DNA from: Leptolyngbya sp. SIOISBB
Lineage (GTDB): Bacteria; Cyanobacteriota; Cyanobacteriia; Phormidesmidales; Phormidesmidaceae
Direction of reading: 5' to 3'
Assembly: GCA_010671905.1 (NCBI GenBank)
Contig: JAAHII010000001.1
Coordinates: 7,092,026-7,156,025 of the forward strand
DNA: 64,000 nt
Shown here: one piece after another, positions 1 through 64,000 of the stretch
Layout of the letters: each line of letters starts with the position of its first letter
Numbering within the stretch: position 1 is the first letter of the stretch
Program-made: the position numbers and the translations under genes
The notes under the pieces: model-generated
The model's input: only the letters and a program-made list of their open reading frames with translations
Database searches by the model: none
Told to the model about the DNA's origin: nothing

Positions 1-654
1 CACCAGTGGATCAACCCAGGCATATCCCGCTCCCACTCCGATCGCACTCACCAGCACCGCCAAACTCACTAAGCCGTCAGCCAAAGCATGTTGTCCATCG
101 GCCACCAAGGCGGCGCTGTCAATCTCGCGTCCTACCCGGATGCGAAAAACAGCCACGATTTCATTGCCAATCAAGCCCATCAGGGCCGCGATCGCCAAGC
201 CCCCGACATGATGAATGGGTTCGGGATGATAAAAGCGCTCAACCGACTCATAGGCCGTGACCAAGGCACTCAGCAAAACGACCCCCACAACGGCAACACC
301 GGCCAGGTCTTCCACCCGTCCATACCCGTAGGCAAAGCGCGCTGTTGGTTGACGTCGCCCGATGATAAAGGCCACGCCTAACGGGATGGCAGTCATGGCA
401 TCGCCCACGTTATGAATCAGATCCGCAAAGAGCGCGATGCTGCCCGACAGCCAAAATACCGTTGCTTGGGCAATCGCCGTGATGACCAGCACCACCAGTG
501 ACACCTTGACCGCCCAGAGTCCTCGCGCTGAGGTCGCAATGGCCGGATCAACCGCGCCATGGGTATGGGCATGAATACCCTCGGCATGTGGATGAATATG
601 ATCGGAGGCTGGGGTAGAAGATGCGGGAACCGAGAGTGGCGTCGTGGGTGTCAT
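1..654 (-). CDS. Cation diffusion facilitator (CDF) transporter, 3' end outside window
   Basis: Encodes an inner-membrane cation/proton antiporter of the CDF (zinc/cobalt/iron efflux) family. The visible 218 residues start with a His-rich stretch (H19, H21, H23, H28, H30, H32) often seen in zinc carriers, followed by several membrane segments. Two HxxxD metal-site motifs are visible: HNVGD at residues 81-85 in TM2 and HALAD at 189-193 in TM5, the usual positions of the CDF transport site. The frame is open to base 1, so the C-terminal cytoplasmic domain lies outside the window. The ATG at 654 is the natural start. Two dyads lie just upstream (717-778) and may bind a metal-responsive regulator. 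Zn is the likeliest substrate from the His-rich N-terminus, but this is inference. Confidence 0.9.
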   Translation of the reverse strand, partial: MTPTTPLSVPASSTPASDHIHPHAEGIHAHTHGAVDPAIATSARGLWAVKVSLVVLVITAIAQATVFWLSGSIALFADLIHNVGDAMTAIPLGVAFIIGRRQPTARFAYGYGRVEDLAGVAVVGVVLLSALVTAYESVERFYHPEPIHHVGGLAIAALMGLIGNEIVAVFRIRVGREIDSAALVADGQHALADGLVSLAVLVSAIGVGAGYAWVDPLV

Positions 655-716
655 AACTTGACCAAGACAAAGATTGTGCGACTCAAATGAAGGCGGAAAA
701 ATAATCATCCATTATC

Positions 717-778
717 GCCACAGTTCTCGACACTCAACTGTGGCCAATCGAACATGAAGCCTATTCAGTCATGTTTGA
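717..778. promoter_or_regulatory. Two adjacent inverted repeats upstream of the CDF gene
   Basis: A perfect 9-bp inverted repeat GCCACAGTT / AACTGTGGC (717-725, 736-744, 10-nt spacer) is followed 3 nt later by a second dyad, TCGAACATGA / TCATGTTTGA (748-757, 769-778, one mismatch). Both lie in the 5' region of the leftward CDF gene and upstream of rightward cas6. They could be operator sites, for example for a metal-responsive repressor, or RNA hairpins in a leader. Function is inferred from position only. Confidence 0.4.
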
Positions 779-956
779 TCATCAGGAGAGGCGATCGCCC
801 CTTAATCAGCGCTAAATGTCGGCGCTAACCGTGAGCCGCAAAAGATTACGGTGTATTGCAGATTGAGTGGACTCGCAACAAGGGTTAACGCCTTTGATTC
901 CCCTTGGGGGGATGCAAGCTAATCTTAGGGAGATGTTTTCCGGCGAGCTTTTTTCC

Positions 957-2059
957 ATGGCACTGCGATCGCCCTCCCAAAAGCTAACTTGGCCCAAAAC
1001 GACAGAACTGGTTGGTTTAGAACTGGCGTTGCAGGCAGCAGCCGACTCAGAACTCTATCCACAATATACGATTGGGCTGCATGCCTGGTTTTTGCAGCAG
1101 ATTCAGGCCTTCGATGCGAAACTTTCGGCGGCGTTGCATGACGATCAAGCCGAAAAGCCGTTTGCGATTACGGGGTTAGATGGGCAGTTTGTGGCTCAGA
1201 GTCGCCATTTACAACTGCAAGGGGGGAAGACCTATCGCTGGCGCGTGCAGGGATTTTCTAGAACAATGGCGGCGGGGCTGGCGACCTGGTTAAAGCAGGC
1301 CCCCCAAGAACTCGTTTTGAAGGATACGCCGCTGACGGTGCAGGGAGATACGCCTTGCCCTGCCTGCTAAGACTTATCGAGCCTTGGCCAAGGAGCCCCC
1401 GGCGGGCAATTCGCTGAGCCTAACGTTTACCAGCCCCTACCAGCTTTCGGAGTAAGGGACGTCACTTGCCATTGCCCTGGCCGCGCAATGTCTTTCACAG
1501 CTATCTGCGACGGTGGAATCTATTTTCCGGACAAGAAGTGCCTCAGGATGAGTTTTTGGACTGGGTAGAGGAGCATGTCGTTATACAGCGGCATCAGTTG
1601 CAATCGGTGAAAGTGGCAGCGGGTAAGCGCGGCTCGGTGACGGGGTTTACGGGGGCGATCGCCTATGCGCTTGACCGCAAAGCCCAGGCGAACGAAGATT
1701 TTTATCGCTTGTTTTTTACCCTCGGACGGCTCGCTCCCTATTGCAGCACGGGGCACAAGACCACTTTTGGGTTAGGAGAAACCGTGACGGGTTGGCACCT
1801 GAAGCAAGCGACGGTAGACATGCCGTCAACTCAAACGGTGTTAGCGGAGCGCATGGATGAGTTGACGACTCTGTTTAAGGCGCAGCGCAAACGGCAGGGG
1901 GGCGATCGCGCTCAAGCCACAGCGGAGAAATGGGCCACAGTGCTGGCGCGGCGAGAGTTGGGTGACTCGTTGCTCGACATTGCTGCCGATATGGATATGC
2001 CTTATGAAACGGTGAAAACCTACAGCAAGCTGGCACGGCGAGCTTTGAAAGACACGTGA
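957..2059 (+). pseudogene. cas6: cas6, CRISPR endoribonuclease, broken by two frameshifts
   Basis: Cas6 cuts the CRISPR transcript within each repeat to make crRNAs. The N-terminal part (to 1370) has the typical cyanobacterial Cas6 stretch LYPQYTIGLHAWFL. The C-terminal part (1466-2059) has FHSYLRRWNLFSG, then GFTGAIAY, a glycine-rich region and a C-terminal HTH-like tail (LARRELGDSLLDIAADM). Homology continues through the gap but needs two frame changes. An extra base near 1352-1362 leads into AKTYRALAKEPPAG, and an extra C in CCCC at about 1436-1439 restores SFRSKGRHLPLP. Both are +1 events in C-rich runs, so the gene is either a pseudogene or carries sequence errors. Start chosen at ATG 957; ATG 933 with AGGGAG directly before it and ATG 867 are alternatives. 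The CRISPR array begins 52 bp downstream. Confidence 0.8.
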
Positions 2060-2111
2060 TCGGCGAGCGGGGCAGTTTAGCTTAAGGCGATCGCAACCGC
2101 CAAAACAATTT

Positions 2112-2879
2112 GTTTCAATCCCCTTTCGGGGAATTGGGCCGTTGTGACTGGAAAGACACTATCCTTCTCGCGATCGCTGAGCGTTTCAATCCCCTTTCGG
2201 GGAATTGGGTCGTTGTGACGATCAAGGGCTCTCAGGTGGAGCGAGGCGACTTTATCGTTTCAATCCCCTTTCGGGGAATTGGGTCGTTGTGACTTACGGG
2301 TAGAGGATGATCCACCCGCATATGTCGTCGTTTCAATCCCCTTTCGGGGAATTGGGTCGTTGTGACGCCAATGATGTCTAACGGGAACTTAGTGGAGAAG
2401 ACCGAAAGTTTCAATCCCCTTTCGGGGAATTGGGTCGTTGTGACACTTAGCCGCTGCCGCCAACCAGATCGCCGACTCTGCGCTGTTTCAATCCCCTTTC
2501 GGGGAATTGGGTCGTTGTGACTTCTTTATCTAGGCAATCAGAAAACTGAACTGAGGTTTCAATCCCCTTTCGGGGAATTAGGTCGTTGTGACTCCCTGGC
2601 ACGGTAATTTCTGTTGATGCCGAGGGGGTTTCAATCCCCTTTCGGGGAATTAGGTCGTTGTGACCGCCGGCAACCACTGGCGACGTAACAGCGACTACTG
2701 TTTCAATCCCCTTTCGGGGAATTAGGTCGTTGTGACTGAAAGGAGCCATCGCTCTTTGCAGCAGCTGGTCGTTTCAATCCCCTTTCGGGGAATTAGGTCG
2801 TTGTGACGGATTTACCAGAACTGGTTTTTGTAGTTCTGGTGAGTTTCAATCCCCTTTCGGGGAATTAGGTCGTTGTGAC
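2112..2879 (-). CRISPR. CRISPR array, 11 repeats of 37 bp and 10 spacers
   Basis: Repeats start at 2112, 2183, 2257, 2330, 2408, 2485, 2556, 2628, 2700, 2771 and 2843, each 37 bp, beginning GTTTCAATCCCCTTTCGGGG and ending GTCGTTGTGAC. Spacers are 34, 37, 36, 41, 40, 34, 35, 35, 34 and 35 bp. The complement ends in GGGGATTGAAAC, the usual cyanobacterial repeat 3' end whose ATTGAAAC becomes the crRNA 5' handle, so transcription is leftward with the leader at the right. In agreement, the leftmost repeat is the degenerate one (GGGCC for GGGTC), as expected at a trailer end. Repeats 1-6 read AATTGGG and repeats 7-11 AATTAGG. A TCCCC/GGGGA hairpin sits in each repeat. No effector or adaptation genes are in the window. 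Confidence 0.97.
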
Positions 2880-3005
2880 GTCGGACTTTTGAAACGTATA
2901 AATTGTCAAGGTTCTGAACCCATTATGCGCGAATCTATGGGAATGCTCCTCTAATTTCATACTTTTTCACTAAGAGATATTTTTACTGATCCCTGAAACC
3001 CTTGT
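2880..3005 (-). promoter_or_regulatory. Candidate leader of the main CRISPR array
   Basis: This AT-rich stretch borders the least degenerate end of the array. Read leftward it contains TTGACA and TTTATAC just before the first repeat, and GTTTCAAAAG (plus strand CTTTTGAAAC, 2886-2895) exactly 6 nt from the repeat. The same decamer sits at the same distance from the second array (3616-3625). A further TGAAACCCTTGT at 2994-3005 also recurs at 3620-3631. The leader role is inferred from position, base composition and repeat polarity. Confidence 0.55.
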
Positions 3006-3419
3006 GTCAATGAGCTTTGCGCGATCGCGCGAACCCTCTTGCGTTGACTAAACGCTGAAACTCTCGTCTGGCAAATGCTTCAGGTGTCAGGAGGGCCGTT
3101 CACGCTCATACACCCATCAACCCACGCTCGGCTGAATCTAGTTCTGACTTCTTCGCAGGGCATAGGGGAGGGAGGGAAAAGGAAGAACGAAGAACGAAAA
3201 CCGAACTGTTAGTAATTCCTCTAACGCCCCACCAATAGCTCCTTTCACTTTTTGATCTTCCCTCTTCTTTCTTGAGTGCCGTTTCCGTCCCCGCGACTGG
3301 AAAAAAGAAAATTGAAAAATGAAGACCGAAGACGAAGAAACCTTTAGAAATTGCTCTCCTCCTTGGCCAGTCGTTCCTTATTCAAATTTTCATTCTTCTC
3401 TCTTCGCTTTTTTACTTCT
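3006..3419. other. Gene-free region with degraded repeat material and a diverged direct duplication
   Basis: No coding region is supported. Two diverged direct copies of about 135-150 bp can be seen (about 3166-3300 and 3301-3454). Each has a purine-rich half (GAAGAACGAAGAACGAAAA type), then TTAGTAATTCCTCT (3209) or TTAGAAATTGCTCT (3344), then a pyrimidine-rich half, and ends in a CRISPR-like GTTTCCGTCCCC or GTTTCCGCCCCC. The purine and pyrimidine halves are roughly complementary and could fold. A GGCTGAATCT fragment at about 3130 matches the 3' end of the second repeat family. GCGCGATCGCGC at about 3020 is a 12-bp palindrome. Confidence 0.4.
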
Positions 3420-3609
3420 GTTTCCGCCCCCTGGCAGGGAATTGCGGCTGAATCTATAGTCAAGAAGATATTCCTATTGATCGCTCCCAATTACAATTTT
3501 CGTCCCCTTGCGGGGAATTGAGGCTGAATCAAAAACTTGCTAACATGCTGGGCGATTTGCCTGACCTGAGTGACGTTTCCGTCCCCTTGCGGGGTGATAG
3601 AGTTTGAAC
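3420..3609 (-). CRISPR. Relic CRISPR array, second repeat family (3 degenerate repeats)
   Basis: Three 35-bp repeats at 3420-3454, 3496-3530 and 3575-3609 share GTTTCCGTCCCCTTGCGGGG. The first two end in GGCTGAATC and the third in AGTTTGAAC. Spacers are 41 and 44 bp. A truncated fourth copy (GTTTCCGTCCCC) lies at 3281. Read on the complement the repeats end in GGGGACGGAAAC, a form seen with cyanobacterial type III repeats, so transcription would be leftward. The repeats differ from one another at many positions, so this is a decayed array. It is distinct from the 37-bp family to its left. Confidence 0.75.
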
Positions 3610-3928
3610 CCCTGCCTTTTGAAACCCTTGTATGGTGAGGGTTGTAAGTAGCCATATGTAGTCGGCAATGATCACGGTGAGATTGCAGCGGCTTAGCTTC
3701 CGCTTGAGTCTGTTTTTGCGAATCCGAGCTTCTTTGAGGGGCGGAATTTTCACCCAATGACGGGAAATACACCCTGCGCCAGCACACCTTCATCCGCAGC
3801 GTATCGCTAGAGCACCTTGACCAGCTCGATGAGTTGCCGTGATCATCAGGCTTTGCAAACAGGGCGATCGCTTCTTGGTTGGTCGCTATATCCTGAGGCA
3901 GATCCCTTGCAATCTCACCTGAAATTCC
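3610..3928. other. Gene-free stretch with leader-like motif and a possible coding remnant
   Basis: CTTTTGAAAC at 3616-3625 matches the leader motif of the main array. About 3760-3841 reads as RQHTFIRSVSLEHLDQLDEL then stop. It looks like the C-terminal tail of a longer protein, perhaps of a Rpn/DUF4351-type transposon protein, but nothing intact precedes it. Otherwise no gene is supported. Confidence 0.3.
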
Positions 3929-4702
3929 GTGCTGCTAACTACTAGCCAACTTTTGCACCTGATCGCCCAAGCGACGCCTGCACCGCCTGCCCCGACCGCC
4001 GAAGTCGAACTGCTCAAAAACCAGTTGGAGTTTATCCTGCGGCTGAATACGGTCTTTTTGGGCTTTCTAGCGTTTCTAGGCGGTCTGCTCACCTGGTTTT
4101 TCAAAAGCAATTTGGATGATGCCAAAGAAATGGCTAGTCGCATGGTGCGCCAAGAGCTTACAGATCATATTGAGCCGCTGATTAAAGCCGAGGCGAGCAA
4201 TATCCAGCGCACCTTTCGCACCGAGCAAATCATCAGCAACACCGTGGTGGACTACTACATTCCGGTTTCACCAACCAAAGATCCCTTGGACTATCATCTG
4301 CTGCGAGGACGGGGCTTTCTCGATGTACGGCTTTGGCATCCCGATCGCAAACCCCAAGGACGTTGGGGCAGCGTATTAGTGATCGATTTGGTGAATTGTG
4401 ACCTGCTGGCCCTGCCTGAGATTGCCTCTCCCGAAGATGAAGTGCGCAAAGTCGGCTATCGAAAGCGCGATCAGCTGGTGAATGAGGTCATTCAAGGACT
4501 CATTGAACTGCGCATTGGCCGTCCTATTCTTGTCGTCTATGTTCGCCCCGGTATGGGCAGAATTGGGGCGATCGACCAACTCACTACCAATTTTCCTGAA
4601 GACATCAAGTACTATTCGTCAGCCAATACACCGGTAGCCTTGATGGGCGCAGTCGTCGATTCGGCTTATGTCGCGTATGGCGATCGGCAGTTTGCCGATT
4701 AG
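3929..4702 (+). CDS. Membrane-anchored protein of unknown function beside the CRISPR locus
   Basis: 257 residues from a GTG start. A short N-terminal stretch with an APPAP run is followed by one clear hydrophobic segment (about 35-60, FLGFLAFLGGLLTWFF), a charged, probably helical linker (about 62-105) and a globular domain of about 150 residues. The latter contains alternating hydrophobic strands (GSVLVIDLVNC, GRPILVVYVRPG, TPVALMGAVVDSAYVAYG), suggesting an alpha/beta fold exposed to the cytoplasm. I do not recognise the family. It is the only intact gene directly next to the CRISPR remnants, and membrane proteins are known to co-occur with type III CRISPR systems, but a CRISPR role is only a guess. 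Start is uncertain because no ribosome site is visible. Confidence 0.7.
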   Translation: MLLTTSQLLHLIAQATPAPPAPTAEVELLKNQLEFILRLNTVFLGFLAFLGGLLTWFFKSNLDDAKEMASRMVRQELTDHIEPLIKAEASNIQRTFRTEQIISNTVVDYYIPVSPTKDPLDYHLLRGRGFLDVRLWHPDRKPQGRWGSVLVIDLVNCDLLALPEIASPEDEVRKVGYRKRDQLVNEVIQGLIELRIGRPILVVYVRPGMGRIGAIDQLTTNFPEDIKYYSSANTPVALMGAVVDSAYVAYGDRQFAD

Positions 4703-5269
4703 GGGTTTTGTGAGAGGTGATTTTGGGGCACAAAAACACATTCGTGTACTTATACGGGCAATCTTCAAGCGCCTCTAGTTCGAAACTGTTCCACTTTTAG
4801 GAGCAGCTTTTGTCAAGCTTCCAGAAGCATAAAATCTCGGTGTCAATGGCTTTCACGAATTCGATGGATCTGAAGTGGCCCCCCAAAACTGAACAGGGCT
4901 ATAGGCGAGGTGGGTTCAATCACCAGCACTCAGGGGCAACCCACCCCGCTGCCCCCCTCCCAGGAGGGGAAATGTGATCCCGCTGTGCCTCAGGCCAAAT
5001 TGCGAAATTTATATAATCCTTATTCCTAAACGAATTTTTTGAGGGTGAGTTATGTCAAGCATGCTACCTAACATCTTCATATCTCCAAGCACAACTCTCA
5101 AATCTGCTGCCTAACTCCATGACTTCAGGATGTTAGACAGTGAAGTTGCTGTATTCAGCCTCAGAGAAGTGGGGATGATCCATCAAATTTGCAATGCACC
5201 AGCAGATCGATGAGGATGATTCTTCAGATCTGACGTTGGATACCCTAGTTAGGCTTCAAGATAGGAACT
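4703..5269. other. Gene-free region with a possible IS3-type end and a hairpin repeat
   Basis: No coding region found. TGAAGTGGCCCCCCAAAACT at 4871-4890, continuing GAACAGG, resembles the terminal inverted repeat of some IS3-family elements, but no partner end or transposase is present, so at most it is a solo relic. CCCTCCCAGGAGGGG at about 4955-4969 is a small hairpin of a type frequently seen between cyanobacterial genes. Confidence 0.3.
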
Positions 5270-5872
5270 ATGTACAACCAAAACTTCTGGGACGAGCGAT
5301 ACCACGCTGACGAATATCTTTACGGTACAGAGGCAAACTCTTTCCTAGTCAAAAATGCAGATTTGCTGCAGGGGCCGGTACTCTCGTTATCTGAGGGAGA
5401 GGGACGTAACGCCGTTTTTTTAGCAACTCGCGGTTTAAGCGTACTCGGCGTCGACTGCTCGGCAGTCGGTTTAGCCAAAGCCCAATCATTAGCCCAGTCT
5501 CGCGGTGTGGTGATTGAAACAGAAGTTGCTGATCTAGCCGAATTCCAACCCAAAGAAAACCACTTTGGTGCGATCGTCTCTATATCCGCTCACTTACCCA
5601 GTGCCATTCGCCACAAGCTGTATCCACTGATTGAAAAAGCGCTTAAACCAGATGGCATCTTTCTGCTGGAGGCATACTCTGAAAGCCAGTTAGCCAAAAA
5701 TACAGGCGGCCCCAAAGACATTGACATGCTCATGACTGTTGCCAAGCTGCGTCAAGAACTGCCCAATCTCAAACCGATTCTGGCCGTAGAAATCGAACGT
5801 GAGGTCAGCGAGGGGAAAGGGCATACGGGGATGGCATCAGTCGTTCAATACATTGCGAGAAAAGCAGTCTAA
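5270..5872 (+). CDS. Class I SAM-dependent methyltransferase, TehB/thiopurine-like
   Basis: 200-residue soluble methyltransferase. It starts NFWDERYHADEYLYGTEANSF, typical of the TehB-like group. The SAM-binding motif I is LSLSEGEGRNAVFLA (about 38-52), where the usual acidic D-G-C of other methyltransferases is replaced by SEGEG as in this subgroup, followed by VLGVDCS (motif II). These enzymes methylate small molecules or detoxify oxyanions, but the substrate cannot be told from sequence. It lies 21 bp from the next frame on the same strand but shares no evident pathway with it. Confidence 0.85.
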   Translation: MYNQNFWDERYHADEYLYGTEANSFLVKNADLLQGPVLSLSEGEGRNAVFLATRGLSVLGVDCSAVGLAKAQSLAQSRGVVIETEVADLAEFQPKENHFGAIVSISAHLPSAIRHKLYPLIEKALKPDGIFLLEAYSESQLAKNTGGPKDIDMLMTVAKLRQELPNLKPILAVEIEREVSEGKGHTGMASVVQYIARKAV

Positions 5873-5959
5873 CGATTCCAATGCAGCGACCGGTTGAGAG
5901 TCATTACGGCAAAAATCAAAGTCGCTACCACCGCTGATCTGAGCCGCTATGCGACCAGT

Positions 5960-7186
5960 ATGACCATGATTGAAATTAAACATCCAAAAGAGCAGGCGCG
6001 TTTACGTCGACTGGCCTTGGCGGCCCAAGGTTTGTTGCAGGCTCAGCCCTATGGCCGGGGTTTGGCGGGGGCGCGTAAAGCGATTAACCATCTAGGCTAT
6101 GTACAGATCGACACGATATCGGTGGTGGAACGAGCCCACCATCATGTTTTTTACTCTCGGGTGCCTCAGTTTGAGCCCGCCATGACCCATCAACTGTTGC
6201 TCAATCGAGACATTTTTGAGTACTGGGCACATGCGGCGGCTTTTCTCCCCATCGCCGATTTTCGCTTCTCTTTACCTTACAAACACGCCATTAAAAGTGG
6301 CCAAACCCATTGGTATAGAACCCGTGATACAAAGCTCATGGATGAACTGTTGGCCCGCATCCGTGCAGAGGGGCCGATCCGATCGCGAGATATTGAAACT
6401 AACACGACAAAACGAGCAGGCTGGTGGGATTGGAAACCTGCCAAAAAAGCCCTCGAACAGTTGTACATGGAGGGCGATCTCATGGTCAGCGATCGCAAAG
6501 GCTTTCAGAAAGCCTATGACCTGACCGAGCGGGTACTGCCCTCTCACATCAATTCGCAAATGCCCAGCATCGAAGAATTTGCGACGCATATGGTTGATCA
6601 ACAGTTGCGCTGCCATGGGTTGGTTTCCCTCAAAGGGCTGACCTACCAGCGCCGCAATGCTGACCTCCGTAAGGCTGTCAAAGCTTTGGTTAACGAAAGG
6701 TTGGCGCAGCGTACGTTGGAACAGGTACAAGTGAGCAGTGGCGAAGTCTTTCTATTGGCAGCGGGGGCGTTCGAACGTTCTCTGCCCCGGTTGAACAGCC
6801 GCATGTTAATTCTTTCGCCATTTGACAATAGTGTTATCCAGCGAGAACGGCTCAAAGCCCTGTTTCAATACGACTACCGGATAGAGTGTTATGTACCCGC
6901 AGCAAAACGTCAGTATGGCTACTTTTGCTTGCCACTCCTTTACCGCGATGAATTTATTGGACGGATGGATTGTAAAGCCCATCGAAAAACCAGCCATTTA
7001 GAGATCAAATCACTCCATTTAGAGCCACATCATTTTGATGAAGATCAAGTCATTGCGGCATTTGTAGACGCCATCACACAGTTTTGTCATTTTCAAAAAT
7101 GTGACTCAGTGTCTTTGACTAAAGTCCATCCAAAGCATCTAACTCAACGGTTGCACAGGGCGCTTGGGATCCTCAGCTCCATCTAA
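5960..7186 (+). CDS. YcaQ-type DNA glycosylase, winged-helix (HTH_42) family
   Basis: Member of the AlkZ/YcaQ superfamily, which unhooks DNA interstrand crosslinks or removes alkylated bases. From ATG 5960 the protein has 409 residues. The catalytic QxD motif of the YcaQ branch is visible as YVQID (Q49, D51), followed by TISVVERAHHHVFYSRV. Winged-helix repeats cover most of the length (for example ALEQLYMEGDLMVSDRKG), and the LSPFDNSVIQRERLKALFQYD-like block of the family lies near residue 290. The frame is open upstream to a TTG at 5894, but homology starts near the ATGs at 5960 and 5966. Family membership is clear; the natural lesion is unknown. Confidence 0.88.
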   Translation: MTMIEIKHPKEQARLRRLALAAQGLLQAQPYGRGLAGARKAINHLGYVQIDTISVVERAHHHVFYSRVPQFEPAMTHQLLLNRDIFEYWAHAAAFLPIADFRFSLPYKHAIKSGQTHWYRTRDTKLMDELLARIRAEGPIRSRDIETNTTKRAGWWDWKPAKKALEQLYMEGDLMVSDRKGFQKAYDLTERVLPSHINSQMPSIEEFATHMVDQQLRCHGLVSLKGLTYQRRNADLRKAVKALVNERLAQRTLEQVQVSSGEVFLLAAGAFERSLPRLNSRMLILSPFDNSVIQRERLKALFQYDYRIECYVPAAKRQYGYFCLPLLYRDEFIGRMDCKAHRKTSHLEIKSLHLEPHHFDEDQVIAAFVDAITQFCHFQKCDSVSLTKVHPKHLTQRLHRALGILSSI

Positions 7187-7195
7187 TCTGTACAG

Positions 7196-7681
7196 ATGTC
7201 GAAATTTCAGTTGCTCATGAATTCCCTACAGTCTGTGACCCTGGTCGGTAGCTTCTTATCAGCTCTCATGACCACAGGCTGTTTAGGGCTGTTAGTACCT
7301 TCCGGCGGCGATCTCCCTCTGGCCCCCAATCCCCCGATATCTGAAACCTCCCAAATCCAAACGATTCTGGGGTCTCTAACCCGAGGGCAACAAGCCTATT
7401 ACTTAGAGAATGGAGAATTTGCCGACACCATCGAAGCCATTGGGATTGGCATATCGCCCGGAGAAGGCGGCTATGAAGTGGCGATCGCGGATCGACAACC
7501 CACTCAGGTCATTTTGACCGCCACTCCAGAGCGATCGGGTAACCCCAATTTCTCGGCTGGGGTGTTTATCATCGAGACTGCTGGCGGCCCCACTACAATT
7601 GCCGTTCAGTGCGAGTCCGACACCGGGATGCCGATGCCTCGACTAGAGGGTGAAGACACCATCTGTGAAGATGCTCAGTAG
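7196..7681 (+). CDS. Pilin-like or lipoprotein exported protein
   Basis: 161 residues. The N-terminus has a hydrophobic segment ending TTGC (residues 26-29), compatible with a lipoprotein signal. Then SLTRGQQAYYLENGEFADTI resembles the region after the helix in cyanobacterial type IV pilin-like proteins, and a beta-rich C-terminal half has two cysteines (near 141 and 157) that could form a disulfide. No classic prepilin G/FxxxE site is evident, so it may be a pilin-like lipoprotein rather than a true pilin. It begins 10 bp after the ycaQ-like gene. Confidence 0.6.
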   Translation: MSKFQLLMNSLQSVTLVGSFLSALMTTGCLGLLVPSGGDLPLAPNPPISETSQIQTILGSLTRGQQAYYLENGEFADTIEAIGIGISPGEGGYEVAIADRQPTQVILTATPERSGNPNFSAGVFIIETAGGPTTIAVQCESDTGMPMPRLEGEDTICEDAQ

Positions 7682-7894
7682 CGCCGCGATCGCTGGATGA
7701 ACGGTACTCCCTCTGAGATTTGCCTACAATACAGAACCGCAATTCTCCGGCCGCTGCGGGCTCTGTTACGTTGGTTGACCGCGACGCCATTAACGGCAGT
7801 GTCAAGTCCAGTAATCCTGACTCAACGGGCATTGAGAATCTTTGCTAAACGCCGCGAATCCTTGAAGGATTAGCCAAGATTAAGACATGAGGAG

Positions 7895-9610
7895 ATGAGT
7901 AGACAAACAAAGTTGTCTACGATATTGGTGCGCCTTATGAGCAATGTCTCCTCTCAGCGAGTCAAGCCGCCGCCAACCAAAGCGGATAAGTCTAAACTGG
8001 CTCGGCTCATGACAGTCTTTTTAAGCAAAGGTAGACGGCTAGTCGCCCGTCACAAGTTACCGCTCATTGCCCGACGGGCGTGCCGTTTGTATTTGGATGA
8101 TCAAGATGCCACGGTGCAACAGCAATGCCGACAAGTGCTGAAATCATCTTGGCAATTGAATCCCAAACAGTTAAAAAAATTTCTAAATACGACGATTGGG
8201 AAGGCTTTATTAGATTGGGTGAAGCAGTTTTTTCGCTGGTCTCAGCAGCAAGACCCCCATCAGACGCTGGCCCAACTGATCTTGCAAATGGCGGCAGATC
8301 CGGACGGCCTGTCGTTATTGTCAGCATCGCGCCATTACCCAGAGGTGTTGAAATTTAATCCTGATTATCTCTTGTTCACCGTCAAGCGTATGGAATGGCT
8401 GCTCAAAACCACGCGGATGCTGGTTGTAGAGGTCGCGAGTTTAGCGGCGGCAGAAGCAACCCAATCCCCTCAGCCCTTTAGTCAGTTGCCAGACTTCCGG
8501 CGATCGGGCAAGTTTGCAGTTCACCGTAGGATGATGACGCTAGAGGGCAGAAAAGTCGCTCATGGCTCGCAAGCGCCATCGCATCCCCTAGAGGTGCGCT
8601 GTTTTGCACCATCGCCGTGGCCAGATCAGCCCGTACCGCTCATTGTGCAGTCTCATGGTCTGGCCTCGACCTTGGCAGACATTCAACTCTATGCGGCTCA
8701 TCTGGCTTCCCACGGGTATTGCGTGATGCTGCCTCGGCACCCTGGCAGCGATGTACACCAAATTAGACGCCTGCTGCAAGGAGACGCGAACGAGGTTTTC
8801 GAGCAGTCAGAGTTCCTTGATCGACCAGCTGATATCAGTTATTTACTTGATGTGCTGAGCCAGGGAACAGATCCCGTTTGGAGAAATCGACTCAACCTTG
8901 AGCAGGTGGGCATCATCGGCCACTCTTTTGGTGCTTACACCGCCCTCGCGTTGGCGGGTGCCCGCATCCATTTCGAAGGATTAGAAAAAGTTTGCGGCTT
9001 GCCTGATCAAGACCCTAATCCGTCTCTCTTATTGCAATGTCAGGCTCTGACGTTGCCAAGGCAACCGTATCAACTCCAAGATCATCGCGTGAAAGCCGTC
9101 CTGCTACTCGACGCCGTTGGCAGTGAAATCTTTGGTGCTCAAGGGTTAGGGCCGATTCACGTGCCGGTGATGTTAGTGGCGGGTAGCCACGACATGACGG
9201 CCCCCTTAGTGTTAGAGCAAATGCGCATTTTCCGTCGGCTGCCGACAGAGCGCTCGTATTTTGCGCTCATTCATGGCAAGTCTCATTTGCGCAGTATGCA
9301 CGAATTTATGCAGAGTTTAGAGCTTGATCGGGAGTCGTCATGGGAAACCCAGCCGGAGCCCACTAGCGAACCGCTGGAGGAGGTGACAGAGACGGTTGGC
9401 AACCCGATTGAACAGACAATACAAGCGCTTAGCGTCGCCTTTTTTGAGGCCTATTTAAGTTCAGAATCTACGCCGAGCGCCTATCTAACGGCTGCTTATG
9501 GTCAATATCTCAGCCAATCGCCCCATGAGTGTTGGTTGATTAGCGATCGCTCACGACCAGCATTGGAGAAGCAATTGCAAATCATGGACGAAGAATATCT
9601 GGCGGTATGA
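7895..9610 (+). CDS. Alpha/beta hydrolase with DUF1400-like N-terminal domain
   Basis: 571 residues. The N-terminal 180 or so are helical and resemble the cyanobacterial DUF1400 region. The rest is an alpha/beta hydrolase of the platelet-activating-factor acetylhydrolase/dienelactone hydrolase type: oxyanion strand LIVQSHGLAS (249-258), nucleophile elbow GHSFGAYT with S344, acid residue in AGSHDMT and histidine in HGKSH. Such enzymes cleave short acyl or lipid esters. No signal peptide is evident. It precedes a second lipase-like gene and the beta-oxidation cluster, which suggests a role in lipid turnover, but the substrate is inferred. The ATG at 7895 follows GAGGAG almost without spacing; ATG 7937 is an alternative. 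Confidence 0.8.
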   Translation: MSRQTKLSTILVRLMSNVSSQRVKPPPTKADKSKLARLMTVFLSKGRRLVARHKLPLIARRACRLYLDDQDATVQQQCRQVLKSSWQLNPKQLKKFLNTTIGKALLDWVKQFFRWSQQQDPHQTLAQLILQMAADPDGLSLLSASRHYPEVLKFNPDYLLFTVKRMEWLLKTTRMLVVEVASLAAAEATQSPQPFSQLPDFRRSGKFAVHRRMMTLEGRKVAHGSQAPSHPLEVRCFAPSPWPDQPVPLIVQSHGLASTLADIQLYAAHLASHGYCVMLPRHPGSDVHQIRRLLQGDANEVFEQSEFLDRPADISYLLDVLSQGTDPVWRNRLNLEQVGIIGHSFGAYTALALAGARIHFEGLEKVCGLPDQDPNPSLLLQCQALTLPRQPYQLQDHRVKAVLLLDAVGSEIFGAQGLGPIHVPVMLVAGSHDMTAPLVLEQMRIFRRLPTERSYFALIHGKSHLRSMHEFMQSLELDRESSWETQPEPTSEPLEEVTETVGNPIEQTIQALSVAFFEAYLSSESTPSAYLTAAYGQYLSQSPHECWLISDRSRPALEKQLQIMDEEYLAV

Positions 9611-9685
9611 GCGACCTAACCTTGTGGGCAGACTCGACATAGTCCTGCGTTCGTGACCGATGAAAACCGTTGTAGGAGCACAATC

Positions 9686-10561
9686 ATGGAGCATTATCAG
9701 GGCCGATTTAGAGGCAGTCAAAACTTAGCGCTGTACTATCAAAGTTGGCAACCGACCGTGGCCGCTAAAGCCACGATCGCTTTGGTTCATGGACTGGGAA
9801 GCCATAGCGGCTGGTGGATGAATCTAGTACAACCGCTCGTGGCCCAGGGCTACTGGGTTTATACCTTTGATTTGCGGGGGCATGGTCAGTCTCCCGGCCC
9901 CCGTGGACATGTGAGCCATTGGCATGAATACCGTGATGACTTTCATCAGTTTTGCCAACTCATGCAGGCCCAGCACCCCAAATTACCGAGTTTTGCCCTG
10001 GGCCATAGCCTAGGAGGCGTGATTGTGTTGGACTATGTGCTGCGGTGTACAGAGACGTTAGCAGGGGTCATCGCGATCGCTCCAGCCCTCGGTGCCGTGG
10101 GTGTTTCCCCGGTGAAGCTGTGGCTAGGACAGCTGCTATCGCAATACTGGCCGCAATTTGCGCTAGAGACCGGCCTTAGCCCAGTTGGGGGCTCCCGCAA
10201 TAAAGATATCGTGGCGGCCTATGCGAAAGATCCGCTGCGTCATACACGGGGCTCAGCTCGCCTAGCGACGGAGTTTCTCCTCACGCGGCAATGGGTGCAA
10301 CATCATTTATCCGAATTAACTGTCCCGACCTTAATTTTACAAGGCAGTGATGATTCGGTGGTGTTACTAGAGAGTAGTCGTAGAGCCTTTGAGCAGATCC
10401 AAAATCAAGACAAAGAATATCGAGAATATCCTGGGGCCTACCACGATTTACACAATGATTTCTGTGAACTGACAGTGGTTCAAGATATCCTTAATTGGTT
10501 AGAAAGACATCTATCTTCAGCAGAACGCTTTTGTCGATTTGAGATGAGTTCTGTACTTTAA
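9686..10561 (+). CDS. Alpha/beta hydrolase, monoacylglycerol-lipase-like
   Basis: 291 residues from ATG 9686, which has TAGGAG at good spacing (about 7 nt); an upstream GTG at 9653 is less likely. Features of the Hydrolase_4/monoglyceride lipase group are clear: LVHGLGSHSGWW, FDLRGHGQSPGPRGH, nucleophile elbow GHSLGG (about 110-115), LILQGSDDSV for the acid and YPGAYHDLHND for the histidine. The predicted reaction is hydrolysis of monoacylglycerols or lysolipids to free fatty acid. The gene lies between the DUF1400-like hydrolase and an acyl-CoA synthetase, so released fatty acids could feed the downstream beta-oxidation enzymes. Confidence 0.85.
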   Translation: MEHYQGRFRGSQNLALYYQSWQPTVAAKATIALVHGLGSHSGWWMNLVQPLVAQGYWVYTFDLRGHGQSPGPRGHVSHWHEYRDDFHQFCQLMQAQHPKLPSFALGHSLGGVIVLDYVLRCTETLAGVIAIAPALGAVGVSPVKLWLGQLLSQYWPQFALETGLSPVGGSRNKDIVAAYAKDPLRHTRGSARLATEFLLTRQWVQHHLSELTVPTLILQGSDDSVVLLESSRRAFEQIQNQDKEYREYPGAYHDLHNDFCELTVVQDILNWLERHLSSAERFCRFEMSSVL

Positions 10562-11338
10562 AAAGTCTTTTTTATATTAGTGCCAATCACTCCACTCCCC
10601 TCAGCAAAGACCCATCGAAGTTCTTTTTAGAGAAAAAGCCAGAGCAGCCAAGAGCACTCTCCTCAAACTGAGCAAATGTCTCTATCAAGAGGTCCCAATT
10701 TAAATCACTACAGAAGTCACAAAATCATTGACTTAGGCGGGAGTAAGCCTTAAGCCAAACCGCCTTTCATCCATTCAAGTCGATCCCTAGCTATTTAGGC
10801 TGCATAAAAAGCTTTAGAGGACAGCCCATGCTATCTAAAGAAACAATAAGTTTGGTTTCACTTGGTAATGAGTCATGCGCTTTCCGACACATAACCACGT
10901 GGTTATGAAGCTATACTAGTGCCATGTATAGACATTAGGATTTCACTATTGCTCTTTTAGCTATCTATCAGAACAGGCGTCTAGTTAATGAGTTTCGGTT
11001 GACTGGTCGGAGTGAAATCCTTATTCAAAGAGCTTGCTGAACGCTTGTTTGCTTCTTCTGATGACTGTATTGCTGGTTTGATCGAAGCTCATAAGCGATT
11101 TTGATCAGGTGATTGATGTCCTGCTGCTGTCTCCAACAGGGTCATTCTTGCAAAGCTACAGTTAGTTATTTCGTGTCCGGAAAATTGGCTGCCTAATGAT
11201 GATTTAGTCTGCTCATCTCCTGTTGAACTCATCCTTTCCGGCTCCCATTTATCGGCTCGCGAAACTGTTCGTGATGTGAGAAGTCACCGCATCTCATTGC
11301 ATGACGTTATGGAAGCGATCTCAGCGCTTCTTCTAAAC
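10562..11338. other. Long regulatory or decayed region before the acyl-CoA synthetase gene
   Basis: About 770 bp without a supported gene. It holds a perfect 18-bp palindrome (10890-10907) followed by TATACT at 10912-10917. From about 11011 a short frame starting at GTG reads MKSLFKELAERLFASSDDC and continues as IAGLIEAHKRF before a stop, with coding-like content afterwards in broken frames, so a decayed small gene is possible. Confidence 0.4.
10890..10907. promoter_or_regulatory. Perfect 18-bp palindrome, candidate operator of the beta-oxidation cluster
   Basis: CATAACCACGTGGTTATG is fully self-complementary. It is followed 4 nt later by TATACT (10912-10917), a good -10 element, so a protein bound here would cover the -35 region. 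Length and symmetry fit a TetR- or MarR-type regulator site. No regulator gene of this kind is in the window. Role inferred. Confidence 0.5.
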
Positions 11339-13495
11339 ATGAATGGTTCACCGTTTATTCCAGGGTCTCATCCCTTTAAGGATTGTCATCGGCGAACGCC
11401 CGCAGATTTACAGGCACTGCCCATGCCCCCAAAGATTGATCCAGGGCAGCTGTGGTTAGGTCGAACGCTATTAGAGCTGTTGGATATTGGGTGCGCCCGC
11501 GCCCCTAACCCCCAGTCGCTCAATCAGTGGCGCGACCATCGCTGGCAAGGGGGCGCGAGTCAAACTTTGCGGCAAACCGTTGAGGAAATTGCGTTGGGCC
11601 TGCGATCGCTGGGGTTGCAGCGGGGCGATCGCATTCCCTTAGTGATGCATAGCGACATCAATTTTTGTCGGGTTGACTTCGGGTGTTTGCTGGCAGGGCT
11701 GGTCGATGTCCCGATTGATCTCACCCAGACGGTTGAAAATATCCTATTCATTCTCAATCAGACGCAGGCCCAGGTCATGGTGATTTCTAACCTGGATCTA
11801 TTGCAACAGCTGACGCCTTACTTGTGGGAAGCCCCAACCTTGCGGCAGATCATTGTGGCCGATGTGCCGGAGGATTGGCGCACTGTCTGCCAAACCTTGA
11901 TGCGGGCAGCGGCTCCATCTACTGGGAAGGAGGCAGCCTATGATGTACCGACGCCTTGGGAGTGTCTCCATGTGCCCCAATTTTTGGGCCAGGCCAGTGT
12001 TGAGTTGTCCACCCCCTGCTCTGTACCGGCGTGTATTCAGCTCATGTCACTGGCCGATGTGCAGGCGCAAGGCCAGCAGCAGTGGTCAGTACAGGCCGTC
12101 GAAACCTTGCGAGCCGACATCGCCCCAACCGATCTCGCGACCATCATCTACATCGCTGGCTCTACCGAACGACCTTTGGGGGTGATGCTGACCCATGAAA
12201 ATATTGCCGCCAATGCGCTGACGGCATTTAGCAGCTATCCCCAACTGCAAGCTGGGCCAGAGGAAGTCGCGCTGCTCTTTTTGCCGTTGACCCATATTTT
12301 TGCTCGGGTTTTTCTCTATGGGCATTTGGCCTATGGGCATACCGTTTACCTGTCAGACCCCAACCATCTATTCAAACATCTGCGAACGGTGCGCCCCACG
12401 GTCATGATTACCGTGCCGCGTCTACTCGAAAAAGTGTACGAGCGGGTGCTAGATCGGGGCAGTCGGCTGCGGGGCCTGGATCGGCAAGTTTTCACGTGGG
12501 CGCTCAACTTGGCTCAGCGGTTTGACGTCGGTAGATCGCCCCAGGGCTTGTACGCGCTGCAGTTACAGCTCGCAGATGCCCTCGTCTTTGCCAAATGGCG
12601 GGTGGGGTTTGGCGATCGCCTCAAAGCCCTCATTTGCGGGGGGGCGGCCCTGCGTCCCGAACTCGTCCAGGTATTTACCGCTGCCGGGATTCCCCTATTA
12701 CAAGGCTATGGGCTGACAGAAACCAGCGGCGTTGTCTGCTACAACCGAGGGGCCGCCAACCGGGCTGGCACCGTGGGGTTACCCATCGCCGGTGTCGAGA
12801 TCGCCCTAGCCACCGATCACGAAATCCTGATTCGTTCGCCGTTTGTCATGGCGGGCTATTACCAAAACCCAGAGCATACCCAAGCAGTTTTAGAAGATGA
12901 CGGCTGGCTGCATACGGGCGATTTGGGGAAGATCGACGCCGATGGCTTTCTGACCATTACGGGGGTCAAAAAGCCCCTGTTCAAATTATCCACTGGGAAA
13001 TATGTCTCCTCCCAACTGCTAGAAGCCACCGTGATGGAATCCCCCCTAGTGGATTTGGCGATCGCGACGGGGGCCCACCAAAAGTTCTGTGGAATGTTGA
13101 TTTTCCCGAATTTGGCTGCTTTGAGCGCGATCGCTCATGCTGCCGACTTAGATACCAACACCGCCCACTGGTGGCAACATCCGGTCTTCCTTGCTCACTA
13201 TCAGGTCGCCATTGACACCGCCAATTGTCACTTACCTTACTGGTCAACCGTGCGTCAGTTTCGTCTAGTTGATCCTCAGCAGTCTCTGCGACCGACTCCT
13301 CAAAACGGGGGCTACCGACAGGATGGCACCCTCAACCGCATCTGGGTGCTCAAGCACTACACCGCTGAGATTGAGGCCCTATATCAGCAGTCCTCCGTTG
13401 CCACCCAGGTTCCCAACGCTCTCGAAAACCTCAATCTCAGCCTCACTAACCCAGCGGTCTGTCCAGTCCATGCCCAATCTCTGCTGCACCACTAG
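11339..13495 (+). CDS. Long-chain acyl-CoA synthetase-like AMP-binding protein (FadD-type)
   Basis: About 719 residues; would activate fatty acids to acyl-CoA through acyl-adenylate. Family blocks are plain: PLTHIFARVFLYGHL, GYGLTETSGVVCYN, GYYQNPEHT, WLHTGDLGKIDADGFLTITG and KKPLFKLSTGKYVSSQLLE, as in long-chain synthetases. Two catalytic regions are odd. The P-loop reads YIAGSTERPLGVMLTH instead of a TSGTTGxPKGV type, and the C-terminal Lys block reads DGTLNRIWVLKHY with no lysine at the usual place. The enzyme may be divergent or use other residues. The start is uncertain: GTG 11276, ATG 11309, 11339 and 11423 are in frame and none has a strong ribosome site, and homology begins near 11423. 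It leads the fadN-fadA-fadE genes on the same strand. Confidence 0.85.
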   Translation: MNGSPFIPGSHPFKDCHRRTPADLQALPMPPKIDPGQLWLGRTLLELLDIGCARAPNPQSLNQWRDHRWQGGASQTLRQTVEEIALGLRSLGLQRGDRIPLVMHSDINFCRVDFGCLLAGLVDVPIDLTQTVENILFILNQTQAQVMVISNLDLLQQLTPYLWEAPTLRQIIVADVPEDWRTVCQTLMRAAAPSTGKEAAYDVPTPWECLHVPQFLGQASVELSTPCSVPACIQLMSLADVQAQGQQQWSVQAVETLRADIAPTDLATIIYIAGSTERPLGVMLTHENIAANALTAFSSYPQLQAGPEEVALLFLPLTHIFARVFLYGHLAYGHTVYLSDPNHLFKHLRTVRPTVMITVPRLLEKVYERVLDRGSRLRGLDRQVFTWALNLAQRFDVGRSPQGLYALQLQLADALVFAKWRVGFGDRLKALICGGAALRPELVQVFTAAGIPLLQGYGLTETSGVVCYNRGAANRAGTVGLPIAGVEIALATDHEILIRSPFVMAGYYQNPEHTQAVLEDDGWLHTGDLGKIDADGFLTITGVKKPLFKLSTGKYVSSQLLEATVMESPLVDLAIATGAHQKFCGMLIFPNLAALSAIAHAADLDTNTAHWWQHPVFLAHYQVAIDTANCHLPYWSTVRQFRLVDPQQSLRPTPQNGGYRQDGTLNRIWVLKHYTAEIEALYQQSSVATQVPNALENLNLSLTNPAVCPVHAQSLLHH

Positions 13496-13640
13496 GTCCA
13501 TGGCGGTGAATTCAGTGAGGTCAGTTGACCAGAGGACGCGGGAGGGTCAACGGCTGGAGAGCAATTCCTGGGTTTGAAACCCCCATCACGCACCTGATCA
13601 ACAAGCGTCGATCTGACCCATCACTCCGCTCCGGGGCGGC

Positions 13641-13743
13641 TCCCCCTCTCCCCCCATCTCCCTCACCCCCCATCTCCCTTCTCCCTTCTCCCCCATCTCC
13701 CCCCATCTCCCTCCCCCCCCTCATCTCCCCCCATTCTCCCTTT
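13641..13743. repeat. G-free pyrimidine tract before fadN (G-rich on the other strand)
   Basis: 103 consecutive plus-strand bases contain no G, almost all C and T with repeated CCCCCATCTCCC-like units. The complementary strand has many runs of three or more G, so it could form G-quadruplexes, and the duplex could form triplex DNA. It ends 25 bp before the fadN start codon and forms an unstructured mRNA leader. Confidence 0.85.
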
Positions 13744-13768
13744 GCCCACCCCTTCAGGAGACCCACTC

Positions 13769-16138
13769 ATGTACACACCATTCCGCACCGCTGCTGTCCT
13801 CGGAGCTGGCATCATGGGTAGCCAAATTGCGGCTCACCTGGCCAACGCTGGTCTCCAGGTTCATCTGTTGGACATGCCTGCCGATCGCGAAAACAAAAAT
13901 GCCGTCGTTGAAGGCGCTTTTAAGAAAGCGAAGCAACTCTCACCCCCCATTTTGTATAGTGCTCGCATTGCTGAGCGCATCACCCTGGGTAACTACGACG
14001 AGCACTTTGAGCGCTTGGCTAACGTTGATTGGGTCATCGAAGCCGTGATCGAAAACCTCGCGGTCAAACAGGAACTCATGGCCCGTGTCGAAAGGGTGGT
14101 GAGTCCAGACGCGGTGATTTCTACCAATACCAGTGGCTTATCGGTTAGTGCGATCGCCGCTGGCCGGTCGGCCAGCTTTCGCCGGCGGTTTTTAGGGACA
14201 CACTTCTTTAATCCACCGCGCTATCTGCAATTGCTGGAGCTCATACCCACGGTTAATACCGATCCGACCATTTTGGCCAGCGTGCAAGCATTTGGGCGGC
14301 TGCGCTTAGGTAAAGGCATTGTGGTCGCTAAGGATACCCCCAATTTCATTGCTAATCGCATCGGCGTTTTTGTCTCCATGGCCGGGATTAAAGCCTTTAC
14401 CGAGGGAGACTACACCATTAAAGAAATTGATACCCTAACGGGGCCGCTGGTCGGACGCCCCAAGTCAGCGACTTTCCGCACGGCTGATTTAGTCGGACTC
14501 GATATCCTCTTGCACGTTGCCGAAAATCTGTATCCCGCCATTCCCCACGATGAGCAGCGAGCAATGTTCCAAGTGCCGCCGCTCTTACGCCAGCTGGTAG
14601 AAACCGGCACGTTGGGCGCGAAAAGCGGGCAGGGCTTTTATAAAAAGGTGGATGGCGAAATTCGCTCGCTCAACCCTATTTCCTTTGCCTATGAAACGCT
14701 GCCGCCGCTGAAGCTGGGCAATCTGGCCGCGATCCAAAAGTTGCCCACCTTAGCGGAACGATTACGCCAGCTATATCGCGATCGCAGTCGGGCAGGCGAC
14801 TTTTTCCGGCACTTGATGCTCGCGACCCTGGCCTATAGCGCCCACCGCATTCCTGAAATTGCTGACAGTCCGCGGGCGATCGATCAGGCCATGCGCTGGG
14901 GCTTTGGCTGGGATCTGGGTCCTTTCGAAATCTGGGACATCCTGGGCTTTGAGTCAGTATTGACCGATTTGACCGCAGCGGACTACTCCGTACCGACCTG
15001 GGTTCAGGCCATGCATAAAAGCGGCATCACCCGCTTTTATGGTGAGGGCGATCGCGTCTATGAACCCAGCACTGGAGTCTACAAAGCCTATCCCCAACCG
15101 CCGGACGAAATTCATCTGGGGTCGATCAACGCCCAGCCCCAGGCCACCCTCTGGCACAATACCGAATCGGCCCTGCTGGATCTGGGGGACGGCATTGCGC
15201 TGTTTGAATTGCGGTCTAAGGCCAATACCCTGAGTACCCAGGCGATTGCGGGCTTAGAAGCCGCAATGGATTGGCTCGCCGCCCACGATGACTATCACGG
15301 TATGGTCATCGGCAATGAGGGGCCGAATTTTTGCGTGGGCATCAACCTCGCTGAAGTGGGCAAAATGGCCCAGTTTGAAAACTTGAATCCGTTTAATCGC
15401 ACCCATCGGGGCATCGCGAAGCTGCTGGATCAATTTCAAGCCTTAGTGCAGCGTATTCACTATTTCCACAAACCGGTGGTGGCGGCCGTTCATGGCCTCG
15501 CTCTCGGCGGCGGTTGCGAACTGGCGATGGCATGCCCCCACGTGGTCGCCGATGCGGAAACTTACATCGGCTTGGTGGAACTGGGGGTGGGTTTGATTCC
15601 GGCCGGCGGGGGCCTGATGCGCATGGCCCGATGGGCCGCGAACCAAGCGCTCACGACTACTCCAGGCGATATCTTGCCCTATCTGAAACAGGTCTTTACC
15701 ACGATTGGCATGGCGAAGGTCGCCGGGAGCGCCGTGGAAGGTATTGAACTCGGTTTCTTGCCAGCCTGCACAACCCTCAATATGAACCGCGATCGCCGCT
15801 TATATGTCGCGAAGCAGGTCACGCTTTCCCTGGCCCAACAGGGCTATATCCCTCCGGCTCGCGCCCCCATTCCGGTTTTGGGGGCACCGGGTCGGGCCGT
15901 GCTAGAACACATGGCCTACGTCATGGAGGAGGGGCACTTCGCGAGCGCTTACGATCGCTCCCTAGCGAACCGCCTAGCCGACGTCCTCACTGGGGGAGAT
16001 ATGCCTAGTCTGACGCAGGTCGATGACGCTCATCTGCTGGCTTTGGAACGGGAGCATTTCTTGCCCCTCATCGATGAGCCCAAAACCAAAGACCGCATTC
16101 TGCACATGTTGAAAACCAAAAAGCCGCTGAGGAATTGA
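13769..16138 (+). CDS. fadN: 3-hydroxyacyl-CoA dehydrogenase / enoyl-CoA hydratase fusion (FadN type)
   Basis: 789 residues from ATG 13769, which has CAGGAG 8 nt upstream. It catalyses the hydration and second oxidation steps of beta-oxidation. The N-terminal Rossmann motif LGAGIMGSQIA (11-21) marks the NAD-binding dehydrogenase domain, followed by the 3HCDH C-terminal domain (GTHFFNPPRYLQLLELIP, KDTPNFIANRIG). The C-terminal third holds an enoyl-CoA hydratase/isomerase domain (VAAVHGLALGGGCELAMA, near 570-588; GLVELGVGLIPAGGG). This order, dehydrogenase first, is that of FadN of Bacillus, and opposite to proteobacterial FadB/FadJ. The thiolase gene starts 3 bp after the stop, so the two are clearly co-transcribed. 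Confidence 0.95.
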   Translation: MYTPFRTAAVLGAGIMGSQIAAHLANAGLQVHLLDMPADRENKNAVVEGAFKKAKQLSPPILYSARIAERITLGNYDEHFERLANVDWVIEAVIENLAVKQELMARVERVVSPDAVISTNTSGLSVSAIAAGRSASFRRRFLGTHFFNPPRYLQLLELIPTVNTDPTILASVQAFGRLRLGKGIVVAKDTPNFIANRIGVFVSMAGIKAFTEGDYTIKEIDTLTGPLVGRPKSATFRTADLVGLDILLHVAENLYPAIPHDEQRAMFQVPPLLRQLVETGTLGAKSGQGFYKKVDGEIRSLNPISFAYETLPPLKLGNLAAIQKLPTLAERLRQLYRDRSRAGDFFRHLMLATLAYSAHRIPEIADSPRAIDQAMRWGFGWDLGPFEIWDILGFESVLTDLTAADYSVPTWVQAMHKSGITRFYGEGDRVYEPSTGVYKAYPQPPDEIHLGSINAQPQATLWHNTESALLDLGDGIALFELRSKANTLSTQAIAGLEAAMDWLAAHDDYHGMVIGNEGPNFCVGINLAEVGKMAQFENLNPFNRTHRGIAKLLDQFQALVQRIHYFHKPVVAAVHGLALGGGCELAMACPHVVADAETYIGLVELGVGLIPAGGGLMRMARWAANQALTTTPGDILPYLKQVFTTIGMAKVAGSAVEGIELGFLPACTTLNMNRDRRLYVAKQVTLSLAQQGYIPPARAPIPVLGAPGRAVLEHMAYVMEEGHFASAYDRSLANRLADVLTGGDMPSLTQVDDAHLLALEREHFLPLIDEPKTKDRILHMLKTKKPLRN

Positions 16139-16141
16139 GCT

Positions 16142-17308
16142 ATGAACACCTCCCATCAAACTGCCTACATTGTCAGTAGCCTGCGCACAGCGGTGGGCAA
16201 AGCCCCTCGTGGCACGTTGAACACCACTCGCCCCGAAGACATGGCGGCAGCGGTGATCCGCGGCATGCTGGATCAGATTCCAGCGTTAACAGCGGCGGAT
16301 ATCGAAGATGTGGTCATGGGGTGTGCCATGCCTGAAGCTGAACAAGGCTTCAACCTGGGGCGGCTCGCCGCCATGCGGGCGGGGTTACCTGACACCGTAC
16401 CCGGCTGCACTGTGAACCGCTTATGCTCTTCCGGCTTGCAGGCGATCGCCCAAGCGACCCAAGCCGTCGCCTGGGGGCAAGCCGACGTGATCCTCGCTGG
16501 GGGCACAGAGTCCATGAGCCTAATTCCCATGGGCGGTCACCACTTCCTCCCCGACCCTAAGCTGTGGACGGAATTGCCAGAAATCTACCTGCCGATGGGC
16601 TTGACAGCGGAAAAAGTCGCCGCCCGCTACGATATTTCCCGCGCCGACCAAGATGCCTTTGCCCTGCGATCGCACCAACGTGCCCTTGCCGCGATCGCCG
16701 CTGGTCACTTCAAAGACGAAATCATTCCACTCCAGGTGACCCACACCGCAACGACCTGGTTTGATACAGACGAAGGCCCCCGCGCCGACACGAGCCTAGA
16801 GGCCCTCAGCCAGCTCAAACCGGTCTTTCGCCGCGATGGCACGGTCACTGCTGGAACTTCCTCCCAAATGTCTGACGGGGCTGCCGCCGCCCTGATTGTG
16901 AGTGAAACGCATCTACAAGAACTCGGCCTCCGACCCCTGGGTCGTTTGCTGGGGTACGCCGTGACCGGAGTCGCCCCCGAAATCATGGGCATCGGCCCCG
17001 TCACCGCCATTCCTCAAGTGCTGCAACAGGTCGGCCTGACCCTCGCCGATATTGGCCTGATTGAGCTGAACGAAGCCTTTGCTGCCCAATCCCTTGCCGT
17101 CATCCGCGAACTTGGCCTCAACGAGGAGATTGTCAACGTAAATGGTGGCGCGATCGCCCTCGGCCATCCCCTGGGGTGTACGGGGGCTAAGCTCACCGCC
17201 ACCCTGCTCCATGAGATGAAACGACGGGGGGTGCGTTATGGCCTCGTCACCATGTGCGTCGGGGGCGGCATGGGAGCTGCTGGGGTGTTTGAAAATTTGA
17301 TGCTGTGA
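16142..17308 (+). CDS. fadA: Acetyl-CoA C-acyltransferase (thiolase), FadA
   Basis: 388 residues, normal for a degradative thiolase. Catalyses thiolytic release of acetyl-CoA from 3-ketoacyl-CoA. The nucleophile is C95 in [12 protein letters not shown]. The NEAFAAQ motif, the histidine in [15 protein letters not shown] and the second cysteine in [15 protein letters not shown] are all intact. The gene starts 3 bp after fadN, as in the fadN-fadA pair of Bacillus. All active-site residues are present, so an active enzyme is expected. Confidence 0.96.
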
Positions 17309-17754
17309 ATTGTCTGAACGAGTGCAGTCAATGAGGAGAACGATTGTTATGGTACCAACTCCTATTTTGCAATAGAGGTCTGAGGTTATATCAATTCTGC
17401 AAAATAGCGCTACAGATCGAGGATCCCCCGCTGTCGCCGCCCCCTTAGAAAAGGGGCTACTCTCAGGGTTTCCCCCTTTTTCTAGCGCAGCCTTAGCGTA
17501 GCCATACCCGCAGGGTTATTGCCCGAAGGGCTTTAGGGGGATTGAGGGGGATCTTTCCATTTGGCAGATGTGTAGTCCAATTTTAGAGAATTGGTATTAG
17601 GGAAAGGTATCTTGCACCGCCGCCCGCTGATCAATGCCCCCATCCTCAGGCTCCGCATCTGCCTCCTCTCTCCCTCCTTGGGGCACCCCAGCGACCCTCC
17701 CTCGGCCTCCTCTCCCCCCTCTCCTAACGAACCCATCCACTACGGAGACTGACC
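17309..17754. other. Spacer between fadA and fadE with a hairpin element and pyrimidine-rich leader
   Basis: No gene seen. Bases 17422-17552 form an element bounded by GATCCCCC and GGGGGATC with inner CCCCTTAGAAAAGGGG-like hairpins, similar in style to widespread cyanobacterial intergenic repeats. From about 17640 to 17725 the plus strand is very pyrimidine-rich, echoing the tract before fadN. GGAG at 17744-17747 is the ribosome site of fadE. Confidence 0.6.
17422..17552. repeat. Inverted-repeat-bounded intergenic element
   Basis: Starts GATCCCCCGCTG and ends GATTGAGGGGGATC, so the termini are complementary over about 8 bp. Internal CCCCTTAGAAAAGGGG is a strong hairpin. Looks like a member of the CCCCCTAAA-type dispersed repeats common between cyanobacterial genes. 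No second full copy was seen in this window. Confidence 0.5.
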
Positions 17755-20094
17755 ATGCTTTCCCTGATCCTCCTGATTACCTTCATCCTTCTCTTTGCTG
17801 TTCTAGTGCTACCGCCGCTCCGCCGTCGCTTCATCACCCGTTGGATTGTGCAAGCGATCGTCGCCCGCAAGCGCTTGCCCACAATTTCGGACACAGAGCG
17901 AGCCGCGATCGAGGCGGGAAATGCCTGGGTCGAGCGAGAATTTTTCACTGGTAAACCCAATTTTCAGCGGCTGCTACAGGCCACTTACCCAGAACTGTCT
18001 GCCACCGAGCAAGCTTTTCTGGATGGACCTGTGGAACGCGCCTGTGAAATGGCGACCGACTGGGAAATTTATCAGCAAAAAGATCTGCCGCCAGACCTCT
18101 GGAAGTTTCTCAAGCACGAGAAGTTCTTAGGCATGATGATTCCGTCAGAATTTGGTGGCCTCGGTTTTTCCAATGTGGCTTACAGTGCCGTCATGGTGAA
18201 GCTGGCGTCACGATCTTTTACCCATGTAGCGACTGTCGGTGTGACGAATTCCTTAGGTCCCGCCAAGTTACTGTTGCGCTACGGAACGCCAGAGCAAAAG
18301 GCTCGCTATTTGCCTCGTCTGGCAATTGGTGAAGAGATTCCCTGCTTTGCCCTGACGGAACCCCAGGCCGGATCGGATGCCGCGAGTCTGACCGCCCATG
18401 GCGAAGTCTTCCGAGGAGAGGATGGCCACCTTTACCTGCGGCTCAATTGGCAAAAGCGCTACATTACCCTGGGCAGCATCGCCACGTTATTGGGGTTAGC
18501 CTTCCGGTTGCACGACCCTGAGAATCTCTTGGGTAAAGGCCAAGATGTCGGCATTACCTGCGCGTTGGTCCCGACGGATATGCCTGGAGTGGTGATTGAT
18601 CGTCGCCATGACCCCATGGGCGTGCCCTTTTACAACTCACCCACCGCAGGGCATGATGTGGTGCTGCCGCTTGACCATATTATTGGTGGCGTCGAGCAAG
18701 CGGGCCAAGGTTGGAAGATGCTCATGCAAGCCCTCGCCTCGGGTCGGGGCGTGAGCTTCCCGGCTAGTTGTACTGGCGTCGGTAAGTTAGTCGCCCGAGT
18801 GACGGGTGATTACAGCGTCATTCGGCAGCAATTTGGGCTTTCCATCGGTCGCTTTGGCGGCATTGAGGAACCCCTTGCCCGCATCGCTGGCCTCACCTAC
18901 CTAATAGATGCGGTGCGGCTATACACTGTCGGGGCAGTCGATGATGGCAAACAGCCTGCGGTGGCGTCAGCGATTACCAAATACACCACTACTGAACTCG
19001 CCCGCCAAGTTGTGCTCGACGGGATGGATATTCTCGGGGGTGCCGGTATCTGTCGCGGCCCCCGTAATTTACTCGCCAATATCTATACGGCCATGCCGAT
19101 TGCGATCACCGTGGAAGGGGCTAATATTCTGACTCGCAGTCTGATGATTTTCGGCCAAGGGGCCATTCGTTGCCATCCTTATGTCTATGGTGAAATTCAA
19201 GCTCTGCAAGCTGGCGACATTGCGGCGTTTGATCGCCTGCTCTGGCCGCATTTAGGCAACCTGGTTAGGAATAGCCTGCGTAGCATCGTTTTAACCGTGA
19301 CGCGAGGTGCCTTGATCACCGCCCCCGCCCCCGGAGCAACGGCTCGCTACTATCGCAAACTGACCTGGGCTGCGAGCCTGTTTGCCTTTCTCACTGATGT
19401 CACGCTGTTGTCCTACGGTGGCAATCTGAAGCGACAGGAAAAATTGACGGGCCGCTTCGCCGATGCCTTGTCTTGGCAATTTCTGGTGATCGCGGTTCTC
19501 CGTCGCTATGAAGCCGAGGGCCGCCAGCCGGAAGATTTACCGTTGGTTCATTGGAGTGTGCAATATGCCCTCGCCCAGCTCACCCCTGCCTTTGAGGGCA
19601 TCATTAAGAACCTGCAAGTGCCTGTTTTGGGACCCCTGATGCGGTGGTTGGGCCTGCCCCTGTTACGTCTGAATCCGATTAGTCAGTTGCCCAGTGATGA
19701 ACTGGGGCATCAAGTTGCCACACAATTGCAGACGCCCGGCTCCGATCGCGATCGCCTCACTGTTGGCATTTACCTTCCCACTGATCCCCAGCAGAGCCTC
19801 GGACGGTTAGAAGCCGCGTTCGCCCATATGCACCAAGCCCAAGCCGTGTTAGCCAAGATTAAGCAGGCTAGCCGGATCGGCACGTTGCCCCAAGCGAGAC
19901 CAGACACGCTCTTAGACCTAGCTTACGAACAGGGCATCATCACTGAAGCAGAAACCACCCTTGTGGGCGAAGCCACAGTTGCCCAAAATGATGCCATTCA
20001 AGTGGATGCCTTCACCTTTGAGGAGTATCGGCGCAGTAGTGGAGTCCCGTCGCCAGCGATCGCCCACCGCCACTCTTTAACCGAGTTGAAATAG
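17755..20094 (+). CDS. fadE: Acyl-CoA dehydrogenase, FadE type
   Basis: 779 residues. Catalyses the first oxidation of acyl-CoA using FAD. An N-terminal hydrophobic segment (about 3-25) suggests membrane attachment, as in enterobacterial FadE. Key blocks include PSEFGGLGFSNVAYS, ALTEPQAGSDAASL, the central RGVSFPASCTG and GMDILGGAGICRGPRNLL, and ITVEGANILTRSLMIFGQG (near 450), which is almost the enterobacterial FadE sequence. The C-terminal DUF1974-type extension is present. Thus it is of the long E. coli FadE type, while FadN is of Bacillus type. It is separated from fadA by 446 bp and may have its own promoter. Electron-transfer flavoprotein genes are not in the window. Confidence 0.95.
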   Translation: MLSLILLITFILLFAVLVLPPLRRRFITRWIVQAIVARKRLPTISDTERAAIEAGNAWVEREFFTGKPNFQRLLQATYPELSATEQAFLDGPVERACEMATDWEIYQQKDLPPDLWKFLKHEKFLGMMIPSEFGGLGFSNVAYSAVMVKLASRSFTHVATVGVTNSLGPAKLLLRYGTPEQKARYLPRLAIGEEIPCFALTEPQAGSDAASLTAHGEVFRGEDGHLYLRLNWQKRYITLGSIATLLGLAFRLHDPENLLGKGQDVGITCALVPTDMPGVVIDRRHDPMGVPFYNSPTAGHDVVLPLDHIIGGVEQAGQGWKMLMQALASGRGVSFPASCTGVGKLVARVTGDYSVIRQQFGLSIGRFGGIEEPLARIAGLTYLIDAVRLYTVGAVDDGKQPAVASAITKYTTTELARQVVLDGMDILGGAGICRGPRNLLANIYTAMPIAITVEGANILTRSLMIFGQGAIRCHPYVYGEIQALQAGDIAAFDRLLWPHLGNLVRNSLRSIVLTVTRGALITAPAPGATARYYRKLTWAASLFAFLTDVTLLSYGGNLKRQEKLTGRFADALSWQFLVIAVLRRYEAEGRQPEDLPLVHWSVQYALAQLTPAFEGIIKNLQVPVLGPLMRWLGLPLLRLNPISQLPSDELGHQVATQLQTPGSDRDRLTVGIYLPTDPQQSLGRLEAAFAHMHQAQAVLAKIKQASRIGTLPQARPDTLLDLAYEQGIITEAETTLVGEATVAQNDAIQVDAFTFEEYRRSSGVPSPAIAHRHSLTELK

Positions 20095-20260
20095 AGCCAC
20101 TCGTCCGTTATTGCACTTGCAGCAATAGATCAGACCAGGAGGCCTTGGCAGCTGGGCTTCTCCCTCCCTCGCTCCCTGGTGATCCCAATCGGTTAATGAC
20201 TCATGACGCTCATGATAGCTGCAATTGCGCCGTATTCCGTTGCCCCTTTAGGAGGTTGTT

Positions 20261-20671
20261 ATGACAGTCGTTAGAGTTGCATCAAATTCCTCTCGCTATG
20301 GACAAGAGGTCACCATTCGGCAGTTTCGACTGAAGGCTGATGAACCGCCGACCGTTGGTGGTGATGACAGCGGTCCTTCCCCCTTTGAATGGATTCTGGC
20401 TGGGCTGGGAGCCTGCACATCGATGACCCTCCAGATGTATGCTGAACGCAAAGGTTGGCCTCTAGAGCAAGTGATCGTAGAGCTGGATTACGTTCGTCAA
20501 AATGATCAGCCAGTGATTCATGTTGACTTGGCTATGATGGGCGATCTGGATGAAAAGCAGCGTCAACGCTTATTAGAGATGAGCGATCGCTGCCCAGTCC
20601 ATAAGCTGCTGACAGTGCCTGTACAGATTCAGACTCAACTGAGCAATCAACTGGCCAAGGCATCGTTCTAG
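20261..20671 (+). CDS. OsmC family peroxiredoxin-like protein
   Basis: 136 residues with the OsmC fold signature. The two redox cysteines are C52 in LGACTSMTLQMYAERKG and C111 in DRCPVHKLL, so reduction of organic (lipid) hydroperoxides is expected. A perfect AGGAGG lies 5 nt before the ATG. It follows fadE on the same strand after 166 bp. A hydroperoxide-reducing enzyme would suit a pathway whose first step can generate peroxide or that handles oxidised lipids, but this link is inference. Confidence 0.92.
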   Translation: MTVVRVASNSSRYGQEVTIRQFRLKADEPPTVGGDDSGPSPFEWILAGLGACTSMTLQMYAERKGWPLEQVIVELDYVRQNDQPVIHVDLAMMGDLDEKQRQRLLEMSDRCPVHKLLTVPVQIQTQLSNQLAKASF

Positions 20672-21319
20672 TCGCTCTCAAATACTTCTCGCCCACATTT
20701 CGCAGGTTGAAAGACAGAAAAAGGTATTTTATCGGATACCCTGAAACGCTTGCCGTGTAAGCATTTTCCCATTTTGGGGATGTTCAATTCTTAACCGCTG
20801 AAAAGCAGACTCACATTGAAGCAGAGCTGCCGGCATCAACACCAGTAACGCTGACCTTTCAGTCCGACCTGTCGACCGCGATCGCGCTTAGAAAACCCAA
20901 GCAGCGTTCATCAAGACAACCAAATTGATGCAGAATGCAGCGAACCCAAGATGACTCCATTCCAGCCCCTATTGCTGAAAGCCTTATGGAACCAGCCTTT
21001 GAAAATCGTGCGGTTTGGTGAGAGGACCTGCGAAATGTCGGTTCTCGTGACGATGGCAGCGTTTAGGGATCAAAACTCTGTTGCTTAAACGTCTTCGCAA
21101 TCTGCCGCGATCACGGCTAATTGCAGATGGCGATAGGAGGGGCTATCCTAACGCCGATCATGATTGCCTTTCTTGAGTTTTTCCTCTCCACGTCAGCCAC
21201 CGTCAATTTTCTAGGTTTATTTGGAGAATCCTTTGACAGCAATACTTTCCGGATTTTTCTGCACCACTAAGCCACTCAACCCTCTATCCTTAAAATAAAG
21301 AGAAAAATAGACAAACCCC
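20672..21319. other. Gene-free region, about 650 bp
   Basis: No coding frame, RNA gene or clear terminator could be supported on either strand. Composition and HIP1 content are like the surroundings. Stretches with coding-like look but many stops suggest old decayed sequence. Confidence 0.4.
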
Positions 21320-22259
21320 ATGACGAATCTGGCCTCGTCCAACACGACTCTCCAAATTGCTGTGATTGGGGATGTGCATGATCAGTGGGATGAGCAGGGA
21401 TATCGCTGCTCTGCAGAGTTTAAACGTTGATCTCGTGCTGTTTGTGGGAGATTTTGGCAATGAAGCAGTGGATGTGGTCCGTTCGATCGCTGCTGTGAAC
21501 CTGCCCAAAGCGGCGATTTTTGGCAACCATGATGCGTGGTATACGGCCACCCCCTGGGGCCGCAAAAAATGCCCCTACGATCGCCAGACCGAGGACTGGG
21601 TGCAACTGCAGATGGACTTGCTGGGGCCAGCAGATGTGAGCTACAGCAAACGCGATTTTCCCGAATTGGGGCTCACAGTTGTTGGCGGTCGCCCCTTTAG
21701 TTGGGGCGGTTCAGAATGGAAGTATGAGGCGTTTTATCGCGATCGCTACGGCGTTCACAGTTTTGATGAATCTCTAGAACGGATGAAGCAGGCCATTGAC
21801 ACGGCCGTCTTTGACACCCTCATTTTTGTGGGTCACTGTGGCCCGACCGGTTTGGGCAAAGCGCCCGAATCACCCTGTGGTCGCGACTGGCCACCCCTAG
21901 GTGGAGACTTTGGTGATCCCGACTTTGCTGCCGCGATCGCCTACGCTCAAGAAACCGGTAAATCAGTTCCGCTGGTTACGTTTGGACACATGCACCATGG
22001 CCTGCGTCACCGCAAAGATATTCAACGCCAGCGGGTCAGCCTGGATGCTGCCGAAACCTTATATCTCAATGCTGCCTGCGTACCGCGCATTGTTAACACC
22101 GGTAGCACCTGTCAGCGCAACTTCTCTGTCGTGACGTTAGCCAACCGGCAAGTTCAACAAGCGGCCCTAGTCTGGGTCGACCAAACCCAAACCATCACGA
22201 CTTCGGAAAATTTATTGGCAGAACTATCGATAACCAAACCTCTGCAGCCGCTGAGCTGA
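21320..22259 (+). pseudogene. Metallophosphoesterase (cyanobacterial TIGR04168-like) with one frameshift
   Basis: Calcineurin-like phosphoesterase. The true start is probably ATG 21320, giving LQIAVIGDVHDQWDEQ, which carries the first metal motif DxH. That frame stops at 21430. The rest of the protein (VDLVLFVGDFGNE, IFGNHDAWY, FVGHCGPTG, FGHMHHGLRH) is in another frame. Removing one G from GGG at 21397-21399 joins them as WDEQDIAALQSLNVDLV. All other metal ligands are intact, so this may be a sequence error rather than a dead gene. Without the fix, the downstream frame could start internally but would lack the first metal motif. Confidence 0.8.
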
Positions 22260-22428
22260 AAAGTGTCAGCGATGGTTCATGGCCAGTGGCTGAATATCAC
22301 GCGGCGTCAACTAGTCCATCCTTGGTGATGGGCCAGGGGGCAGTGGGGCCAAGGGGGAAGGCAATTGGTCAGAGGTAAGACTTCTAACATGCAGTGTTAG
22401 CCCCAGGTTGGGCCCGCCCCAGATGACG

Positions 22429-23916
22429 CTATGACTTTAAGAGCGGCGTTAGATCGAGATAAGATTCGACTTCATCCGCTAAGCCATCTAACATCATTTC
22501 TCGCTGCTCTCGGAAGTTAGCTACCCCCGTCGGCAGAGAACCTAACCCGCGTTGCTGTCGCAAGCAATTTAACCAGGCGCGCCGCCAAGGACCATTGTCA
22601 AACAAACCGTGTAGATAGGTGCCCCACAACGCTTGTCGGGTATCAACAATGCCGAGAGACTTGTCTTCAAAGAGGAAATCGAATTTGAGGTTGCTCGTGG
22701 CTTCTTCGGTCGCGACCAATTGCGTCCGGCCCTGGTGCAGTTCATAACCAGAAATCGGCAAACCTACTTGGGGATACTGGGAACTGGTCTCCCGTTGGCG
22801 AGCAATTTTGCGGGTTGTAATCACGGTGCGGATCGGTACCAATTGCAAGCCTTTGTAGCGACCATCCGGGCCTTCGATGCCTTCGGGGTCAGCCAGGTAC
22901 TCACCCATCATCTGAAAACCGCCACAAATGCCCAAGACGGTGCCACCAGCATGCATATAGTTTTGAATCGCTTCGGCCAAGCCCGATCGCTGCAACGCCA
23001 ACATATCGGCGATCGTGGTCTTTGTACCCGGCAAAATCACTGCGTCAGGATAGCCCAAGTCGGCACCGGGGCTGACATAGCGTACCCGCACGGATTCTTC
23101 TGATTCCAGGGGATCAAAGTCCGTGAAGTTGGAAATATGCGGCAGCTTGATCACCGCAATGGTGATGGTGGCGTTTGATTTATCCGATGATCGATCCAAC
23201 AGAGACAAGGAATCTTCGGCGGGAAACGCTTGATCGAGCATCGGCAAGACCCCAATCACGGGGATGCCCGTCCGCTCTTCTAGCCAGTCGATGCCGGGCT
23301 GCAAGATCTCCTTTTGTCCACGAAATTTGTTGATGATGATGCCTTTGACCAACTGGCGCTCATCCGGGTCGAGCAGTTCCAACGTCCCTACAATGTGGGC
23401 AAACACCCCGCCCCGCTCGATATCTGCCACCAGCACAGTGGGCGCATTGAGATGCTTGGCCACCCGCATATTGGTCAGATCTCGATGCTTGAGATTGATC
23501 TCCGCCGGACTACCCGCCCCCTCGCACACTAAAAAGTCAAATTCTTGTTCCAACCGGCTGAGGCTTTCTTGAATGGCTTGCCAGCCCGTGTCGAAGAGTT
23601 TTTCATAGTAGTCTTTGGCGGCGATCCGACCGACAGCGCGGCCCCGCAGTACGACTTGCGAGGTCATGTCACCCTGGGGCTTCAGCAAGATCGGGTTCAT
23701 TTCTGCTTGCGGAGCGACTTTAGCGGCCCAAGCCTGCACCGCTTGAGCGTACCCAATTTCGGCCCCGGCATTCGTGACGTAGGCGTTGAGCGCCATATTT
23801 TGGCCCTTAAAGGGAGCTACCCGCCAACCCCGACGACTCAAAATGCGGCAGAGAGCGGTTGAAACTAGGGACTTGCCAGCATGGGATGTGGTGCCCACTA
23901 CCATAATCGCCTTCAT
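22429..23916 (-). CDS. cobQ: Cobyric acid synthase
   Basis: 495 residues from ATG 23916, preceded by GGAGG. Performs ATP- and glutamine-dependent amidation of adenosylcobyrinic acid diamide at four side chains in cobalamin (pseudocobalamin) synthesis. The N-terminal P-loop-like GTTSHAGKS (8-16) and FKGQNMALN mark the dethiobiotin-synthetase-like domain. The glutaminase domain has LGICGGFQMMG (catalytic Cys) and GTYLHGLFDN (catalytic His). Length is normal and the gene is intact. It is convergent with the metallophosphoesterase. No cobalamin riboswitch was recognised upstream. Confidence 0.97.
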   Translation of the reverse strand: MKAIMVVGTTSHAGKSLVSTALCRILSRRGWRVAPFKGQNMALNAYVTNAGAEIGYAQAVQAWAAKVAPQAEMNPILLKPQGDMTSQVVLRGRAVGRIAAKDYYEKLFDTGWQAIQESLSRLEQEFDFLVCEGAGSPAEINLKHRDLTNMRVAKHLNAPTVLVADIERGGVFAHIVGTLELLDPDERQLVKGIIINKFRGQKEILQPGIDWLEERTGIPVIGVLPMLDQAFPAEDSLSLLDRSSDKSNATITIAVIKLPHISNFTDFDPLESEESVRVRYVSPGADLGYPDAVILPGTKTTIADMLALQRSGLAEAIQNYMHAGGTVLGICGGFQMMGEYLADPEGIEGPDGRYKGLQLVPIRTVITTRKIARQRETSSQYPQVGLPISGYELHQGRTQLVATEEATSNLKFDFLFEDKSLGIVDTRQALWGTYLHGLFDNGPWRRAWLNCLRQQRGLGSLPTGVANFREQREMMLDGLADEVESYLDLTPLLKS

Positions 23917-24361
23917 GGGTGCCTCCAAAAAGTGCTCGTTGAGGTATGCATGAAATCCTATCTCTGACCAGTTAAGAAGGCGCGAATGGCCAATATCAGC
24001 GACTCAAACGCGTTCAGCTTGGTTAAGAATACCCAAGCTTTGCGTGAATTATATAAGCGATCGCTGAAAACATCCGTAGAAGTGCCGCCCGCTTTTTCCC
24101 CGAGAGTTGTCATATCGATGACTGCTATCGTCCCGCGCTGAGGCCAGATGCCCACCCGAACCGCAACGATTGATTAGCCAATCTGAGATGCTCCTGACCA
24201 CAACCTCCAGATCACGGGGACTGGCCAGACAAACTGTTGTCAACCTTAGGCGAGATCGAAGGGAATGCAGGCAAAAGTTCTGTGGTTTTTATGAGCTGAT
24301 AGCTCTTGGCGATCGCGGTTGGCAATCGTTAAAGTGCAGGTGAGTTGAATGGCATTTCGTC
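23917..24361. other. Divergent spacer between cobQ and a metallophosphoesterase gene
   Basis: About 445 bp, expected to hold the promoters of both divergent genes. Two overlapping short frames on the minus strand (about 23958-24243) have no recognisable similarity. Nothing else is supported. Confidence 0.35.
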
Positions 24362-25759
24362 ATGGGATTTTTGCTCGACCCAGCGATTTCGAAAAAGGTG
24401 CAAAAAATGCGATCGCGGGTGCGCTGGGGGGCCAAGGCGATCGCGGCACAGGGAATTGATCAAACTCGCTTAGAGATTGCCGATGGGCTGACATCAACGT
24501 CAGCCTTTTCTTTTTTAGTCATGGGTGACAGCGGCTTTGGCCCGCAACCCTTTGGGCATCCCCAACGCGAACTGGCAGAATATCTCGCCACGCAAATGGC
24601 CGACTGTCGCTTTTTGCTGCACACCGGCGATGTGGTGTATCAAATGGGCTCGCCCGACCAGTATCCGGCCAACTTCATCGAACCCTATCGGGAATGGCTA
24701 GTGGATGGCGATCGCGACAAGCCGCTGGATTATCGTCGCCTCATTTTTCGTAAACCCTTCTTGACGGTGCCGGGCAACCACGACTACTACAATTTGCCTT
24801 TTCCCTACGGTCATTTGATTGCGTTACTGCAGCCCCTGCGACGCTATTTGAAAATTCCCGTAACGCGGAACATCAGTTTGTGCGGTTCCGCCACCGGCGA
24901 CACCTATGCCCGCGCCTTTATGGACTATCTCAAGGATCTTTCCCCCGGTCGTCTAACCCAGCATCTCGATCAGCACTACACCACCGAAGCAGAAACCGGT
25001 CGTGCCCTCACGTATGAGCCCGGCAAATTCACCCGGCTGCCAAATCGGTATTACCAGTTCCGCTATGGTGGCATCGACTTTTTGGGTCTAGATTCCAGTA
25101 CTTTTAACCGTCCGGTAGAGATCGATGGGGCAAAGGTTCTGGCCGCTGACCAGCCCTGGCGTGACTTACCCCCAAATCTAGATTGGGAGCAGTTATTTTG
25201 GCTACGCGATCGCTTGATCGCCTCTCACCAAAATCCTGAAGTGCGGGGCCGCATTCTCTACCTGCACCATCCGCCCTACATCACGGAGGCCAGCAAATTC
25301 CACGAAACGGCGTGTCTATCCGTGCGGCGGCACTTGCGCTGGGTGCTAGATGCCGTGGCAACTCGGCTCCCTGACCCTGACGCCTCGCCCCTGCTGGATC
25401 TAGTGCTCAGTGGCCACGCCCATTGTTTTGAATATCTGCGAACAGTCGAGACAGGCCATGGCGATCGCCATCTGAATTGGCTCGTCTGCGGCGGCAGTGG
25501 CGCCAGGCTGCGAGCCCAACATGCCGAAACCAGTATCTGTGAAACGAATGGTGTCGATCAGCAAGTGATTGCGAAATCGCAACTGTTCATCGGTCGCCAC
25601 AGCCACGGCGCTGACACCCATTGGCCTTACACCTTTGTCCGCATTGACGTTCAGCCTGGGAAAGTCGGCGATCGCCCCCAATGGATAGTCCGTCCTTTCA
25701 TCGCCGAATGGCACCACGAAACCTGGACGCGATCGGAGTTCACCCCCATTGTTCTGTGA
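24362..25759 (+). CDS. Calcineurin-like metallophosphoesterase
   Basis: 465 residues, cytoplasmic (no signal peptide). All metal-binding blocks are visible in order: VMGDSGFG (about 53-60), HTGDVVYQMG, VPGNHDYYN, LHHPPY and SGHAHCFEYL. Such enzymes hydrolyse phosphomono- or diesters using two metals, but this protein's substrate is unknown. Cyanobacterial homologues are conserved hypothetical phosphoesterases. The ATG at 24362 fits the beginning of similarity. It is transcribed toward the pseudouridine synthase gene. Confidence 0.88.
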   Translation: MGFLLDPAISKKVQKMRSRVRWGAKAIAAQGIDQTRLEIADGLTSTSAFSFLVMGDSGFGPQPFGHPQRELAEYLATQMADCRFLLHTGDVVYQMGSPDQYPANFIEPYREWLVDGDRDKPLDYRRLIFRKPFLTVPGNHDYYNLPFPYGHLIALLQPLRRYLKIPVTRNISLCGSATGDTYARAFMDYLKDLSPGRLTQHLDQHYTTEAETGRALTYEPGKFTRLPNRYYQFRYGGIDFLGLDSSTFNRPVEIDGAKVLAADQPWRDLPPNLDWEQLFWLRDRLIASHQNPEVRGRILYLHHPPYITEASKFHETACLSVRRHLRWVLDAVATRLPDPDASPLLDLVLSGHAHCFEYLRTVETGHGDRHLNWLVCGGSGARLRAQHAETSICETNGVDQQVIAKSQLFIGRHSHGADTHWPYTFVRIDVQPGKVGDRPQWIVRPFIAEWHHETWTRSEFTPIVL

Positions 25760-25904
25760 ATCATGTCGCCTTCGTGGGTAACTCCGTCGGACTATGCGAG
25801 ACCCAATACGACGGCTCAAGTCGAATGGCGTTTCATTCGGAAGTCAGCCCAACCGATAAAATACCGATATATTGCCCACCGATGGAGCCAGGTCTCAGGT
25901 ACTC

Positions 25905-26669
25905 ATGGAGGAGCGGCTACAGAAAATTCTATCGACGTGGGGTGTGGCCTCTCGCCGCCATGCGGAAAGCCTGATTCAAGCAGGACGAGTCACCGTGAAT
26001 GGCGAGGTGGCAGAACTGGGACAGAAAGCCGATCCTGAACGAGACAGGATTCAACTGGATGGTCGGGAGCTGACCCAGCGCGATCGCCCCACAGCTTATT
26101 ACGGCCTTCTCCATAAGCCCTTGAGAACGCTGTCTACCTGTCAGGATCCTCAGGGGCGAAAAACTGTACTCGATTTGTTGCCCCGTAAGCTACAGCAAGC
26201 CAGCGGCATTCATCCGGTTGGGCGCTTAGACTACAACTCCACTGGGGCCATCATTCTCACTAACGATGGCGATCTAACCTACCAACTGACTCACCCGCGT
26301 CACCACATTGCCAAAATCTATCGTGTAATTGTTAGAGGTCAGCCGAGTCCTGATATCATCAAGCGGTGGCAGCAAGGGGTCCGCCTCGCGGGTCGCCTAA
26401 CAGCACCGGCCCAAGTCCAAATCTTGTCGAGCAAATTGCCCGGACAGACTGAGTTAGAGGTTGTCTTATGGGAAGGGCGCAATCGGCAGATTCGCCAGAC
26501 GGCTGATTTGTTGGGGCACCCGGTCAAGCAATTACATCGCCTAGCCGTTGGCCCAGTGCAGCTGGGTAACCTCAAAGTTGGACAACTCCGTCCCCTATCT
26601 TCTAAGGAGTTAAAGCAGCTCCGACAAGCCGCGATGAAGTCTGCTGATGTAAGAAATGTCACAGAATAG
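25905..26669 (+). CDS. rRNA pseudouridine synthase, RsuA/RluB family
   Basis: 254 residues from ATG 25905. An N-terminal S4 RNA-binding domain (EERLQKILSTWGVASRRHAE) is followed by the pseudouridine synthase domain with catalytic Asp in GRLDYNSTGAIILTNDGDL (near 105-123) and the family motif WEGRNRQIRQTADLLGHPV. It isomerises a uridine in rRNA; whether in 16S or 23S cannot be told, though the family's cyanobacterial members are mostly RluB-like. An in-frame ATG at 25872 would add 11 residues outside the conserved region. Confidence 0.93.
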   Translation: MEERLQKILSTWGVASRRHAESLIQAGRVTVNGEVAELGQKADPERDRIQLDGRELTQRDRPTAYYGLLHKPLRTLSTCQDPQGRKTVLDLLPRKLQQASGIHPVGRLDYNSTGAIILTNDGDLTYQLTHPRHHIAKIYRVIVRGQPSPDIIKRWQQGVRLAGRLTAPAQVQILSSKLPGQTELEVVLWEGRNRQIRQTADLLGHPVKQLHRLAVGPVQLGNLKVGQLRPLSSKELKQLRQAAMKSADVRNVTE

Positions 26670-26752
26670 TAAAGTAAACGGAGACTTAATTACAGTACGC
26701 CATCGATTTATTCCATAAAGAGTCACTATCGTTTGCATCTCCGAAAGGTTTG

Positions 26753-27568
26753 ATGAATAAGCAGGCACCTAACACTAACCAGCTGCATCGTGAACAATTG
26801 GTCTATATTGGTCAAGTTTTGCGCGAGGCTCGTGAAGCCGCAGGGCTTTCTCAATCGGCGTTGGCAGAAACGACCCTCATTCGGCTGAGTTTGTTGAATG
26901 CGATCGAAACTGCTGATATTAGCCAGCTGCCCGAGCCGGTTTATACGCGAGGGCTGATTCGCCGCTATGGCGATAGCCTGAGCCTAGACGGTGAGGCGTT
27001 AGCCATTCAGTATTTCACTCCAGCCACGCAACCACCGCCGTCTCGTTCATTTTGGCGGCTACCCGTCACCCCCCAGTTGCGTCCGGTGCATCTTTATCTC
27101 ACCTACGTGCTGCTGATCGGGATCGCTATTAGCGCGCTCTCTTACACTTTGCAGCGCATGACCTACCAAAACAGCACCTTGCCGGTTTTAGAAGGCGAAG
27201 TCGCCGAAGATGCCATCATGCCAGAAGGCGGCCCTGGTGCGCCCGAAGGAGAAGCCACTCCATCCACTGATACCCCGAGTGCTGTACCGCCAGAGGTAGC
27301 GGGCTCGCCTGTGCGGGTGGCAGTACGGTTGCAGGAACAGTCTTGGCTACGCATTACGACCGATGGTGAGGTCACTTTCGAAGGCATTATGAAAGAAGGT
27401 GACTCTAGAATTTGGACCGCTGAAGAACAAGTGCGGATTCGAGCAGGCAATGCCGGTGGTGTGCAGGTTTCCTTCAACGAGGGCAATGCTGAGACCCTGG
27501 GCCAGCCGGGCATGGTGGCTGAGGCCATTTTTCCCCCGCCAAATACGGCTCAATTGAGTCCTCGTTGA
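26753..27568 (+). CDS. RodZ-like helix-turn-helix membrane protein
   Basis: 271 residues. A cytoplasmic Xre-type HTH (LREAREAAGLSQSALAETTLI, about 23-43) with the RodZ-specific LPEPVYTRGLIRRYGDSLSLD block, one membrane segment (about 115-135, LTYVLLIGIAISALSY), a Pro/Glu-rich linker and a periplasmic DUF4115 beta domain (VRLQEQSWLRITTDGE). RodZ proteins link the MreB cytoskeleton to the wall-elongation machinery. The gene follows the pseudouridine synthase after 83 bp. ATG 26753 with GAAAGG upstream is preferred. Confidence 0.88.
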   Translation: MNKQAPNTNQLHREQLVYIGQVLREAREAAGLSQSALAETTLIRLSLLNAIETADISQLPEPVYTRGLIRRYGDSLSLDGEALAIQYFTPATQPPPSRSFWRLPVTPQLRPVHLYLTYVLLIGIAISALSYTLQRMTYQNSTLPVLEGEVAEDAIMPEGGPGAPEGEATPSTDTPSAVPPEVAGSPVRVAVRLQEQSWLRITTDGEVTFEGIMKEGDSRIWTAEEQVRIRAGNAGGVQVSFNEGNAETLGQPGMVAEAIFPPPNTAQLSPR

Positions 27569-27592
27569 CCCGGAATAGTGAATCGGTATCAG

Positions 27593-28989
27593 TTAGCCAA
27601 ACATTAGCAACTGTGGTTTAAACACCATAATCAGGCCAAAGAAAAGCATAAAAATGCCGCTACCGAGTTTCAAAATGCGGCCCTGGTTTTCGGTCAGGCG
27701 AGCTGATTGAAAGGCGTAAATAAACCCAGCCAAAATTATCAATAGCGGCACGACATAGATCGCGGCGTAGAGCGCTGTCCATCCCGAATAGCAGACGACC
27801 GCTGACGTACCACTAGCGGCACAGTAATTCACCAAAGTTGTCATGTAAACTACCGGCAAAATGGCGGTACAGCCCAATTCCACGATATTGACGAACACGG
27901 CTAGCAGCACGGTGCCGCCCAATGCCCCCACAAACTGCCAGTGATTGGTATCGGCGCTGCGCAGGTCACGGACGATTTTGCCGGCCTTTTTACTAATGGT
28001 GCGCTGTTGATCGGCTGACAGCGATAACGAAATGCCTTCCTTAAACCAGAAGTAGTCTTTGATATTGATCAGACCGGCGATCGCAATGCCGATCCCGAGC
28101 AGCAACAAAATAAGGTTGCCATACTGCTCAATTAACACCGACCCCAGTCCAATCATCAACATGATGAACAGGAAGTACATCACAGCTGAGGTGATGATAA
28201 AGGTGCCCCCAATCACCGCCATGTCGCGACGCCGCTGAGTGTAGGTCAGCAGGGACAACAAAATCACGAGTACCGTAAACGCACAGGGATTAAACCCGTC
28301 AGCGAGGGCGATCGTGCTTACGAACAGGGGGAAAGGGGGAGTCCTTGGGCAAAGCCCCGAATCGCTGACTCGGGCATCAAGCCAATCGTGAGAAATAGAC
28401 ACAGCAGCAGTACCGCCGCGAAACCGCCAATCCAATAGCGACGAGCTTGGGGCAGCTTGAGGCGATCGCGCAATGGCACCCCACTCAACAAGTACAGCAT
28501 CGGTAAAGCCGCCAACCACCAGTGATGAGTTGTTGCACTAGGTGCTGTGGCCTGAGCCAGTTGAATATCATGACCCACGGCTTCGGAAACCGCCATCACA
28601 ATCTGATTGCGATAGCCGATATAACCCGAATAAGCCTCGATATATTCCCGAGGACCGCTCGTTGGGTCATATCCGATAAAACTGAGTTCACCAATGGCGG
28701 TGCGGGGTACGGCCCCAGTCTGGATATTATGCTCCTGCAAGTACTGCCGAAACTTATCTGTCTCTTGGCTCACCTCAATAATGTGGACATCAACGTCCTC
28801 GTTATAGGCATCGATGTCTTGCATCAGAGGCATCTGCTCATGACAGTGAGGACACGACTCGCTGTGGAAAAAATAAACATCCACAATATCGTCGGCGCCC
28901 TCTGCCCAAGAAGCCGTCGGGGCGATCGCGAGCGAAAGCGTCGCCACCAATAAAATCAATAGCCGTTGCCAAGGTTTGAGCTGTTTCAT
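27593..28989 (-). pseudogene. Thioredoxin-fold / DsbD-CcdA-like membrane protein with one frameshift
   Basis: The first part (28989 to 28318) has a signal peptide, then a periplasmic or lumenal thioredoxin-like domain with active site SESCPHCHEQMP and a first membrane segment. The second part, in another frame, has the conserved NPCAF motif (ADGFNPCAFTVLVILLSLL), four or five more membrane segments and FVNIVELGCTAILPVVYMTT, as in DsbD/CcdA-type electron carriers. Adding one base in CCCCCTTTCCCCC (complement of 28327-28339) joins them as FAQGLPL...PLFVSTIALADGFNPC. So one gene carries a -1 frameshift: a sequence error, a pseudogene or, less likely, programmed slippage. Expected role: passing thiol electrons across the membrane. 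Confidence 0.78.
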
Positions 28990-29382
28990 GGCTACAGGCT
29001 ACTTTCGCTGAAGAAAAACCCTCAGAATTGTAGGGAATCTTTCAGCTTTTGCCATTGAGGAGGTCTAGAATGCTTGCAAGTGGATGACCAACCAGCATTG
29101 TGCTCATGTTCCTGAGCAACACTATCGATACTTTTGCTGCTCAAGAGGGCATGTCAAATAAGCGTTTCCTTAAACTTCTGGCTGCAATGACGGACCTGGC
29201 CCCAACTAGCCCGACTAAACTTGCCCAGATACCATGGGCAATGGGCATGGTTGATTGGTCAGCATGGGTTCTTTTCGTCTCTAATGTTGATTTTCGCTGC
29301 AGAGCGATCGCCCTTCTTAACAAATTGGGTAAATTGGCAGCAATGGTGTGCCAAAGGCATATATCTACTCTTCGTCATAACT
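28990..29382. other. Divergent spacer upstream of the polysaccharide export genes
   Basis: About 390 bp between the divergent thioredoxin/DsbD-like gene and the ABC permease. Open frames exist across the permease's upstream region (to 29221 and in another frame from 29100), but they show no family similarity. It probably contains the promoters of both directions. Confidence 0.4.
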
Positions 29383-30237
29383 GTGAGAAATCGACCAGAT
29401 CATCAAACAGACGACGTTCCAGAACTCGTCATTGAAGCAGGCCACACAGAGGCTTTGTATTTTCAAGATTTATGGCGCTACCGCGAACTCTTCTATTTTC
29501 TGGCTTGGCGTGACATTTTGGTGCGCTACAAACAGACTGCAATTGGCATTGCTTGGGCACTCATTCGTCCCTTTTTGACAATGGTGGTGTTTACGATCGT
29601 TTTTGGTCGACTTGCTAATTTGCCAACTGAGGGCGATGCACCATATGCCATTCTCGTCTTTGCCGCGATGTTACCCTGGCAATTTTTCGCCAGTGCCTTG
29701 ACCGAGTGCAGCAACAGCTTAATCGATAACGCTAATTTGATATCAAAGGTCTATTTTCCTCGCTTAGTAATTCCGACCAGTGCGGTTATTGTCAGTTTTG
29801 TAGATTTCCTAATTTCAGGTGCCATCTTATTAGGGTTGATGGCTTGGTACAATGCTGTGCCTTCTTGGAGATTTGTTACTCTACCGTGCTTTATTGCGAT
29901 CGCCTTTGCTGCCGCCATGGGCGCGGGACTCTGGCTTGCAGCCCTCAACGTACAGTACCGGGATTTTCGCTACATCGTGCCGTTCTTGGTCCAGTTCGGC
30001 CTTTATATTTCCCCAGTAGGTTTTAGCAGTAATATTGTTCCAGAGTCGTGGCGACTCATTTATTCGATCAACCCGATGGTTTGCGTGATCGATGGTTTTC
30101 GATGGGCCATCATCGGTGGCGATACTCAACTTTATTGGCCTGGTTTTCTACTATCGTTAGCGCTGGTAGGCGTACTGCTAGTTACTGGCATTCTTTACTT
30201 TCGCCAAATGGAGCGAACTTTTGCCGACATCATCTAA
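29383..30237 (+). CDS. ABC-2 type polysaccharide export permease (Wzm-like)
   Basis: 285 residues from GTG 29383. Inner-membrane permease with about six membrane segments, of the TagG/Wzm/KpsM group. The characteristic cytoplasmic start LWRYRELFYFLAWRDILVRYKQTAIG and the segment ALIRPFLTMVVFTIVFGRLA match close cyanobacterial relatives. Together with the ATPase downstream it should export a lipid-linked polysaccharide or a glycan chain across the membrane. The frame is open further upstream (to 29221) but homology begins near PELVIEAGHTE, so the GTG is preferred. Confidence 0.9.
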   Translation: MRNRPDHQTDDVPELVIEAGHTEALYFQDLWRYRELFYFLAWRDILVRYKQTAIGIAWALIRPFLTMVVFTIVFGRLANLPTEGDAPYAILVFAAMLPWQFFASALTECSNSLIDNANLISKVYFPRLVIPTSAVIVSFVDFLISGAILLGLMAWYNAVPSWRFVTLPCFIAIAFAAAMGAGLWLAALNVQYRDFRYIVPFLVQFGLYISPVGFSSNIVPESWRLIYSINPMVCVIDGFRWAIIGGDTQLYWPGFLLSLALVGVLLVTGILYFRQMERTFADII

Positions 30238-30389
30238 ATTCTTAGGGGTTTTATGCACCAGACTCTCAATTTTAGTTAAAGAAGCCTACCATATTGCTAA
30301 AGGTAATCAACTGTAACGGCTGGTATAGCCACATGACACTTTAAAGTAGTCTGCCAGGCAAACTAAAGATAAATTTCATAACCATTGCA

Positions 30390-31658
30390 ATGTCTGACAC
30401 GGTTATACAGGTTGAGAATTTAGGTAAAAGATATGCCATCGGCCATCAAGCGGCAAGAGGTTCTCGCTACGTTGCTCTACGGGATATTATTGCTAATGGC
30501 GTGCAATCTCTAGGCGAAAAAATACGCTGTCCTCAAAAAGCTTTCGAACAAACTAGTCAGGAAGAGTTTTGGGCGCTGAAAAATATCTCTTTTGAAGTAA
30601 GACAAGGGGAAGTAATTGGCATTATTGGCCGCAATGGTGCTGGCAAATCGACACTTTTAAAGTTACTGAGCCGCATTACAGAACCCACAACTGGAAAAAT
30701 TCGATTACGGGGTAGAGTTGCGAGTTTACTAGAGGTTGGCACAGGATTTCATCCCGAACTCACTGGGAGAGAAAATATTTTTCTGAATGGCTCAATTCTG
30801 GGCATGAGTAAAGTTGAAATCTGCCGAAAGTTCGAGGAAATTGTAGACTTTGCTGAAATCGAACGCTTTCTCGATACTCCTGTTAAACGCTATTCCTCCG
30901 GGATGTACGTCCGGCTTGCCTTCGCTGTTGCTGCTCATCTAGAACCCGAAATTCTTGTGGTTGATGAAGTTCTGGCCGTGGGTGATGCCGCTTTCCAAAA
31001 AAAATGTCTCGGCAAAATGGAAGATGTGGCCCATACTGGCCGGACAATCCTATTTGTTAGTCATAATATGGGAGCGGTTTCGAGCCTCTGTGAGCGAGGC
31101 ATTTTTTTACAAAGTGGACAGATTTTCAAGAATGGTGTGGTAGAAGATGTAATCGCCGAATACATGGAAGCTCAAGAGACTTCTGCTAGTACTGAATCTC
31201 TTGTAAACCACCCTAATCGCACAGCAGGAGTTCAACAATTACTAACAAAGTTTTCAGTCGGCTCAAAGAATGGCATCGTCTATTATGGGAAATCTCTGAG
31301 ACTGAAAATTGGATATGAGTTTGATTCTTCAATCAACAATCCTCAGTTTTGTATTGCTATCTATACGTTTACTGGAATTCGTGTTCTTACTTTAATCAGT
31401 GACTATCAACCCAATAATATTCCTAAATTAGTTAGTGGCTGTGGAGAAGTGACATGTGAAATTCCCCGTATTGTGTTAATGCCGGGTAACTATACGGTGA
31501 ATTTACAGTTATGGCAACCTGGGCAAAAACTTGATGAGATCCAACACGTTTCCACAATAAGGGTAGAGTGGCTAGAACGAATAGAAGGTCAATTTAACTG
31601 GAATCTGAGTTTAGGTGTAATTTATGCAGATGCAAATTGGTGCATAAATGGAGTTTGA
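30390..31658 (+). CDS. ABC transporter ATP-binding protein with C-terminal glycan-binding domain (Wzt-like)
   Basis: 422 residues. Walker A GRNGAGKST (80-88), signature YSSGMYVRLAFA, Walker B EILVVDEVLAVGD and switch FVSHNMGAV are intact. After about residue 265 comes a beta-rich domain resembling the Wzt C-terminal domain, which in related exporters recognises the capped end of the polysaccharide before export. Paired with the permease 152 bp upstream. Methyltransferases downstream may supply the cap. From here the DNA becomes AT-rich and lacks HIP1 sites. Confidence 0.93.
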   Translation: MSDTVIQVENLGKRYAIGHQAARGSRYVALRDIIANGVQSLGEKIRCPQKAFEQTSQEEFWALKNISFEVRQGEVIGIIGRNGAGKSTLLKLLSRITEPTTGKIRLRGRVASLLEVGTGFHPELTGRENIFLNGSILGMSKVEICRKFEEIVDFAEIERFLDTPVKRYSSGMYVRLAFAVAAHLEPEILVVDEVLAVGDAAFQKKCLGKMEDVAHTGRTILFVSHNMGAVSSLCERGIFLQSGQIFKNGVVEDVIAEYMEAQETSASTESLVNHPNRTAGVQQLLTKFSVGSKNGIVYYGKSLRLKIGYEFDSSINNPQFCIAIYTFTGIRVLTLISDYQPNNIPKLVSGCGEVTCEIPRIVLMPGNYTVNLQLWQPGQKLDEIQHVSTIRVEWLERIEGQFNWNLSLGVIYADANWCINGV

Positions 31659-31700
31659 AATCTGAATAGATACGCTTTATTATCCTACGTCTGTCAAGAA

Positions 31701-32546
31701 ATGTTTATCAAATCAGTTAAGTCCGTGCTTAAAACAGTTATATTTTCTTTTCTGGATTTACCGGGCTTTATTTTAGAAAGGCGAGTAAATTATCATCAAA
31801 CTCCCTTTATTTTTCATGATTGGAAAGGATATAAATACTGGCAATATCCAGGAGATAACATAAAGTTGAATTGTCGCCGTCGTGCAGTTTTAGACTCAAA
31901 AGGAGTTGTTAATTATATTAAAAAAGTAGTAGAGCCGGGGTGGGAGTGTATTGATATTGGTGCTGCAATTGGCGCTGTTTCAGTTCCACTCTGGTCTCAA
32001 GTTGGACAGAAAGGAATCGTGTTCTCAGTAGAGGCTGATCCTCATAAAATAGAGAAATTATCATCTAACTTGAAACTAAATGGATTCAAAACCGAATTTA
32101 TATTGAATATAGCCATTTCTGACGAATCTAGCATTAGAGGTTTGCGTTGTTACCCAGAAAATTCTGGTTGGGATACCTTTGGTGACCCAAGTTTTGCAAA
32201 AGATTATGAATCTTTCATGATTGATATTGAGACCATAAACGTGTCTGATTTGGCAAGGAAATATACCCTCAATACTATCGATCTAGTCAAAATAGATGTT
32301 GAAGGAGCAGAAGTATTAGTATTAAATGGAATGAAGCCTCTATTAGATTCAGGAAGAGTATCACAAGTGATTTTTGAAGTTAATTACTTGATGCTAGAGG
32401 GTATGGGCGCTACTGTCACAGATCTTTTGTCTTTTTGGGAAGATATGGATTATTCACTTTGGGAGATCACAAAAAATGGCACTTTAGCCTCTCTAGATAT
32501 AGAAAAGCTGCATCACAATGTCTGTGACTGTGTAGCAGTACTTTGA
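31701..32546 (+). CDS. FkbM family methyltransferase
   Basis: 281 residues. The SAM-binding region reads CIDIGAAIGAVSVPLWSQVG (about 78-97) followed by VFSVEADPHKIEKL, and the family motif LVKIDVEGAEVLVLNGM lies near 196-212. FkbM enzymes O-methylate sugars or polyketides. In this cluster a role in methylating the exported glycan, possibly its terminal residue, is likely but inferred. It begins 42 bp after the ATPase. Confidence 0.9.
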   Translation: MFIKSVKSVLKTVIFSFLDLPGFILERRVNYHQTPFIFHDWKGYKYWQYPGDNIKLNCRRRAVLDSKGVVNYIKKVVEPGWECIDIGAAIGAVSVPLWSQVGQKGIVFSVEADPHKIEKLSSNLKLNGFKTEFILNIAISDESSIRGLRCYPENSGWDTFGDPSFAKDYESFMIDIETINVSDLARKYTLNTIDLVKIDVEGAEVLVLNGMKPLLDSGRVSQVIFEVNYLMLEGMGATVTDLLSFWEDMDYSLWEITKNGTLASLDIEKLHHNVCDCVAVL

Positions 32547-32574
32547 ACCTCCTAGGCAATAATATGTTAATCAT

Positions 32575-33189
32575 ATGAACGGAAAATACGCAATTTTAGT
32601 CAAACCCTTATTGTTAGTGGTGTCAAAATTTAGGGTTTTGAAGCTCTTGTCAAGTAAACAACCCATTAGGCTTGACCTAGGTTGTGGAAGTATAAAGCGG
32701 GAGGGGTTTATTGGCATAGATCTATCTTCTAGGTCTGATCTACCATGGAATATAGAATGGGGCATTCCCTTTCCGGATAATAGTATTGCAGAAATTAGAT
32801 CTGACCACTTCTTAGAACATTTAGACCTGGTACAGGTGATTGCGACACTAAAAGAGTGTAAGAGGGTTTTAATTCCAGGTGGAATCCTAGACTTTTCAGT
32901 TCCACATCTTGATCCTTATATAGAAGCTTATTGCCAGAAGGATTTTGAATGGCTTGAAGAGAAAATTCCTGATATTCCGATTGGACAGGAAAAAATTTAT
33001 AGTACCTGTCTAGATAGATTAGGATGGCTACTAATACGATCTGGGGAACATAAATCAGTTTTCGATAAAGAGTCGGTTATTCAAAAGGTTCAATTAGCTG
33101 GCTTTACTGACGTAAAAATACGAGAATTTGCTACTAGTAGAGATCAAAATTTCAGATTTTCGTCAATATATGTGGTTGCTAGGAAATGA
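32575..33189 (+). CDS. SAM-dependent methyltransferase
   Basis: 204 residues. Motif I is LDLGCGSIKREGFIGIDLS (about 33-51), and FLEHLDLVQVIATLKECKRVLIPGG is a typical post-motif region of predicted sugar or lipid methyltransferases. Starts 28 bp after the FkbM gene and overlaps the next gene by 4 bp (ATGA), so it is translationally coupled. Substrate unknown; glycan modification is likely by context. Confidence 0.88.
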   Translation: MNGKYAILVKPLLLVVSKFRVLKLLSSKQPIRLDLGCGSIKREGFIGIDLSSRSDLPWNIEWGIPFPDNSIAEIRSDHFLEHLDLVQVIATLKECKRVLIPGGILDFSVPHLDPYIEAYCQKDFEWLEEKIPDIPIGQEKIYSTCLDRLGWLLIRSGEHKSVFDKESVIQKVQLAGFTDVKIREFATSRDQNFRFSSIYVVARK

Positions 33190-34403
33190 TATTAGTTGGT
33201 GATTATGTCCTTGGGAATTTAGATATTAAAACTCTGTTCAAGAAAAGTCCAGAGGAATTTATCCTAATGAACTTGGAAGGTCCTCTTTTACAAGAAAAAT
33301 TTATTTATTCTCCTATTCAGAAAGCTGGCGCCCACTTGTATTCTACCAAGGTTCCTGTAGAACTGCAGCCAATAATCTTAGCGCTCGCCAATAACCATTT
33401 AATGGATTTCGGGATAGAGGGATTAAAATCAACTTATTCTTATGCAAAAAAGCACAACATACTCTTTGTGGGTGCTGGTGAGAATTTGAGACGGGCCAGA
33501 CAGCCTATAATCGTATATGAAAAAAATGCTACAATAGCTATCCTTTCCTGTTGCGAAGCTCAATTTGGTACTGCGGTAAATCAATACATTGGTGTGGCGG
33601 AATTTGGGCCATGGCTTTACGCCGAGATCATGCGTCTTAGAAATGATGTTGATGCGGTTATTGTTTCGTCACATGCAGCGGTCGAAGATGCACCTTGGCC
33701 ATCTCCTCGGATTCAGGAGTTTTATCGCTCATTAATTGATGTTGGAGCCAAGGTCGTGCATGGGCATCATGCGCATGTGCCGCAAGGTGTTGAAGAATAT
33801 AAAAATGGTCTGATTTTGTATGGTTTGGGTAATTTTATTGTTGATCCTGAAAAATGGCAGGAATTACCAAATTCTCTATGGTCTATTGGAATTCGTGTCG
33901 ATTTCGCCCAAAAGCCAATTGCTTGGGAGAACTTGACTTTTGAGATCGAAAAAGATGATGAAAATAATATTTTTTTACGAGAAAGTCATGAGAGTGAAAG
34001 GATTCACCATCAGAAGTATATTGATACTTACAACTCGGCTCTTTCAACTCGGGATTTACTTGATGCATTATGGCAAGAAGTTGCAGTCAGATCATTTTAT
34101 GGTTACAAGGCTAAGTATATGAACTTTCCTACTGACCGAATAGCATCTATAGGTTTTCGAGAAAGATTGAAATATGCTCGTGATGGATTTTTGAAGTTGA
34201 TTGCTGCCACTGTTGGTTCTGATAGGCTAGCTAAAATACCACATAAAGATTATTTGTTATGGTATGTTATGTTTGCATGTGAAAGTCATAGAGATTCTAT
34301 TGCTACAGCTTTAGGTATTTTATCTGGCGAGCTACCTGATTTAAGAAATAAAAAATCCAAGGCTTTGGTAGACGAAATAATGCCTTGGACTGTCAAAATA
34401 TGA
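33186..34403 (+). CDS. CapA-like (PGA_cap) metallophosphatase-fold protein
   Basis: 405 residues. CapA-family blocks are visible: MNLEGPLL, LALANNHLMDFGIEGL, VSSHAAVEDAPW, VVHGHHAHVPQGVEEYKNGLILYGLGNFI. The family has a calcineurin-like fold and takes part in capsule (poly-gamma-glutamate) synthesis, though many members act in other capsules. It lacks a signal peptide here and begins directly at the catalytic domain. Coupled by ATGA overlaps to the genes on both sides. Substrate unknown. Confidence 0.87.
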   Translation: MILVGDYVLGNLDIKTLFKKSPEEFILMNLEGPLLQEKFIYSPIQKAGAHLYSTKVPVELQPIILALANNHLMDFGIEGLKSTYSYAKKHNILFVGAGENLRRARQPIIVYEKNATIAILSCCEAQFGTAVNQYIGVAEFGPWLYAEIMRLRNDVDAVIVSSHAAVEDAPWPSPRIQEFYRSLIDVGAKVVHGHHAHVPQGVEEYKNGLILYGLGNFIVDPEKWQELPNSLWSIGIRVDFAQKPIAWENLTFEIEKDDENNIFLRESHESERIHHQKYIDTYNSALSTRDLLDALWQEVAVRSFYGYKAKYMNFPTDRIASIGFRERLKYARDGFLKLIAATVGSDRLAKIPHKDYLLWYVMFACESHRDSIATALGILSGELPDLRNKKSKALVDEIMPWTVKI

Positions 34404-35797
34404 AAGATAAAGGTTCAGAAAATATCTTTGAGACAGATTGGCTGGCATCTAAACCAGTTTTCTACAATACCCAAACTAATAAAGTTAGTCATAATATTAA
34501 CGATGTTGTTGATCTTAGAAACTTAGATTTTCATCCCGAAGGTTTGTATAATTATTTCGAATTTGGCTATTCGGTTTTCGGACAAACTCCAATAAAAAAC
34601 GTTAAGTTTTTACGATATTCATCAAGCCTAGAAAAAGGTGGCAACGGGAGTATTAGGATTGAGTATCATCAAGATCCAGTAGACCAATGGGCTGATAAGT
34701 GTTCTGACAAAGATGAACTTATTGGAAAACTTGAAAAAACGATTTTAGACTGGGAAAGAGCTGTTGATGGAGAAATAGTAATCCCTACAAGTGGCGGTTA
34801 TGATTCTAGGCTTCTCAATCTTCTGGTAAGCGACAAAAACCGCATCCGCTCATTCACCTACGGGGTCTCAGAGAATCAGCTAAACTCTATGGAAATAGTT
34901 AAAGCTGAAAAAATATCCGAAATCCTTGGAACTAGATGGGAGCCAATCTTACTGGGTCAGTACCATCGTTACTTTCGCGAATGGGGTGCCATTTTTGGTT
35001 CCTCTACACACGCCCATGGTATGTATCATATAGAATTTTATAAGAAAGTTCTAAAAAGAGTTTATGGAAACAATCCGTTTTTGAGCGGCATCTTTGGTGA
35101 TGTCTGGGCCGGTAGTACTGATTATATTTCGCTGAATATGCCAAGAGACTTGAGATATTTAGGATATAGTCACGGTCTATGCGCCGATGCCTCACAGCTT
35201 ATGTTGAAAACCGATCACGATATCCGTGATTCTTTCTGGGAAGATCATCGAGAAAAACTAAACGATTACTTTTATCAAGTTATTTTCCTGATAAGACTGA
35301 AGATAATCCTAATTTCGTATCTTATACGAGTTCCACAAGATATGTTTGGGTTTAAGGCATGGTCTCCATTTTTAGAGCAAGACATTGCACTATCAATGTT
35401 GACGCTGCCTTCTGAATGGAGAAAACAACGGAAATGGCAAAGAAATCTCTTTCGAGATAACGGTCTAGATCTTGAATCTATGAGTCTTAGATTCAACAAG
35501 CAAAATAATTTGAATTATCAGGCTATGCGTCAAGTCCCATTAAAGCCTTTAGATATGGATTTGCTAAGTGAAGTCGTTAGACCGAGATATATTGAGTGGA
35601 TTAATTCGAAGATAAAAAAGCAATCTCCTTTGAAATATAAGATCTCTAATTTTCGAAGATCTTCGAAAATTAATGCTGTACTTAATCGCCTAAGAATTAA
35701 AGAAGAACGTCTTAATGCTTATTATGCTTATCTAACACTTAAGCCCATTGAAGAACTACTGATAAAACGCAACTTGAGCTCAAAACTTGATTGTTGA
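34400..35797 (+). CDS. Asparagine-synthase-like ATP pyrophosphatase, no glutaminase domain
   Basis: 465 residues. The PP-loop is clear as IPTSGGYDSRLLNLL (near 129-143), followed by IRSFTYGVS and a helical region with GIFGDVWAGS, as in the synthetase half of asparagine synthase B. The N-terminal glutaminase with its catalytic Cys is missing; instead about 120 residues of unclear fold precede. Such stand-alone proteins may form amide bonds using ammonia or an amine. In a glycan cluster, amidation of a uronic acid is a reasonable guess. The ATG overlaps the stop of the CapA-like gene (ATGA at 34400). An upstream TTG at 34385 is less likely. Confidence 0.82.
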   Translation: MKDKGSENIFETDWLASKPVFYNTQTNKVSHNINDVVDLRNLDFHPEGLYNYFEFGYSVFGQTPIKNVKFLRYSSSLEKGGNGSIRIEYHQDPVDQWADKCSDKDELIGKLEKTILDWERAVDGEIVIPTSGGYDSRLLNLLVSDKNRIRSFTYGVSENQLNSMEIVKAEKISEILGTRWEPILLGQYHRYFREWGAIFGSSTHAHGMYHIEFYKKVLKRVYGNNPFLSGIFGDVWAGSTDYISLNMPRDLRYLGYSHGLCADASQLMLKTDHDIRDSFWEDHREKLNDYFYQVIFLIRLKIILISYLIRVPQDMFGFKAWSPFLEQDIALSMLTLPSEWRKQRKWQRNLFRDNGLDLESMSLRFNKQNNLNYQAMRQVPLKPLDMDLLSEVVRPRYIEWINSKIKKQSPLKYKISNFRRSSKINAVLNRLRIKEERLNAYYAYLTLKPIEELLIKRNLSSKLDC

Positions 35798-35815
35798 CCA
35801 AATGCCTTTAAGAGT

Positions 35816-36724
35816 ATGAAGTGCAGTACATCAATAATACTGATAATATTTCGACGACCACTGCTAACTCAGGAAGTCTTTTCCAGAATTCAGGCGGTAA
35901 AACCTAGCAAGCTTTTTGTGGTGGCAGATGGGTCAGAGAATGAAGAAGAGAGAATTTTCTGTGAACAGGCAAGGGCTGTGACCGAGCAAGTTGATTGGGA
36001 TTGCGAAGTTTACCGCAACTATGCTGATACAAATTTGGGTTGCCGTCAACGAGTTTCCTCGGGAGTTACTTGGGCTTTTGAGCATGTTGAAGAAGCGATA
36101 GTTCTAGAAGATGACTGTGTTCCTGACCCTTCTTTTTTTTACTATTGTGAAAATCTGCTCAGCTATTATCGCGAGGATAAGAGAGTCATGGTTATCAGTG
36201 GCAATAATTTTCAGGATGGATGCCGACGCGGTAATGACAGCTATTATTTCTCAAAATACAATCATTGTTGGGGTTGGGCTACTTGGCGTAGAGCTTGGAA
36301 ACATTGGGAATTCAATCCAGATAGATGGATACAGTTTCGCGACTTAGGGCTCATGAAGACTGTATGTATAGATTTTGCTGAAAGGATTTATTGGACTGAT
36401 ATCTTTAATGAATTCTTTTTGGAAAATAAATTTGACAGCTGGGCATATGCCTGGACATTTGCTTGCTGGTCACATGGCGGTCTGACTGCACTGCCAAACT
36501 GCAATCTAATTTCAAATATTGGTTTCGACGAGGATGCTACCCACACACGAAAAAAAAGTCGGTTCGCTAATATGATCACGGAAAGTATTGATGAAATCAG
36601 ACATCCAGATTTTGTCTGCCAAGATGTTGAAGCGGATTTCTACACTTTTCAGAATCACTTTGAAGGAAATCTCTGGAGACGCTTTCGTCGTCATCTTAGA
36701 AGGATTAAGAGACGTCTACTATGA
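35816..36724 (+). CDS. Glycosyltransferase, GT-A fold
   Basis: 302 residues. Starts with a hydrophobic strand IILIIFRRPLLTQEVFSRI, then VVADGSENEEER and VLEDDCVPDPSFFYY (near 97-111), the acidic motif for metal and nucleotide sugar, followed by CWGWATWRRAWKHWE. This layout matches putative surface-polysaccharide glycosyltransferases annotated as HlpA-like or GT2-related. It overlaps the next gene by 4 bp. Donor and linkage unknown. Confidence 0.82.
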   Translation: MKCSTSIILIIFRRPLLTQEVFSRIQAVKPSKLFVVADGSENEEERIFCEQARAVTEQVDWDCEVYRNYADTNLGCRQRVSSGVTWAFEHVEEAIVLEDDCVPDPSFFYYCENLLSYYREDKRVMVISGNNFQDGCRRGNDSYYFSKYNHCWGWATWRRAWKHWEFNPDRWIQFRDLGLMKTVCIDFAERIYWTDIFNEFFLENKFDSWAYAWTFACWSHGGLTALPNCNLISNIGFDEDATHTRKKSRFANMITESIDEIRHPDFVCQDVEADFYTFQNHFEGNLWRRFRRHLRRIKRRLL

Positions 36725-37659
36725 AACCTACTTGCCCTCTTAGTTTTAGCAAGAACGTCCAATTTTTAGAATCGATTGATACTTCTAAAATAGAAAGACT
36801 CTATCAGAAAAAGTTGAATCTATCAGTTATTGAAGAGTTTAAGTCAGTGAAGAAAATCAACTTTTATCGTTCTGTTGATTCAGACTTAAAGTTTTTCAGT
36901 CCTATGACGATTGGGTCACAATCTTTTTATGAAACTCTTCAAGGCCTAGAGTGGTATTACCTTGATGAAAAGTATGAATATGAGTATGTCCGAAACTGGA
37001 TTAAACCTAGTTGTCTGGTTCTTGAGGTTGGATGTGGCAAAGGATCCTTGGCAAGATTCTTGAATTTGAAATCTTATGTTGGGCTCGAATATAGTGAAAA
37101 TGCTAAAAGAATTGCTGAAAAAGACAACGTTAAAGTTCTAAATAAAACAATTCAAGAGCATTCGATGAATCGAACTTGCTCTTATGATGTAGTTTGCGCT
37201 TTTCAGGTTTTAGAACATGTTGACAATGTCCATAACTTCGTTCGTGAAAGCGTCAGCTGCCTTAAGAAAAATGGTCTTTTGATTTATTCAGTACCTAGTG
37301 CGGATTCGTTTGTTGCGCTGGCGAAGAATAATCCTCTAAATATGCCGCCTCATCATTTGACCTGGTGGTCGGATAAGAGTCTGCAGTACTTAGAAAATAT
37401 TTTTCCACTCGAATTGCTTGAACTTCATCATGAGCCTTTAGCCGAAATACACTTCCGCTGGTATATCTCGGTGTTAGTTCTGGAAGCCTTAAAGCAAAAA
37501 CTAAATACCCAGTGCTCTTTAATTGACTTCACTTTCAAAGGGCAGTTGCTTTCAAAAATAGCAGAGGTAGTTTCGGCTCTGATATCTGATGGATTGGCGA
37601 ACACAAAGATGAGACCCATAGGCCATTCGGTTATTGCAGTTTATCGGAAGACCTCATAA
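36721..37659 (+). CDS. SAM-dependent methyltransferase
   Basis: 312 residues. A non-conserved N-terminal 95 residues are followed by a class I methyltransferase core: VLEVGCGKGSLARFL (near 101-115), YVGLEYSENAKRIAEKDN and FQVLEHVDNVHNFVRES. The family (Methyltransf_23 type) methylates small molecules, lipids or sugars. The third methyltransferase of this cluster, coupled to the glycosyltransferase by an ATGA overlap. Substrate unknown. Confidence 0.87.
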   Translation: MKPTCPLSFSKNVQFLESIDTSKIERLYQKKLNLSVIEEFKSVKKINFYRSVDSDLKFFSPMTIGSQSFYETLQGLEWYYLDEKYEYEYVRNWIKPSCLVLEVGCGKGSLARFLNLKSYVGLEYSENAKRIAEKDNVKVLNKTIQEHSMNRTCSYDVVCAFQVLEHVDNVHNFVRESVSCLKKNGLLIYSVPSADSFVALAKNNPLNMPPHHLTWWSDKSLQYLENIFPLELLELHHEPLAEIHFRWYISVLVLEALKQKLNTQCSLIDFTFKGQLLSKIAEVVSALISDGLANTKMRPIGHSVIAVYRKTS

Positions 37660-37743
37660 GTGCCTTCAATCTAATTTTATGGATTATTGCAGCGGAGTCT
37701 TGTTCCGGGAGTGATTGCCTTCCTTTTAGACCGGTCAAACTAT

Positions 37744-38997
37744 ATGAGAGTCGTTCACCTTAGCCATGCTGATTGTACTGGAGGAGCTGCGATCGCAGCT
37801 TATCGTCTCCATGTTGCTCTACAACGTGAACAAGTTGATTCGCACATGCTGGTGCAGGATATGCGCAATGATAACAGCACTGTTCATACATTCACGTCTA
37901 AACGAGAACGGATGCTTGCAAAACTGCGTCCGAGTTTAGACAAATTGCCTCTAGGGCTTTATCGCAAACGACGCAGAACTACATTTAGTTGTGACTGGCT
38001 TCCTAGTCATATTCCTCAGGATATTTGCAAATACCGACCTGATATTCTCAACCTGCATTGGATTGGGGCTGGCTATCTTCGGCTTGAATCTCTATCTAAT
38101 TTAAGATTTCCTCAAGTTTGGACGCTTCACGATATGTGGGCTTTTACTGGAGGCTGTCACTATGATGATGGATGCGATGGCTACCGAAAATCCTGTGGCC
38201 GATGTCCACAATTAGGGAGTAATCACTATTGGGATTTGTCTCGATGGATTTGGTATCGAAAATCGAGAACCTACCGTCAACTTCCACTCACCATCGTATG
38301 TCCTAGTAATTGGTTAGCTCAATGTGCAAAAAGTAGTAGCCTTTTTAACTCGTTGGACATCCGCATCATTCCAAATGGAGTCGACTGTCAGCAATATCGG
38401 CCAATCGATCAACATCTGGCTCGCCAACTCTTAGGCTTATCCGCAGACAAACAGCTTATTTTATTCGGTGCTATGAGTGCAACGAGCGATTATAGGAAAG
38501 GGTTTCATTTACTGGAGCCAGCGTTGCGAAGATTGCAAATTGACTCTTGGGAAAATCGTGTAGAAATCCTGATTTTTGGGGCATCGAAATCTGAGACACC
38601 AATTGATTTGAAGCTGCCAATTCGATATTTAGGATGTATGTATGACGATCTTTCTCTATCGTTGACCTATAGTGCTGCTGATGTTTTCGTGATTCCATCT
38701 ATGCAAGATAACTTTCCCAACACGGCACTTGAGGCGATCTCATGTGGCATCCCTTGTGTGGCATTCAACATCGGTGGTTTATCTGACATAATCACGCATC
38801 AGTTAAATGGTTACCTTGCAGAACCTTTCTCCTCCGCAGATTTAGCCAATGGAATCTCCTGGGTTTTGCAGAATACTGAACGTTATCGACAGTTGTCTGC
38901 AAACGCTCGTGTAACAGCCGAAAAAAAGTTTACTTTGGCAAAACAGGCTCGATCATATCAGACTCTATATGAGGAAGTTCTCAAATACGCTCCTTAG
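37744..38997 (+). CDS. Glycosyltransferase family 4
   Basis: 417 residues from ATG 37744. Begins MRVVHLSHADCTGGAAIAAYRLH, the donor-independent N-terminal Rossmann loop of GT4 enzymes in colanic-acid-like clusters, with VWTLHDMWAFTGGCHY. The C-terminal domain has PNGVDCQQYRP and DNFPNTALEAISCGIPCVAF, the nucleotide-sugar E-x7-E-type motif. A HIP1 site (about 37790) lies at its start, the first after about 7.9 kb without one. Acts as a cytoplasmic retaining transferase; sugar unknown. Confidence 0.92.
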   Translation: MRVVHLSHADCTGGAAIAAYRLHVALQREQVDSHMLVQDMRNDNSTVHTFTSKRERMLAKLRPSLDKLPLGLYRKRRRTTFSCDWLPSHIPQDICKYRPDILNLHWIGAGYLRLESLSNLRFPQVWTLHDMWAFTGGCHYDDGCDGYRKSCGRCPQLGSNHYWDLSRWIWYRKSRTYRQLPLTIVCPSNWLAQCAKSSSLFNSLDIRIIPNGVDCQQYRPIDQHLARQLLGLSADKQLILFGAMSATSDYRKGFHLLEPALRRLQIDSWENRVEILIFGASKSETPIDLKLPIRYLGCMYDDLSLSLTYSAADVFVIPSMQDNFPNTALEAISCGIPCVAFNIGGLSDIITHQLNGYLAEPFSSADLANGISWVLQNTERYRQLSANARVTAEKKFTLAKQARSYQTLYEEVLKYAP

Positions 38998-39014
38998 AGT
39001 TGGCTTTGGCATTC

Positions 39015-39917
39015 ATGTCTGACTATTCTTTTCCAGATGTCTTTATTCTGATTCCCGTTCACAATCGGCGTGAGACGACAGTGGCCTGCCTGGAAAAGTT
39101 GCAAACTACAGGAGATTTAGAGCGCTTCCAGATAGTGGTGATCGACGATGGTTCAACCGATGGCACAGGAGAGGCGATCGCCCAAAACTATCCCCAAGTA
39201 AATGTTCTCCAAGGAGATGGTAATCTTTGGTGGACAGGAGCGATTAAGAAAGGAATGAAATATGCCTATGAGCGGAACGCTGATTTCGTGATTTGGCTAA
39301 ATGACGATTGCGAATTTTCTGAACAAACAATAACTAACCTAGTTGGATTCTGTTATCAGAATTCGGAGTCAGTTATAGGTTGTGAAGTCAGAGATAAGCA
39401 ATCAGGGTTATTTGTTTCTTATGGTGGCCAACAAAAGACCTGGAAAGGATTTCGCCTTATCCAAACTTCGCCTGGACAGATCACTCATTGTGATGCTCTA
39501 TGCGGTAATATTGTCTGCATTCCCAGAAAATTAATTGATGTTATCGGTTACCCTAACGCGAAGGCGTTACCTCATTATGGAGGCGACACTCTTTATACAA
39601 TAAAAGCTCGTAAATCTGGGTTTTCTATTTTTGTTGATAATAGGACATTGGTTCTGAATACTATGGATAAAGAGCCTAAACTTTATCCAAGAAATTGGCT
39701 CCTCGCGCCAGGTTCCCCTTTAAGACTTCTAGAATTGACCTTCATGCGTCAGTCAGGGCTGAGTTGGCATGTATGGTTACGTATTAATTGGGAAGGATAT
39801 CATATTTGGGGACTTGTCATGCTCTCTAAAAAATATACATCTATTCTTCTGCTGACCTTACTGAGATTTCTTCCCTACGCAGTTCGAGTTCGACTATCTA
39901 ATTTCATGAAAAAGTAA
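39015..39917 (+). CDS. Glycosyltransferase family 2
   Basis: 300 residues from ATG 39015. Classic GT2 motifs: FILIPVHNRRETTVACLEKL, VVIDDGSTDGTGEAIA, NLWWTGAIKKGMKYA and WLNDDCEF (the DxD-type acidic motif). The NLWWTGA pattern resembles rhamnosyl- or similar transferases. A hydrophobic stretch near the C-terminus suggests membrane association. It is followed 17 bp later by a second GT2 gene. Confidence 0.92.
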   Translation: MSDYSFPDVFILIPVHNRRETTVACLEKLQTTGDLERFQIVVIDDGSTDGTGEAIAQNYPQVNVLQGDGNLWWTGAIKKGMKYAYERNADFVIWLNDDCEFSEQTITNLVGFCYQNSESVIGCEVRDKQSGLFVSYGGQQKTWKGFRLIQTSPGQITHCDALCGNIVCIPRKLIDVIGYPNAKALPHYGGDTLYTIKARKSGFSIFVDNRTLVLNTMDKEPKLYPRNWLLAPGSPLRLLELTFMRQSGLSWHVWLRINWEGYHIWGLVMLSKKYTSILLLTLLRFLPYAVRVRLSNFMKK

Positions 39918-39934
39918 AGCTTTATATTGGAATC

Positions 39935-40852
39935 ATGGCTGTAAAATTTAGCGTTGTCATACCTTGCTACAGCGAAGGAAGACTCTTACGAGAGACTATT
40001 GAAAGCGTTCTTAACCAGTCTTACTCTCCATTTGAGGTGATCATTGTTAATGATGCATCCAAAGACCCGGAAACGATTGAGATTTGTCATTATGCAATTT
40101 CCGATTCACGTGTAAAGGTCATCTGGAGACGAAAGAATGGAGGGCCAGCTATTGCTATTAATGAAGGATTTTCACAAGCAAAGGGAGATGTTTTTCTGAA
40201 TTTGGATGCAGACGATCTATTGCCTTCGACAACTTTAGAGAAGGCTGCATCAGTGTTTTTAAATGATCCGAAAATCGACTGGATTTATGGAAATTATCTC
40301 CGTGAAGATAGCCCTCACCGTACAGGTCAGATAATTGATCCCAGGCCCATTGATTTATCAATTATGTTAAGTTCTAAGCGATTTATACCGAGTTCTCGGT
40401 GGTTTTTGAGGGCAAATAACCCTATGCGCCGTCACGTTTGGGAAGCTCTGCGAGGGCATGATCCTGATTTAGATGCCAAAGATGTACACGATTTAGAGTT
40501 TCTAATTCGTTTAATCGAAGCTGGTTACTGCAGCCACTATATTCCCGCCACGATGTATGTATGGCGAAAATATCTAGGAAATAATACTCGTCTAGTTACT
40601 CCTCTATCTTGGTATAAGATAGCCTATAAGCATTGGAAAATCTATGAAAAACATGGCCTGAAATATCGAGCTTTAGAACTACTCTTGTGGGGTAGTAAAT
40701 GGCTAAATGATCTGGATAATATTGAATATTATCGAGGTGAACTGATGAGTTGTATCCGCCGTGGTCAATTTAAGTTTCCGACTCTTTTAGCGATGATATT
40801 GCCTTCACGCATTTTTCGTCCTGTTGTACACATTGCGAGTTCTTTGCGTTGA
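39935..40852 (+). CDS. Glycosyltransferase family 2
   Basis: 305 residues. FSVVIPCYSEGRLLRETIESVLNQ, VIIVNDASKDPETIEI and LNLDADDLLPSTTLEKA are the A-, B- and DxD-type motifs of GT2 inverting transferases. The remainder is helical and rich in aromatic residues. Belongs to the same operon as the preceding transferase. Donor and acceptor unknown. Confidence 0.92.
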   Translation: MAVKFSVVIPCYSEGRLLRETIESVLNQSYSPFEVIIVNDASKDPETIEICHYAISDSRVKVIWRRKNGGPAIAINEGFSQAKGDVFLNLDADDLLPSTTLEKAASVFLNDPKIDWIYGNYLREDSPHRTGQIIDPRPIDLSIMLSSKRFIPSSRWFLRANNPMRRHVWEALRGHDPDLDAKDVHDLEFLIRLIEAGYCSHYIPATMYVWRKYLGNNTRLVTPLSWYKIAYKHWKIYEKHGLKYRALELLLWGSKWLNDLDNIEYYRGELMSCIRRGQFKFPTLLAMILPSRIFRPVVHIASSLR

Positions 40853-40910
40853 GAAGTAATAAATATGTGATGCCATCTTGCATAGTAAATTTAGTTCGAG
40901 TGAATCAACC

Positions 40911-41723
40911 ATGAATGAATTGGTTTCTATAATCAAAAGCTTCATTCGAAGAATTCTTTTTGTTCTGGATCCATTGTATGTTGCTTCTTATAAACTGACT
41001 CAACCCCATTCAAAACATATTCCTCCTATGAAGAGACGGGTGAGGGTGGGCAACCATTATAGAATTGACACCTTTTTGAATAGTGGCTTAAGGTGTTATG
41101 AACCTTTAAAGCAGGCAATAAAAACATATCAAGCCAACCAGCTCGAAGGTCTCCGAATTCTCGACTTTGGAGCTGGTTGTGGAAGGACCTTACAGTATTC
41201 TAGTAGAGACTTCGATAAGATTTGGGCAACCGATATAGATGCTGAAGCTATTAACTTTGTAGCACGTGACTACCCAGAAGTTGTTGCATCATGTAATACT
41301 TATGATCCACCAACTGATTATGAAGAGAATTTTTTTGATGTCATTTATTCGGTGTCAATTTGGACTCATATTCCCCCAGTAAGTCAAGAAGCATGGCTAC
41401 AAGAAATCCAAAGAATCCTTAAGAAAGATGGGCTTGCTTTGATTACATTCCTTGGAGAAAACTGTCTTCAAAACGAAAGCTTTCATCAGACTTATGATTT
41501 CAATCTGACACCTGAATTCCTCGTGGAAAAGGGTCTTATTTATATAGAATATCCTCGTATTCTAAAGAGAAACTCGATATCCCAAACTGGGCAACCCTAT
41601 GGAGTCACTTATCATTCGAATGAATATATAAGTAAAGTATGGAGTCAATGGTTTGATGTTTTGAACATTCAGAAAAGTGTGATAGATAATCTTCAGAATC
41701 TGGCTATCTTAAAGAAAAGATAA
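40911..41723 (+). CDS. SAM-dependent methyltransferase
   Basis: 270 residues from ATG 40911. After about 85 residues of N-terminal extension the methyltransferase core appears: LRILDFGAGCGRTLQYSS (motif I), IWATDIDAEAINFVARDYP (motif II) and VIYSVSIWTHIPP. The family is common in cyanobacterial polysaccharide clusters. Fourth methyltransferase here. Last gene of the AT-rich block before the decayed glycosyltransferase. Confidence 0.87.
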   Translation: MNELVSIIKSFIRRILFVLDPLYVASYKLTQPHSKHIPPMKRRVRVGNHYRIDTFLNSGLRCYEPLKQAIKTYQANQLEGLRILDFGAGCGRTLQYSSRDFDKIWATDIDAEAINFVARDYPEVVASCNTYDPPTDYEENFFDVIYSVSIWTHIPPVSQEAWLQEIQRILKKDGLALITFLGENCLQNESFHQTYDFNLTPEFLVEKGLIYIEYPRILKRNSISQTGQPYGVTYHSNEYISKVWSQWFDVLNIQKSVIDNLQNLAILKKR

Positions 41724-41907
41724 GTTCAGTGTTTGTATTTTTCAGTTTGACACTTTGCCAAAAGTGTCAAACTGATATTATTTATTTGGAGACTGACTTA
41801 GAGCTGAATGGGAATGATAAAGATTATTGCTTTATGTACCTCTTAGCTCATCTCTAAAAACACCCGAATTATTCTGTTGCTAGCACTTTCAGCCTCCGTC
41901 AAATTCT

Positions 41908-42418
41908 TTGGACCGCTTGCTAAAATTGCAAATCCTCTCGTTAATGCTCAAGTTCGTTTTAGCTCAAGAGATGCAAACTCTACTGCTATTGGTCATTGCC
42001 GTGATGCATGATCGCGCTGATTTTATTGGACACCGTTTGACGGCTCTAGTCCCAAAAGTAGAGGCATTGGGATCTGGGGGTATTACGATCGCTAGCCTGT
42101 CAAATACCGGTAGTGCGGAGATTATTCGACAGTTCCTTACTGTAAAACTGGTCGGCAATCCAGAACAAAGCGGCTTTAGTGCCAACAACAACTATGGCAT
42201 GGCGGTCGATCTTGGTCCTCCCGTTCTATTATCATCCAACATGCCGGAATTGGAAACGCACTGTCCTGACTTTGTGTGGCATAGCCACGATTCGAATAGA
42301 CATTGCAGCTCAGATTATTGCCGCCTATCGGCTACCTTACATAACAAGTTATCTGACCGCGCGACATTCCCCTCAACAATTTGTGCAGCAATATATGGAA
42401 ATTTTTGAGGGGTGAGGT
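41908..42418 (+). pseudogene. Decayed glycosyltransferase family 2 gene
   Basis: Reads as a GT2 N-terminus with damage: VIAVMHDRADFIGHRLTAL, VKLVGNPEQSGFSANNNYG and MAVDLGPPVLLSSN are recognisable, but the acidic D-D-x-S block is lost (SNTGS remains) and the catalytic core is missing. A tail IAAQIIAAYRLPYITSYLTA continues in another frame to 42418. So an old gene with internal deletion and at least one frameshift. The adjoining 41724-41907 holds no gene; a CAAACTG/CAGTTTGaca-type inverted repeat lies at about 41745-41775. Confidence 0.65.
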
Positions 42419-42424
42419 AGCACT

Positions 42425-43207
42425 GTGGCCAAATCACGCTGCATTTTGACCAGCCGTATCGACGCCACATGTTATGCCGACGCTTGCGATCGCATTCAAG
42501 CTTGGGCACAAAGCCATACTTCTTGCTACGTTGTGGCCGCTAACGTTCATGTGGTCATGACGGCCTACTGGAATCCTCAATACCAACGGATTTTGGAACA
42601 AGCTGCTTTAGTGACTCCTGATGGTATGCCTCTTGTATGGGGGTTGCGCCAACTCGGGTATCCTCATCAAACCAGAGTTTATGGCCCCGATTTGATGCTG
42701 GCGTGGTGTCGGCGGACAACGGGGTTGCAAATTCCAATCTATTTATATGGGGGTAGTGAGACTACCTTACAGAAGGTGTCTTGCTACTTGAAGGCCCAGT
42801 TTCCGGGATTGATAGTGGCGGGTACCCATGCCCCCCCTTTTCGACCACTGACGCCAGACGAGGAAGCAGCCGATGTAGAGCGGATCCATCAATCAGGTGC
42901 TCAAGTCGTTTTTGTCGCCTTGGGGTGTCCTAAGCAGGAACAGTGGATGGCCCGGCAGCAGGGACAGCTTAATGCCGTGATGATTGGGGTTGGAGCCGCG
43001 TTTCGCTTTTTTAGTGGCGAGGTGTCGCAAGCGCCCCGCTGGATGATGCGATGGGGATTGGAATGGGTCTATCGCTTTAGTCAGGAACCGCAAAGGCTGT
43101 GGAAGCGATACTTTATCAACAATTTCGCGTTTGTCATGTTGTTTGGCTGCCAACTATTCAGCCATTGGCTAGCGACGCTACTGCCGATGAAGAATTCTGA
43201 GGAATGA
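42425..43207 (+). CDS. WecG/TagA/CpsF family glycosyltransferase
   Basis: 260 residues from GTG 42425 with GAGGT upstream. Family motifs VTPDGMPLVWGLRQLG (near 61-76), YGPDLMLAW, VFVALGCPKQEQWM and VGAAFRFFSGEVSQAPRWM are intact. These membrane-associated enzymes add an N-acetylmannosamine(-uronate) type sugar to an undecaprenyl-PP-linked sugar in capsule, teichoic-acid or exopolysaccharide synthesis. DNA returns here to high GC with HIP1 sites. Next to the priming transferase gene. Confidence 0.94.
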   Translation: MAKSRCILTSRIDATCYADACDRIQAWAQSHTSCYVVAANVHVVMTAYWNPQYQRILEQAALVTPDGMPLVWGLRQLGYPHQTRVYGPDLMLAWCRRTTGLQIPIYLYGGSETTLQKVSCYLKAQFPGLIVAGTHAPPFRPLTPDEEAADVERIHQSGAQVVFVALGCPKQEQWMARQQGQLNAVMIGVGAAFRFFSGEVSQAPRWMMRWGLEWVYRFSQEPQRLWKRYFINNFAFVMLFGCQLFSHWLATLLPMKNSEE

Positions 43208-43277
43208 TAAGGTTTGGCGGAAATTTCGGAATACTAATGATGCCCTGGTCAATCGTTAGTGTGAGTTGCCCCCTCTC

Positions 43278-44738
43278 ATGGATTGTCATCGAGCCATTAA
43301 GGCCGTCATGAAACCCCGATCGTCTGCTTCTCTAGATATACGAGCCCCCCGTCGATTGCGGTTCAAGGATATTTTAAGTTGGCCAGCGCAACGATCGCTG
43401 GTGTTGATGTTCTCAGACATTGTTGCTCTAGCCCTGTCGTGGAAGATTGCGCGATCGCTCAACCAGTTTTTTTCACCGATTCCCCCCCAGTTGCTTTGGT
43501 GGAAATGGCTATCGATTCCCAGTCCTTTGTGGTTTATGGGAGGCATGACGCTGGTTGTGTTTGCCTGTGCTGGGCTGTATGGCACACAACGTCAGGTCAA
43601 AAACCACCTCCAAGTTGGCAAGCTGGTCAGCCTGGTCTATCTGGCTTGTTTGGTGTTGATGTATTTCTACGATCCCAAGCTGGATTTGCCGCGATCGCTC
43701 TTTTTCTCCGCTTGGGTGAGCAGCGTCGGGCTGATGGTACTCTTGCGTCTGATCAGTATGAGCATATTGCAGACAATTGAGCGATCGCGGTCAGCTCAAA
43801 CTGTTTTCTTGATTGCGTCAGCGCAGCGACTCCGGCACCTATCCGAAGCGCTATCGCAACGGGCTCATGTCAAAGTCATCGGAGCCGCCTTACCCAGAAC
43901 AGCTAATTCGGCAACGACTTTTCAGGCCATTTTGTCTTCTCAGGCTCCCCTTGTGCTGGTAGAAGACATTCCCACCGCCGATCTCGCCTCAGAGCTTTAC
44001 TGGAAGCTGCGACGGGCGGGCATTGCCATGCAGCTGATTCCCAATAGCCGCGATATGCTCTACCGTCGGGGCACGCCAGAAACCCTGGCGGGTATTCCCA
44101 CTCTGATGATGGATGTGCCATTGATGGGGAGTTGGGATTATCGCCTCAAACGCTTGGTGGATTACCTGGGGACTAGCGTCGGGATAGTGCTGCTGGCACC
44201 GCTCTTTCTCGGTATTGCTTTGGCCATTCGGCTTGATTCCCCGGGGCCGGCTTTCTTCCGGCAAGAGCGAGTTGGTCTGCACGGGCAACGGTTTTGGGTC
44301 TGGAAGTTTCGGACGATGTGTATGGATGCCGATCGCCTGCAAGCTCAGCTAGAAGCTCACAATGAATCCACTGATGGGGTGCTCTTTAAAGTGAAGCGCG
44401 ATCCTCGGGTAACTCGTATCGGGGCACTGTTGAGGCGCACCAGTCTAGATGAACTGCCACAACTGTTGAATGTTCTCCGTGGCGAGATGAGTTTAGTCGG
44501 GCCGCGCCCTTTGCCAGTTCGAGATGTCGTGCGTTTTGATGGCTGGCATCACATCCGACATCAGGTTTTGCCTGGAATTACGGGGCTTTGGCAAATTTCC
44601 GGGCGTTCGGATATCGACAGCTTCGACGATGTAGCTCGTCTCGATTTGCACTATATCGACAATTGGTCCCTGAACTTGGATCTAGAGATCCTCATGGAAA
44701 CTTTGCGGATTGTAGTTGTGGGTAAGGGGGCTTATTGA
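43278..44738 (+). CDS. Priming glycosyl-1-phosphate transferase (WbaP/CpsE-like)
   Basis: 486 residues. N-terminal half has about four membrane segments and a CoA-binding-like region. The C-terminal bacterial sugar transferase domain is full: [68 protein letters not shown] and [15 protein letters not shown]. It transfers a sugar phosphate to undecaprenyl phosphate to start repeat-unit synthesis. Start uncertain (TTG 43266, ATG 43278, ATG 43308). Confidence 0.94.
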
Positions 44739-44989
44739 GGGGCTGAGGGTAGGGAGCGTGGTCAATTCGGAGGGGTTTGGTTGTAGGTTTTGGGTTCCAG
44801 GTTCCAGTGAATGTGATGAAGACGTTCATTTTGCGTGAAGAGCGTTATTGTGACTAGCGTTAGGGCGATCGCCTTTCACCCGTCTTCGGGTCACCGATGC
44901 CGGAGCCCCAACACCTGACACCCGGTTCCCAATACCGAATATTCGACCGCCCTACCTCGTCTACTAAGCCCCTCACCTACAGTTGCACT

Positions 44990-47581
44990 ATGGATGCCGA
45001 CCCGTCTCAATCTCCCTCCCCTGAGTCTCAGTCTTTTGAGTCCTCTAGTTCTGTATTCAGCAGTAATGCCGATGGCAACCTGTTGGTTTTGCTGACGGGG
45101 GGATTTTACGGTCTGTTCACCTTCCTGAGTACTAATCAAACCATTGTCTGGCCTTGGGCCGCCCTCTGGCAGGCAGCCTTGATTTTACCGATGGTATGGC
45201 TGTTGTGGCAGCTATGGTATAAATCACTATCGCGCTTTCGCTTGGGGAACGGCTTTGACTGGCTAGCGGCGATCGCCCTCTTGGGCCTGGTTTTGTCAAC
45301 CTTGGTAACCCAATTCCACCAGCCAGCTGTGTGGTATGCGATCGGGGGATTAAGCGGACTGGCAGCTTTATATGGCTTAATGGGCTGGCTCACGGCTGAG
45401 CGTAGACTTTGGCTATTAAAGGCGCAGGGTTATCTCGCCTTAGCGTTTATCGTTAGCAGCTTAGGGCAATGGTTTTGGCGACTTTACCGCCCAGAAGTGG
45501 CGCGAGTAGAGGCGTTAAGCGCTTATAGTATCGATGCGTCTCTGAATCTAAATGTGTTGGGACTGCGGAACTGGTTTCCTTTGGGGCACCAAAACTATGT
45601 GGCGGGTTATTTAATCTTGGTTTTGCCACTCATTTTGGGATTGGCGCTGACTGCCAAAAACTGGCAGCGCTGGATTTGGTGGGGTGGAGGCCTATTGGGG
45701 CTAGTAACGCTATATACTACCCACTCTCGGGGGGGCACCCTGGCCCTGTTGAGCTTACTGGTGCCGCTGCTACTGGGCGTCATTTTGTTTGGGCAGATTT
45801 CGCGGCGGGTGTGGTTGCCGATATTGCTCGGCGGGGTTGCCCTGATGAGCCTGCTGATTGTCACTAATCCGCGTCTGAGTAATTCGTTGATGGCGCTGAG
45901 CCAGGGCAATGTGACGGGTGGCGGCATCACTTACCGAGTCATTACTAACCTCATCGGCTGGCGCATGGGGCAACAGTTACCCTGGGCTGGGCTAGGCGTT
46001 GGCAGTGCCCCGCTACTATTTCAACGCTACCGGCCCTTTTGGGCGGGGCGCGAGGCCGAGCTGCACTATCAGCTGCATAGCACTCCGGCTCAGTTATGGG
46101 GCGAACTCGGAGTTTGGGGCGGGGTGCTCCCCTTCGTTGCGGCAGGCTTGCTGATGATCATTCTCTGGCGGCAACGATCGCTGGTATTGGCCTCTGAGCG
46201 ATCGCCTGCTATCCGCCGGTGGAGTCTGCTCTCCGGCCTATGGGGCTATGGCATTCTCAGCTTGACCGATTACCAACTCGACGTGATTCCCATTGTTGGG
46301 ATCATCGTTATCTATTTGGCGGTATTGCTGTTTGATTTGCGTCCGCCCGCCCCCTCTGAGACGATCTCTAGGGGGCCGTCGCGGCAGCGATCGCTAGTGT
46401 TTGGGGGCATCGGCCTGTTGTTGGCGATGATGGTCTGGCTCGTGCCTCTCCACCGGGCCTGGGCTAACTCAGCAGCGGGATTTGTCGCTTTAGAAAAAGG
46501 TAATCCGGAAAGATTTGTCGTGGATTTAGAGCAATCCCATGCTCTGGCCCCTGGAGAGGCTTACTATCCATTGATCTTGGGTTGGGTGCTAGGTGACATT
46601 AGTGTTCAAGTCAATGACCTGCAAACGACGGCCGCGCTAAAAACAGAAGCCGCTCAATGGTTTCGAATTGCGAATGAGATTTCTCCTTACCAAGAATTTG
46701 GCCATTCCAGTCTGGGCTGGTTGGAGTTACCAGACAATCCCCAGGCGGCGATCGCTCAATTTGCCCAATCGACGGAGCTTGTCCCTGCCAAGCAGGGGGT
46801 GTTCTATGGTTTGGGCTACAGTCTCTTTTTGAATAATCAACCCGATTTAGCGGCCGCAGCGATTGCCCTAGAAATGCTGCGCAATCCCGGCGTGCTGACT
46901 CAGCGATCGTTGAATATCGGTGAGCTGCGTGAATTATTGCCAGCGATCACAGAGCACGCTGAAGCATGGGCTGGCGAAATTCTTGAGAACACCAGCTCTC
47001 AAGAATTGACGAGGCTCTTAGCGGAGATTTTGGGCACGTTGCATTGGTGGAATGATGACCTAGCTGCCGCTGAAGAGGCATGGGCGATCGCCGACGAGCC
47101 GATCAGTCTTGCCGTATTGGCCACCGCCCAAGGACAAACGCCAGATCTGGAGACGTTGCCTGCAGTACCTGGAAAGTGGGCACTGAAGGCCTGGCAAGAT
47201 CCCGCTAATCGGCGGCAATGGCTAGAAGCCGCTTGGCTAGAAGCCGAAGTCGACAGTAGAAACCTGCCCCAATTGCAAGCTCTCCAGCCTCCTGAAGCGC
47301 AAATTGATGCCCTGCTTGACACCATGAATGAGGCTACGACATTTGATCAGTGGTTAAAGGAATTTGTACTTTACATCCGCCTCCGCAGTGAACGCATCGG
47401 TTTTGGGGTGCTGATGCGTCACGATGATGGCCCTAGCCCTTCCGACTTCTACATTCGTTGGGAAAATTTGGCCATGAGCCGATTTTTTGAAAGGTTGCTG
47501 CCGTCTCCAGCTTTCATGTTCGAGTTAGATGCGCAATTACAACCCTACCGCGACGATCTTCTGCAAAAACTCGCGCCATAG
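44990..47581 (+). CDS. O-antigen ligase/polymerase family protein with C-terminal tetratricopeptide region
   Basis: 863 residues from ATG 44990. The first 480 or so contain about twelve membrane segments and the Wzy_C-like blocks NWFPLGHQNYVAGYL, LYTTHSRGGTLALL and GLGVGSAPLLFQRYRP. The C-terminal 350 residues are helical with TPR-like repeats (GKPERF-type start, NPQAAIAQFAQSTELVPAKQG, FYGLGYSLFLNNQPDLAAAA). Members polymerise or ligate undecaprenyl-linked glycans at the periplasmic face. The TPR tail is probably periplasmic and may bind partner proteins. Confidence 0.9.
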   Translation: MDADPSQSPSPESQSFESSSSVFSSNADGNLLVLLTGGFYGLFTFLSTNQTIVWPWAALWQAALILPMVWLLWQLWYKSLSRFRLGNGFDWLAAIALLGLVLSTLVTQFHQPAVWYAIGGLSGLAALYGLMGWLTAERRLWLLKAQGYLALAFIVSSLGQWFWRLYRPEVARVEALSAYSIDASLNLNVLGLRNWFPLGHQNYVAGYLILVLPLILGLALTAKNWQRWIWWGGGLLGLVTLYTTHSRGGTLALLSLLVPLLLGVILFGQISRRVWLPILLGGVALMSLLIVTNPRLSNSLMALSQGNVTGGGITYRVITNLIGWRMGQQLPWAGLGVGSAPLLFQRYRPFWAGREAELHYQLHSTPAQLWGELGVWGGVLPFVAAGLLMIILWRQRSLVLASERSPAIRRWSLLSGLWGYGILSLTDYQLDVIPIVGIIVIYLAVLLFDLRPPAPSETISRGPSRQRSLVFGGIGLLLAMMVWLVPLHRAWANSAAGFVALEKGNPERFVVDLEQSHALAPGEAYYPLILGWVLGDISVQVNDLQTTAALKTEAAQWFRIANEISPYQEFGHSSLGWLELPDNPQAAIAQFAQSTELVPAKQGVFYGLGYSLFLNNQPDLAAAAIALEMLRNPGVLTQRSLNIGELRELLPAITEHAEAWAGEILENTSSQELTRLLAEILGTLHWWNDDLAAAEEAWAIADEPISLAVLATAQGQTPDLETLPAVPGKWALKAWQDPANRRQWLEAAWLEAEVDSRNLPQLQALQPPEAQIDALLDTMNEATTFDQWLKEFVLYIRLRSERIGFGVLMRHDDGPSPSDFYIRWENLAMSRFFERLLPSPAFMFELDAQLQPYRDDLLQKLAP

Positions 47582-47643
47582 CAAGGAGTGTTCCGAAAAC
47601 CGTCTCTGGTTGAGCTGAAGTTCCTAGTTCTTGGCATCGGGAT

Positions 47644-47734
47644 TTATAGCAGCATTTGGAATGCTGAGGTCGGAATGCGGAATTAAAAGGCTTGTCAGAT
47701 GCCGACTACGGTGATCTAGAGTGACCTAATCAAA
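47644..47734 (-). repeat. Dispersed repeat element, copy 1 (inverted relative to copy 2)
   Basis: About 90 bp whose complement matches the element at 58417-58520. Shared blocks in order on the complement are GATTAGGTCACTCTAGATCAC, AGCCTTTTAATTCCG and AATGCTGCTATA. Lies between two convergent genes (O-antigen ligase and yrdC). No heptamer expansion in this copy. Confidence 0.75.
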
Positions 47735-47760
47735 TTGCGGCTCACTATGTACGAAATCAG

Positions 47761-47841
47761 AGTGCTACCCACTCATTCTCCCGCCTTGCTACCCACTCAC
47801 TCTCTCGCCCTGCTACCCTTCCACCCCTGCTACCCTGCTCT
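47761..47841. repeat. Pyrimidine-rich degenerate tandem repeat
   Basis: Four units beginning TGCTACCC (TGCTACCCACTCATTCTCCC and TGCTACCCACTCACTCTCTC, then two shorter and more diverged) follow one another. Located between convergent genes just 3' of yrdC. Function unknown. Confidence 0.6.
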
Positions 47842-47860
47842 CCCAAACAGCGCATGGATG

Positions 47861-48535
47861 CTAATGGGGCGATAAGACCGCTGCCTCTTTTACCTCTATC
47901 CCTAACTCGGCGGCATGTTCCCACCCGAGACCCCGCCGTTCAATTGTGGGATCAGTCGGTTCCTCTAGATTCAAGATGGTCGAGAGGCCGTAGGTGAGGT
48001 CGCGCTCGTCATCCACAATCAGATCAACCCGTGGCCCTAACACGTCAAAAAGTTCAGCCTTTGAAGGCACAGGCGTGGCGTCTAAATCCAACAACGAGAG
48101 GGCCGAGGTCGAAACGATGGGGTTGCCTAGGGCTTCGATTAACGCCAAACAGGTAGGAGAATCAGGCACGCGAATTCCAGACGTTTTGCGTTTGGGGTTC
48201 ATTACTAGCTTGGGTACTTGCTTCGTTGCGGGCAAGATAAAGGTATAGGTGCCGGGGACTAAATGTCGAATCTGCCGATAAGCTGGGTCGCTTACGTAAG
48301 CATATTCAGCAATGTTGGACAAGGACGAACACATAAAGGTCAGCGGTTTATCGTTAGCCGCTTTTTTGAGTTGTCGTACGCGATCGATCGCAGATTTGAC
48401 GGTGAGGTCACAGCCGATCGCATAGACCGTATCGGTGGGATAGAGAATAATGGCCCCTTTGCGCAAAGCATCACGAATCGTCTCAATCTCGCGAGTTTGA
48501 GGATTCTGGGGATGCACTTTGTAGATTGTCGCCAT
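47861..48535 (-). CDS. L-threonylcarbamoyladenylate synthase, YrdC/Sua5/YciO family
   Basis: 224 residues from ATG 48535 with AGGAGG upstream (complement of 48541-48547). Makes threonylcarbamoyl-AMP for t6A at position 37 of ANN-decoding tRNAs, if a true TsaC/YrdC; YciO paralogues are less certain. Motifs include GAIILYPTDTVYAIGCDL, KKAANDKPLTFMCSSLSNI, KRKTSGIRVPDSPTCLAL and PIVSTSAL. Intact. Divergent from larC with 88 bp between the starts. Exact subfamily (TsaC or YciO) cannot be settled here. Confidence 0.9.
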   Translation of the reverse strand: MATIYKVHPQNPQTREIETIRDALRKGAIILYPTDTVYAIGCDLTVKSAIDRVRQLKKAANDKPLTFMCSSLSNIAEYAYVSDPAYRQIRHLVPGTYTFILPATKQVPKLVMNPKRKTSGIRVPDSPTCLALIEALGNPIVSTSALSLLDLDATPVPSKAELFDVLGPRVDLIVDDERDLTYGLSTILNLEEPTDPTIERRGLGWEHAAELGIEVKEAAVLSPH

Positions 48536-48623
48536 GCTAGACCTCCTAGCGTTGTCTATGGGTCCTTTGTGCAAGGTAGGCTTCCATTATGGAAGATGGT
48601 CATAACAGGTTTAGCGACTTTGT

Positions 48624-50093
48624 ATGAAGACTTTAGCCTTTATCGATTGCCCTACTGGCATTTCGGGCGATATGTGTTTGGGGGCACTCGTGAGTGCCGG
48701 AGTCCCGCTGGTCTATTTGCAAACTCAGATTGCGCAGCTCCAACTCCCAGAAACTGTGGAACTCCGGGCAACCAACGTCCGCAAAAATGGCATTGCTGCG
48801 ACCAAGGTGGATGTGCTGCTGCCCCATGAGACCCAAAAGGACGTGCCGCCTCCACCGGCTCGGCATCTGCGCGATATTGAAACGATCATTACTCATGCCC
48901 CCCTGCCAGAGCGGGCGATCGCCTGGAGTCTGGCAATTTTTCGCCGCTTGGCTGAAGCCGAAGGGGCGATTCATGGCATTGATCCGCAGCAAGTGCATTT
49001 TCATGAAGTGGGAGCCACGGATGCGATCGTCGATATTGTTGGCACCTGCTTAGGTTTCGACTGGCTCGGCCTAGACGAGTTGCACTGTGCCCCTCTGCCG
49101 ACGGGCACCGGTACTGTGCGCGCGGCCCATGGACGCTTGCCGGTGCCCGCTCCCGCTGTGCTGAAACTGATGGAGATGGCCCAAGTGCCAATCTATAACG
49201 CGGGTTTAAAGGGAGAATTAGTCACGCCGACCGGCGCTGCGATCGCCACTGAACTGGCTGCCCACTTTGGCGAACCGCCCACAATGCAACTCCAGAAAGT
49301 GGGGCTCGGGGCGGGCAACAAAGATCTGCCGATGCCAAACATTCTGCGATTGTGGATTGGCCAGGTGGCTAACCATGTCGCTACCACGAACTCAACATCA
49401 CTTGGGACAGCTACCGAAATCGCCCATGGCCATCATGACCACGCCCATGCCCCGGCTCCCCACGAGCATCCGCATCCCCCAACGACGGCGGGCGACCGCG
49501 TCACCGCATCGACTGCAGTTGCAGCCACTTCAAGCCGACCTAGCGAGGTCACACCCCCTCCCCAACCTGTCGCAACGACCAAGGCGGCAACCGTTTCTAT
49601 GGCTGAGCGAGAAGCCCTATCAGGTCGGGAGACCGTCACGGTTTTAGAAACTCAGGTGGATGATTTATCGCCCCAAGCAATTGGCTATTTGTACGATCGC
49701 CTGTTTGCTGCCGGAGCGTTAGACGTTTTTGTGCAGACGGTGGTGATGAAAAAATCGCGACCGGGACATCTGCTTGTCGCGATCGCCTATCCACCCCAAG
49801 CCAACAATTGCGAAGCCGTTTTACTGCAAGAAACGACGACCCTCGGCGTCCGCTGTACAGAGCAAACCCGATTGCGCCTCCGCCGCGAAATTATTCCCCT
49901 GCAGTTACCACTCGGCACCGTGCGGATGAAGGTTGCCTTTGCCCCCGACAGCGATCGCCCGCTTAAAGCCCATCCTGAATTTGAAGACTGCGCCGCGATC
50001 GCTCAACACCACCAAATCCCCTGGCGAGACATTCACAATCAAGCCCTAACCCAGTGGCATCAACAGCGATCGGCCCAAAATCCCGCGATTTGA
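48624..50093 (+). CDS. larC: Nickel-pincer cofactor biosynthesis protein LarC
   Basis: 489 residues. LarC inserts nickel into the pyridinium dithiocarboxylate cofactor of lactate racemase-type enzymes. Start AFIDCPTGISGDMCLGAL and block QVHFHEVGATDAIVDIVG are family signatures, and the C-terminal half (VTVLETQVDDLSPQAIGYLYDRLF) is also present. In some lactic acid bacteria larC is split by a programmed frameshift, but here it is one uninterrupted frame. A His-rich linker (HGHHDHAHAPAPHEHPHPP, near 269-287) may hold nickel. larB/larE are not in the window. The cofactor-using enzyme in this organism is unknown. Confidence 0.94.
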   Translation: MKTLAFIDCPTGISGDMCLGALVSAGVPLVYLQTQIAQLQLPETVELRATNVRKNGIAATKVDVLLPHETQKDVPPPPARHLRDIETIITHAPLPERAIAWSLAIFRRLAEAEGAIHGIDPQQVHFHEVGATDAIVDIVGTCLGFDWLGLDELHCAPLPTGTGTVRAAHGRLPVPAPAVLKLMEMAQVPIYNAGLKGELVTPTGAAIATELAAHFGEPPTMQLQKVGLGAGNKDLPMPNILRLWIGQVANHVATTNSTSLGTATEIAHGHHDHAHAPAPHEHPHPPTTAGDRVTASTAVAATSSRPSEVTPPPQPVATTKAATVSMAEREALSGRETVTVLETQVDDLSPQAIGYLYDRLFAAGALDVFVQTVVMKKSRPGHLLVAIAYPPQANNCEAVLLQETTTLGVRCTEQTRLRLRREIIPLQLPLGTVRMKVAFAPDSDRPLKAHPEFEDCAAIAQHHQIPWRDIHNQALTQWHQQRSAQNPAI

Positions 50094-50214
50094 ATCTCAC
50101 ATCCCAAAACCCCAAGTCCAAATTCCTATCGAAAGCGGGCATACTCGAAAAATAGCCTCTACCATAGCTGTGGTAGGCAAAACGTGCCGCAACGTTGAAT
50201 AGGAAACGAGATTC

Positions 50215-51288
50215 ATGAATCGATTGCTTCGGTGGTTAGCAGTGCTGGCAGGGGTTTCCATTGTGAGCTTAGGCACAGTCAGTTGCTTTCCTAACTTTTC
50301 CTCCAGCTCCGATGATGGCGAAGAAGACGCTTTAGATTTTCGCTATGTCGATGGAGATGAAGACAGCGAAAACTATTTGCTAGAAATCCGAATCAATGGT
50401 CCGATTCTCAACAGTCCCTCTAATGCTGGGTTCTTTGGTCTTGATTCCAGCGTGACCTATGCCTATCAATTTCAAAAACTGATGGAAAAGGTGGCGGAGG
50501 ACGATCGCATCGAGGGCATCTTTTTACGCATCTCTACCCCTGGCGGCACGGTTGTGGGTTCCAATGTGGTTTATGAAGCCCTCGCAAGCTATAAAGAAAC
50601 GACCGAAAACCCGATCTACGCTTATATCGAAGGGCTCTCGGCCTCGGGCGGCGTGTGGTCCATGGTCGCCGCTGATCAGATTTTGGCGGCACCTGGCAGC
50701 ATCGTGGGCAGCATCGGCGTGCTTGGCCCGACCCTGGTGTACTTCAACAATCCTGTGGCGGTCGATGGCGGTATCCTCGGCGGCGGCGTCACCACCCAGG
50801 ACGGCATTCAGCAATTTGTCATCTCGGCGGGTAAAGGCAAAGATTTGGGCAACCCCTTCCGGCAACCTACCGAAGAAGAATTGCAAAGTTGGCGCATCAA
50901 TATCAACGACGAGTACGACAAATTTGTCACGCACGTGGCTGAAACGCGGGGGATTGCTGAACAGACGTTGCGCCAAGAGATGGGAGCCTACATTTTTGGC
51001 ACCGAGCAAGCCCAGCAGTACAACCTGATTGATGGTACGAGTGGTCGTCCTGAAGCGGTGGCCGCCCTTGCCGAAACTTTAGAACTGGGTGAGGATTACC
51101 AATTGGTCCGCATTGGTTATGACGAACCTAGCCTCATCGAAATTTTGCTGGGTCAAGCCCCCGTCGAATTAACCTACGACCAACAGCAAACCGTCATTCA
51201 ACAAGATCTCTGCAATTTGCAAACCTATAGCCTGTTAGCTTACTACGGCGATGTGAATACGCTATGCCCATCCCTCGTATCAGAGTGA
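50215..51288 (+). CDS. Signal peptide peptidase SppA-like S49 peptidase
   Basis: 357 residues. N-terminal hydrophobic segment ends in TVSC (about 21-24), so it may be a membrane-anchored lipoprotein. The serine protease core has FLRISTPGGTVVGSN, catalytic Ser in EGLSASGGVW (S144) and the dyad Lys in SAGKGKDLGNPFR. Short S49 form of the Bacillus SppA type rather than the long E. coli form. It would degrade remnant signal peptides or membrane fragments on the periplasmic or thylakoid side. The acidic stretch after the anchor (DDGEED) is unusual. Confidence 0.9.
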   Translation: MNRLLRWLAVLAGVSIVSLGTVSCFPNFSSSSDDGEEDALDFRYVDGDEDSENYLLEIRINGPILNSPSNAGFFGLDSSVTYAYQFQKLMEKVAEDDRIEGIFLRISTPGGTVVGSNVVYEALASYKETTENPIYAYIEGLSASGGVWSMVAADQILAAPGSIVGSIGVLGPTLVYFNNPVAVDGGILGGGVTTQDGIQQFVISAGKGKDLGNPFRQPTEEELQSWRININDEYDKFVTHVAETRGIAEQTLRQEMGAYIFGTEQAQQYNLIDGTSGRPEAVAALAETLELGEDYQLVRIGYDEPSLIEILLGQAPVELTYDQQQTVIQQDLCNLQTYSLLAYYGDVNTLCPSLVSE

Positions 51289-51399
51289 ATAGGGCTGGCT
51301 AGGGATATGCACGACACGGTCGCCACTGCCGGACTGGTCAGCTCTAGTGAGCTGCCGGAGTTTAGAGAACGTGATTAAGGGGTCCCAAAACAACCTGCA

Positions 51400-54300
51400 T
51401 CACGCCGATCGCACCAAGGTACAGCAGCGATCGTAGTAGCTGCGAGCCACTTTATCCGTCGAACAAATTTCTAAACAGCGTTGGAACCGCTGTCGAGCCT
51501 CTTCAAATCGCTGTTGATAGAAATAGGCCAAGCCCGTTTCAAAATCGGTGCGACTCTTAAGCTTGCCTGCTCGCTGCTCCGGAGGATCTGGATCAAACAC
51601 CTCATAAACACTGACATGGGCCACCTTGCCTTTGACCTGCACCCGATCAATCACGCGCATTGCGTAATCATTCGAGTCGCCCAGCTCTAAGAAAGTGTGA
51701 TGAGAAATCAGGAGATTTGCGCTGTAGATGCGGGTCATTCGCTCAATCCGCGAGGCCACATTCACGGTATCGCTAATGGCAGTGCTATCCATGCGATTGC
51801 GGCCCCCCACAGTGCCCAACATCACGGCACCGGTATTAATGCCAATGCCCACATCCAGCACCGATTTGCCGTACTGCAAGCGCTCTTCGTTGTACTTGTC
51901 TAACCGGCGCAGCATATCAATACTGGCCGTTAGGGCATCATCAGCCCCTTGACTAAAGAGTGCCATGATGGCGTCGCCAATATATTTGTCTACGAAGCCA
52001 TTGTGTTCAGCGATCGCGGGCTCCATCCGCGACAAAAAGGCATTCAAAAACTTAAAGTTTTCTTCCGGTGTCATCTGCTCCGACAAACTGGTGAAATCTC
52101 GAATGTCGGCAAACACCACCGACATCTGTTGCTGCACCTGATTGCCTAACTCCACCTCAACGATGCTTTCTTTATTCAAGAATTGCAGAAACTGACGGGG
52201 CACAAAGCGACCATAGGCTTGGTTGATTTTTGACAGGTAAAGATGGGTCTTGAGACGAGCCAGTAATTCACTTTTTGAGATCGGTTTCGTCAGATAATCA
52301 TTGGCCCCAGACGATAGCCCCATGACCAAATCACCCACCTGATTCTTGGCGGTCAGCATCATAATGGGTAGGGCATGAGCTGGATAGGTTTCCCGCAGCT
52401 TGCGACAGACCTCAAAACCAGTCATTTGCGGCATCATGACATCCAGCAAGATGGCGTCTGGTTGCAAGCCCTCTGCAAGCAGGGTCAGCGCTTCTGGGCC
52501 GCTGCCAGCTTGGACGACGTGGTAGTGATTTACCGCTAAATGATTGCGAATAACTTGCCGATTAATCGGCTCATCATCCACCACTAGAATTAGAAAGGTG
52601 CGGCGGGCCAAGACTGCATCGGCTTCATCATAAGCCGCTGATTTACTCTCTGATACCGTTTCTTGTAGCGATTCAGGCAGGGTCGTTTGTACTGGCCAAC
52701 CCCAGTCCGTTGGTTGACCGGCATTAGTCATGGTTGGGGCGCTCTCAAGCGGAGCCAGTAAGTGGGCCTGAGTAGTAATGGGCAGCGTAAAGGTAAATTG
52801 TGAGCCGACGCCAACGGCCGAGATGACTTGAAACGTGCCCCCCTGCAGTTCCACCAGCTTCTGAGATACCGCGAGACCAATCCCCATACCACCGTAGACG
52901 CGCGCTGTGGAGCCATCTGCCTGTTCAAAGGGTTCAAAGATACAAGCCAGTTTATCTTCAGGGATGCCAATTCCAGTATCTGACACCGTAATTGCTAAGT
53001 AGTAATCAGAGGATTCGATCGGGGCAAGGCTTGGGCGGTTCACAGCAGGGTCTGATGGTGCACTAGTCGAAGCCAATGCGAGAGCCTGGCGAGGTTCTTG
53101 GCGAGGTATTGACTGCGTCATCTGCCCCACGCCAGGCTCAGCTCCCTGCTTAGAAAAAGCTTCGTCTGTATGGTGAGGCCGGGGACACAGGCTGGGCAGG
53201 GTCGATGACAGCATGACTGGGCGAGCGTCAGGATACTGAATAATTTGGGCTGAGATCCCGACCATGCCATATTCGGTGAACTTCACCGCATTCCCTACCA
53301 AGTTATGCAAGATTTGCTGGAGGCGATTTTCATCGGCTAAAACGGGGGGTAATTTGGGCGATACGGCATTGATTAACTGCACCTTTTTTTCGCGAGCCAG
53401 GGGACGGCTGAGGGTCAAGACAATTTCTGTTGCTTCTCGTACACCCACGGGGCGAGGATGAATTTCGACTCGATCTTGTTGCAGTTGGGCAAAATCAAGA
53501 ATATCGTCAACGAGGGCTGATAACCGCCGTCCGCTAGCCACAATCATGGCCAGATTCCCTTTGGTTTGCCGGGTCTGAGGACCGCTCGCGCCATCAATGA
53601 GTGACTCTGCCAGACCGATGATGCCATTGAGGGGTGTGCGCAATTCATGGGAGGTATTGGCCAAAAATTCGTCTTTTAGCTTGTCGAGGCGCTGGAGTTC
53701 GTGATTGTGGGCTTCGAGTTGTTGAAAGGACTGTTGGAGCTGATTAGCCATGCTCTCAAACGAGTGTGACAGTTCTGACAGCTCTTCAAAGCGACCGTCG
53801 GGTAATGGAGAATCCCAGGTCCCAACAGCCAATTTTTTCGAGGCTTCGCTTAATCGCTTAATCGGTTGGGCTACCCAGCGGGCTGTAATCCCCGCGATCG
53901 CGCTGGCCACAACGAGGGACAACAAGCACAACAGCAGAGTATTCCGAGTATTTGCCGCAAACTGGCCTTTGAAATCGGCTTCCGGAATGGCGGTAACAAT
54001 TAGCCAATCGAGCCCCCGTCCATCCCGAAAGGGCACCACTTGCACTAACTGCGCCTGCCCGTCCAATTCATAGGTCAGCTGATTGGCTGTAGTCACCTGT
54101 TCCAGACTGCCGTAGGCCTCAATGAGATACTGGGCCGCTTCTCGAATGATCGGTTCTTGGCTCGCCGTGGCTGATAACCGCGCTTGTTCCCCGTTGTCTA
54201 ACCTCAGGAACGGTAACTCCTCGGCCGAGGTGGCGACAATATCCCCCGTGCGCTCCATGATGAAGGCTTCACCATTCGGGCTAATATTGAGCGTCCGGAG

Positions 54301-55002
54301 GTAGCTGCTAATCTGCTCCAGCGTCAAGTCAAGGGCCAATACCCCCTGCAATTTGCCCTGATCGCCAAAAATTGGGGCCGCTAGCGTAATTCCCAAAACG
54401 GAATAATCTTCGGAGGCAAATTCGTAAATGGGACTCCAACTGGCATGACGATTTTCCACCACAGCCTGGTACCAAGGTCGTCCCCGAGGATCATAGAATT
54501 GCGAACTCAATTGTTCTCGCCGTTCACCCGCTTCATTCAAGCGGTAGGTTGAGCGCTGGGGAGCCGTTTCCGGCGTCACTTCCCACAAAACGGTTTGGCC
54601 ATTATCCCGCTCTTGAATGCCGACAAACGTACCATCGGGGTAGCCTAGATAAATACTACTGATGCCGTCAGAGGCCCGAATTTGGTGCCAAAAATGCCGC
54701 GCTACCGTGGGTGAATTGGAGAGTGCCACATCGCCATAAAAGAGGTTGCTGCGACTATCTCGCTGCAGCAAATTAGGCTGTAGTAAATAAGTCTGAACGT
54801 GTTCACGGATGCGGTTAGCCGCTTCTGCACTTAATTGCGATGCCAAATCATCCACTGCTTTTTGGCCGTTACGCCAAGAAAGTGCGGTGGTCAAGCCGAC
54901 GGCTGCCGCAATTTGTACCACAAACGACACAACCAAAACCATGCGTAAAGGTGGCTGCCGAGGGGGAGGCGGCGGTGAGTGAGAATCAGATTGGGTGGAC
55001 AT
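51400..55002 (-). CDS. Multidomain hybrid: cache sensor, HAMP, histidine kinase, receiver and adenylate/guanylate cyclase
   Basis: About 1200 residues from ATG 55002 (a further ATG 42 bp upstream is possible). Order: membrane segment (about 20-42), extracytoplasmic cache-type sensor (to about 340), second membrane segment, HAMP, HisKA (SHELRTPLNGI, His near 452), HATPase (N box NRLQQILHNLVGNAVKF, G1 DTGIGIP), receiver with DDEP and phosphoacceptor in ILLDVMMP (D near 854), and a class III cyclase (SVVFADIRDFTSLSEQM, FVDKYIGDAIMALF, AISDTVNVASRIE), ending in a TPR-like tail. Domain order resembles CyaC-type cyclases. The HATPase is split by a Pro/Ser-rich insert of nearly 80 residues (about 52999-53235). 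cAMP product is likely, not proven. Confidence 0.93.
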   Translation of the reverse strand: MSTQSDSHSPPPPPRQPPLRMVLVVSFVVQIAAAVGLTTALSWRNGQKAVDDLASQLSAEAANRIREHVQTYLLQPNLLQRDSRSNLFYGDVALSNSPTVARHFWHQIRASDGISSIYLGYPDGTFVGIQERDNGQTVLWEVTPETAPQRSTYRLNEAGERREQLSSQFYDPRGRPWYQAVVENRHASWSPIYEFASEDYSVLGITLAAPIFGDQGKLQGVLALDLTLEQISSYLRTLNISPNGEAFIMERTGDIVATSAEELPFLRLDNGEQARLSATASQEPIIREAAQYLIEAYGSLEQVTTANQLTYELDGQAQLVQVVPFRDGRGLDWLIVTAIPEADFKGQFAANTRNTLLLCLLSLVVASAIAGITARWVAQPIKRLSEASKKLAVGTWDSPLPDGRFEELSELSHSFESMANQLQQSFQQLEAHNHELQRLDKLKDEFLANTSHELRTPLNGIIGLAESLIDGASGPQTRQTKGNLAMIVASGRRLSALVDDILDFAQLQQDRVEIHPRPVGVREATEIVLTLSRPLAREKKVQLINAVSPKLPPVLADENRLQQILHNLVGNAVKFTEYGMVGISAQIIQYPDARPVMLSSTLPSLCPRPHHTDEAFSKQGAEPGVGQMTQSIPRQEPRQALALASTSAPSDPAVNRPSLAPIESSDYYLAITVSDTGIGIPEDKLACIFEPFEQADGSTARVYGGMGIGLAVSQKLVELQGGTFQVISAVGVGSQFTFTLPITTQAHLLAPLESAPTMTNAGQPTDWGWPVQTTLPESLQETVSESKSAAYDEADAVLARRTFLILVVDDEPINRQVIRNHLAVNHYHVVQAGSGPEALTLLAEGLQPDAILLDVMMPQMTGFEVCRKLRETYPAHALPIMMLTAKNQVGDLVMGLSSGANDYLTKPISKSELLARLKTHLYLSKINQAYGRFVPRQFLQFLNKESIVEVELGNQVQQQMSVVFADIRDFTSLSEQMTPEENFKFLNAFLSRMEPAIAEHNGFVDKYIGDAIMALFSQGADDALTASIDMLRRLDKYNEERLQYGKSVLDVGIGINTGAVMLGTVGGRNRMDSTAISDTVNVASRIERMTRIYSANLLISHHTFLELGDSNDYAMRVIDRVQVKGKVAHVSVYEVFDPDPPEQRAGKLKSRTDFETGLAYFYQQRFEEARQRFQRCLEICSTDKVARSYYDRCCTLVRSA

Positions 55003-55547
55003 CCTGTGAGCGGTGTTCGCGTGTGAACGTGAGCGCATCGTCAATTTCGTTATCCAGACAGTTAAGTTAGGGTGGCTCCCTCCTCAATCAAAATGAGTTG
55101 TGTATGCGAAAACTTTCCAAGCTTGACCTTAGAAGTCTCTTTCAGGCGGAATCATCTGAATCCGGGTAAGTTGGCAATTCCCCGAATGTCCATCCTCCGG
55201 TGACTGAGACATCAGTCGTGAGAACCGTGATCACGCCCCCAATTCGTGTTTCTAATCGATTGGTGCCCATTGATTGCCAACGCCTCTCTAGCTGGATGGC
55301 TGACAGTTGTTCTAAGACGGCTCCGTGAATGTGCGTAGGCCCCATGACTAAAGACCGTCCTTGATTGCCTGCCTATGTTGAAGATACTCATATCTACAGT
55401 TATTTATCCCGAGTTTGATGGAATTTTCACTGAAGTTCTGATTAAGTTTCTGTGGATTTCCGGTCTTAGGTCAGAGATTCTATACTGAGTTCATAGCTCC
55501 TGTTCACAGCAACCATTGTTTTTTCGTTTACTGACTATTAGCCTGTC
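55003..55547. other. Divergent spacer between the hybrid cyclase and mutS2 genes
   Basis: About 545 bp. A 67-residue minus-strand frame (55142-55345) has no recognisable family and no ribosome site; a small gene is possible but weakly supported. Between 55380 and 55547 the DNA is AT-rich and probably carries the mutS2 promoter. Confidence 0.35.
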
Positions 55548-58088
55548 TTGATTCAATCTGAAGCGCTTTCTCTCTTAGAGTGGTCTCGTCTCTGCCAGCA
55601 CCTATCCACCTTTGCCGCGACAAAGTTAGGGGCGATCGCCGCTCGTCAACTGACGTTGCCCACCAGCCAAGCCGCGAGTGAGCAATTGCTGGCTGCCACC
55701 ACCGAAGCCCTCCAGATTGAGCGGCAGCCACCAGGACTGAGATTTGCCGGTATTCAAGATATCGGTGATGCCCTTGAACGAGCCCGTCGGCAGGGCCTCT
55801 TACAACCAGCAGAACTGCTGGATATCGCGACCACCTTAGCCGGGGCACGCCAACTCCGGCGGGCGATCGATGGCTTTGAGACGGACGAGTTACCGACTTT
55901 GTCACAACTTATAGCCCCCCTACGGACCTATCCAGAATTAGAACAAGACATTCACTATTGCATTGACGATCGCGGCAAAGTGACTGATCGCGCCACTCCC
56001 AAGTTGGGCAGCATTCGTGAAAATCTGAAGGGGCAACGCAGCCAAATTTATCAAAAGCTAAACAACATCCTGCAACAGCAGAGTAACGCTATTCAAGAAG
56101 CCGTCATTACCCAGCGGGGCGATCGCTTCGTCATCCCGGTCAAAGCACCGCAAAAAGACGCCATCTCCGGCATTGTGCACGATGCTTCGACCAGCGGCGC
56201 GACCCTCTATATCGAGCCCAACAGCATCATTCAAATGGGTAACCGCTTGCGGCAGCTCCAGCGTCAAGAACAGGTTGAAGAAGAAGCCGTTTGCCGCGCC
56301 CTCACCGCCAAAGTGGCCGAAATTTACGCTGACTTGGAAGACCTCTTGCGCATTGTCACGGTGCTCGACTTAGCCACTGCCCGCGCTCGCTACAGCGAAT
56401 GGTTAGGGGCTAACGCGCCTCGATTTGTGACGGATGGTGAACAAACCACCCTGCGCCAGCTACGTCATCCTTTATTAGTGTGGCAGCAGCGCCACGAACA
56501 AGGCAGTGAGGTGGTGCCCATCGACGTCATCGTCAATCCTCGGACTCGGGTCGTCGCCATTACGGGGCCGAATACGGGGGGGAAAACCGTGACCCTCAAA
56601 ACCCTGGGCCTTGCCACTCTAATGGCCAAAGCGGGGTTGTACGTCCCGGCTAGAGAACCGGTTGAAATCCCCTGGTTCGACCAAGTTTTAGCCGACATTG
56701 GCGACGAACAATCCATCGAGCAGAGTTTGTCGACCTTTTCGGGTCACATCAAACGCATCAGCCGCATTTTGGCCGCGATTCAGTCCTCGCTAGTGTCCAC
56801 CCAGATGCCAGAAGACGGGCAACCATCAGCGATCACCGATGAGTCCTTAGCCGCCAACAACGATACCGCCTCCCCTGCAGTCACAGAAGAGACAGCCAAT
56901 ACGGCCTCACCGACTGTCCCACCGACCCATACACCCACTCAACCCCCCACTCCCACCAACGCCCTCATTCTTCTAGACGAAGTCGGCGCGGGGACGGATC
57001 CCTCTGAAGGGAGTGCTTTAGCGATCGCCCTCTTGCACTACCTTGCCAACCAGGTGCGATTCACGGTGGCCACCACCCACTATGGCGAACTCAAAGCGTT
57101 GAAGTATGAGGACGATCGCTTTGAAAATGCCTCAGTCGAGTTTGATGATGTCAGCCTATCCCCCACCTATCGTCTGCTCTGGGGCATTCCCGGCCGCTCT
57201 AACGCGCTCACCATTGCTCGCCGGTTGGGATTAGAGGAAGCTGTCGTGACGGAAGCCCAAAATCACATCGGCAGCAGTCAGCAACAGGACGTGAATGAAG
57301 TCATCGCCGGTCTGGAGGCCCAGCGTAAACAGCAGGAACAAAAAGCCGATGAAGCAGCCCAACTGCTGGCAGAAACGGAAAAACTCCACCGCGAAGTCTC
57401 TCGTAAGGCTGCCTTTTTAGCAGCGCGGGAACGGGAATTGAAACAACAACAAGAACAGGCGGTGCAGGCGGCGATCGCCGATGCGCGTAAAGAGATTGCC
57501 CAAGTCATTCGGCGATTGCAGCAGGGAGAACCCACGGCCCAAGCCGCGCAAAAGGCGACAGACACAGTCAATCAGATTGCCACTCAGCATCGGCCCCCAT
57601 CTATACCCAAAAAGTCAAAACCTGGATTCAAGCCTCAAGCAGGCGATCGCGTTCGCATTCCTAGTCTGGGACAAACGGCTGAAGTGCTGGCCGATCCCGA
57701 TGAGGACGGTAAAGTCATGGTGCGGTTTGGACTGATGAAAATGACCGTCAACCTCACTGAGATCGAATCTCTTCAAGGTGAAAAAGCAGAACTGCCGAAG
57801 CCCAAAGTAGCCCCCTCCCAGAACCTTCCCCACCACCACCCGCCCCTGCTGTCAGAACCTCAAAAAACACCTTTGATTTGCGGGGGCATGCGCGTTGTCG
57901 AAGCTGAGGGCAAGTTAGAAGATGCGATCGCTCGTGCCCATGGCCCGATCTGGATTATTCATGGTCATGGGACTGGCAAGTTGCGGCGCGGAGTGCATGA
58001 ATATCTCCAGCGCCATCCTCAAGTGCAAAAGTTTGAAGCCGCTGAGCAAGCCGATGGGGGAACAGGCGTGACCATTGCCTATCTGTAA
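55548..58088 (+). CDS. mutS2: MutS2 with Smr nuclease domain
   Basis: 846 residues from a TTG start (homology begins at once). MutS2 is a recombination-suppressing or ribosome-splitting ATPase. Walker A GPNTGGKTVTLKTLG (near 340-354), Walker B ALILLDEVGAGTDP, TTHYGELKALKYED and the C-terminal Smr domain with IIHGHGTGKLRRGVHEYL (residues about 800-818) are present. Between Walker A and B lies an extra Thr/Pro-rich stretch of about 55 residues (near 415-470, PTHTPTQPPTPTN), not seen in ordinary MutS2. Its 3' end overlaps a small hairpin (58085-58105). Convergent with guaD. Confidence 0.95.
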   Translation: MIQSEALSLLEWSRLCQHLSTFAATKLGAIAARQLTLPTSQAASEQLLAATTEALQIERQPPGLRFAGIQDIGDALERARRQGLLQPAELLDIATTLAGARQLRRAIDGFETDELPTLSQLIAPLRTYPELEQDIHYCIDDRGKVTDRATPKLGSIRENLKGQRSQIYQKLNNILQQQSNAIQEAVITQRGDRFVIPVKAPQKDAISGIVHDASTSGATLYIEPNSIIQMGNRLRQLQRQEQVEEEAVCRALTAKVAEIYADLEDLLRIVTVLDLATARARYSEWLGANAPRFVTDGEQTTLRQLRHPLLVWQQRHEQGSEVVPIDVIVNPRTRVVAITGPNTGGKTVTLKTLGLATLMAKAGLYVPAREPVEIPWFDQVLADIGDEQSIEQSLSTFSGHIKRISRILAAIQSSLVSTQMPEDGQPSAITDESLAANNDTASPAVTEETANTASPTVPPTHTPTQPPTPTNALILLDEVGAGTDPSEGSALAIALLHYLANQVRFTVATTHYGELKALKYEDDRFENASVEFDDVSLSPTYRLLWGIPGRSNALTIARRLGLEEAVVTEAQNHIGSSQQQDVNEVIAGLEAQRKQQEQKADEAAQLLAETEKLHREVSRKAAFLAARERELKQQQEQAVQAAIADARKEIAQVIRRLQQGEPTAQAAQKATDTVNQIATQHRPPSIPKKSKPGFKPQAGDRVRIPSLGQTAEVLADPDEDGKVMVRFGLMKMTVNLTEIESLQGEKAELPKPKVAPSQNLPHHHPPLLSEPQKTPLICGGMRVVEAEGKLEDAIARAHGPIWIIHGHGTGKLRRGVHEYLQRHPQVQKFEAAEQADGGTGVTIAYL

Positions 58089-58554
58089 CGGAAAATTCCC
58101 GTTACGGGCTATCAGTCGTTTAGTCGCACCAATGCAGGTTCTAAATCAGTCCATTCCCTAGGCCCAGCTGAATCCAATCAGTTCACGATGCTGTCTCGCT
58201 TATCCGTAATCTCAGTCTCAAGATCAAAATTATCGAGAGGAGGAGAAGAGCTGTCAGTGCGGACGCGGTACTCGTTCAATTTCCCTGAGCTTATGCCTCC
58301 TGCAAAAATTTCCAAGCAAAGCTTAATGAAGATAAGCGAACGACTGCTCCCTCTTGAGAATGGCATTTTCTGCTGAAGAATGCTGGTGTCTGCCGCGATA
58401 CTATCGCAAGCCGTAGTTTGGTTAGGTAACTCTAGATCACTGGAATCGTCATCTGGCAGGCCTTTTAATTCCGACTTCCGACTTCCGACTTCCGACTTCC
58501 GACTTCCGAATGCTGCTATAGCTTCAGTCAGCGGTCGTAGTAATCGTTGAAATC
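58089..58554. other. Convergent spacer holding a hairpin and a dispersed repeat
   Basis: GTAACGG / CCGTTAC (58085-58105) forms a hairpin that includes the mutS2 stop, without a T run. The second copy of the dispersed element and its TTCCGAC expansion are near the right end. No gene seen in between. Confidence 0.6.
58417..58520 (+). repeat. Dispersed repeat element, copy 2, with heptamer expansion
   Basis: Shares GGTTAGGT..ACTCTAGATCAC, GGCCTTTTAATTCCG and AATGCTGCTATA with the inverted copy at 47644-47734. Inside, TTCCGAC is repeated five times in tandem plus TTCCGAA (58469-58510), a short tandem repeat of the heptamer class known from cyanobacteria. Located between convergent mutS2 and guaD. 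Confidence 0.8.
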
Positions 58555-59034
58555 TTAGTACGATTGCTTATCAGGCAGGCTTTTCCACTCTTCAAAGGCT
58601 GTCACTGCTGCTTCTGGCATCAAGGGCTGCATCGTGATCTGCCGCGCTTCGCGAGGTTTCGCCACCTCATCGTAAAAGTATTGGCTGTTAAACCCAAACT
58701 GCGCTGCCACTTCCTTGGTATTGCCGTAATACACTTTGTCTAATCGAGCCCAATAGATCGCCCCTAAACACATCGGGCAGGGCTCACAACTGGTATACAG
58801 TTCACAACCGGACAAGTTCCAATTGCCGACCTGTTCACAGGCTTGACGAATGGCTGTCATTTCAGCATGGGCGGTTGGATCATTGATCGACGTGACTTCA
58901 TTCATGCCCTGACCAATAATTTCCCCCTCTTTAACGACAACCGCGCCATAAGGACCGCCTCGCTCTGACCGTATCGCCTCTTTAGAAAGGGCGATCGCCA
59001 CTGCCATAAATTGTTGGTGGCTAGAGTCTGTCAT
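58555..59034 (-). CDS. guaD: Guanine deaminase-like nucleoside/base deaminase
   Basis: 159 residues, typical of small zinc guanine deaminases such as Bacillus GuaD. Zinc ligands and catalytic Glu are visible as TAHAEMTAIR (H56, E58) and TSCEPCPMCLGAIYWAR (C86, C89). The C-terminal YFYDEVAKPREARQI stretch and final tyrosine resemble GuaD, where the C-terminus closes the active site. Converts guanine to xanthine for purine catabolism. A CMP/dCMP or tRNA-adenosine deaminase role is less likely from the close match to GuaD. Intact. Confidence 0.9.
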   Translation of the reverse strand: MTDSSHQQFMAVAIALSKEAIRSERGGPYGAVVVKEGEIIGQGMNEVTSINDPTAHAEMTAIRQACEQVGNWNLSGCELYTSCEPCPMCLGAIYWARLDKVYYGNTKEVAAQFGFNSQYFYDEVAKPREARQITMQPLMPEAAVTAFEEWKSLPDKQSY

Positions 59035-59234
59035 GGGTGTGCATCAACTGACATTAATTCTCAAGCATTCTACCTGGATTCCCTTGCGCAATGTCCAAGC
59101 CTGTCATGAAATTCACAGCACTTATCTGATGACGTTCAGTTTCAGTTTCTGGCCTTCAAGGTATGGGAAACCGAATTTGACTTCACTGCCAAGATTAGGG
59201 AAGGGAAGCAAAGGAATATTGCGTTGCTCATTAA

Positions 59235-61787
59235 TCAGTGATGAGCACTGATTGATGAGCCTTGAAACGACAAGGGGGTACACCGATTCTGCTTGAGCAA
59301 GAGTGTGGCATCGGCCGCAGCTAAAGGACGGGAAAACAAGTACCCCTGACCATAATGACAACCGGCAACCTTGAGGAGCCGCAGTTGCTCCTCACTGTCG
59401 ATGCCTTCCGCCACTAATTTCATGCTGAGCTTTTGGCCTAGGCTAATGATTGTTTCAACAATATCGTGGTCCTCAACACTGTTTTCCATGCTGCTAACAA
59501 ACGAGCGATCGATTTTCAGCGTGTCAGTGGGAAACCGGTGCAGATAACTCAAGGACGAGTAGCCTGTGCCAAAGTCATCAATCGCGAGCTGGATGCCCAA
59601 AGATTTGAGTTCCATCATCAAATTGTGGGCAGCTTCAACATCTCGCATAATCATGCTTTCGGTAATTTCAAGCTGCAAGTAGCGGCCTGGCAGATCAAGC
59701 TGTTGCAAAATGCTGGCAATCTGGGGCACTAAATCTGTCTGATCAAATTGTCGCCGTGACAAATTGACGTTCATCTTGAGAGGTAACTCAGGAAATTGCT
59801 CATTCCAGATTTGAATCTGCTGACAGGCCGTCTTAATAATCCATGCCCCGAGGGGAATAATCATGCCCGTTTCTTCTACTACAGGGATAAAATCATTCGG
59901 CGAAATTAGTCCCCGCTTTTCCTGATTCCACCGGATGAGCGCTTCGAAGCCAGAAACTTTACCCGTTTCCAGCTGAACGATGGGCTGATAGAAGAGCGAG
60001 AATTCCTTATCTTCTAGCGCTTTAATCAGGTCACTTTCAAGATCTAACCGAGCAACAGCCTCCTCTCGCATATCATTGGAAAAGACTTGAAACTGTGCTT
60101 CTTTAAGTGCTTTAGCCCGATACATTGCGGTGTGGGCGTCACGTAACAACTCATCTGGAGTTTGCCCGTAATTTGCCTGAGTGATGGCCAAGCCCACACT
60201 GGCGGTAATCGATAAGCGATGCTTGCCTAACATTAGCGGACTAGATAGCTCGGTGCGCATTTCATCGAGAAACGTCTTCACCTCAGCTTGGCCAATGTTA
60301 TGGAAAAGAATGGCAAATTCATCCCCCCCGACACGAGCGACTTGGCCATATTCACCTAGCATTTTGCGTAAGCGTTTAGCAATTTCCATCAGCAGGCGAT
60401 CGCCGGCAAAATGGCCTAAGCTTTTGTTGATAATTTGGAACCGATCAATATCCAGAAACGCAACGATTACAGGATTGGCTTTTTGACTATTGAGCGCTCG
60501 TTGAATGTGCAGCAAAAAGACTTCTCGCCCAGGCAAGTCAGTGAGGGTATCGTAGGTCGTACGGTAAATCGACTTTTGAACGATGACTAATGCACCGGTG
60601 CCTAAAATTCCGAGCAGCGGGGCAAAAATCGGCAACCAAACAAATTCTGACAACGCTACCCAACCGATCCCAAACAACCCTAGCGGTAAGGCAATACCGG
60701 CTAATAACAACATGTCTGGGCGACGAATCTTCCAAGTAAGAAAGCTAGTCAATCCAGCCCAAGCAAATAGCCAAAGTAACTCGCCGCTGGGGGGCAAAAA
60801 GGTATATTGGGCAGATCGCCCTTCTGCAATATCTAAGAGCTGACTGATAATTTGCGCATGTACAACCACCCCAGCCATCTTGAACTGATTTTCTCGGCTA
60901 GCACTGTAGGGGGTAAAGAATTCGTCTTTAAGACTGGGGGCAACCGAGCCGATCAAAACAATCTTGCCTTCAAATTGCGCAGGATCAAAATTTCCCTGCA
61001 CAACATCTGCTATCGAGATAACTTCCGCTGGTGAAGTGCGCGAACGAAATCGCATCAGCGTTTGATACCCTCGATCATCAGCATATTCATAACCACCCGA
61101 TTTGGCATCTAACCGGGGAATAGCCTGATCGTTAATGTAGAGCGTCTCATCATCATGGTAGAAGGCTGTAGCGTGTTGCGGCAAATAAGCTAGCGTTGAT
61201 CGCAGTGCAAATGAATAGAAGGGGCGGTCAGTAGCGCTCACAAACAGCAATCCCCGCCGAATAACACCATCGGGGTCAATACTGAAATCATTGAAACCTA
61301 CCCGTTCCCATGGCACACCATCGGGCGGAGGGACTTCACCAGTTGCAGGGTCAGTTCCTACGTTAGTAATGGCAATCAGATTATCCGCCGCTAGTTGGGT
61401 CTGCAGCTCTGTCAACCCTGGTGGATGTGCGGTCTTGCGATAAATATCTAACCCCACAACTTTAGGGTTGTGTTGCTGAATGATGCGTAAGACGTTAGCA
61501 ACTTCAGCATCGGAGAGGGGATGACCATACTGCTGAATATCAGTTTCAGTAATGCCCACTACGATCAAGCGAGAATCTCGGCCTTGGTCTGCCTTCAGCC
61601 TAACCAGCGAATCATAAATGAAGAGTTCAAACTGCTGTAAGCCACCCAGTGCCTTCGCTCCAGTAATCAAAGTCGTTGCCAGTAGTGTCGCCACTAAGAT
61701 AGAGCGTCCACTAAACGGCAACGACTGCGAAAGACGGTTGATGAGGGGCTTTATTGCTTGATTTAGCTGGAAGGGAGATCGCACCAT
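59235..61787 (-). CDS. CHASE2-GGDEF-EAL cyclic-di-GMP signalling protein
   Basis: 850 residues from ATG 61787. N-terminal membrane segment, large extracytoplasmic CHASE2 sensor (about 50-325, FELFIYDSLVRLKADQGRDSRL start), three more membrane segments, then GGDEF (RVGGDEFAIL intact near 480) and EAL (GFEALIRWNQEKRGLISPNDF, DDFGTGYSSL). Both catalytic motifs are intact, so it may make and/or break c-di-GMP depending on the signal. Likely regulates motility or exopolysaccharide, which fits the glycan cluster only in a general way. An earlier in-frame GTG (61799) is possible. Confidence 0.95.
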   Translation of the reverse strand: MVRSPFQLNQAIKPLINRLSQSLPFSGRSILVATLLATTLITGAKALGGLQQFELFIYDSLVRLKADQGRDSRLIVVGITETDIQQYGHPLSDAEVANVLRIIQQHNPKVVGLDIYRKTAHPPGLTELQTQLAADNLIAITNVGTDPATGEVPPPDGVPWERVGFNDFSIDPDGVIRRGLLFVSATDRPFYSFALRSTLAYLPQHATAFYHDDETLYINDQAIPRLDAKSGGYEYADDRGYQTLMRFRSRTSPAEVISIADVVQGNFDPAQFEGKIVLIGSVAPSLKDEFFTPYSASRENQFKMAGVVVHAQIISQLLDIAEGRSAQYTFLPPSGELLWLFAWAGLTSFLTWKIRRPDMLLLAGIALPLGLFGIGWVALSEFVWLPIFAPLLGILGTGALVIVQKSIYRTTYDTLTDLPGREVFLLHIQRALNSQKANPVIVAFLDIDRFQIINKSLGHFAGDRLLMEIAKRLRKMLGEYGQVARVGGDEFAILFHNIGQAEVKTFLDEMRTELSSPLMLGKHRLSITASVGLAITQANYGQTPDELLRDAHTAMYRAKALKEAQFQVFSNDMREEAVARLDLESDLIKALEDKEFSLFYQPIVQLETGKVSGFEALIRWNQEKRGLISPNDFIPVVEETGMIIPLGAWIIKTACQQIQIWNEQFPELPLKMNVNLSRRQFDQTDLVPQIASILQQLDLPGRYLQLEITESMIMRDVEAAHNLMMELKSLGIQLAIDDFGTGYSSLSYLHRFPTDTLKIDRSFVSSMENSVEDHDIVETIISLGQKLSMKLVAEGIDSEEQLRLLKVAGCHYGQGYLFSRPLAAADATLLLKQNRCTPLSFQGSSISAHH

Positions 61788-62031
61788 AGGGAGCCACACT
61801 GCTGAATGTATTGCCTCTAAGAAAAAGCGAGTAAAAGGCGTTGATCTCTAGTTACTCACTCTAACGGCACTATTCCGGTGGGAAACAGGCTGTGGCTAAA
61901 TATTCGGCATTCTCCCCTTACTAAACGGTAACGATAATAATTCGTAATCCTACGGTAAGAAAGGGAATAAAACTCAACTAGTTAAATCTGCATTTCTTGC
62001 GGAAGCACTCATAACTGGATGTAGACAGAGA

Positions 62032-62223
62032 CTAATGTATCCCCTTAGGCTCCATCGTGACATGAGTGCCGCCACCTCGACGCTGTCCCGGAAATTCATC
62101 GCCACCGCCGTCTGCCAAAGTTGCGGCTGGAGCTGTCAGCAGCACCAGACTCATGCTGCTGAGAATGCCCAAAAAGATGAGGCCGCGAGGCAAAACGAGT
62201 AGTTGAATGAGTAGAGATTTCAT
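62032..62223 (-). CDS. Small exported Gly-rich protein
   Basis: 63 residues: a hydrophobic signal sequence (LIFLGILSSMSLVLLTAPAA, about 15-34) then DGGGDEFPGQRRGGGTHV. The last motif resembles the Gly/Arg-rich start of DUF928-type cyanobacterial proteins. It follows the CHASE2 gene's upstream region on the same strand, 244 bp before its start. Role unknown; perhaps a secreted or cell-envelope peptide. Confidence 0.6.
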   Translation of the reverse strand: MKSLLIQLLVLPRGLIFLGILSSMSLVLLTAPAATLADGGGDEFPGQRRGGGTHVTMEPKGIH

Positions 62224-62994
62224 GGCTAATGCACCTGACTGATTGTTGTATTGGTAGTTTGCTGCATGTCAACAAGGGGCAGGGGGCGTTGCGTATTTTG
62301 TGAGGGCGACTAGCGCCTTGTAGCATTCGTAACTGAGATTCAAATGCCTTACGCACGTTTCATTCACTATTTAAGCCTTGATGCCCCATGAATGAACACA
62401 GGGATGTTACGGGGAAATTCTGTTTTTTACATCCAGGCTGGGTTAAGGACACAATCACCTCAAATGCTTGCCTATTAACTGTGGAGAGCAGTTTGAAAGC
62501 TCTAGTCAACTTCGCATTACTCAATCAATCGCAAATCAACTTTAAGTGTTTTCACACGAAGTCAAGGGTGTTTCAGTTGATTTGCACTCGCCAAAGAAGA
62601 TTATTTTTGCCAGTGATGTGTAGGCGCATGCTCATGTGCTTATTAATGCTCCAGTACCGATGGCTAATAGCTAAACGCCGTTGCTGCTGGCTGGTTTTGG
62701 AAGTCATTGACTGTCTTGCCTGGGGCGACTGCTGAGCATTGAGGCATGAGATCTGGCCATTGAATCAAGATCAGGTGCTGAGTGCCTAAAGCGTTCTTAC
62801 TGCCCCAGCTACTTTGCTCCAGAAGTGCAGCAAAGTAGCTGGGGTAGCTCCGATGGGTAAGACTTAATCTTTTCTTTCCTAGTGATCGTCCGGTCGGTGA
62901 TCGCAATCTCCACATCAACCTGGCGTAAGAACCGAATTGTTCAGCTCCGTCATTCTGTTTACAATTCTTAATAGAGTGACGGAGTTTAAAGATC
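62224..62994. other. Long gene-free region with two strong hairpins, possible small-RNA locus
   Basis: About 770 bp with no supported coding frame. Holds an 11-bp inverted repeat GCAAATCAACT / AGTTGATTTGC (62531-62541, 62575-62585) and a 16-bp perfect stem CCCCAGCTACTTTGCT / AGCAAAGTAGCTGGGG (62803-62818, 62829-62844, 10-nt loop). Neither is followed by a T run, so they are not simple terminators. A promoter for the next gene lies at the right end. Confidence 0.55.
62937..62984 (+). promoter_or_regulatory. Sigma-70-like promoter overlapped by an inverted repeat
   Basis: TTGTTC (62937-62942) and TACAAT (62960-62965) are separated by 17 bp. An 8-bp inverted repeat CTCCGTCA / TGACGGAG (62945-62952, 62977-62984) brackets the -10 region. 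The gene at 62995 starts 10 nt after the second arm. A regulator site or leader hairpin is likely. Confidence 0.5.
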
Positions 62995-63192
62995 ATGGCA
63001 AAGAAGCTACAAGAGCGCGCTCAGGCGAGATGGCGCAAAACTTTATTGAAGGGGACGTTGTGGCTGTCTTCAGAATTGGTCTTAGGCATGATCGGCATGG
63101 ATACGATGGCCGACTATGGCGAATTTTTGATGCAGCATCAAGTGACTGATCACATCAATCAGGCGATCGCGACGATTACGACTGTGATGTAA
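62995..63192 (+). CDS. Small conserved-looking hypothetical protein, 65 residues
   Basis: Basic N-terminus (MAKKLQERAQARWRKTLLKGT) followed by a hydrophobic helix (LWLSSELVLGMIGMDTMADY) and a polar tail. Could be a small membrane-associated or helical protein. A good promoter lies upstream, which supports a real gene. No ribosome site stands out other than GGAG at 62981-62984. Family not recognised. It is 148 bp from clpP on the same strand, so may not be co-transcribed. Confidence 0.6.
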   Translation: MAKKLQERAQARWRKTLLKGTLWLSSELVLGMIGMDTMADYGEFLMQHQVTDHINQAIATITTVM

Positions 63193-63297
63193 TTTACCAA
63201 GTGGCCTCTAGCGTGCTTTAGCGCTAACCATTCAGCAATCACTGTCCAGATGTTAGCGATTGATCAAAATTAAAGTTGTCAGGGCGGTAATCTAACC

Positions 63298-63325
63298 TTC
63301 GACCGTCCGTACAAATCGGTAGAAT
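63298..63325 (+). promoter_or_regulatory. Candidate clpP promoter
   Basis: TTCGAC (63298-63303), 16-bp spacer, TAGAAT (63320-63325), 15 bp before the clpP start. Fits a group-1/2 sigma factor promoter with short leader. The close distance to the ATG leaves little room for a ribosome site, so another start (ATG 63356) may be used. Confidence 0.45.
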
Positions 63326-63340
63326 CATAAAAAGCAGTAG

Positions 63341-63961
63341 ATGGAATTGACGTCGATGATCCCAACCGTTATTGAGCAGTCAGGCCGTGGTGAACGCGCG
63401 TTTGACATTTATTCTCGTCTGTTGCGAGAGCGCATCGTCTTTTTGGGCCAAGAAGTCACCGCTGATTCAGCGAATCTGATTGTGGCGCAAATGCTCTTCC
63501 TCGAAGCAGAGGACCCAGAGAAGGATATCTACCTCTACATCAACTCTCCGGGTGGCTCGGTGTCTGCTGGTCTTGGGATCTTTGACACCATGAATCACAT
63601 TCGCCCCGATGTTTGCACAATTTGTGTCGGCTTGGCTGCTAGTATGGGTGCTTATTTGCTGACGGCAGGTAAAAAGGGCAAACGTATGAGTTTGCCAAAC
63701 TCTCGCATCATGATTCACCAGCCGTTGGGGGGAGCTCAAGGGCAAGCCACTGACATCGAAATTCAAGCTAAAGAGATTTTGTATCTTAAGGACTTGCTAA
63801 ATCAGGCCCTTGCCGAAAATACCGGTCAGCCCCTCGACAAGATTGCGGCTGATACTGAGCGCGATTTCTTTATGTCTCCTCAAGAGGCAGTGGAGTATGG
63901 TCTGATTGATCAGGTTATTGATCGTCACTCCGTTGGTAGCCGCCCTACCCCAGTTGCCTGA
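63341..63961 (+). CDS. clpP: ATP-dependent Clp protease proteolytic subunit
   Basis: 206 residues. The serine protease triad is S101 in GLAASMGA, H126 in [14 protein letters not shown] and D175 in TERDFFMS. The oxyanion loop [12 protein letters not shown] is present. Forms the tetradecameric chamber that works with ClpX or ClpC. Start at ATG 63341 or ATG 63356 ([17 protein letters not shown] is the usual start of cyanobacterial ClpP). Not followed in the window by clpX; the next 39 bases end the window. Confidence 0.97.
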
Positions 63962-64000
63962 ACAAGCTGAGCAATGGATGACTGAGTCATCGGCCTAGAT

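What the first reader, a model, noticed from the sequence alone, without database searches (positions are those of the whole stretch)
2880..3631. Two different CRISPR families share a leader motif at identical distance
CTTTTGAAAC lies exactly 6 nt after the last repeat in both the 37-bp array (2886-2895) and the relic 35-bp array (3616-3625), although the repeats differ. TGAAACCCTTGT also occurs at 2994 and 3620. This suggests a leader-anchoring or integration signal recognised by one shared Cas1-Cas2 machine.
Basis: seen in the sequence. Interest (0 to 1): 0.62.

Follow-up and report, generated by a model that had tools for sequence, protein, structure and literature searches.

The report
Phased integration boxes in CRISPR leaders
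The short motif shared by two CRISPR arrays is part of a docking-type signal found just before the first repeat in most cyanobacterial CRISPR systems, and a second copy usually sits upstream at one of two distances that differ by one turn of the DNA helix, which suggests how these systems find the place to store new memories.

Summary
CTTTTGAAAC lies exactly 6 nt from the last repeat in both window arrays. The 10-mer itself is only a sample of a wider signal.

In 94 non-redundant leaders, gathered around cas1 genes or repeats without using the motif, positions -20 to -9 before the first repeat carry AAGGnTTTCaaA in nine repeat groups. The group-averaged relative entropy is 5.8 bits, against at most 2.0 in 5000 random-phase nulls. 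Two further elements, at about -54 and -34, are also conserved.

The other repeated word, TGAAACCCTTGT at 2994, is a second upstream copy of the same box. Across leaders such copies lie 93.4±1.1 or 104.2±0.9 bp from the first box, one helical turn apart.

The 'one shared Cas1-Cas2' reading is not supported. The two window leaders belong to different classes, resembling the I-D and the III-D/RT-Cas1 leaders, whose Cas1 proteins in this genome are 33% identical. The box is found in other phyla with related Cas1 and is absent from three I-E leaders of the same cyanobacterial order. It therefore follows a Cas1 lineage.

Best reading: a Cas1-Cas2 docking site, probably on a folded leader. No function was tested. 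The window locus is a decayed copy of the CRISPR island on contig C2.

The parts
2112..2879 (-). 37-bp CRISPR array, 11 repeats (GTCACAACGACCYAATTCCCCGAAAGGGGATTGAAAC on the - strand); leader on the right
   Evidence: the five leader-side repeats share a C-to-T change, so spacers were added after it arose
   Evidence: PWM score 7.3 at -22, clear maximum of nearby offsets; class-wide conservation
2910..2917 (-). middle element of the leader (-38 to -31, TCAGAACC)
   Evidence: conserved block at -38 to -30 across leaders
2920..2933 (-). upstream element of the leader core (-54 to -41, TTCGCGCATAATGG)
   Evidence: conserved block at about -55 to -44 across leaders
2992..3005 (-). distal box of the 37-bp leader (-126 to -113, ACAAGGGTTTCAGG), 104 bp from the proximal box
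   Evidence: score 12.2; same place in relatives
3420..3609 (-). relic array: two GATTCAGCC-type repeats (3420-3454, 3496-3530) and one GTTCAAAC-type repeat (3575-3609)
   Evidence: matches to two different C2 arrays
3618..3631 (-). proximal box of the relic leader (-22 to -9, ACAAGGGTTTCAAA)
   Evidence: PWM score 13.6 at -22
3610..3655 (-). surviving 46 nt of the relic leader, homologous to the leader of the C2 III-D/RT-Cas1 array; the rest was lost by deletion
   Evidence: 3574-3655 matches L051:6747-6666 at 89%, then a jump to L051:6313-6214
852..3127 (-). segment about 87% identical to C2 (cas6, 37-bp array and leader)
   Evidence: blastn to L052:15821-12891

Best explanation
The shared motif is the proximal half of a CRISPR integration signal. 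A box, AAGGnTTTCaaA at -20 to -9, with two companion elements at about -34 and -54, marks the leader-repeat junction where Cas1-Cas2 inserts new spacers. In many cyanobacterial leaders a second copy of the box lies 9 or 10 helical turns upstream, on the same face of the DNA. I infer that the leader is bent or looped so that the two-fold symmetric integrase, or a partner protein, reads both copies and is thereby held at the first repeat. Shown: position, conservation, a second copy in phase, and association with one broad Cas1 lineage. Inferred: which protein binds, the loop, and any effect on acquisition. In the window, the 37-bp array has both boxes. The relic array keeps only the proximal box because the rest of its leader was deleted.
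For: Cross-family conservation: box at -20 to -9, group-averaged relative entropy 5.77 bits against a null maximum of 2.03 over 5000 random-phase nulls. Held-out leaders: a 56-nt leader model peaks at the junction in 26 of 28 leaders, against 1 of 20 trailer ends. Distal box: with the scored group left out of the PWM, 81 of 126 best upstream hits fall in two narrow windows (12.6 expected; reversed and reverse-complement controls give 11 and 12). Box-to-box spacing is 93.4±1.1 (n=29) or 104.2±0.9 (n=33), 62 of 72 strong hits, and groups G4, G7 and G9 contain both spacings. Lineage: 8 of 13 leaders next to related Cas1 in other phyla fit the model, while three I-E leaders in the same cyanobacterial order do not. 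The window array acquired at least four spacers after a mutation in its first repeat. Known parallels: in cyanobacterial I-D systems three leader motifs raise spacer uptake and Synechocystis has no IHF (PMC10212523); in I-F, Cas2 contacts conserved inverted-repeat motifs in a folded leader (PMC12259127).
Against: No acquisition or binding data for these leaders. The published I-D motif sequences (Kieper 2019) could not be read, so identity with them is unproved. The distal copy is rare in the I-D-like group G1 and in G6, was not seen in 13 non-cyanobacterial leaders, and is weak in the tested Synechocystis I-D leader. In group G3 the box overlaps a promoter -10 element. Leaders within a group share ancestry, so leader counts are not independent events.
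Confidence: 0.62

Rival explanations
1. The box is the -10 part of the pre-crRNA promoter, with the -34 element as its -35 box, so transcription starts at the leader-repeat junction.
For: In group G3 a TATAAT-like hexamer sits at -13/-14, and the mapped start of Synechocystis CRISPR3 is 1 nt before the first repeat (PMC3575380).
Against: No -10-like hexamer at that place in the other large groups, including those of both window arrays. Mapped starts of Synechocystis CRISPR1 and CRISPR2 are 213 and 124 nt upstream. A promoter does not explain a second copy in helical phase.
Confidence: 0.15
2. The box pair binds a cyanobacterial host DNA-bending or regulatory protein, which then recruits Cas1-Cas2 (as IHF does in I-E).
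For: The leaders span Cas1 clades about 30-40% identical; the distal copy was seen only in cyanobacteria.
Against: The proximal architecture occurs in Chlorobiota, Nitrospirota, Nitrospinota and others with related Cas1 and is missing from I-E leaders of the same cyanobacterial order.
Confidence: 0.18
3. Chance, or a local duplication between the two window leaders.
For: A 10-mer twice in 64 kb is only mildly rare (4 of 100 shuffles).
Against: Each leader has its own counterpart on C2 and the two do not align beyond the elements. The signal repeats in nine repeat groups and in held-out leaders.
Confidence: 0.02
4. The two arrays share the motif because one integrase serves both in trans.
For: 37-bp-type arrays lack an adjacent cas1 here and in the relatives checked, and must use, or once used, another system's Cas1.
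Against: The box is shared far beyond these arrays. The relic leader matches the III-D/RT-Cas1 class, the 37-bp leader the I-D-like class; those Cas1 proteins are 33% identical.
Confidence: 0.1

Closest known systems
Type I-D leader motifs I-III of Synechocystis (Kieper et al. 2019, as described in PMC10212523)
   Same: Cyanobacterial leader, several conserved motifs upstream of the first repeat that raise spacer uptake, no IHF in Synechocystis
   Different: Published for I-D; here shared by III-D/RT-Cas1 and other repeat groups, with a phased second copy. Motif sequences could not be compared (paper not held).
Type I-F leader inverted-repeat motifs read by Cas2 on an IHF-folded leader (PMC12259127)
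   Same: Two leader motifs and a folded leader that together position the integrase
   Different: Here the two copies are direct repeats 93 or 104 bp apart; no IHF dependence known
Sulfolobus islandicus I-A leader: Cas1-bound proximal motif (-25 to +7) and Csa3a-bound distal motif (-143 to -94) (PMC9456107)
   Same: Proximal and distal motifs at very similar distances; the distal one needed for efficient adaptation
   Different: There two proteins bind the two motifs; here both copies have the same sequence, suggesting one protein
Type II-A leader-anchoring site
   Same: Leader-side integration signal
   Different: Directly abuts the repeat (own knowledge); here the box is 8 or more nt away

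Membership tests
Leader docking signal for Cas1-Cas2 | Fixed position upstream of the first repeat across unrelated arrays | tested here: met
Leader docking signal for Cas1-Cas2 | Present at the leader end, absent at the trailer end | tested here: met
   26 of 28 leaders against 1 of 20 trailer ends
Leader docking signal for Cas1-Cas2 | Follows the Cas1 lineage rather than the host | tested here: met
   present with related Cas1 in other phyla, absent in I-E of the same cyanobacterial order; small samples
Leader docking signal for Cas1-Cas2 | Mutation lowers spacer acquisition | not testable with these tools
   needs an acquisition assay
Kieper I-D motifs I-III | Same sequences as the published motifs | not testable with these tools
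   paper not held; the Synechocystis I-D leader has AAGG at -20
sigma-70 promoter of the pre-crRNA | -10 hexamer at the box | tested here: not met
   only group G3 (50% of leaders) and one unassigned leader; none in the window's groups G2 and G8
II-A leader-anchoring site | Motif abutting the repeat | tested here: not met
   conserved core ends at -9; weaker conservation at -3 and -2
Structured hairpin leader | Compensatory changes between the -34 and -15 arms | tested here: not met
   own complementarity 4.88 against 4.55 swapped, and no excess when the loop may vary

The most novel reading that the evidence does not exclude
Cyanobacterial CRISPR leaders of several types carry two direct copies of one integrase box set 9 or 10 whole helical turns apart. 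The integrase would bind both through an IHF-independent DNA loop, and evolution would move the distal site only by whole turns.
Probability: 0.4. Interest if true: 0.8.

Novelty: new variant of a known kind. Interest (0 to 1): 0.62.

Why it matters
How Cas1-Cas2 finds the leader-repeat junction in I-D and III systems without IHF is open. A sequence-defined box with a phased second copy, shared across types, gives a direct test: mutate it, or shift it by half a turn against a full turn. It also offers a practical mark for array orientation and leader finding, and suggests why arrays without their own cas1, such as the 37-bp array here, could be served by integrases of other systems.

Tried and rejected
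Hairpin or dyad: the -34 and -15 elements are inverted half-sites in consensus (CCTT...AAGG), but complementarity within a leader barely exceeds that between leaders, and not at all when the loop length may vary, so no structural covariation. Promoter: kept only for group G3. Local duplication: rejected. Search of genome contigs for the exact 37-bp repeat found nothing; relatives came from a looser search of whole genomes. Kieper 2019 and Santiago-Frangos 2021 could not be read. One family search failed on a frame error.

Full report
**What is in the window.** CTTTTGAAAC lies at 2886-2895 and 3616-3625, each 6 nt after a repeat. TGAAACCCTTGT lies at 2994 and 3620. The repeats read ...GAAAC on the minus strand and the five rightmost 37-bp repeats share a C-to-T change. 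Both arrays are therefore read leftwards with their leaders on the right. I count leader positions back from the first repeat on the minus strand.

**Origin of the locus.** The window lies on contig C1 of an 8.3-Mb, two-contig genome. Window 852-3127 is about 87% identical to C2, including cas6, the 37-bp array and its leader. 3574-3655, 3659-3758 and 3759-4697 match three separate pieces of the C2 region that holds a III-D system with an RT-sized Cas1 (710-aa frame). The window copy is a shrunken remnant. Its relic array joins repeats of two C2 arrays and keeps only 46 nt of leader. The two window leaders each have their own counterpart, so local duplication is excluded.

**Motif-blind leader collection.** I took Cas1 hits in 50 genomes of the order and 146 of the class, fetched the DNA around most of them, detected arrays, oriented them by repeat end, and extracted leaders. 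Seven 37-bp-type arrays come from the own genome and relatives, and three arrays from the Synechocystis plasmid pSYSA. 94 leaders were non-redundant.

**Proximal box.** Gapless alignment on the repeat shows conservation at -20 to -9 (A A R G g T T T c a A A), at -38 to -30 and at about -55 to -44. Leaders fall into nine groups by repeat end. With each group given equal weight, the box holds 5.77 bits. Random phasing of the groups never exceeds 2.03 bits in 5000 trials. In 28 held-out cyanobacterial leaders a 56-nt model peaks at the junction in 26, against 1 of 20 trailer ends. Runs of 10 or more identical bases at one offset occur in 20 of 4276 cross-group pairs, against 1 in a control stretch.

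**Distal box.** Scanning upstream with the proximal matrix gives strong hits in 51 of 99 leaders (5 expected), clustered at -128 to -124 and -116 to -114. With the scored group left out of the matrix, 81 of 126 best hits fall in the two windows (12.6 expected); reversed and reverse-complement matrices give 11 and 12. The windows were chosen after seeing the data, so these controls carry the weight. Box-to-box distances are 93.4±1.1 (29) and 104.2±0.9 (33), 10.7 bp apart, close to one helical turn. Groups G4, G7 and G9 contain both. In the held-out set all 14 strong distal hits lie in -127 to -124 or -116 to -114.

**What it follows.** The Cas1 proteins beside these leaders fall into clades roughly 30-40% identical to one another; in this genome the I-D Cas1 and the III-D RT-Cas1 are 33% identical. 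Leaders near related Cas1 in Chlorobaculum, Nitrospira, Nitrospinae, Brocadia and a gammaproteobacterium carry the proximal box; 8 of 13 fit the full model, none has the distal copy in the expected windows. Three I-E leaders from genomes of the same cyanobacterial order lack the box. These samples are small, but they favour an integrase-lineage signal over a host-wide one. The 37-bp leader scores best with its own group and next with the I-D-like group G1; the relic leader scores best with G2, the III-D/RT group.

**Mechanism.** A box at a fixed distance from the insertion point, absent from trailers and tracking Cas1, is most simply a docking site for Cas1-Cas2. A second copy at whole helical turns suggests that both are read on one face of a bent or looped leader. 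Parallels are the I-F leader, where Cas2 contacts inverted-repeat motifs in a folded leader, and the S. islandicus leader, with proximal and distal motifs at -25 to +7 and -143 to -94. Cyanobacterial I-D leaders are known to contain three motifs that raise spacer uptake. The promoter reading holds for group G3, where a TATAAT-like hexamer overlaps the box and the mapped Synechocystis CRISPR3 start is at -1; it fails for the groups of both window arrays. Binding, looping and effect on acquisition are inferred.

**Limits.** Array orientation relies on repeat ends. Grouping by repeat end is coarse. Leaders within a group share ancestry. The key earlier papers on I-D motifs and on motif phasing could not be read, so part of this may already be described for I-D.

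Noticed in passing
window 867-2059: cas6 is split over two frames (CRISPR_Cas6_N at 867-1370, Cas6 at 1466-2059); the C2 copy (L052:14615-15493) reads through the break. Its C-terminus matches a PADLOC HTH model often fused to Cas6.
   Followed up: partly
L050:3436-4286 (C2): Chimeric array: leader-side repeats ACTTTCAAACCC..., trailer-side repeats GATTCACTCTC..., with an atypical leader end; like the window relic it suggests fusion of arrays through the shared 3' half of the repeat.
   Followed up: no
G004, G006 and G045 (L181-L187): 37-bp-type arrays without an adjacent cas1; G004 holds no Cas1 except a I-E type protein. They may depend on another system's integrase or be static.
   Followed up: partly
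L052:13147-14562 (C2): The sister 37-bp array has a 2-nt deletion between box and first repeat, a natural test of spacing; its first repeat differs from the next ten.
   Followed up: no
group G3 leaders, e.g. L163 and L180:30106: A TATAAT-like hexamer overlaps the box, so promoter and integration signal may share sequence.
   Followed up: partly
window 4954-5020: 67-bp stretch 80% identical to L055:19740-19676 near the I-D locus, perhaps a dispersed repeat.
   Followed up: no

Follow-up and report, generated by a model that had tools for sequence, protein, structure and literature searches.

A G-free repeat tract before a fadN-like gene of Leptolyngbya sp. SIOISBB is probably a permissive spacer from a dispersed class of intergenic repeats

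The G-free tract that precedes the fadN-like gene in the 64,000-nt stretch of Leptolyngbya sp. SIOISBB analysed here (hereafter, the window) most likely belongs to a class of intergenic repeats that are made of degenerate short words and dispersed over the genome, as judged from matches in the same genome and in its relatives. It is probably no switch but a permissive spacer that purifying selection keeps clean. The tract is a further case of the intergenic repeats already described in cyanobacteria, and nothing was found in support of a dedicated quadruplex switch. Seen on its own, a striking G-free tract beside one gene suggests a special quadruplex element; a search of the genome and its relatives shows it to be one of many fast-changing repeats.

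The maximal G-free run measures 104 nt (Table 1). The preliminary description of this DNA was right about the absence of G but gave 103 nt, one base short at the start (13640); base counts in 13641-13743 are A 7, C 68, G 0 and T 28. Calling the run a pyrimidine tract was incorrect, as it holds 7 A and its longest pyrimidine run is 22 nt, and the A interruptions also weaken the triplex idea put forward with that name. Its location between fadD and fadN is confirmed: the run begins 144 nt after the fadD-like stop codon and ends 25 nt upstream of the FadN ATG (13769). Elsewhere in the window, all G-free or C-free runs stay below 40 nt, and in 200 first-order Markov simulations of 64 kb each the longest such run averaged 38 nt with a maximum of 60 nt, against 104 nt observed. 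Repeats are present as well. A 30-nt unit recurs 49 nt further on (93%), and a period of 16 nt is seen in degenerate form, with 6.2 copies, 72% matches and 14% indels; a 7-nt array of CCCTTCT (3.4 copies) also lies in the tract. Words of the tract resemble CCCCCATCTCCC. There are 12 runs of at least three C on the plus strand, and the minus strand accordingly carries a quadruplex motif (four runs of at least three G with short loops).

Table 1. Positions in the window of the tract and of the genes and signals around it
Feature	Position	Strand	Remark
Acyl-CoA ligase (fadD-like), upstream, co-directional	11276..13495	+	AMP-dependent type
Intergenic leader, 273 nt	13496..13768	+	
G-free, C-rich degenerate repeat tract, words like CCCCCATCTCCC	13640..13743	+	mRNA-sense strand of fadN
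C-free G-rich template strand, predicted quadruplex motif, G4Hunter 2.16	13640..13743	-	
AGGAG, presumed ribosome-binding site of fadN, 8 nt before ATG	13756..13760	+	read from sequence
FadN-like 3-hydroxyacyl-CoA dehydrogenase/enoyl-CoA hydratase, downstream gene	13769..16138	+	

The product of the downstream gene is a 3-hydroxyacyl-CoA dehydrogenase/crotonase of the FadN/FadB type. The names fadD and fadN are given by similarity, because the best NCBIfam matches stay under their curated cut-offs (221.7 versus 950 bits for the fadD-like gene, 640.5 versus 999 for Staph_FadB). The closest named FadN relative, 77% identical, comes from a Leptolyngbyaceae cyanobacterium. FadN matches above 300 bits were found in 22 of 59 related genomes, and none of the matches in the five same-genus genomes is orthologue-like. 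A scan limited to the sigma-70 consensus gave no sigma-70-like promoter in 13380-13900, an intrinsic terminator was likewise not found there, and no Rfam family matched at its gathering score in the window. The fadD/fadN/fadA/fadE-like beta-oxidation gene set occupies window positions 11276-20094 and is patchy among relatives.

The genome itself (8.34 Mb in two contigs, 96.7% complete) contains 16 further matches to the tract DNA at E <= 0.001. A two-octamer pattern allowing at most 3 mismatches hits 110 overlapping places (60 forward, 50 reverse), whereas its reversed control hits 2 (one on each strand), and the octamer CCCCATCT occurs elsewhere in the genome. In total, 38 G-free runs of at least 59 nt were identified, the tract included. 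Runs of this length are present in 54 of the 59 related genomes, where some of those in AT-rich genomes may be simple AT-rich sequence; the densest set (162 runs) is seen in G036, a 1.7-Mb genome of the same class. Many of the listed runs are made of tandem short words such as CCCCATCT, TTCCCTA, AACTCAA and AACCAAC.

Several repeat systems of this kind are known. STRR heptamers of heterocystous cyanobacteria are tandem short words, intergenic and widespread in cyanobacteria; the tract shares the intergenic location of that general description and, in degenerate form, may share the tandem short words, but its unit is not a clean heptamer, the best period being 16 at 72% matches. Closer are the dispersed G-rich heptamers GGGNATC and GGGGA(C/T)T of Xanthomonas and Nostoc sp. 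PCC 7120, for which PMC4692102 describes intergenic simple repeats of 39-179 nt in Nostoc. According to the same paper, most upstream repeats are no more than 50 bp away from the ORF and have the non-coding strand as their G-rich one, the G-rich heptamers are on the coding strand close downstream of stop codons, and between aligned ORFs of Nostoc 34% are on the opposite strand versus 18% on the same strand; quadruplexes formed in vitro, and no regulatory role was identified. The repeats studied here are similarly dispersed, mainly intergenic and G-rich on the non-coding strand close upstream of an ORF, as seen in the 38 runs of the genome and in its tracts between co-directional genes, 25 of 29 of which are G-free on the sense strand. 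They differ from the system as described there (PMC4692102) in their degenerate words (the octamer CCCCATCT plus A-rich mixtures such as AACTCAA), in belonging to another cyanobacterial family and in that part of the class lacks a quadruplex motif. The Nostoc definition given there asks for at least two GGGGATT or GGGGACT units, and by reading, the minus strand holds GGGAGAT- and GGGGGGAGAT-like units instead of such clean pairs. The TAACTGA direct repeats of Beggiatoaceae and cyanobacteria (PMC4679880) are also intergenic and immediately precede start codons; one orientation is preferred in Beggiatoaceae, and the paths in cyanobacteria are strain-specific. In contrast to the tract, which is followed by a clear AGGAG, they consist of a fixed G-containing heptamer that often overlaps the ribosome-binding site.

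The orientation of the class was assessed in five genomes: all 38 runs of the own genome and all 19 of G040, 18 of 27 in G058, 21 of 25 in G056, and 69 distinct tracts of 93 in G016, the latter a non-random sample (the first 30 listed plus 20 hand-chosen regions, some chosen for close pairs). Tracts were masked before genes were called with our own codon-usage script in place of a standard gene finder. Leaving out tracts far from a gene (18 of 165), convergent (17) and divergent (15), 88 of the 115 remaining tracts, all of them between co-directional genes, lack G on the mRNA-sense strand (binomial p 1e-8, which assumes independent tracts). The counts are 25 of 29 in the own genome and 42 of 56 in G016; the bias is absent from G040 (7:6), and neither G058 (7:1) nor G056 (7:2) is significant alone. 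Counted by genome neighbourhood, 11 of 13 in the own genome are sense-strand G-free (p 0.022). Without masking, the intergenic tracts divide 16 versus 2 in the own genome and only 24 versus 15 in G016. At a minimum run length of 59 nt, the ratio near starts is 13:1 in the own genome and 22:6 in G016, and stop codons show no overall bias (5:5 and 14:16); at a minimum of 40 nt, the ratios are 17:3 and 28:7 near starts and 5:10 and 18:22 near stop codons. Such counts by nearest boundary are confounded, since most start and stop codons cannot occur in sequence that lacks G. We therefore do not rely on a symmetric rule of C-free stretches at stops and G-free stretches at starts, as the lack of G itself shifts the ends of open reading frames, an effect that masking before gene calling avoids. 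Leaders without a tract in the own genome lean the same way, with a mean of 19.8 C versus 15.8 G per 72 nt and C exceeding G in 21 versus 9 of 32 (p 0.016), so that the tracts may mark the far end of a C-over-G preference common to leaders.

G016 also contains six close opposite-strand pairs, all arranged, by our reading, as C-free (G-rich) then G-free (C-rich) on the plus strand (for example C5:82113-82237 and C13:13776-13979). This paired symmetry is explained neither by the direction of translation or transcription alone nor by the reading we favour.

Comparison of fadN leaders among relatives separates the words from the composition. A G-free run of at least 40 nt lies within 200 nt upstream of fadN in 10 of 25 leaders (the window included) and is missing from 15; L031, L036 and L041 were left out as partial or repeated copies, and L028 offers only 70 nt of upstream sequence. 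Leader identity between the window and other genera is 0.49-0.63, which is background level. One related genus is represented by five genomes (L011-L015). Their fadN genes are 0.87-0.95 identical over the first 900 nt in the 10 pairs, whereas their 130-nt leaders are 0.48-0.77 identical per alignment column, with 7 of 10 pairs at 0.48-0.56, and all five have a G-free run (55, 79, 63, 70 and 82 nt, respectively; the longest run of L014 stops 113 nt short of the ATG). With the coding sequence conserved, most leader pairs at background and a G-free run in each genome, the words change while the absence of G recurs, and the words are replaced fast between species. The preliminary description named free variation of tract sequence and length among strains, with no effect on expression, as what would count against its interpretation; between these related species, sequence and length do vary freely.

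In L011, L012 and L015, a C-free G-rich stretch occupies the last part of fadD or follows the stop codon of that gene; by eye, it is partly complementary to the G-free tract after it. Both these stretches and the close pairs of G016 could form hairpins, unlike the leader in the window. In L028 and L041 (G027 and a Leptolyngbya MAG), three reading frames share the FadN sequence (residues 1-127, 128-191 and 191-788), which is therefore frameshifted or poorly assembled.

In the fadN leader, accessibility of the start region is predicted at 0.57 for the native leader, 0.60 with the tract removed, 0.44 with the tract reversed and 0.52 (sd 0.10) with random sequence. The native tract thus brings no predicted gain over the tract-free leader; 41 of 100 random sequences match or exceed the native value, and the reversed tract falls inside the random spread (21 of 100 as low). 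An RNA hairpin in the leader was rejected, with a fold z-score of +0.79 for 13496-13798 and 78 of 100 shuffles folding at least as well. The minus-strand DNA fold scores z +1.18 under parameters without treatment of quadruplexes. What orientation certainly alters is the set of translation signals: the reversed tract would contain 15 Shine-Dalgarno-like motifs, 7 start codons and 6 suitably spaced pairs of the two, and the native tract contains no such motif and no start codon.

These results favour a spacer grown by slippage and held in its harmless orientation, since the reversed tract adds motifs and starts and the native one has none. More specifically, the tract most likely grew by slipped-strand replication, and its words turn over quickly between species, as the fadN leaders show. 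The orientation without G on the mRNA-sense strand, for which the bias is statistical, would be the tolerated one, and we infer that selection acts on it. A leader RNA so oriented would offer few options for pairing and neither a Shine-Dalgarno-like motif nor a start codon, leaving translation from the real AGGAG-ATG undisturbed; the opposite orientation would introduce the spurious signals counted above. The absence of bias in G040, the weaker unmasked contrast in G016, the even counts near stop codons and the missing gain in predicted accessibility weigh against this reading.

A stronger version is possible, although we regard it as doubtful: a composition rule and not a sequence rule for cyanobacterial intergenic repeats, by which the sense strand before starts is kept G-free while words are replaced fast. 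Equally tentatively, the absence of G (i.e., no anti-Shine-Dalgarno pairing and no secondary structure) would under this rule be the selected trait, and simple repeats a cheap source of it. What is mildly new is that G-absence recurs rather than the word. We did not meet such a rule in a limited search of the literature on these repeats, which is weak evidence of newness. If it holds widely, a sense-strand G-free rule would give a simple, testable reason for a strand preference that was reported without a mechanism in 2015.

Among other explanations, the preliminary description had noted that the G-rich template strand could fold into quadruplexes. Such folding might set the level of fadN expression, either by slowing RNA polymerase or by holding the DNA open. 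The motif is indeed predicted (G4Hunter 2.16), and similar GGGNATC repeats formed quadruplexes in vitro, but the authors of that work could identify no role in gene regulation (PMC4692102). Moreover, the motif is not a shared property. It is found in 6 of the 10 tract-bearing fadN leaders and missing from 4, and in 3 of 5 leaders within the genus of L011-L015, whereas a regulatory quadruplex should keep its motif in orthologous leaders. Among tracts of at least 59 nt, it occurs in 26 of 38 in the own genome, 39 of 69 in G016, 1 of 19 in G040, 3 of 18 in G058 and 10 of 21 in G056, leaving 12, 30, 18, 15 and 11 tracts without it. Because a quadruplex needs C runs on the sense strand and part of the class lacks them, this reading is weakened and we consider it quite unlikely. 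An active role of the RNA in raising fadN translation, either as an unstructured leader or by binding a ribosomal or RNA-binding protein, is also unlikely. The sense-strand bias and the recurrence of G-free runs at fadN despite sequence turnover are in its favour, and S1, Csp or Csr have been proposed for another intergenic heptamer in Beggiatoaceae (PMC4679880). Against this, removing the tract does not lower predicted accessibility, the fold z-score is +0.79, 15 of 25 fadN leaders lack a G-free run of at least 40 nt and the sequence is not conserved. The unstructured leader suggested earlier therefore survives only in a negative form, as a leader that does not disturb.

Two further explanations concern the repeat and its composition. 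As a degenerate tandem repeat before a start codon whose length differs between related species, the tract might be a phase-variation element in which length changes alter fadN expression between cells; its units are imperfect (72% matches) and its position is outside the coding frame, ahead of the ribosome-binding site, making this very improbable. Rho-utilisation sites are C-rich, G-poor RNA, and the composition would suit such a site ending transcription between fadD and fadN. However, no Rho was found in this 96.7% complete genome (best match 38.8 bits versus a cut-off of 509), using a search whose control passed the cut-off in 8 of 14 genomes. The missing Rho largely refutes this explanation, to which we assign almost no probability.

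Several other features of the window were noted. The leader of the fadE-like gene (about 17650-17740) is C-rich and G-poor just before the ribosome-binding site, with pyrimidine runs at 17662-17679 and 17706-17725. A palindrome-like element with the ends GATCCCCC and GGGGGATC lies between fadA and fadE (about 17420-17555), and the sequence upstream of fadN in L027 resembles it. A perfect heptamer array of TTCCGAC (5.9 copies) is located at 58469-58509. At 2182-2371 and 2628-2807 are arrays of period 72-73 with GTTTCAATCCCCTTTCGGGGAATT units, which we take to be CRISPR-like. Finally, GC content drops to 0.37-0.42 in 30001-42000, compared with about 0.5-0.58 around it, and this stretch is possibly an acquired island.
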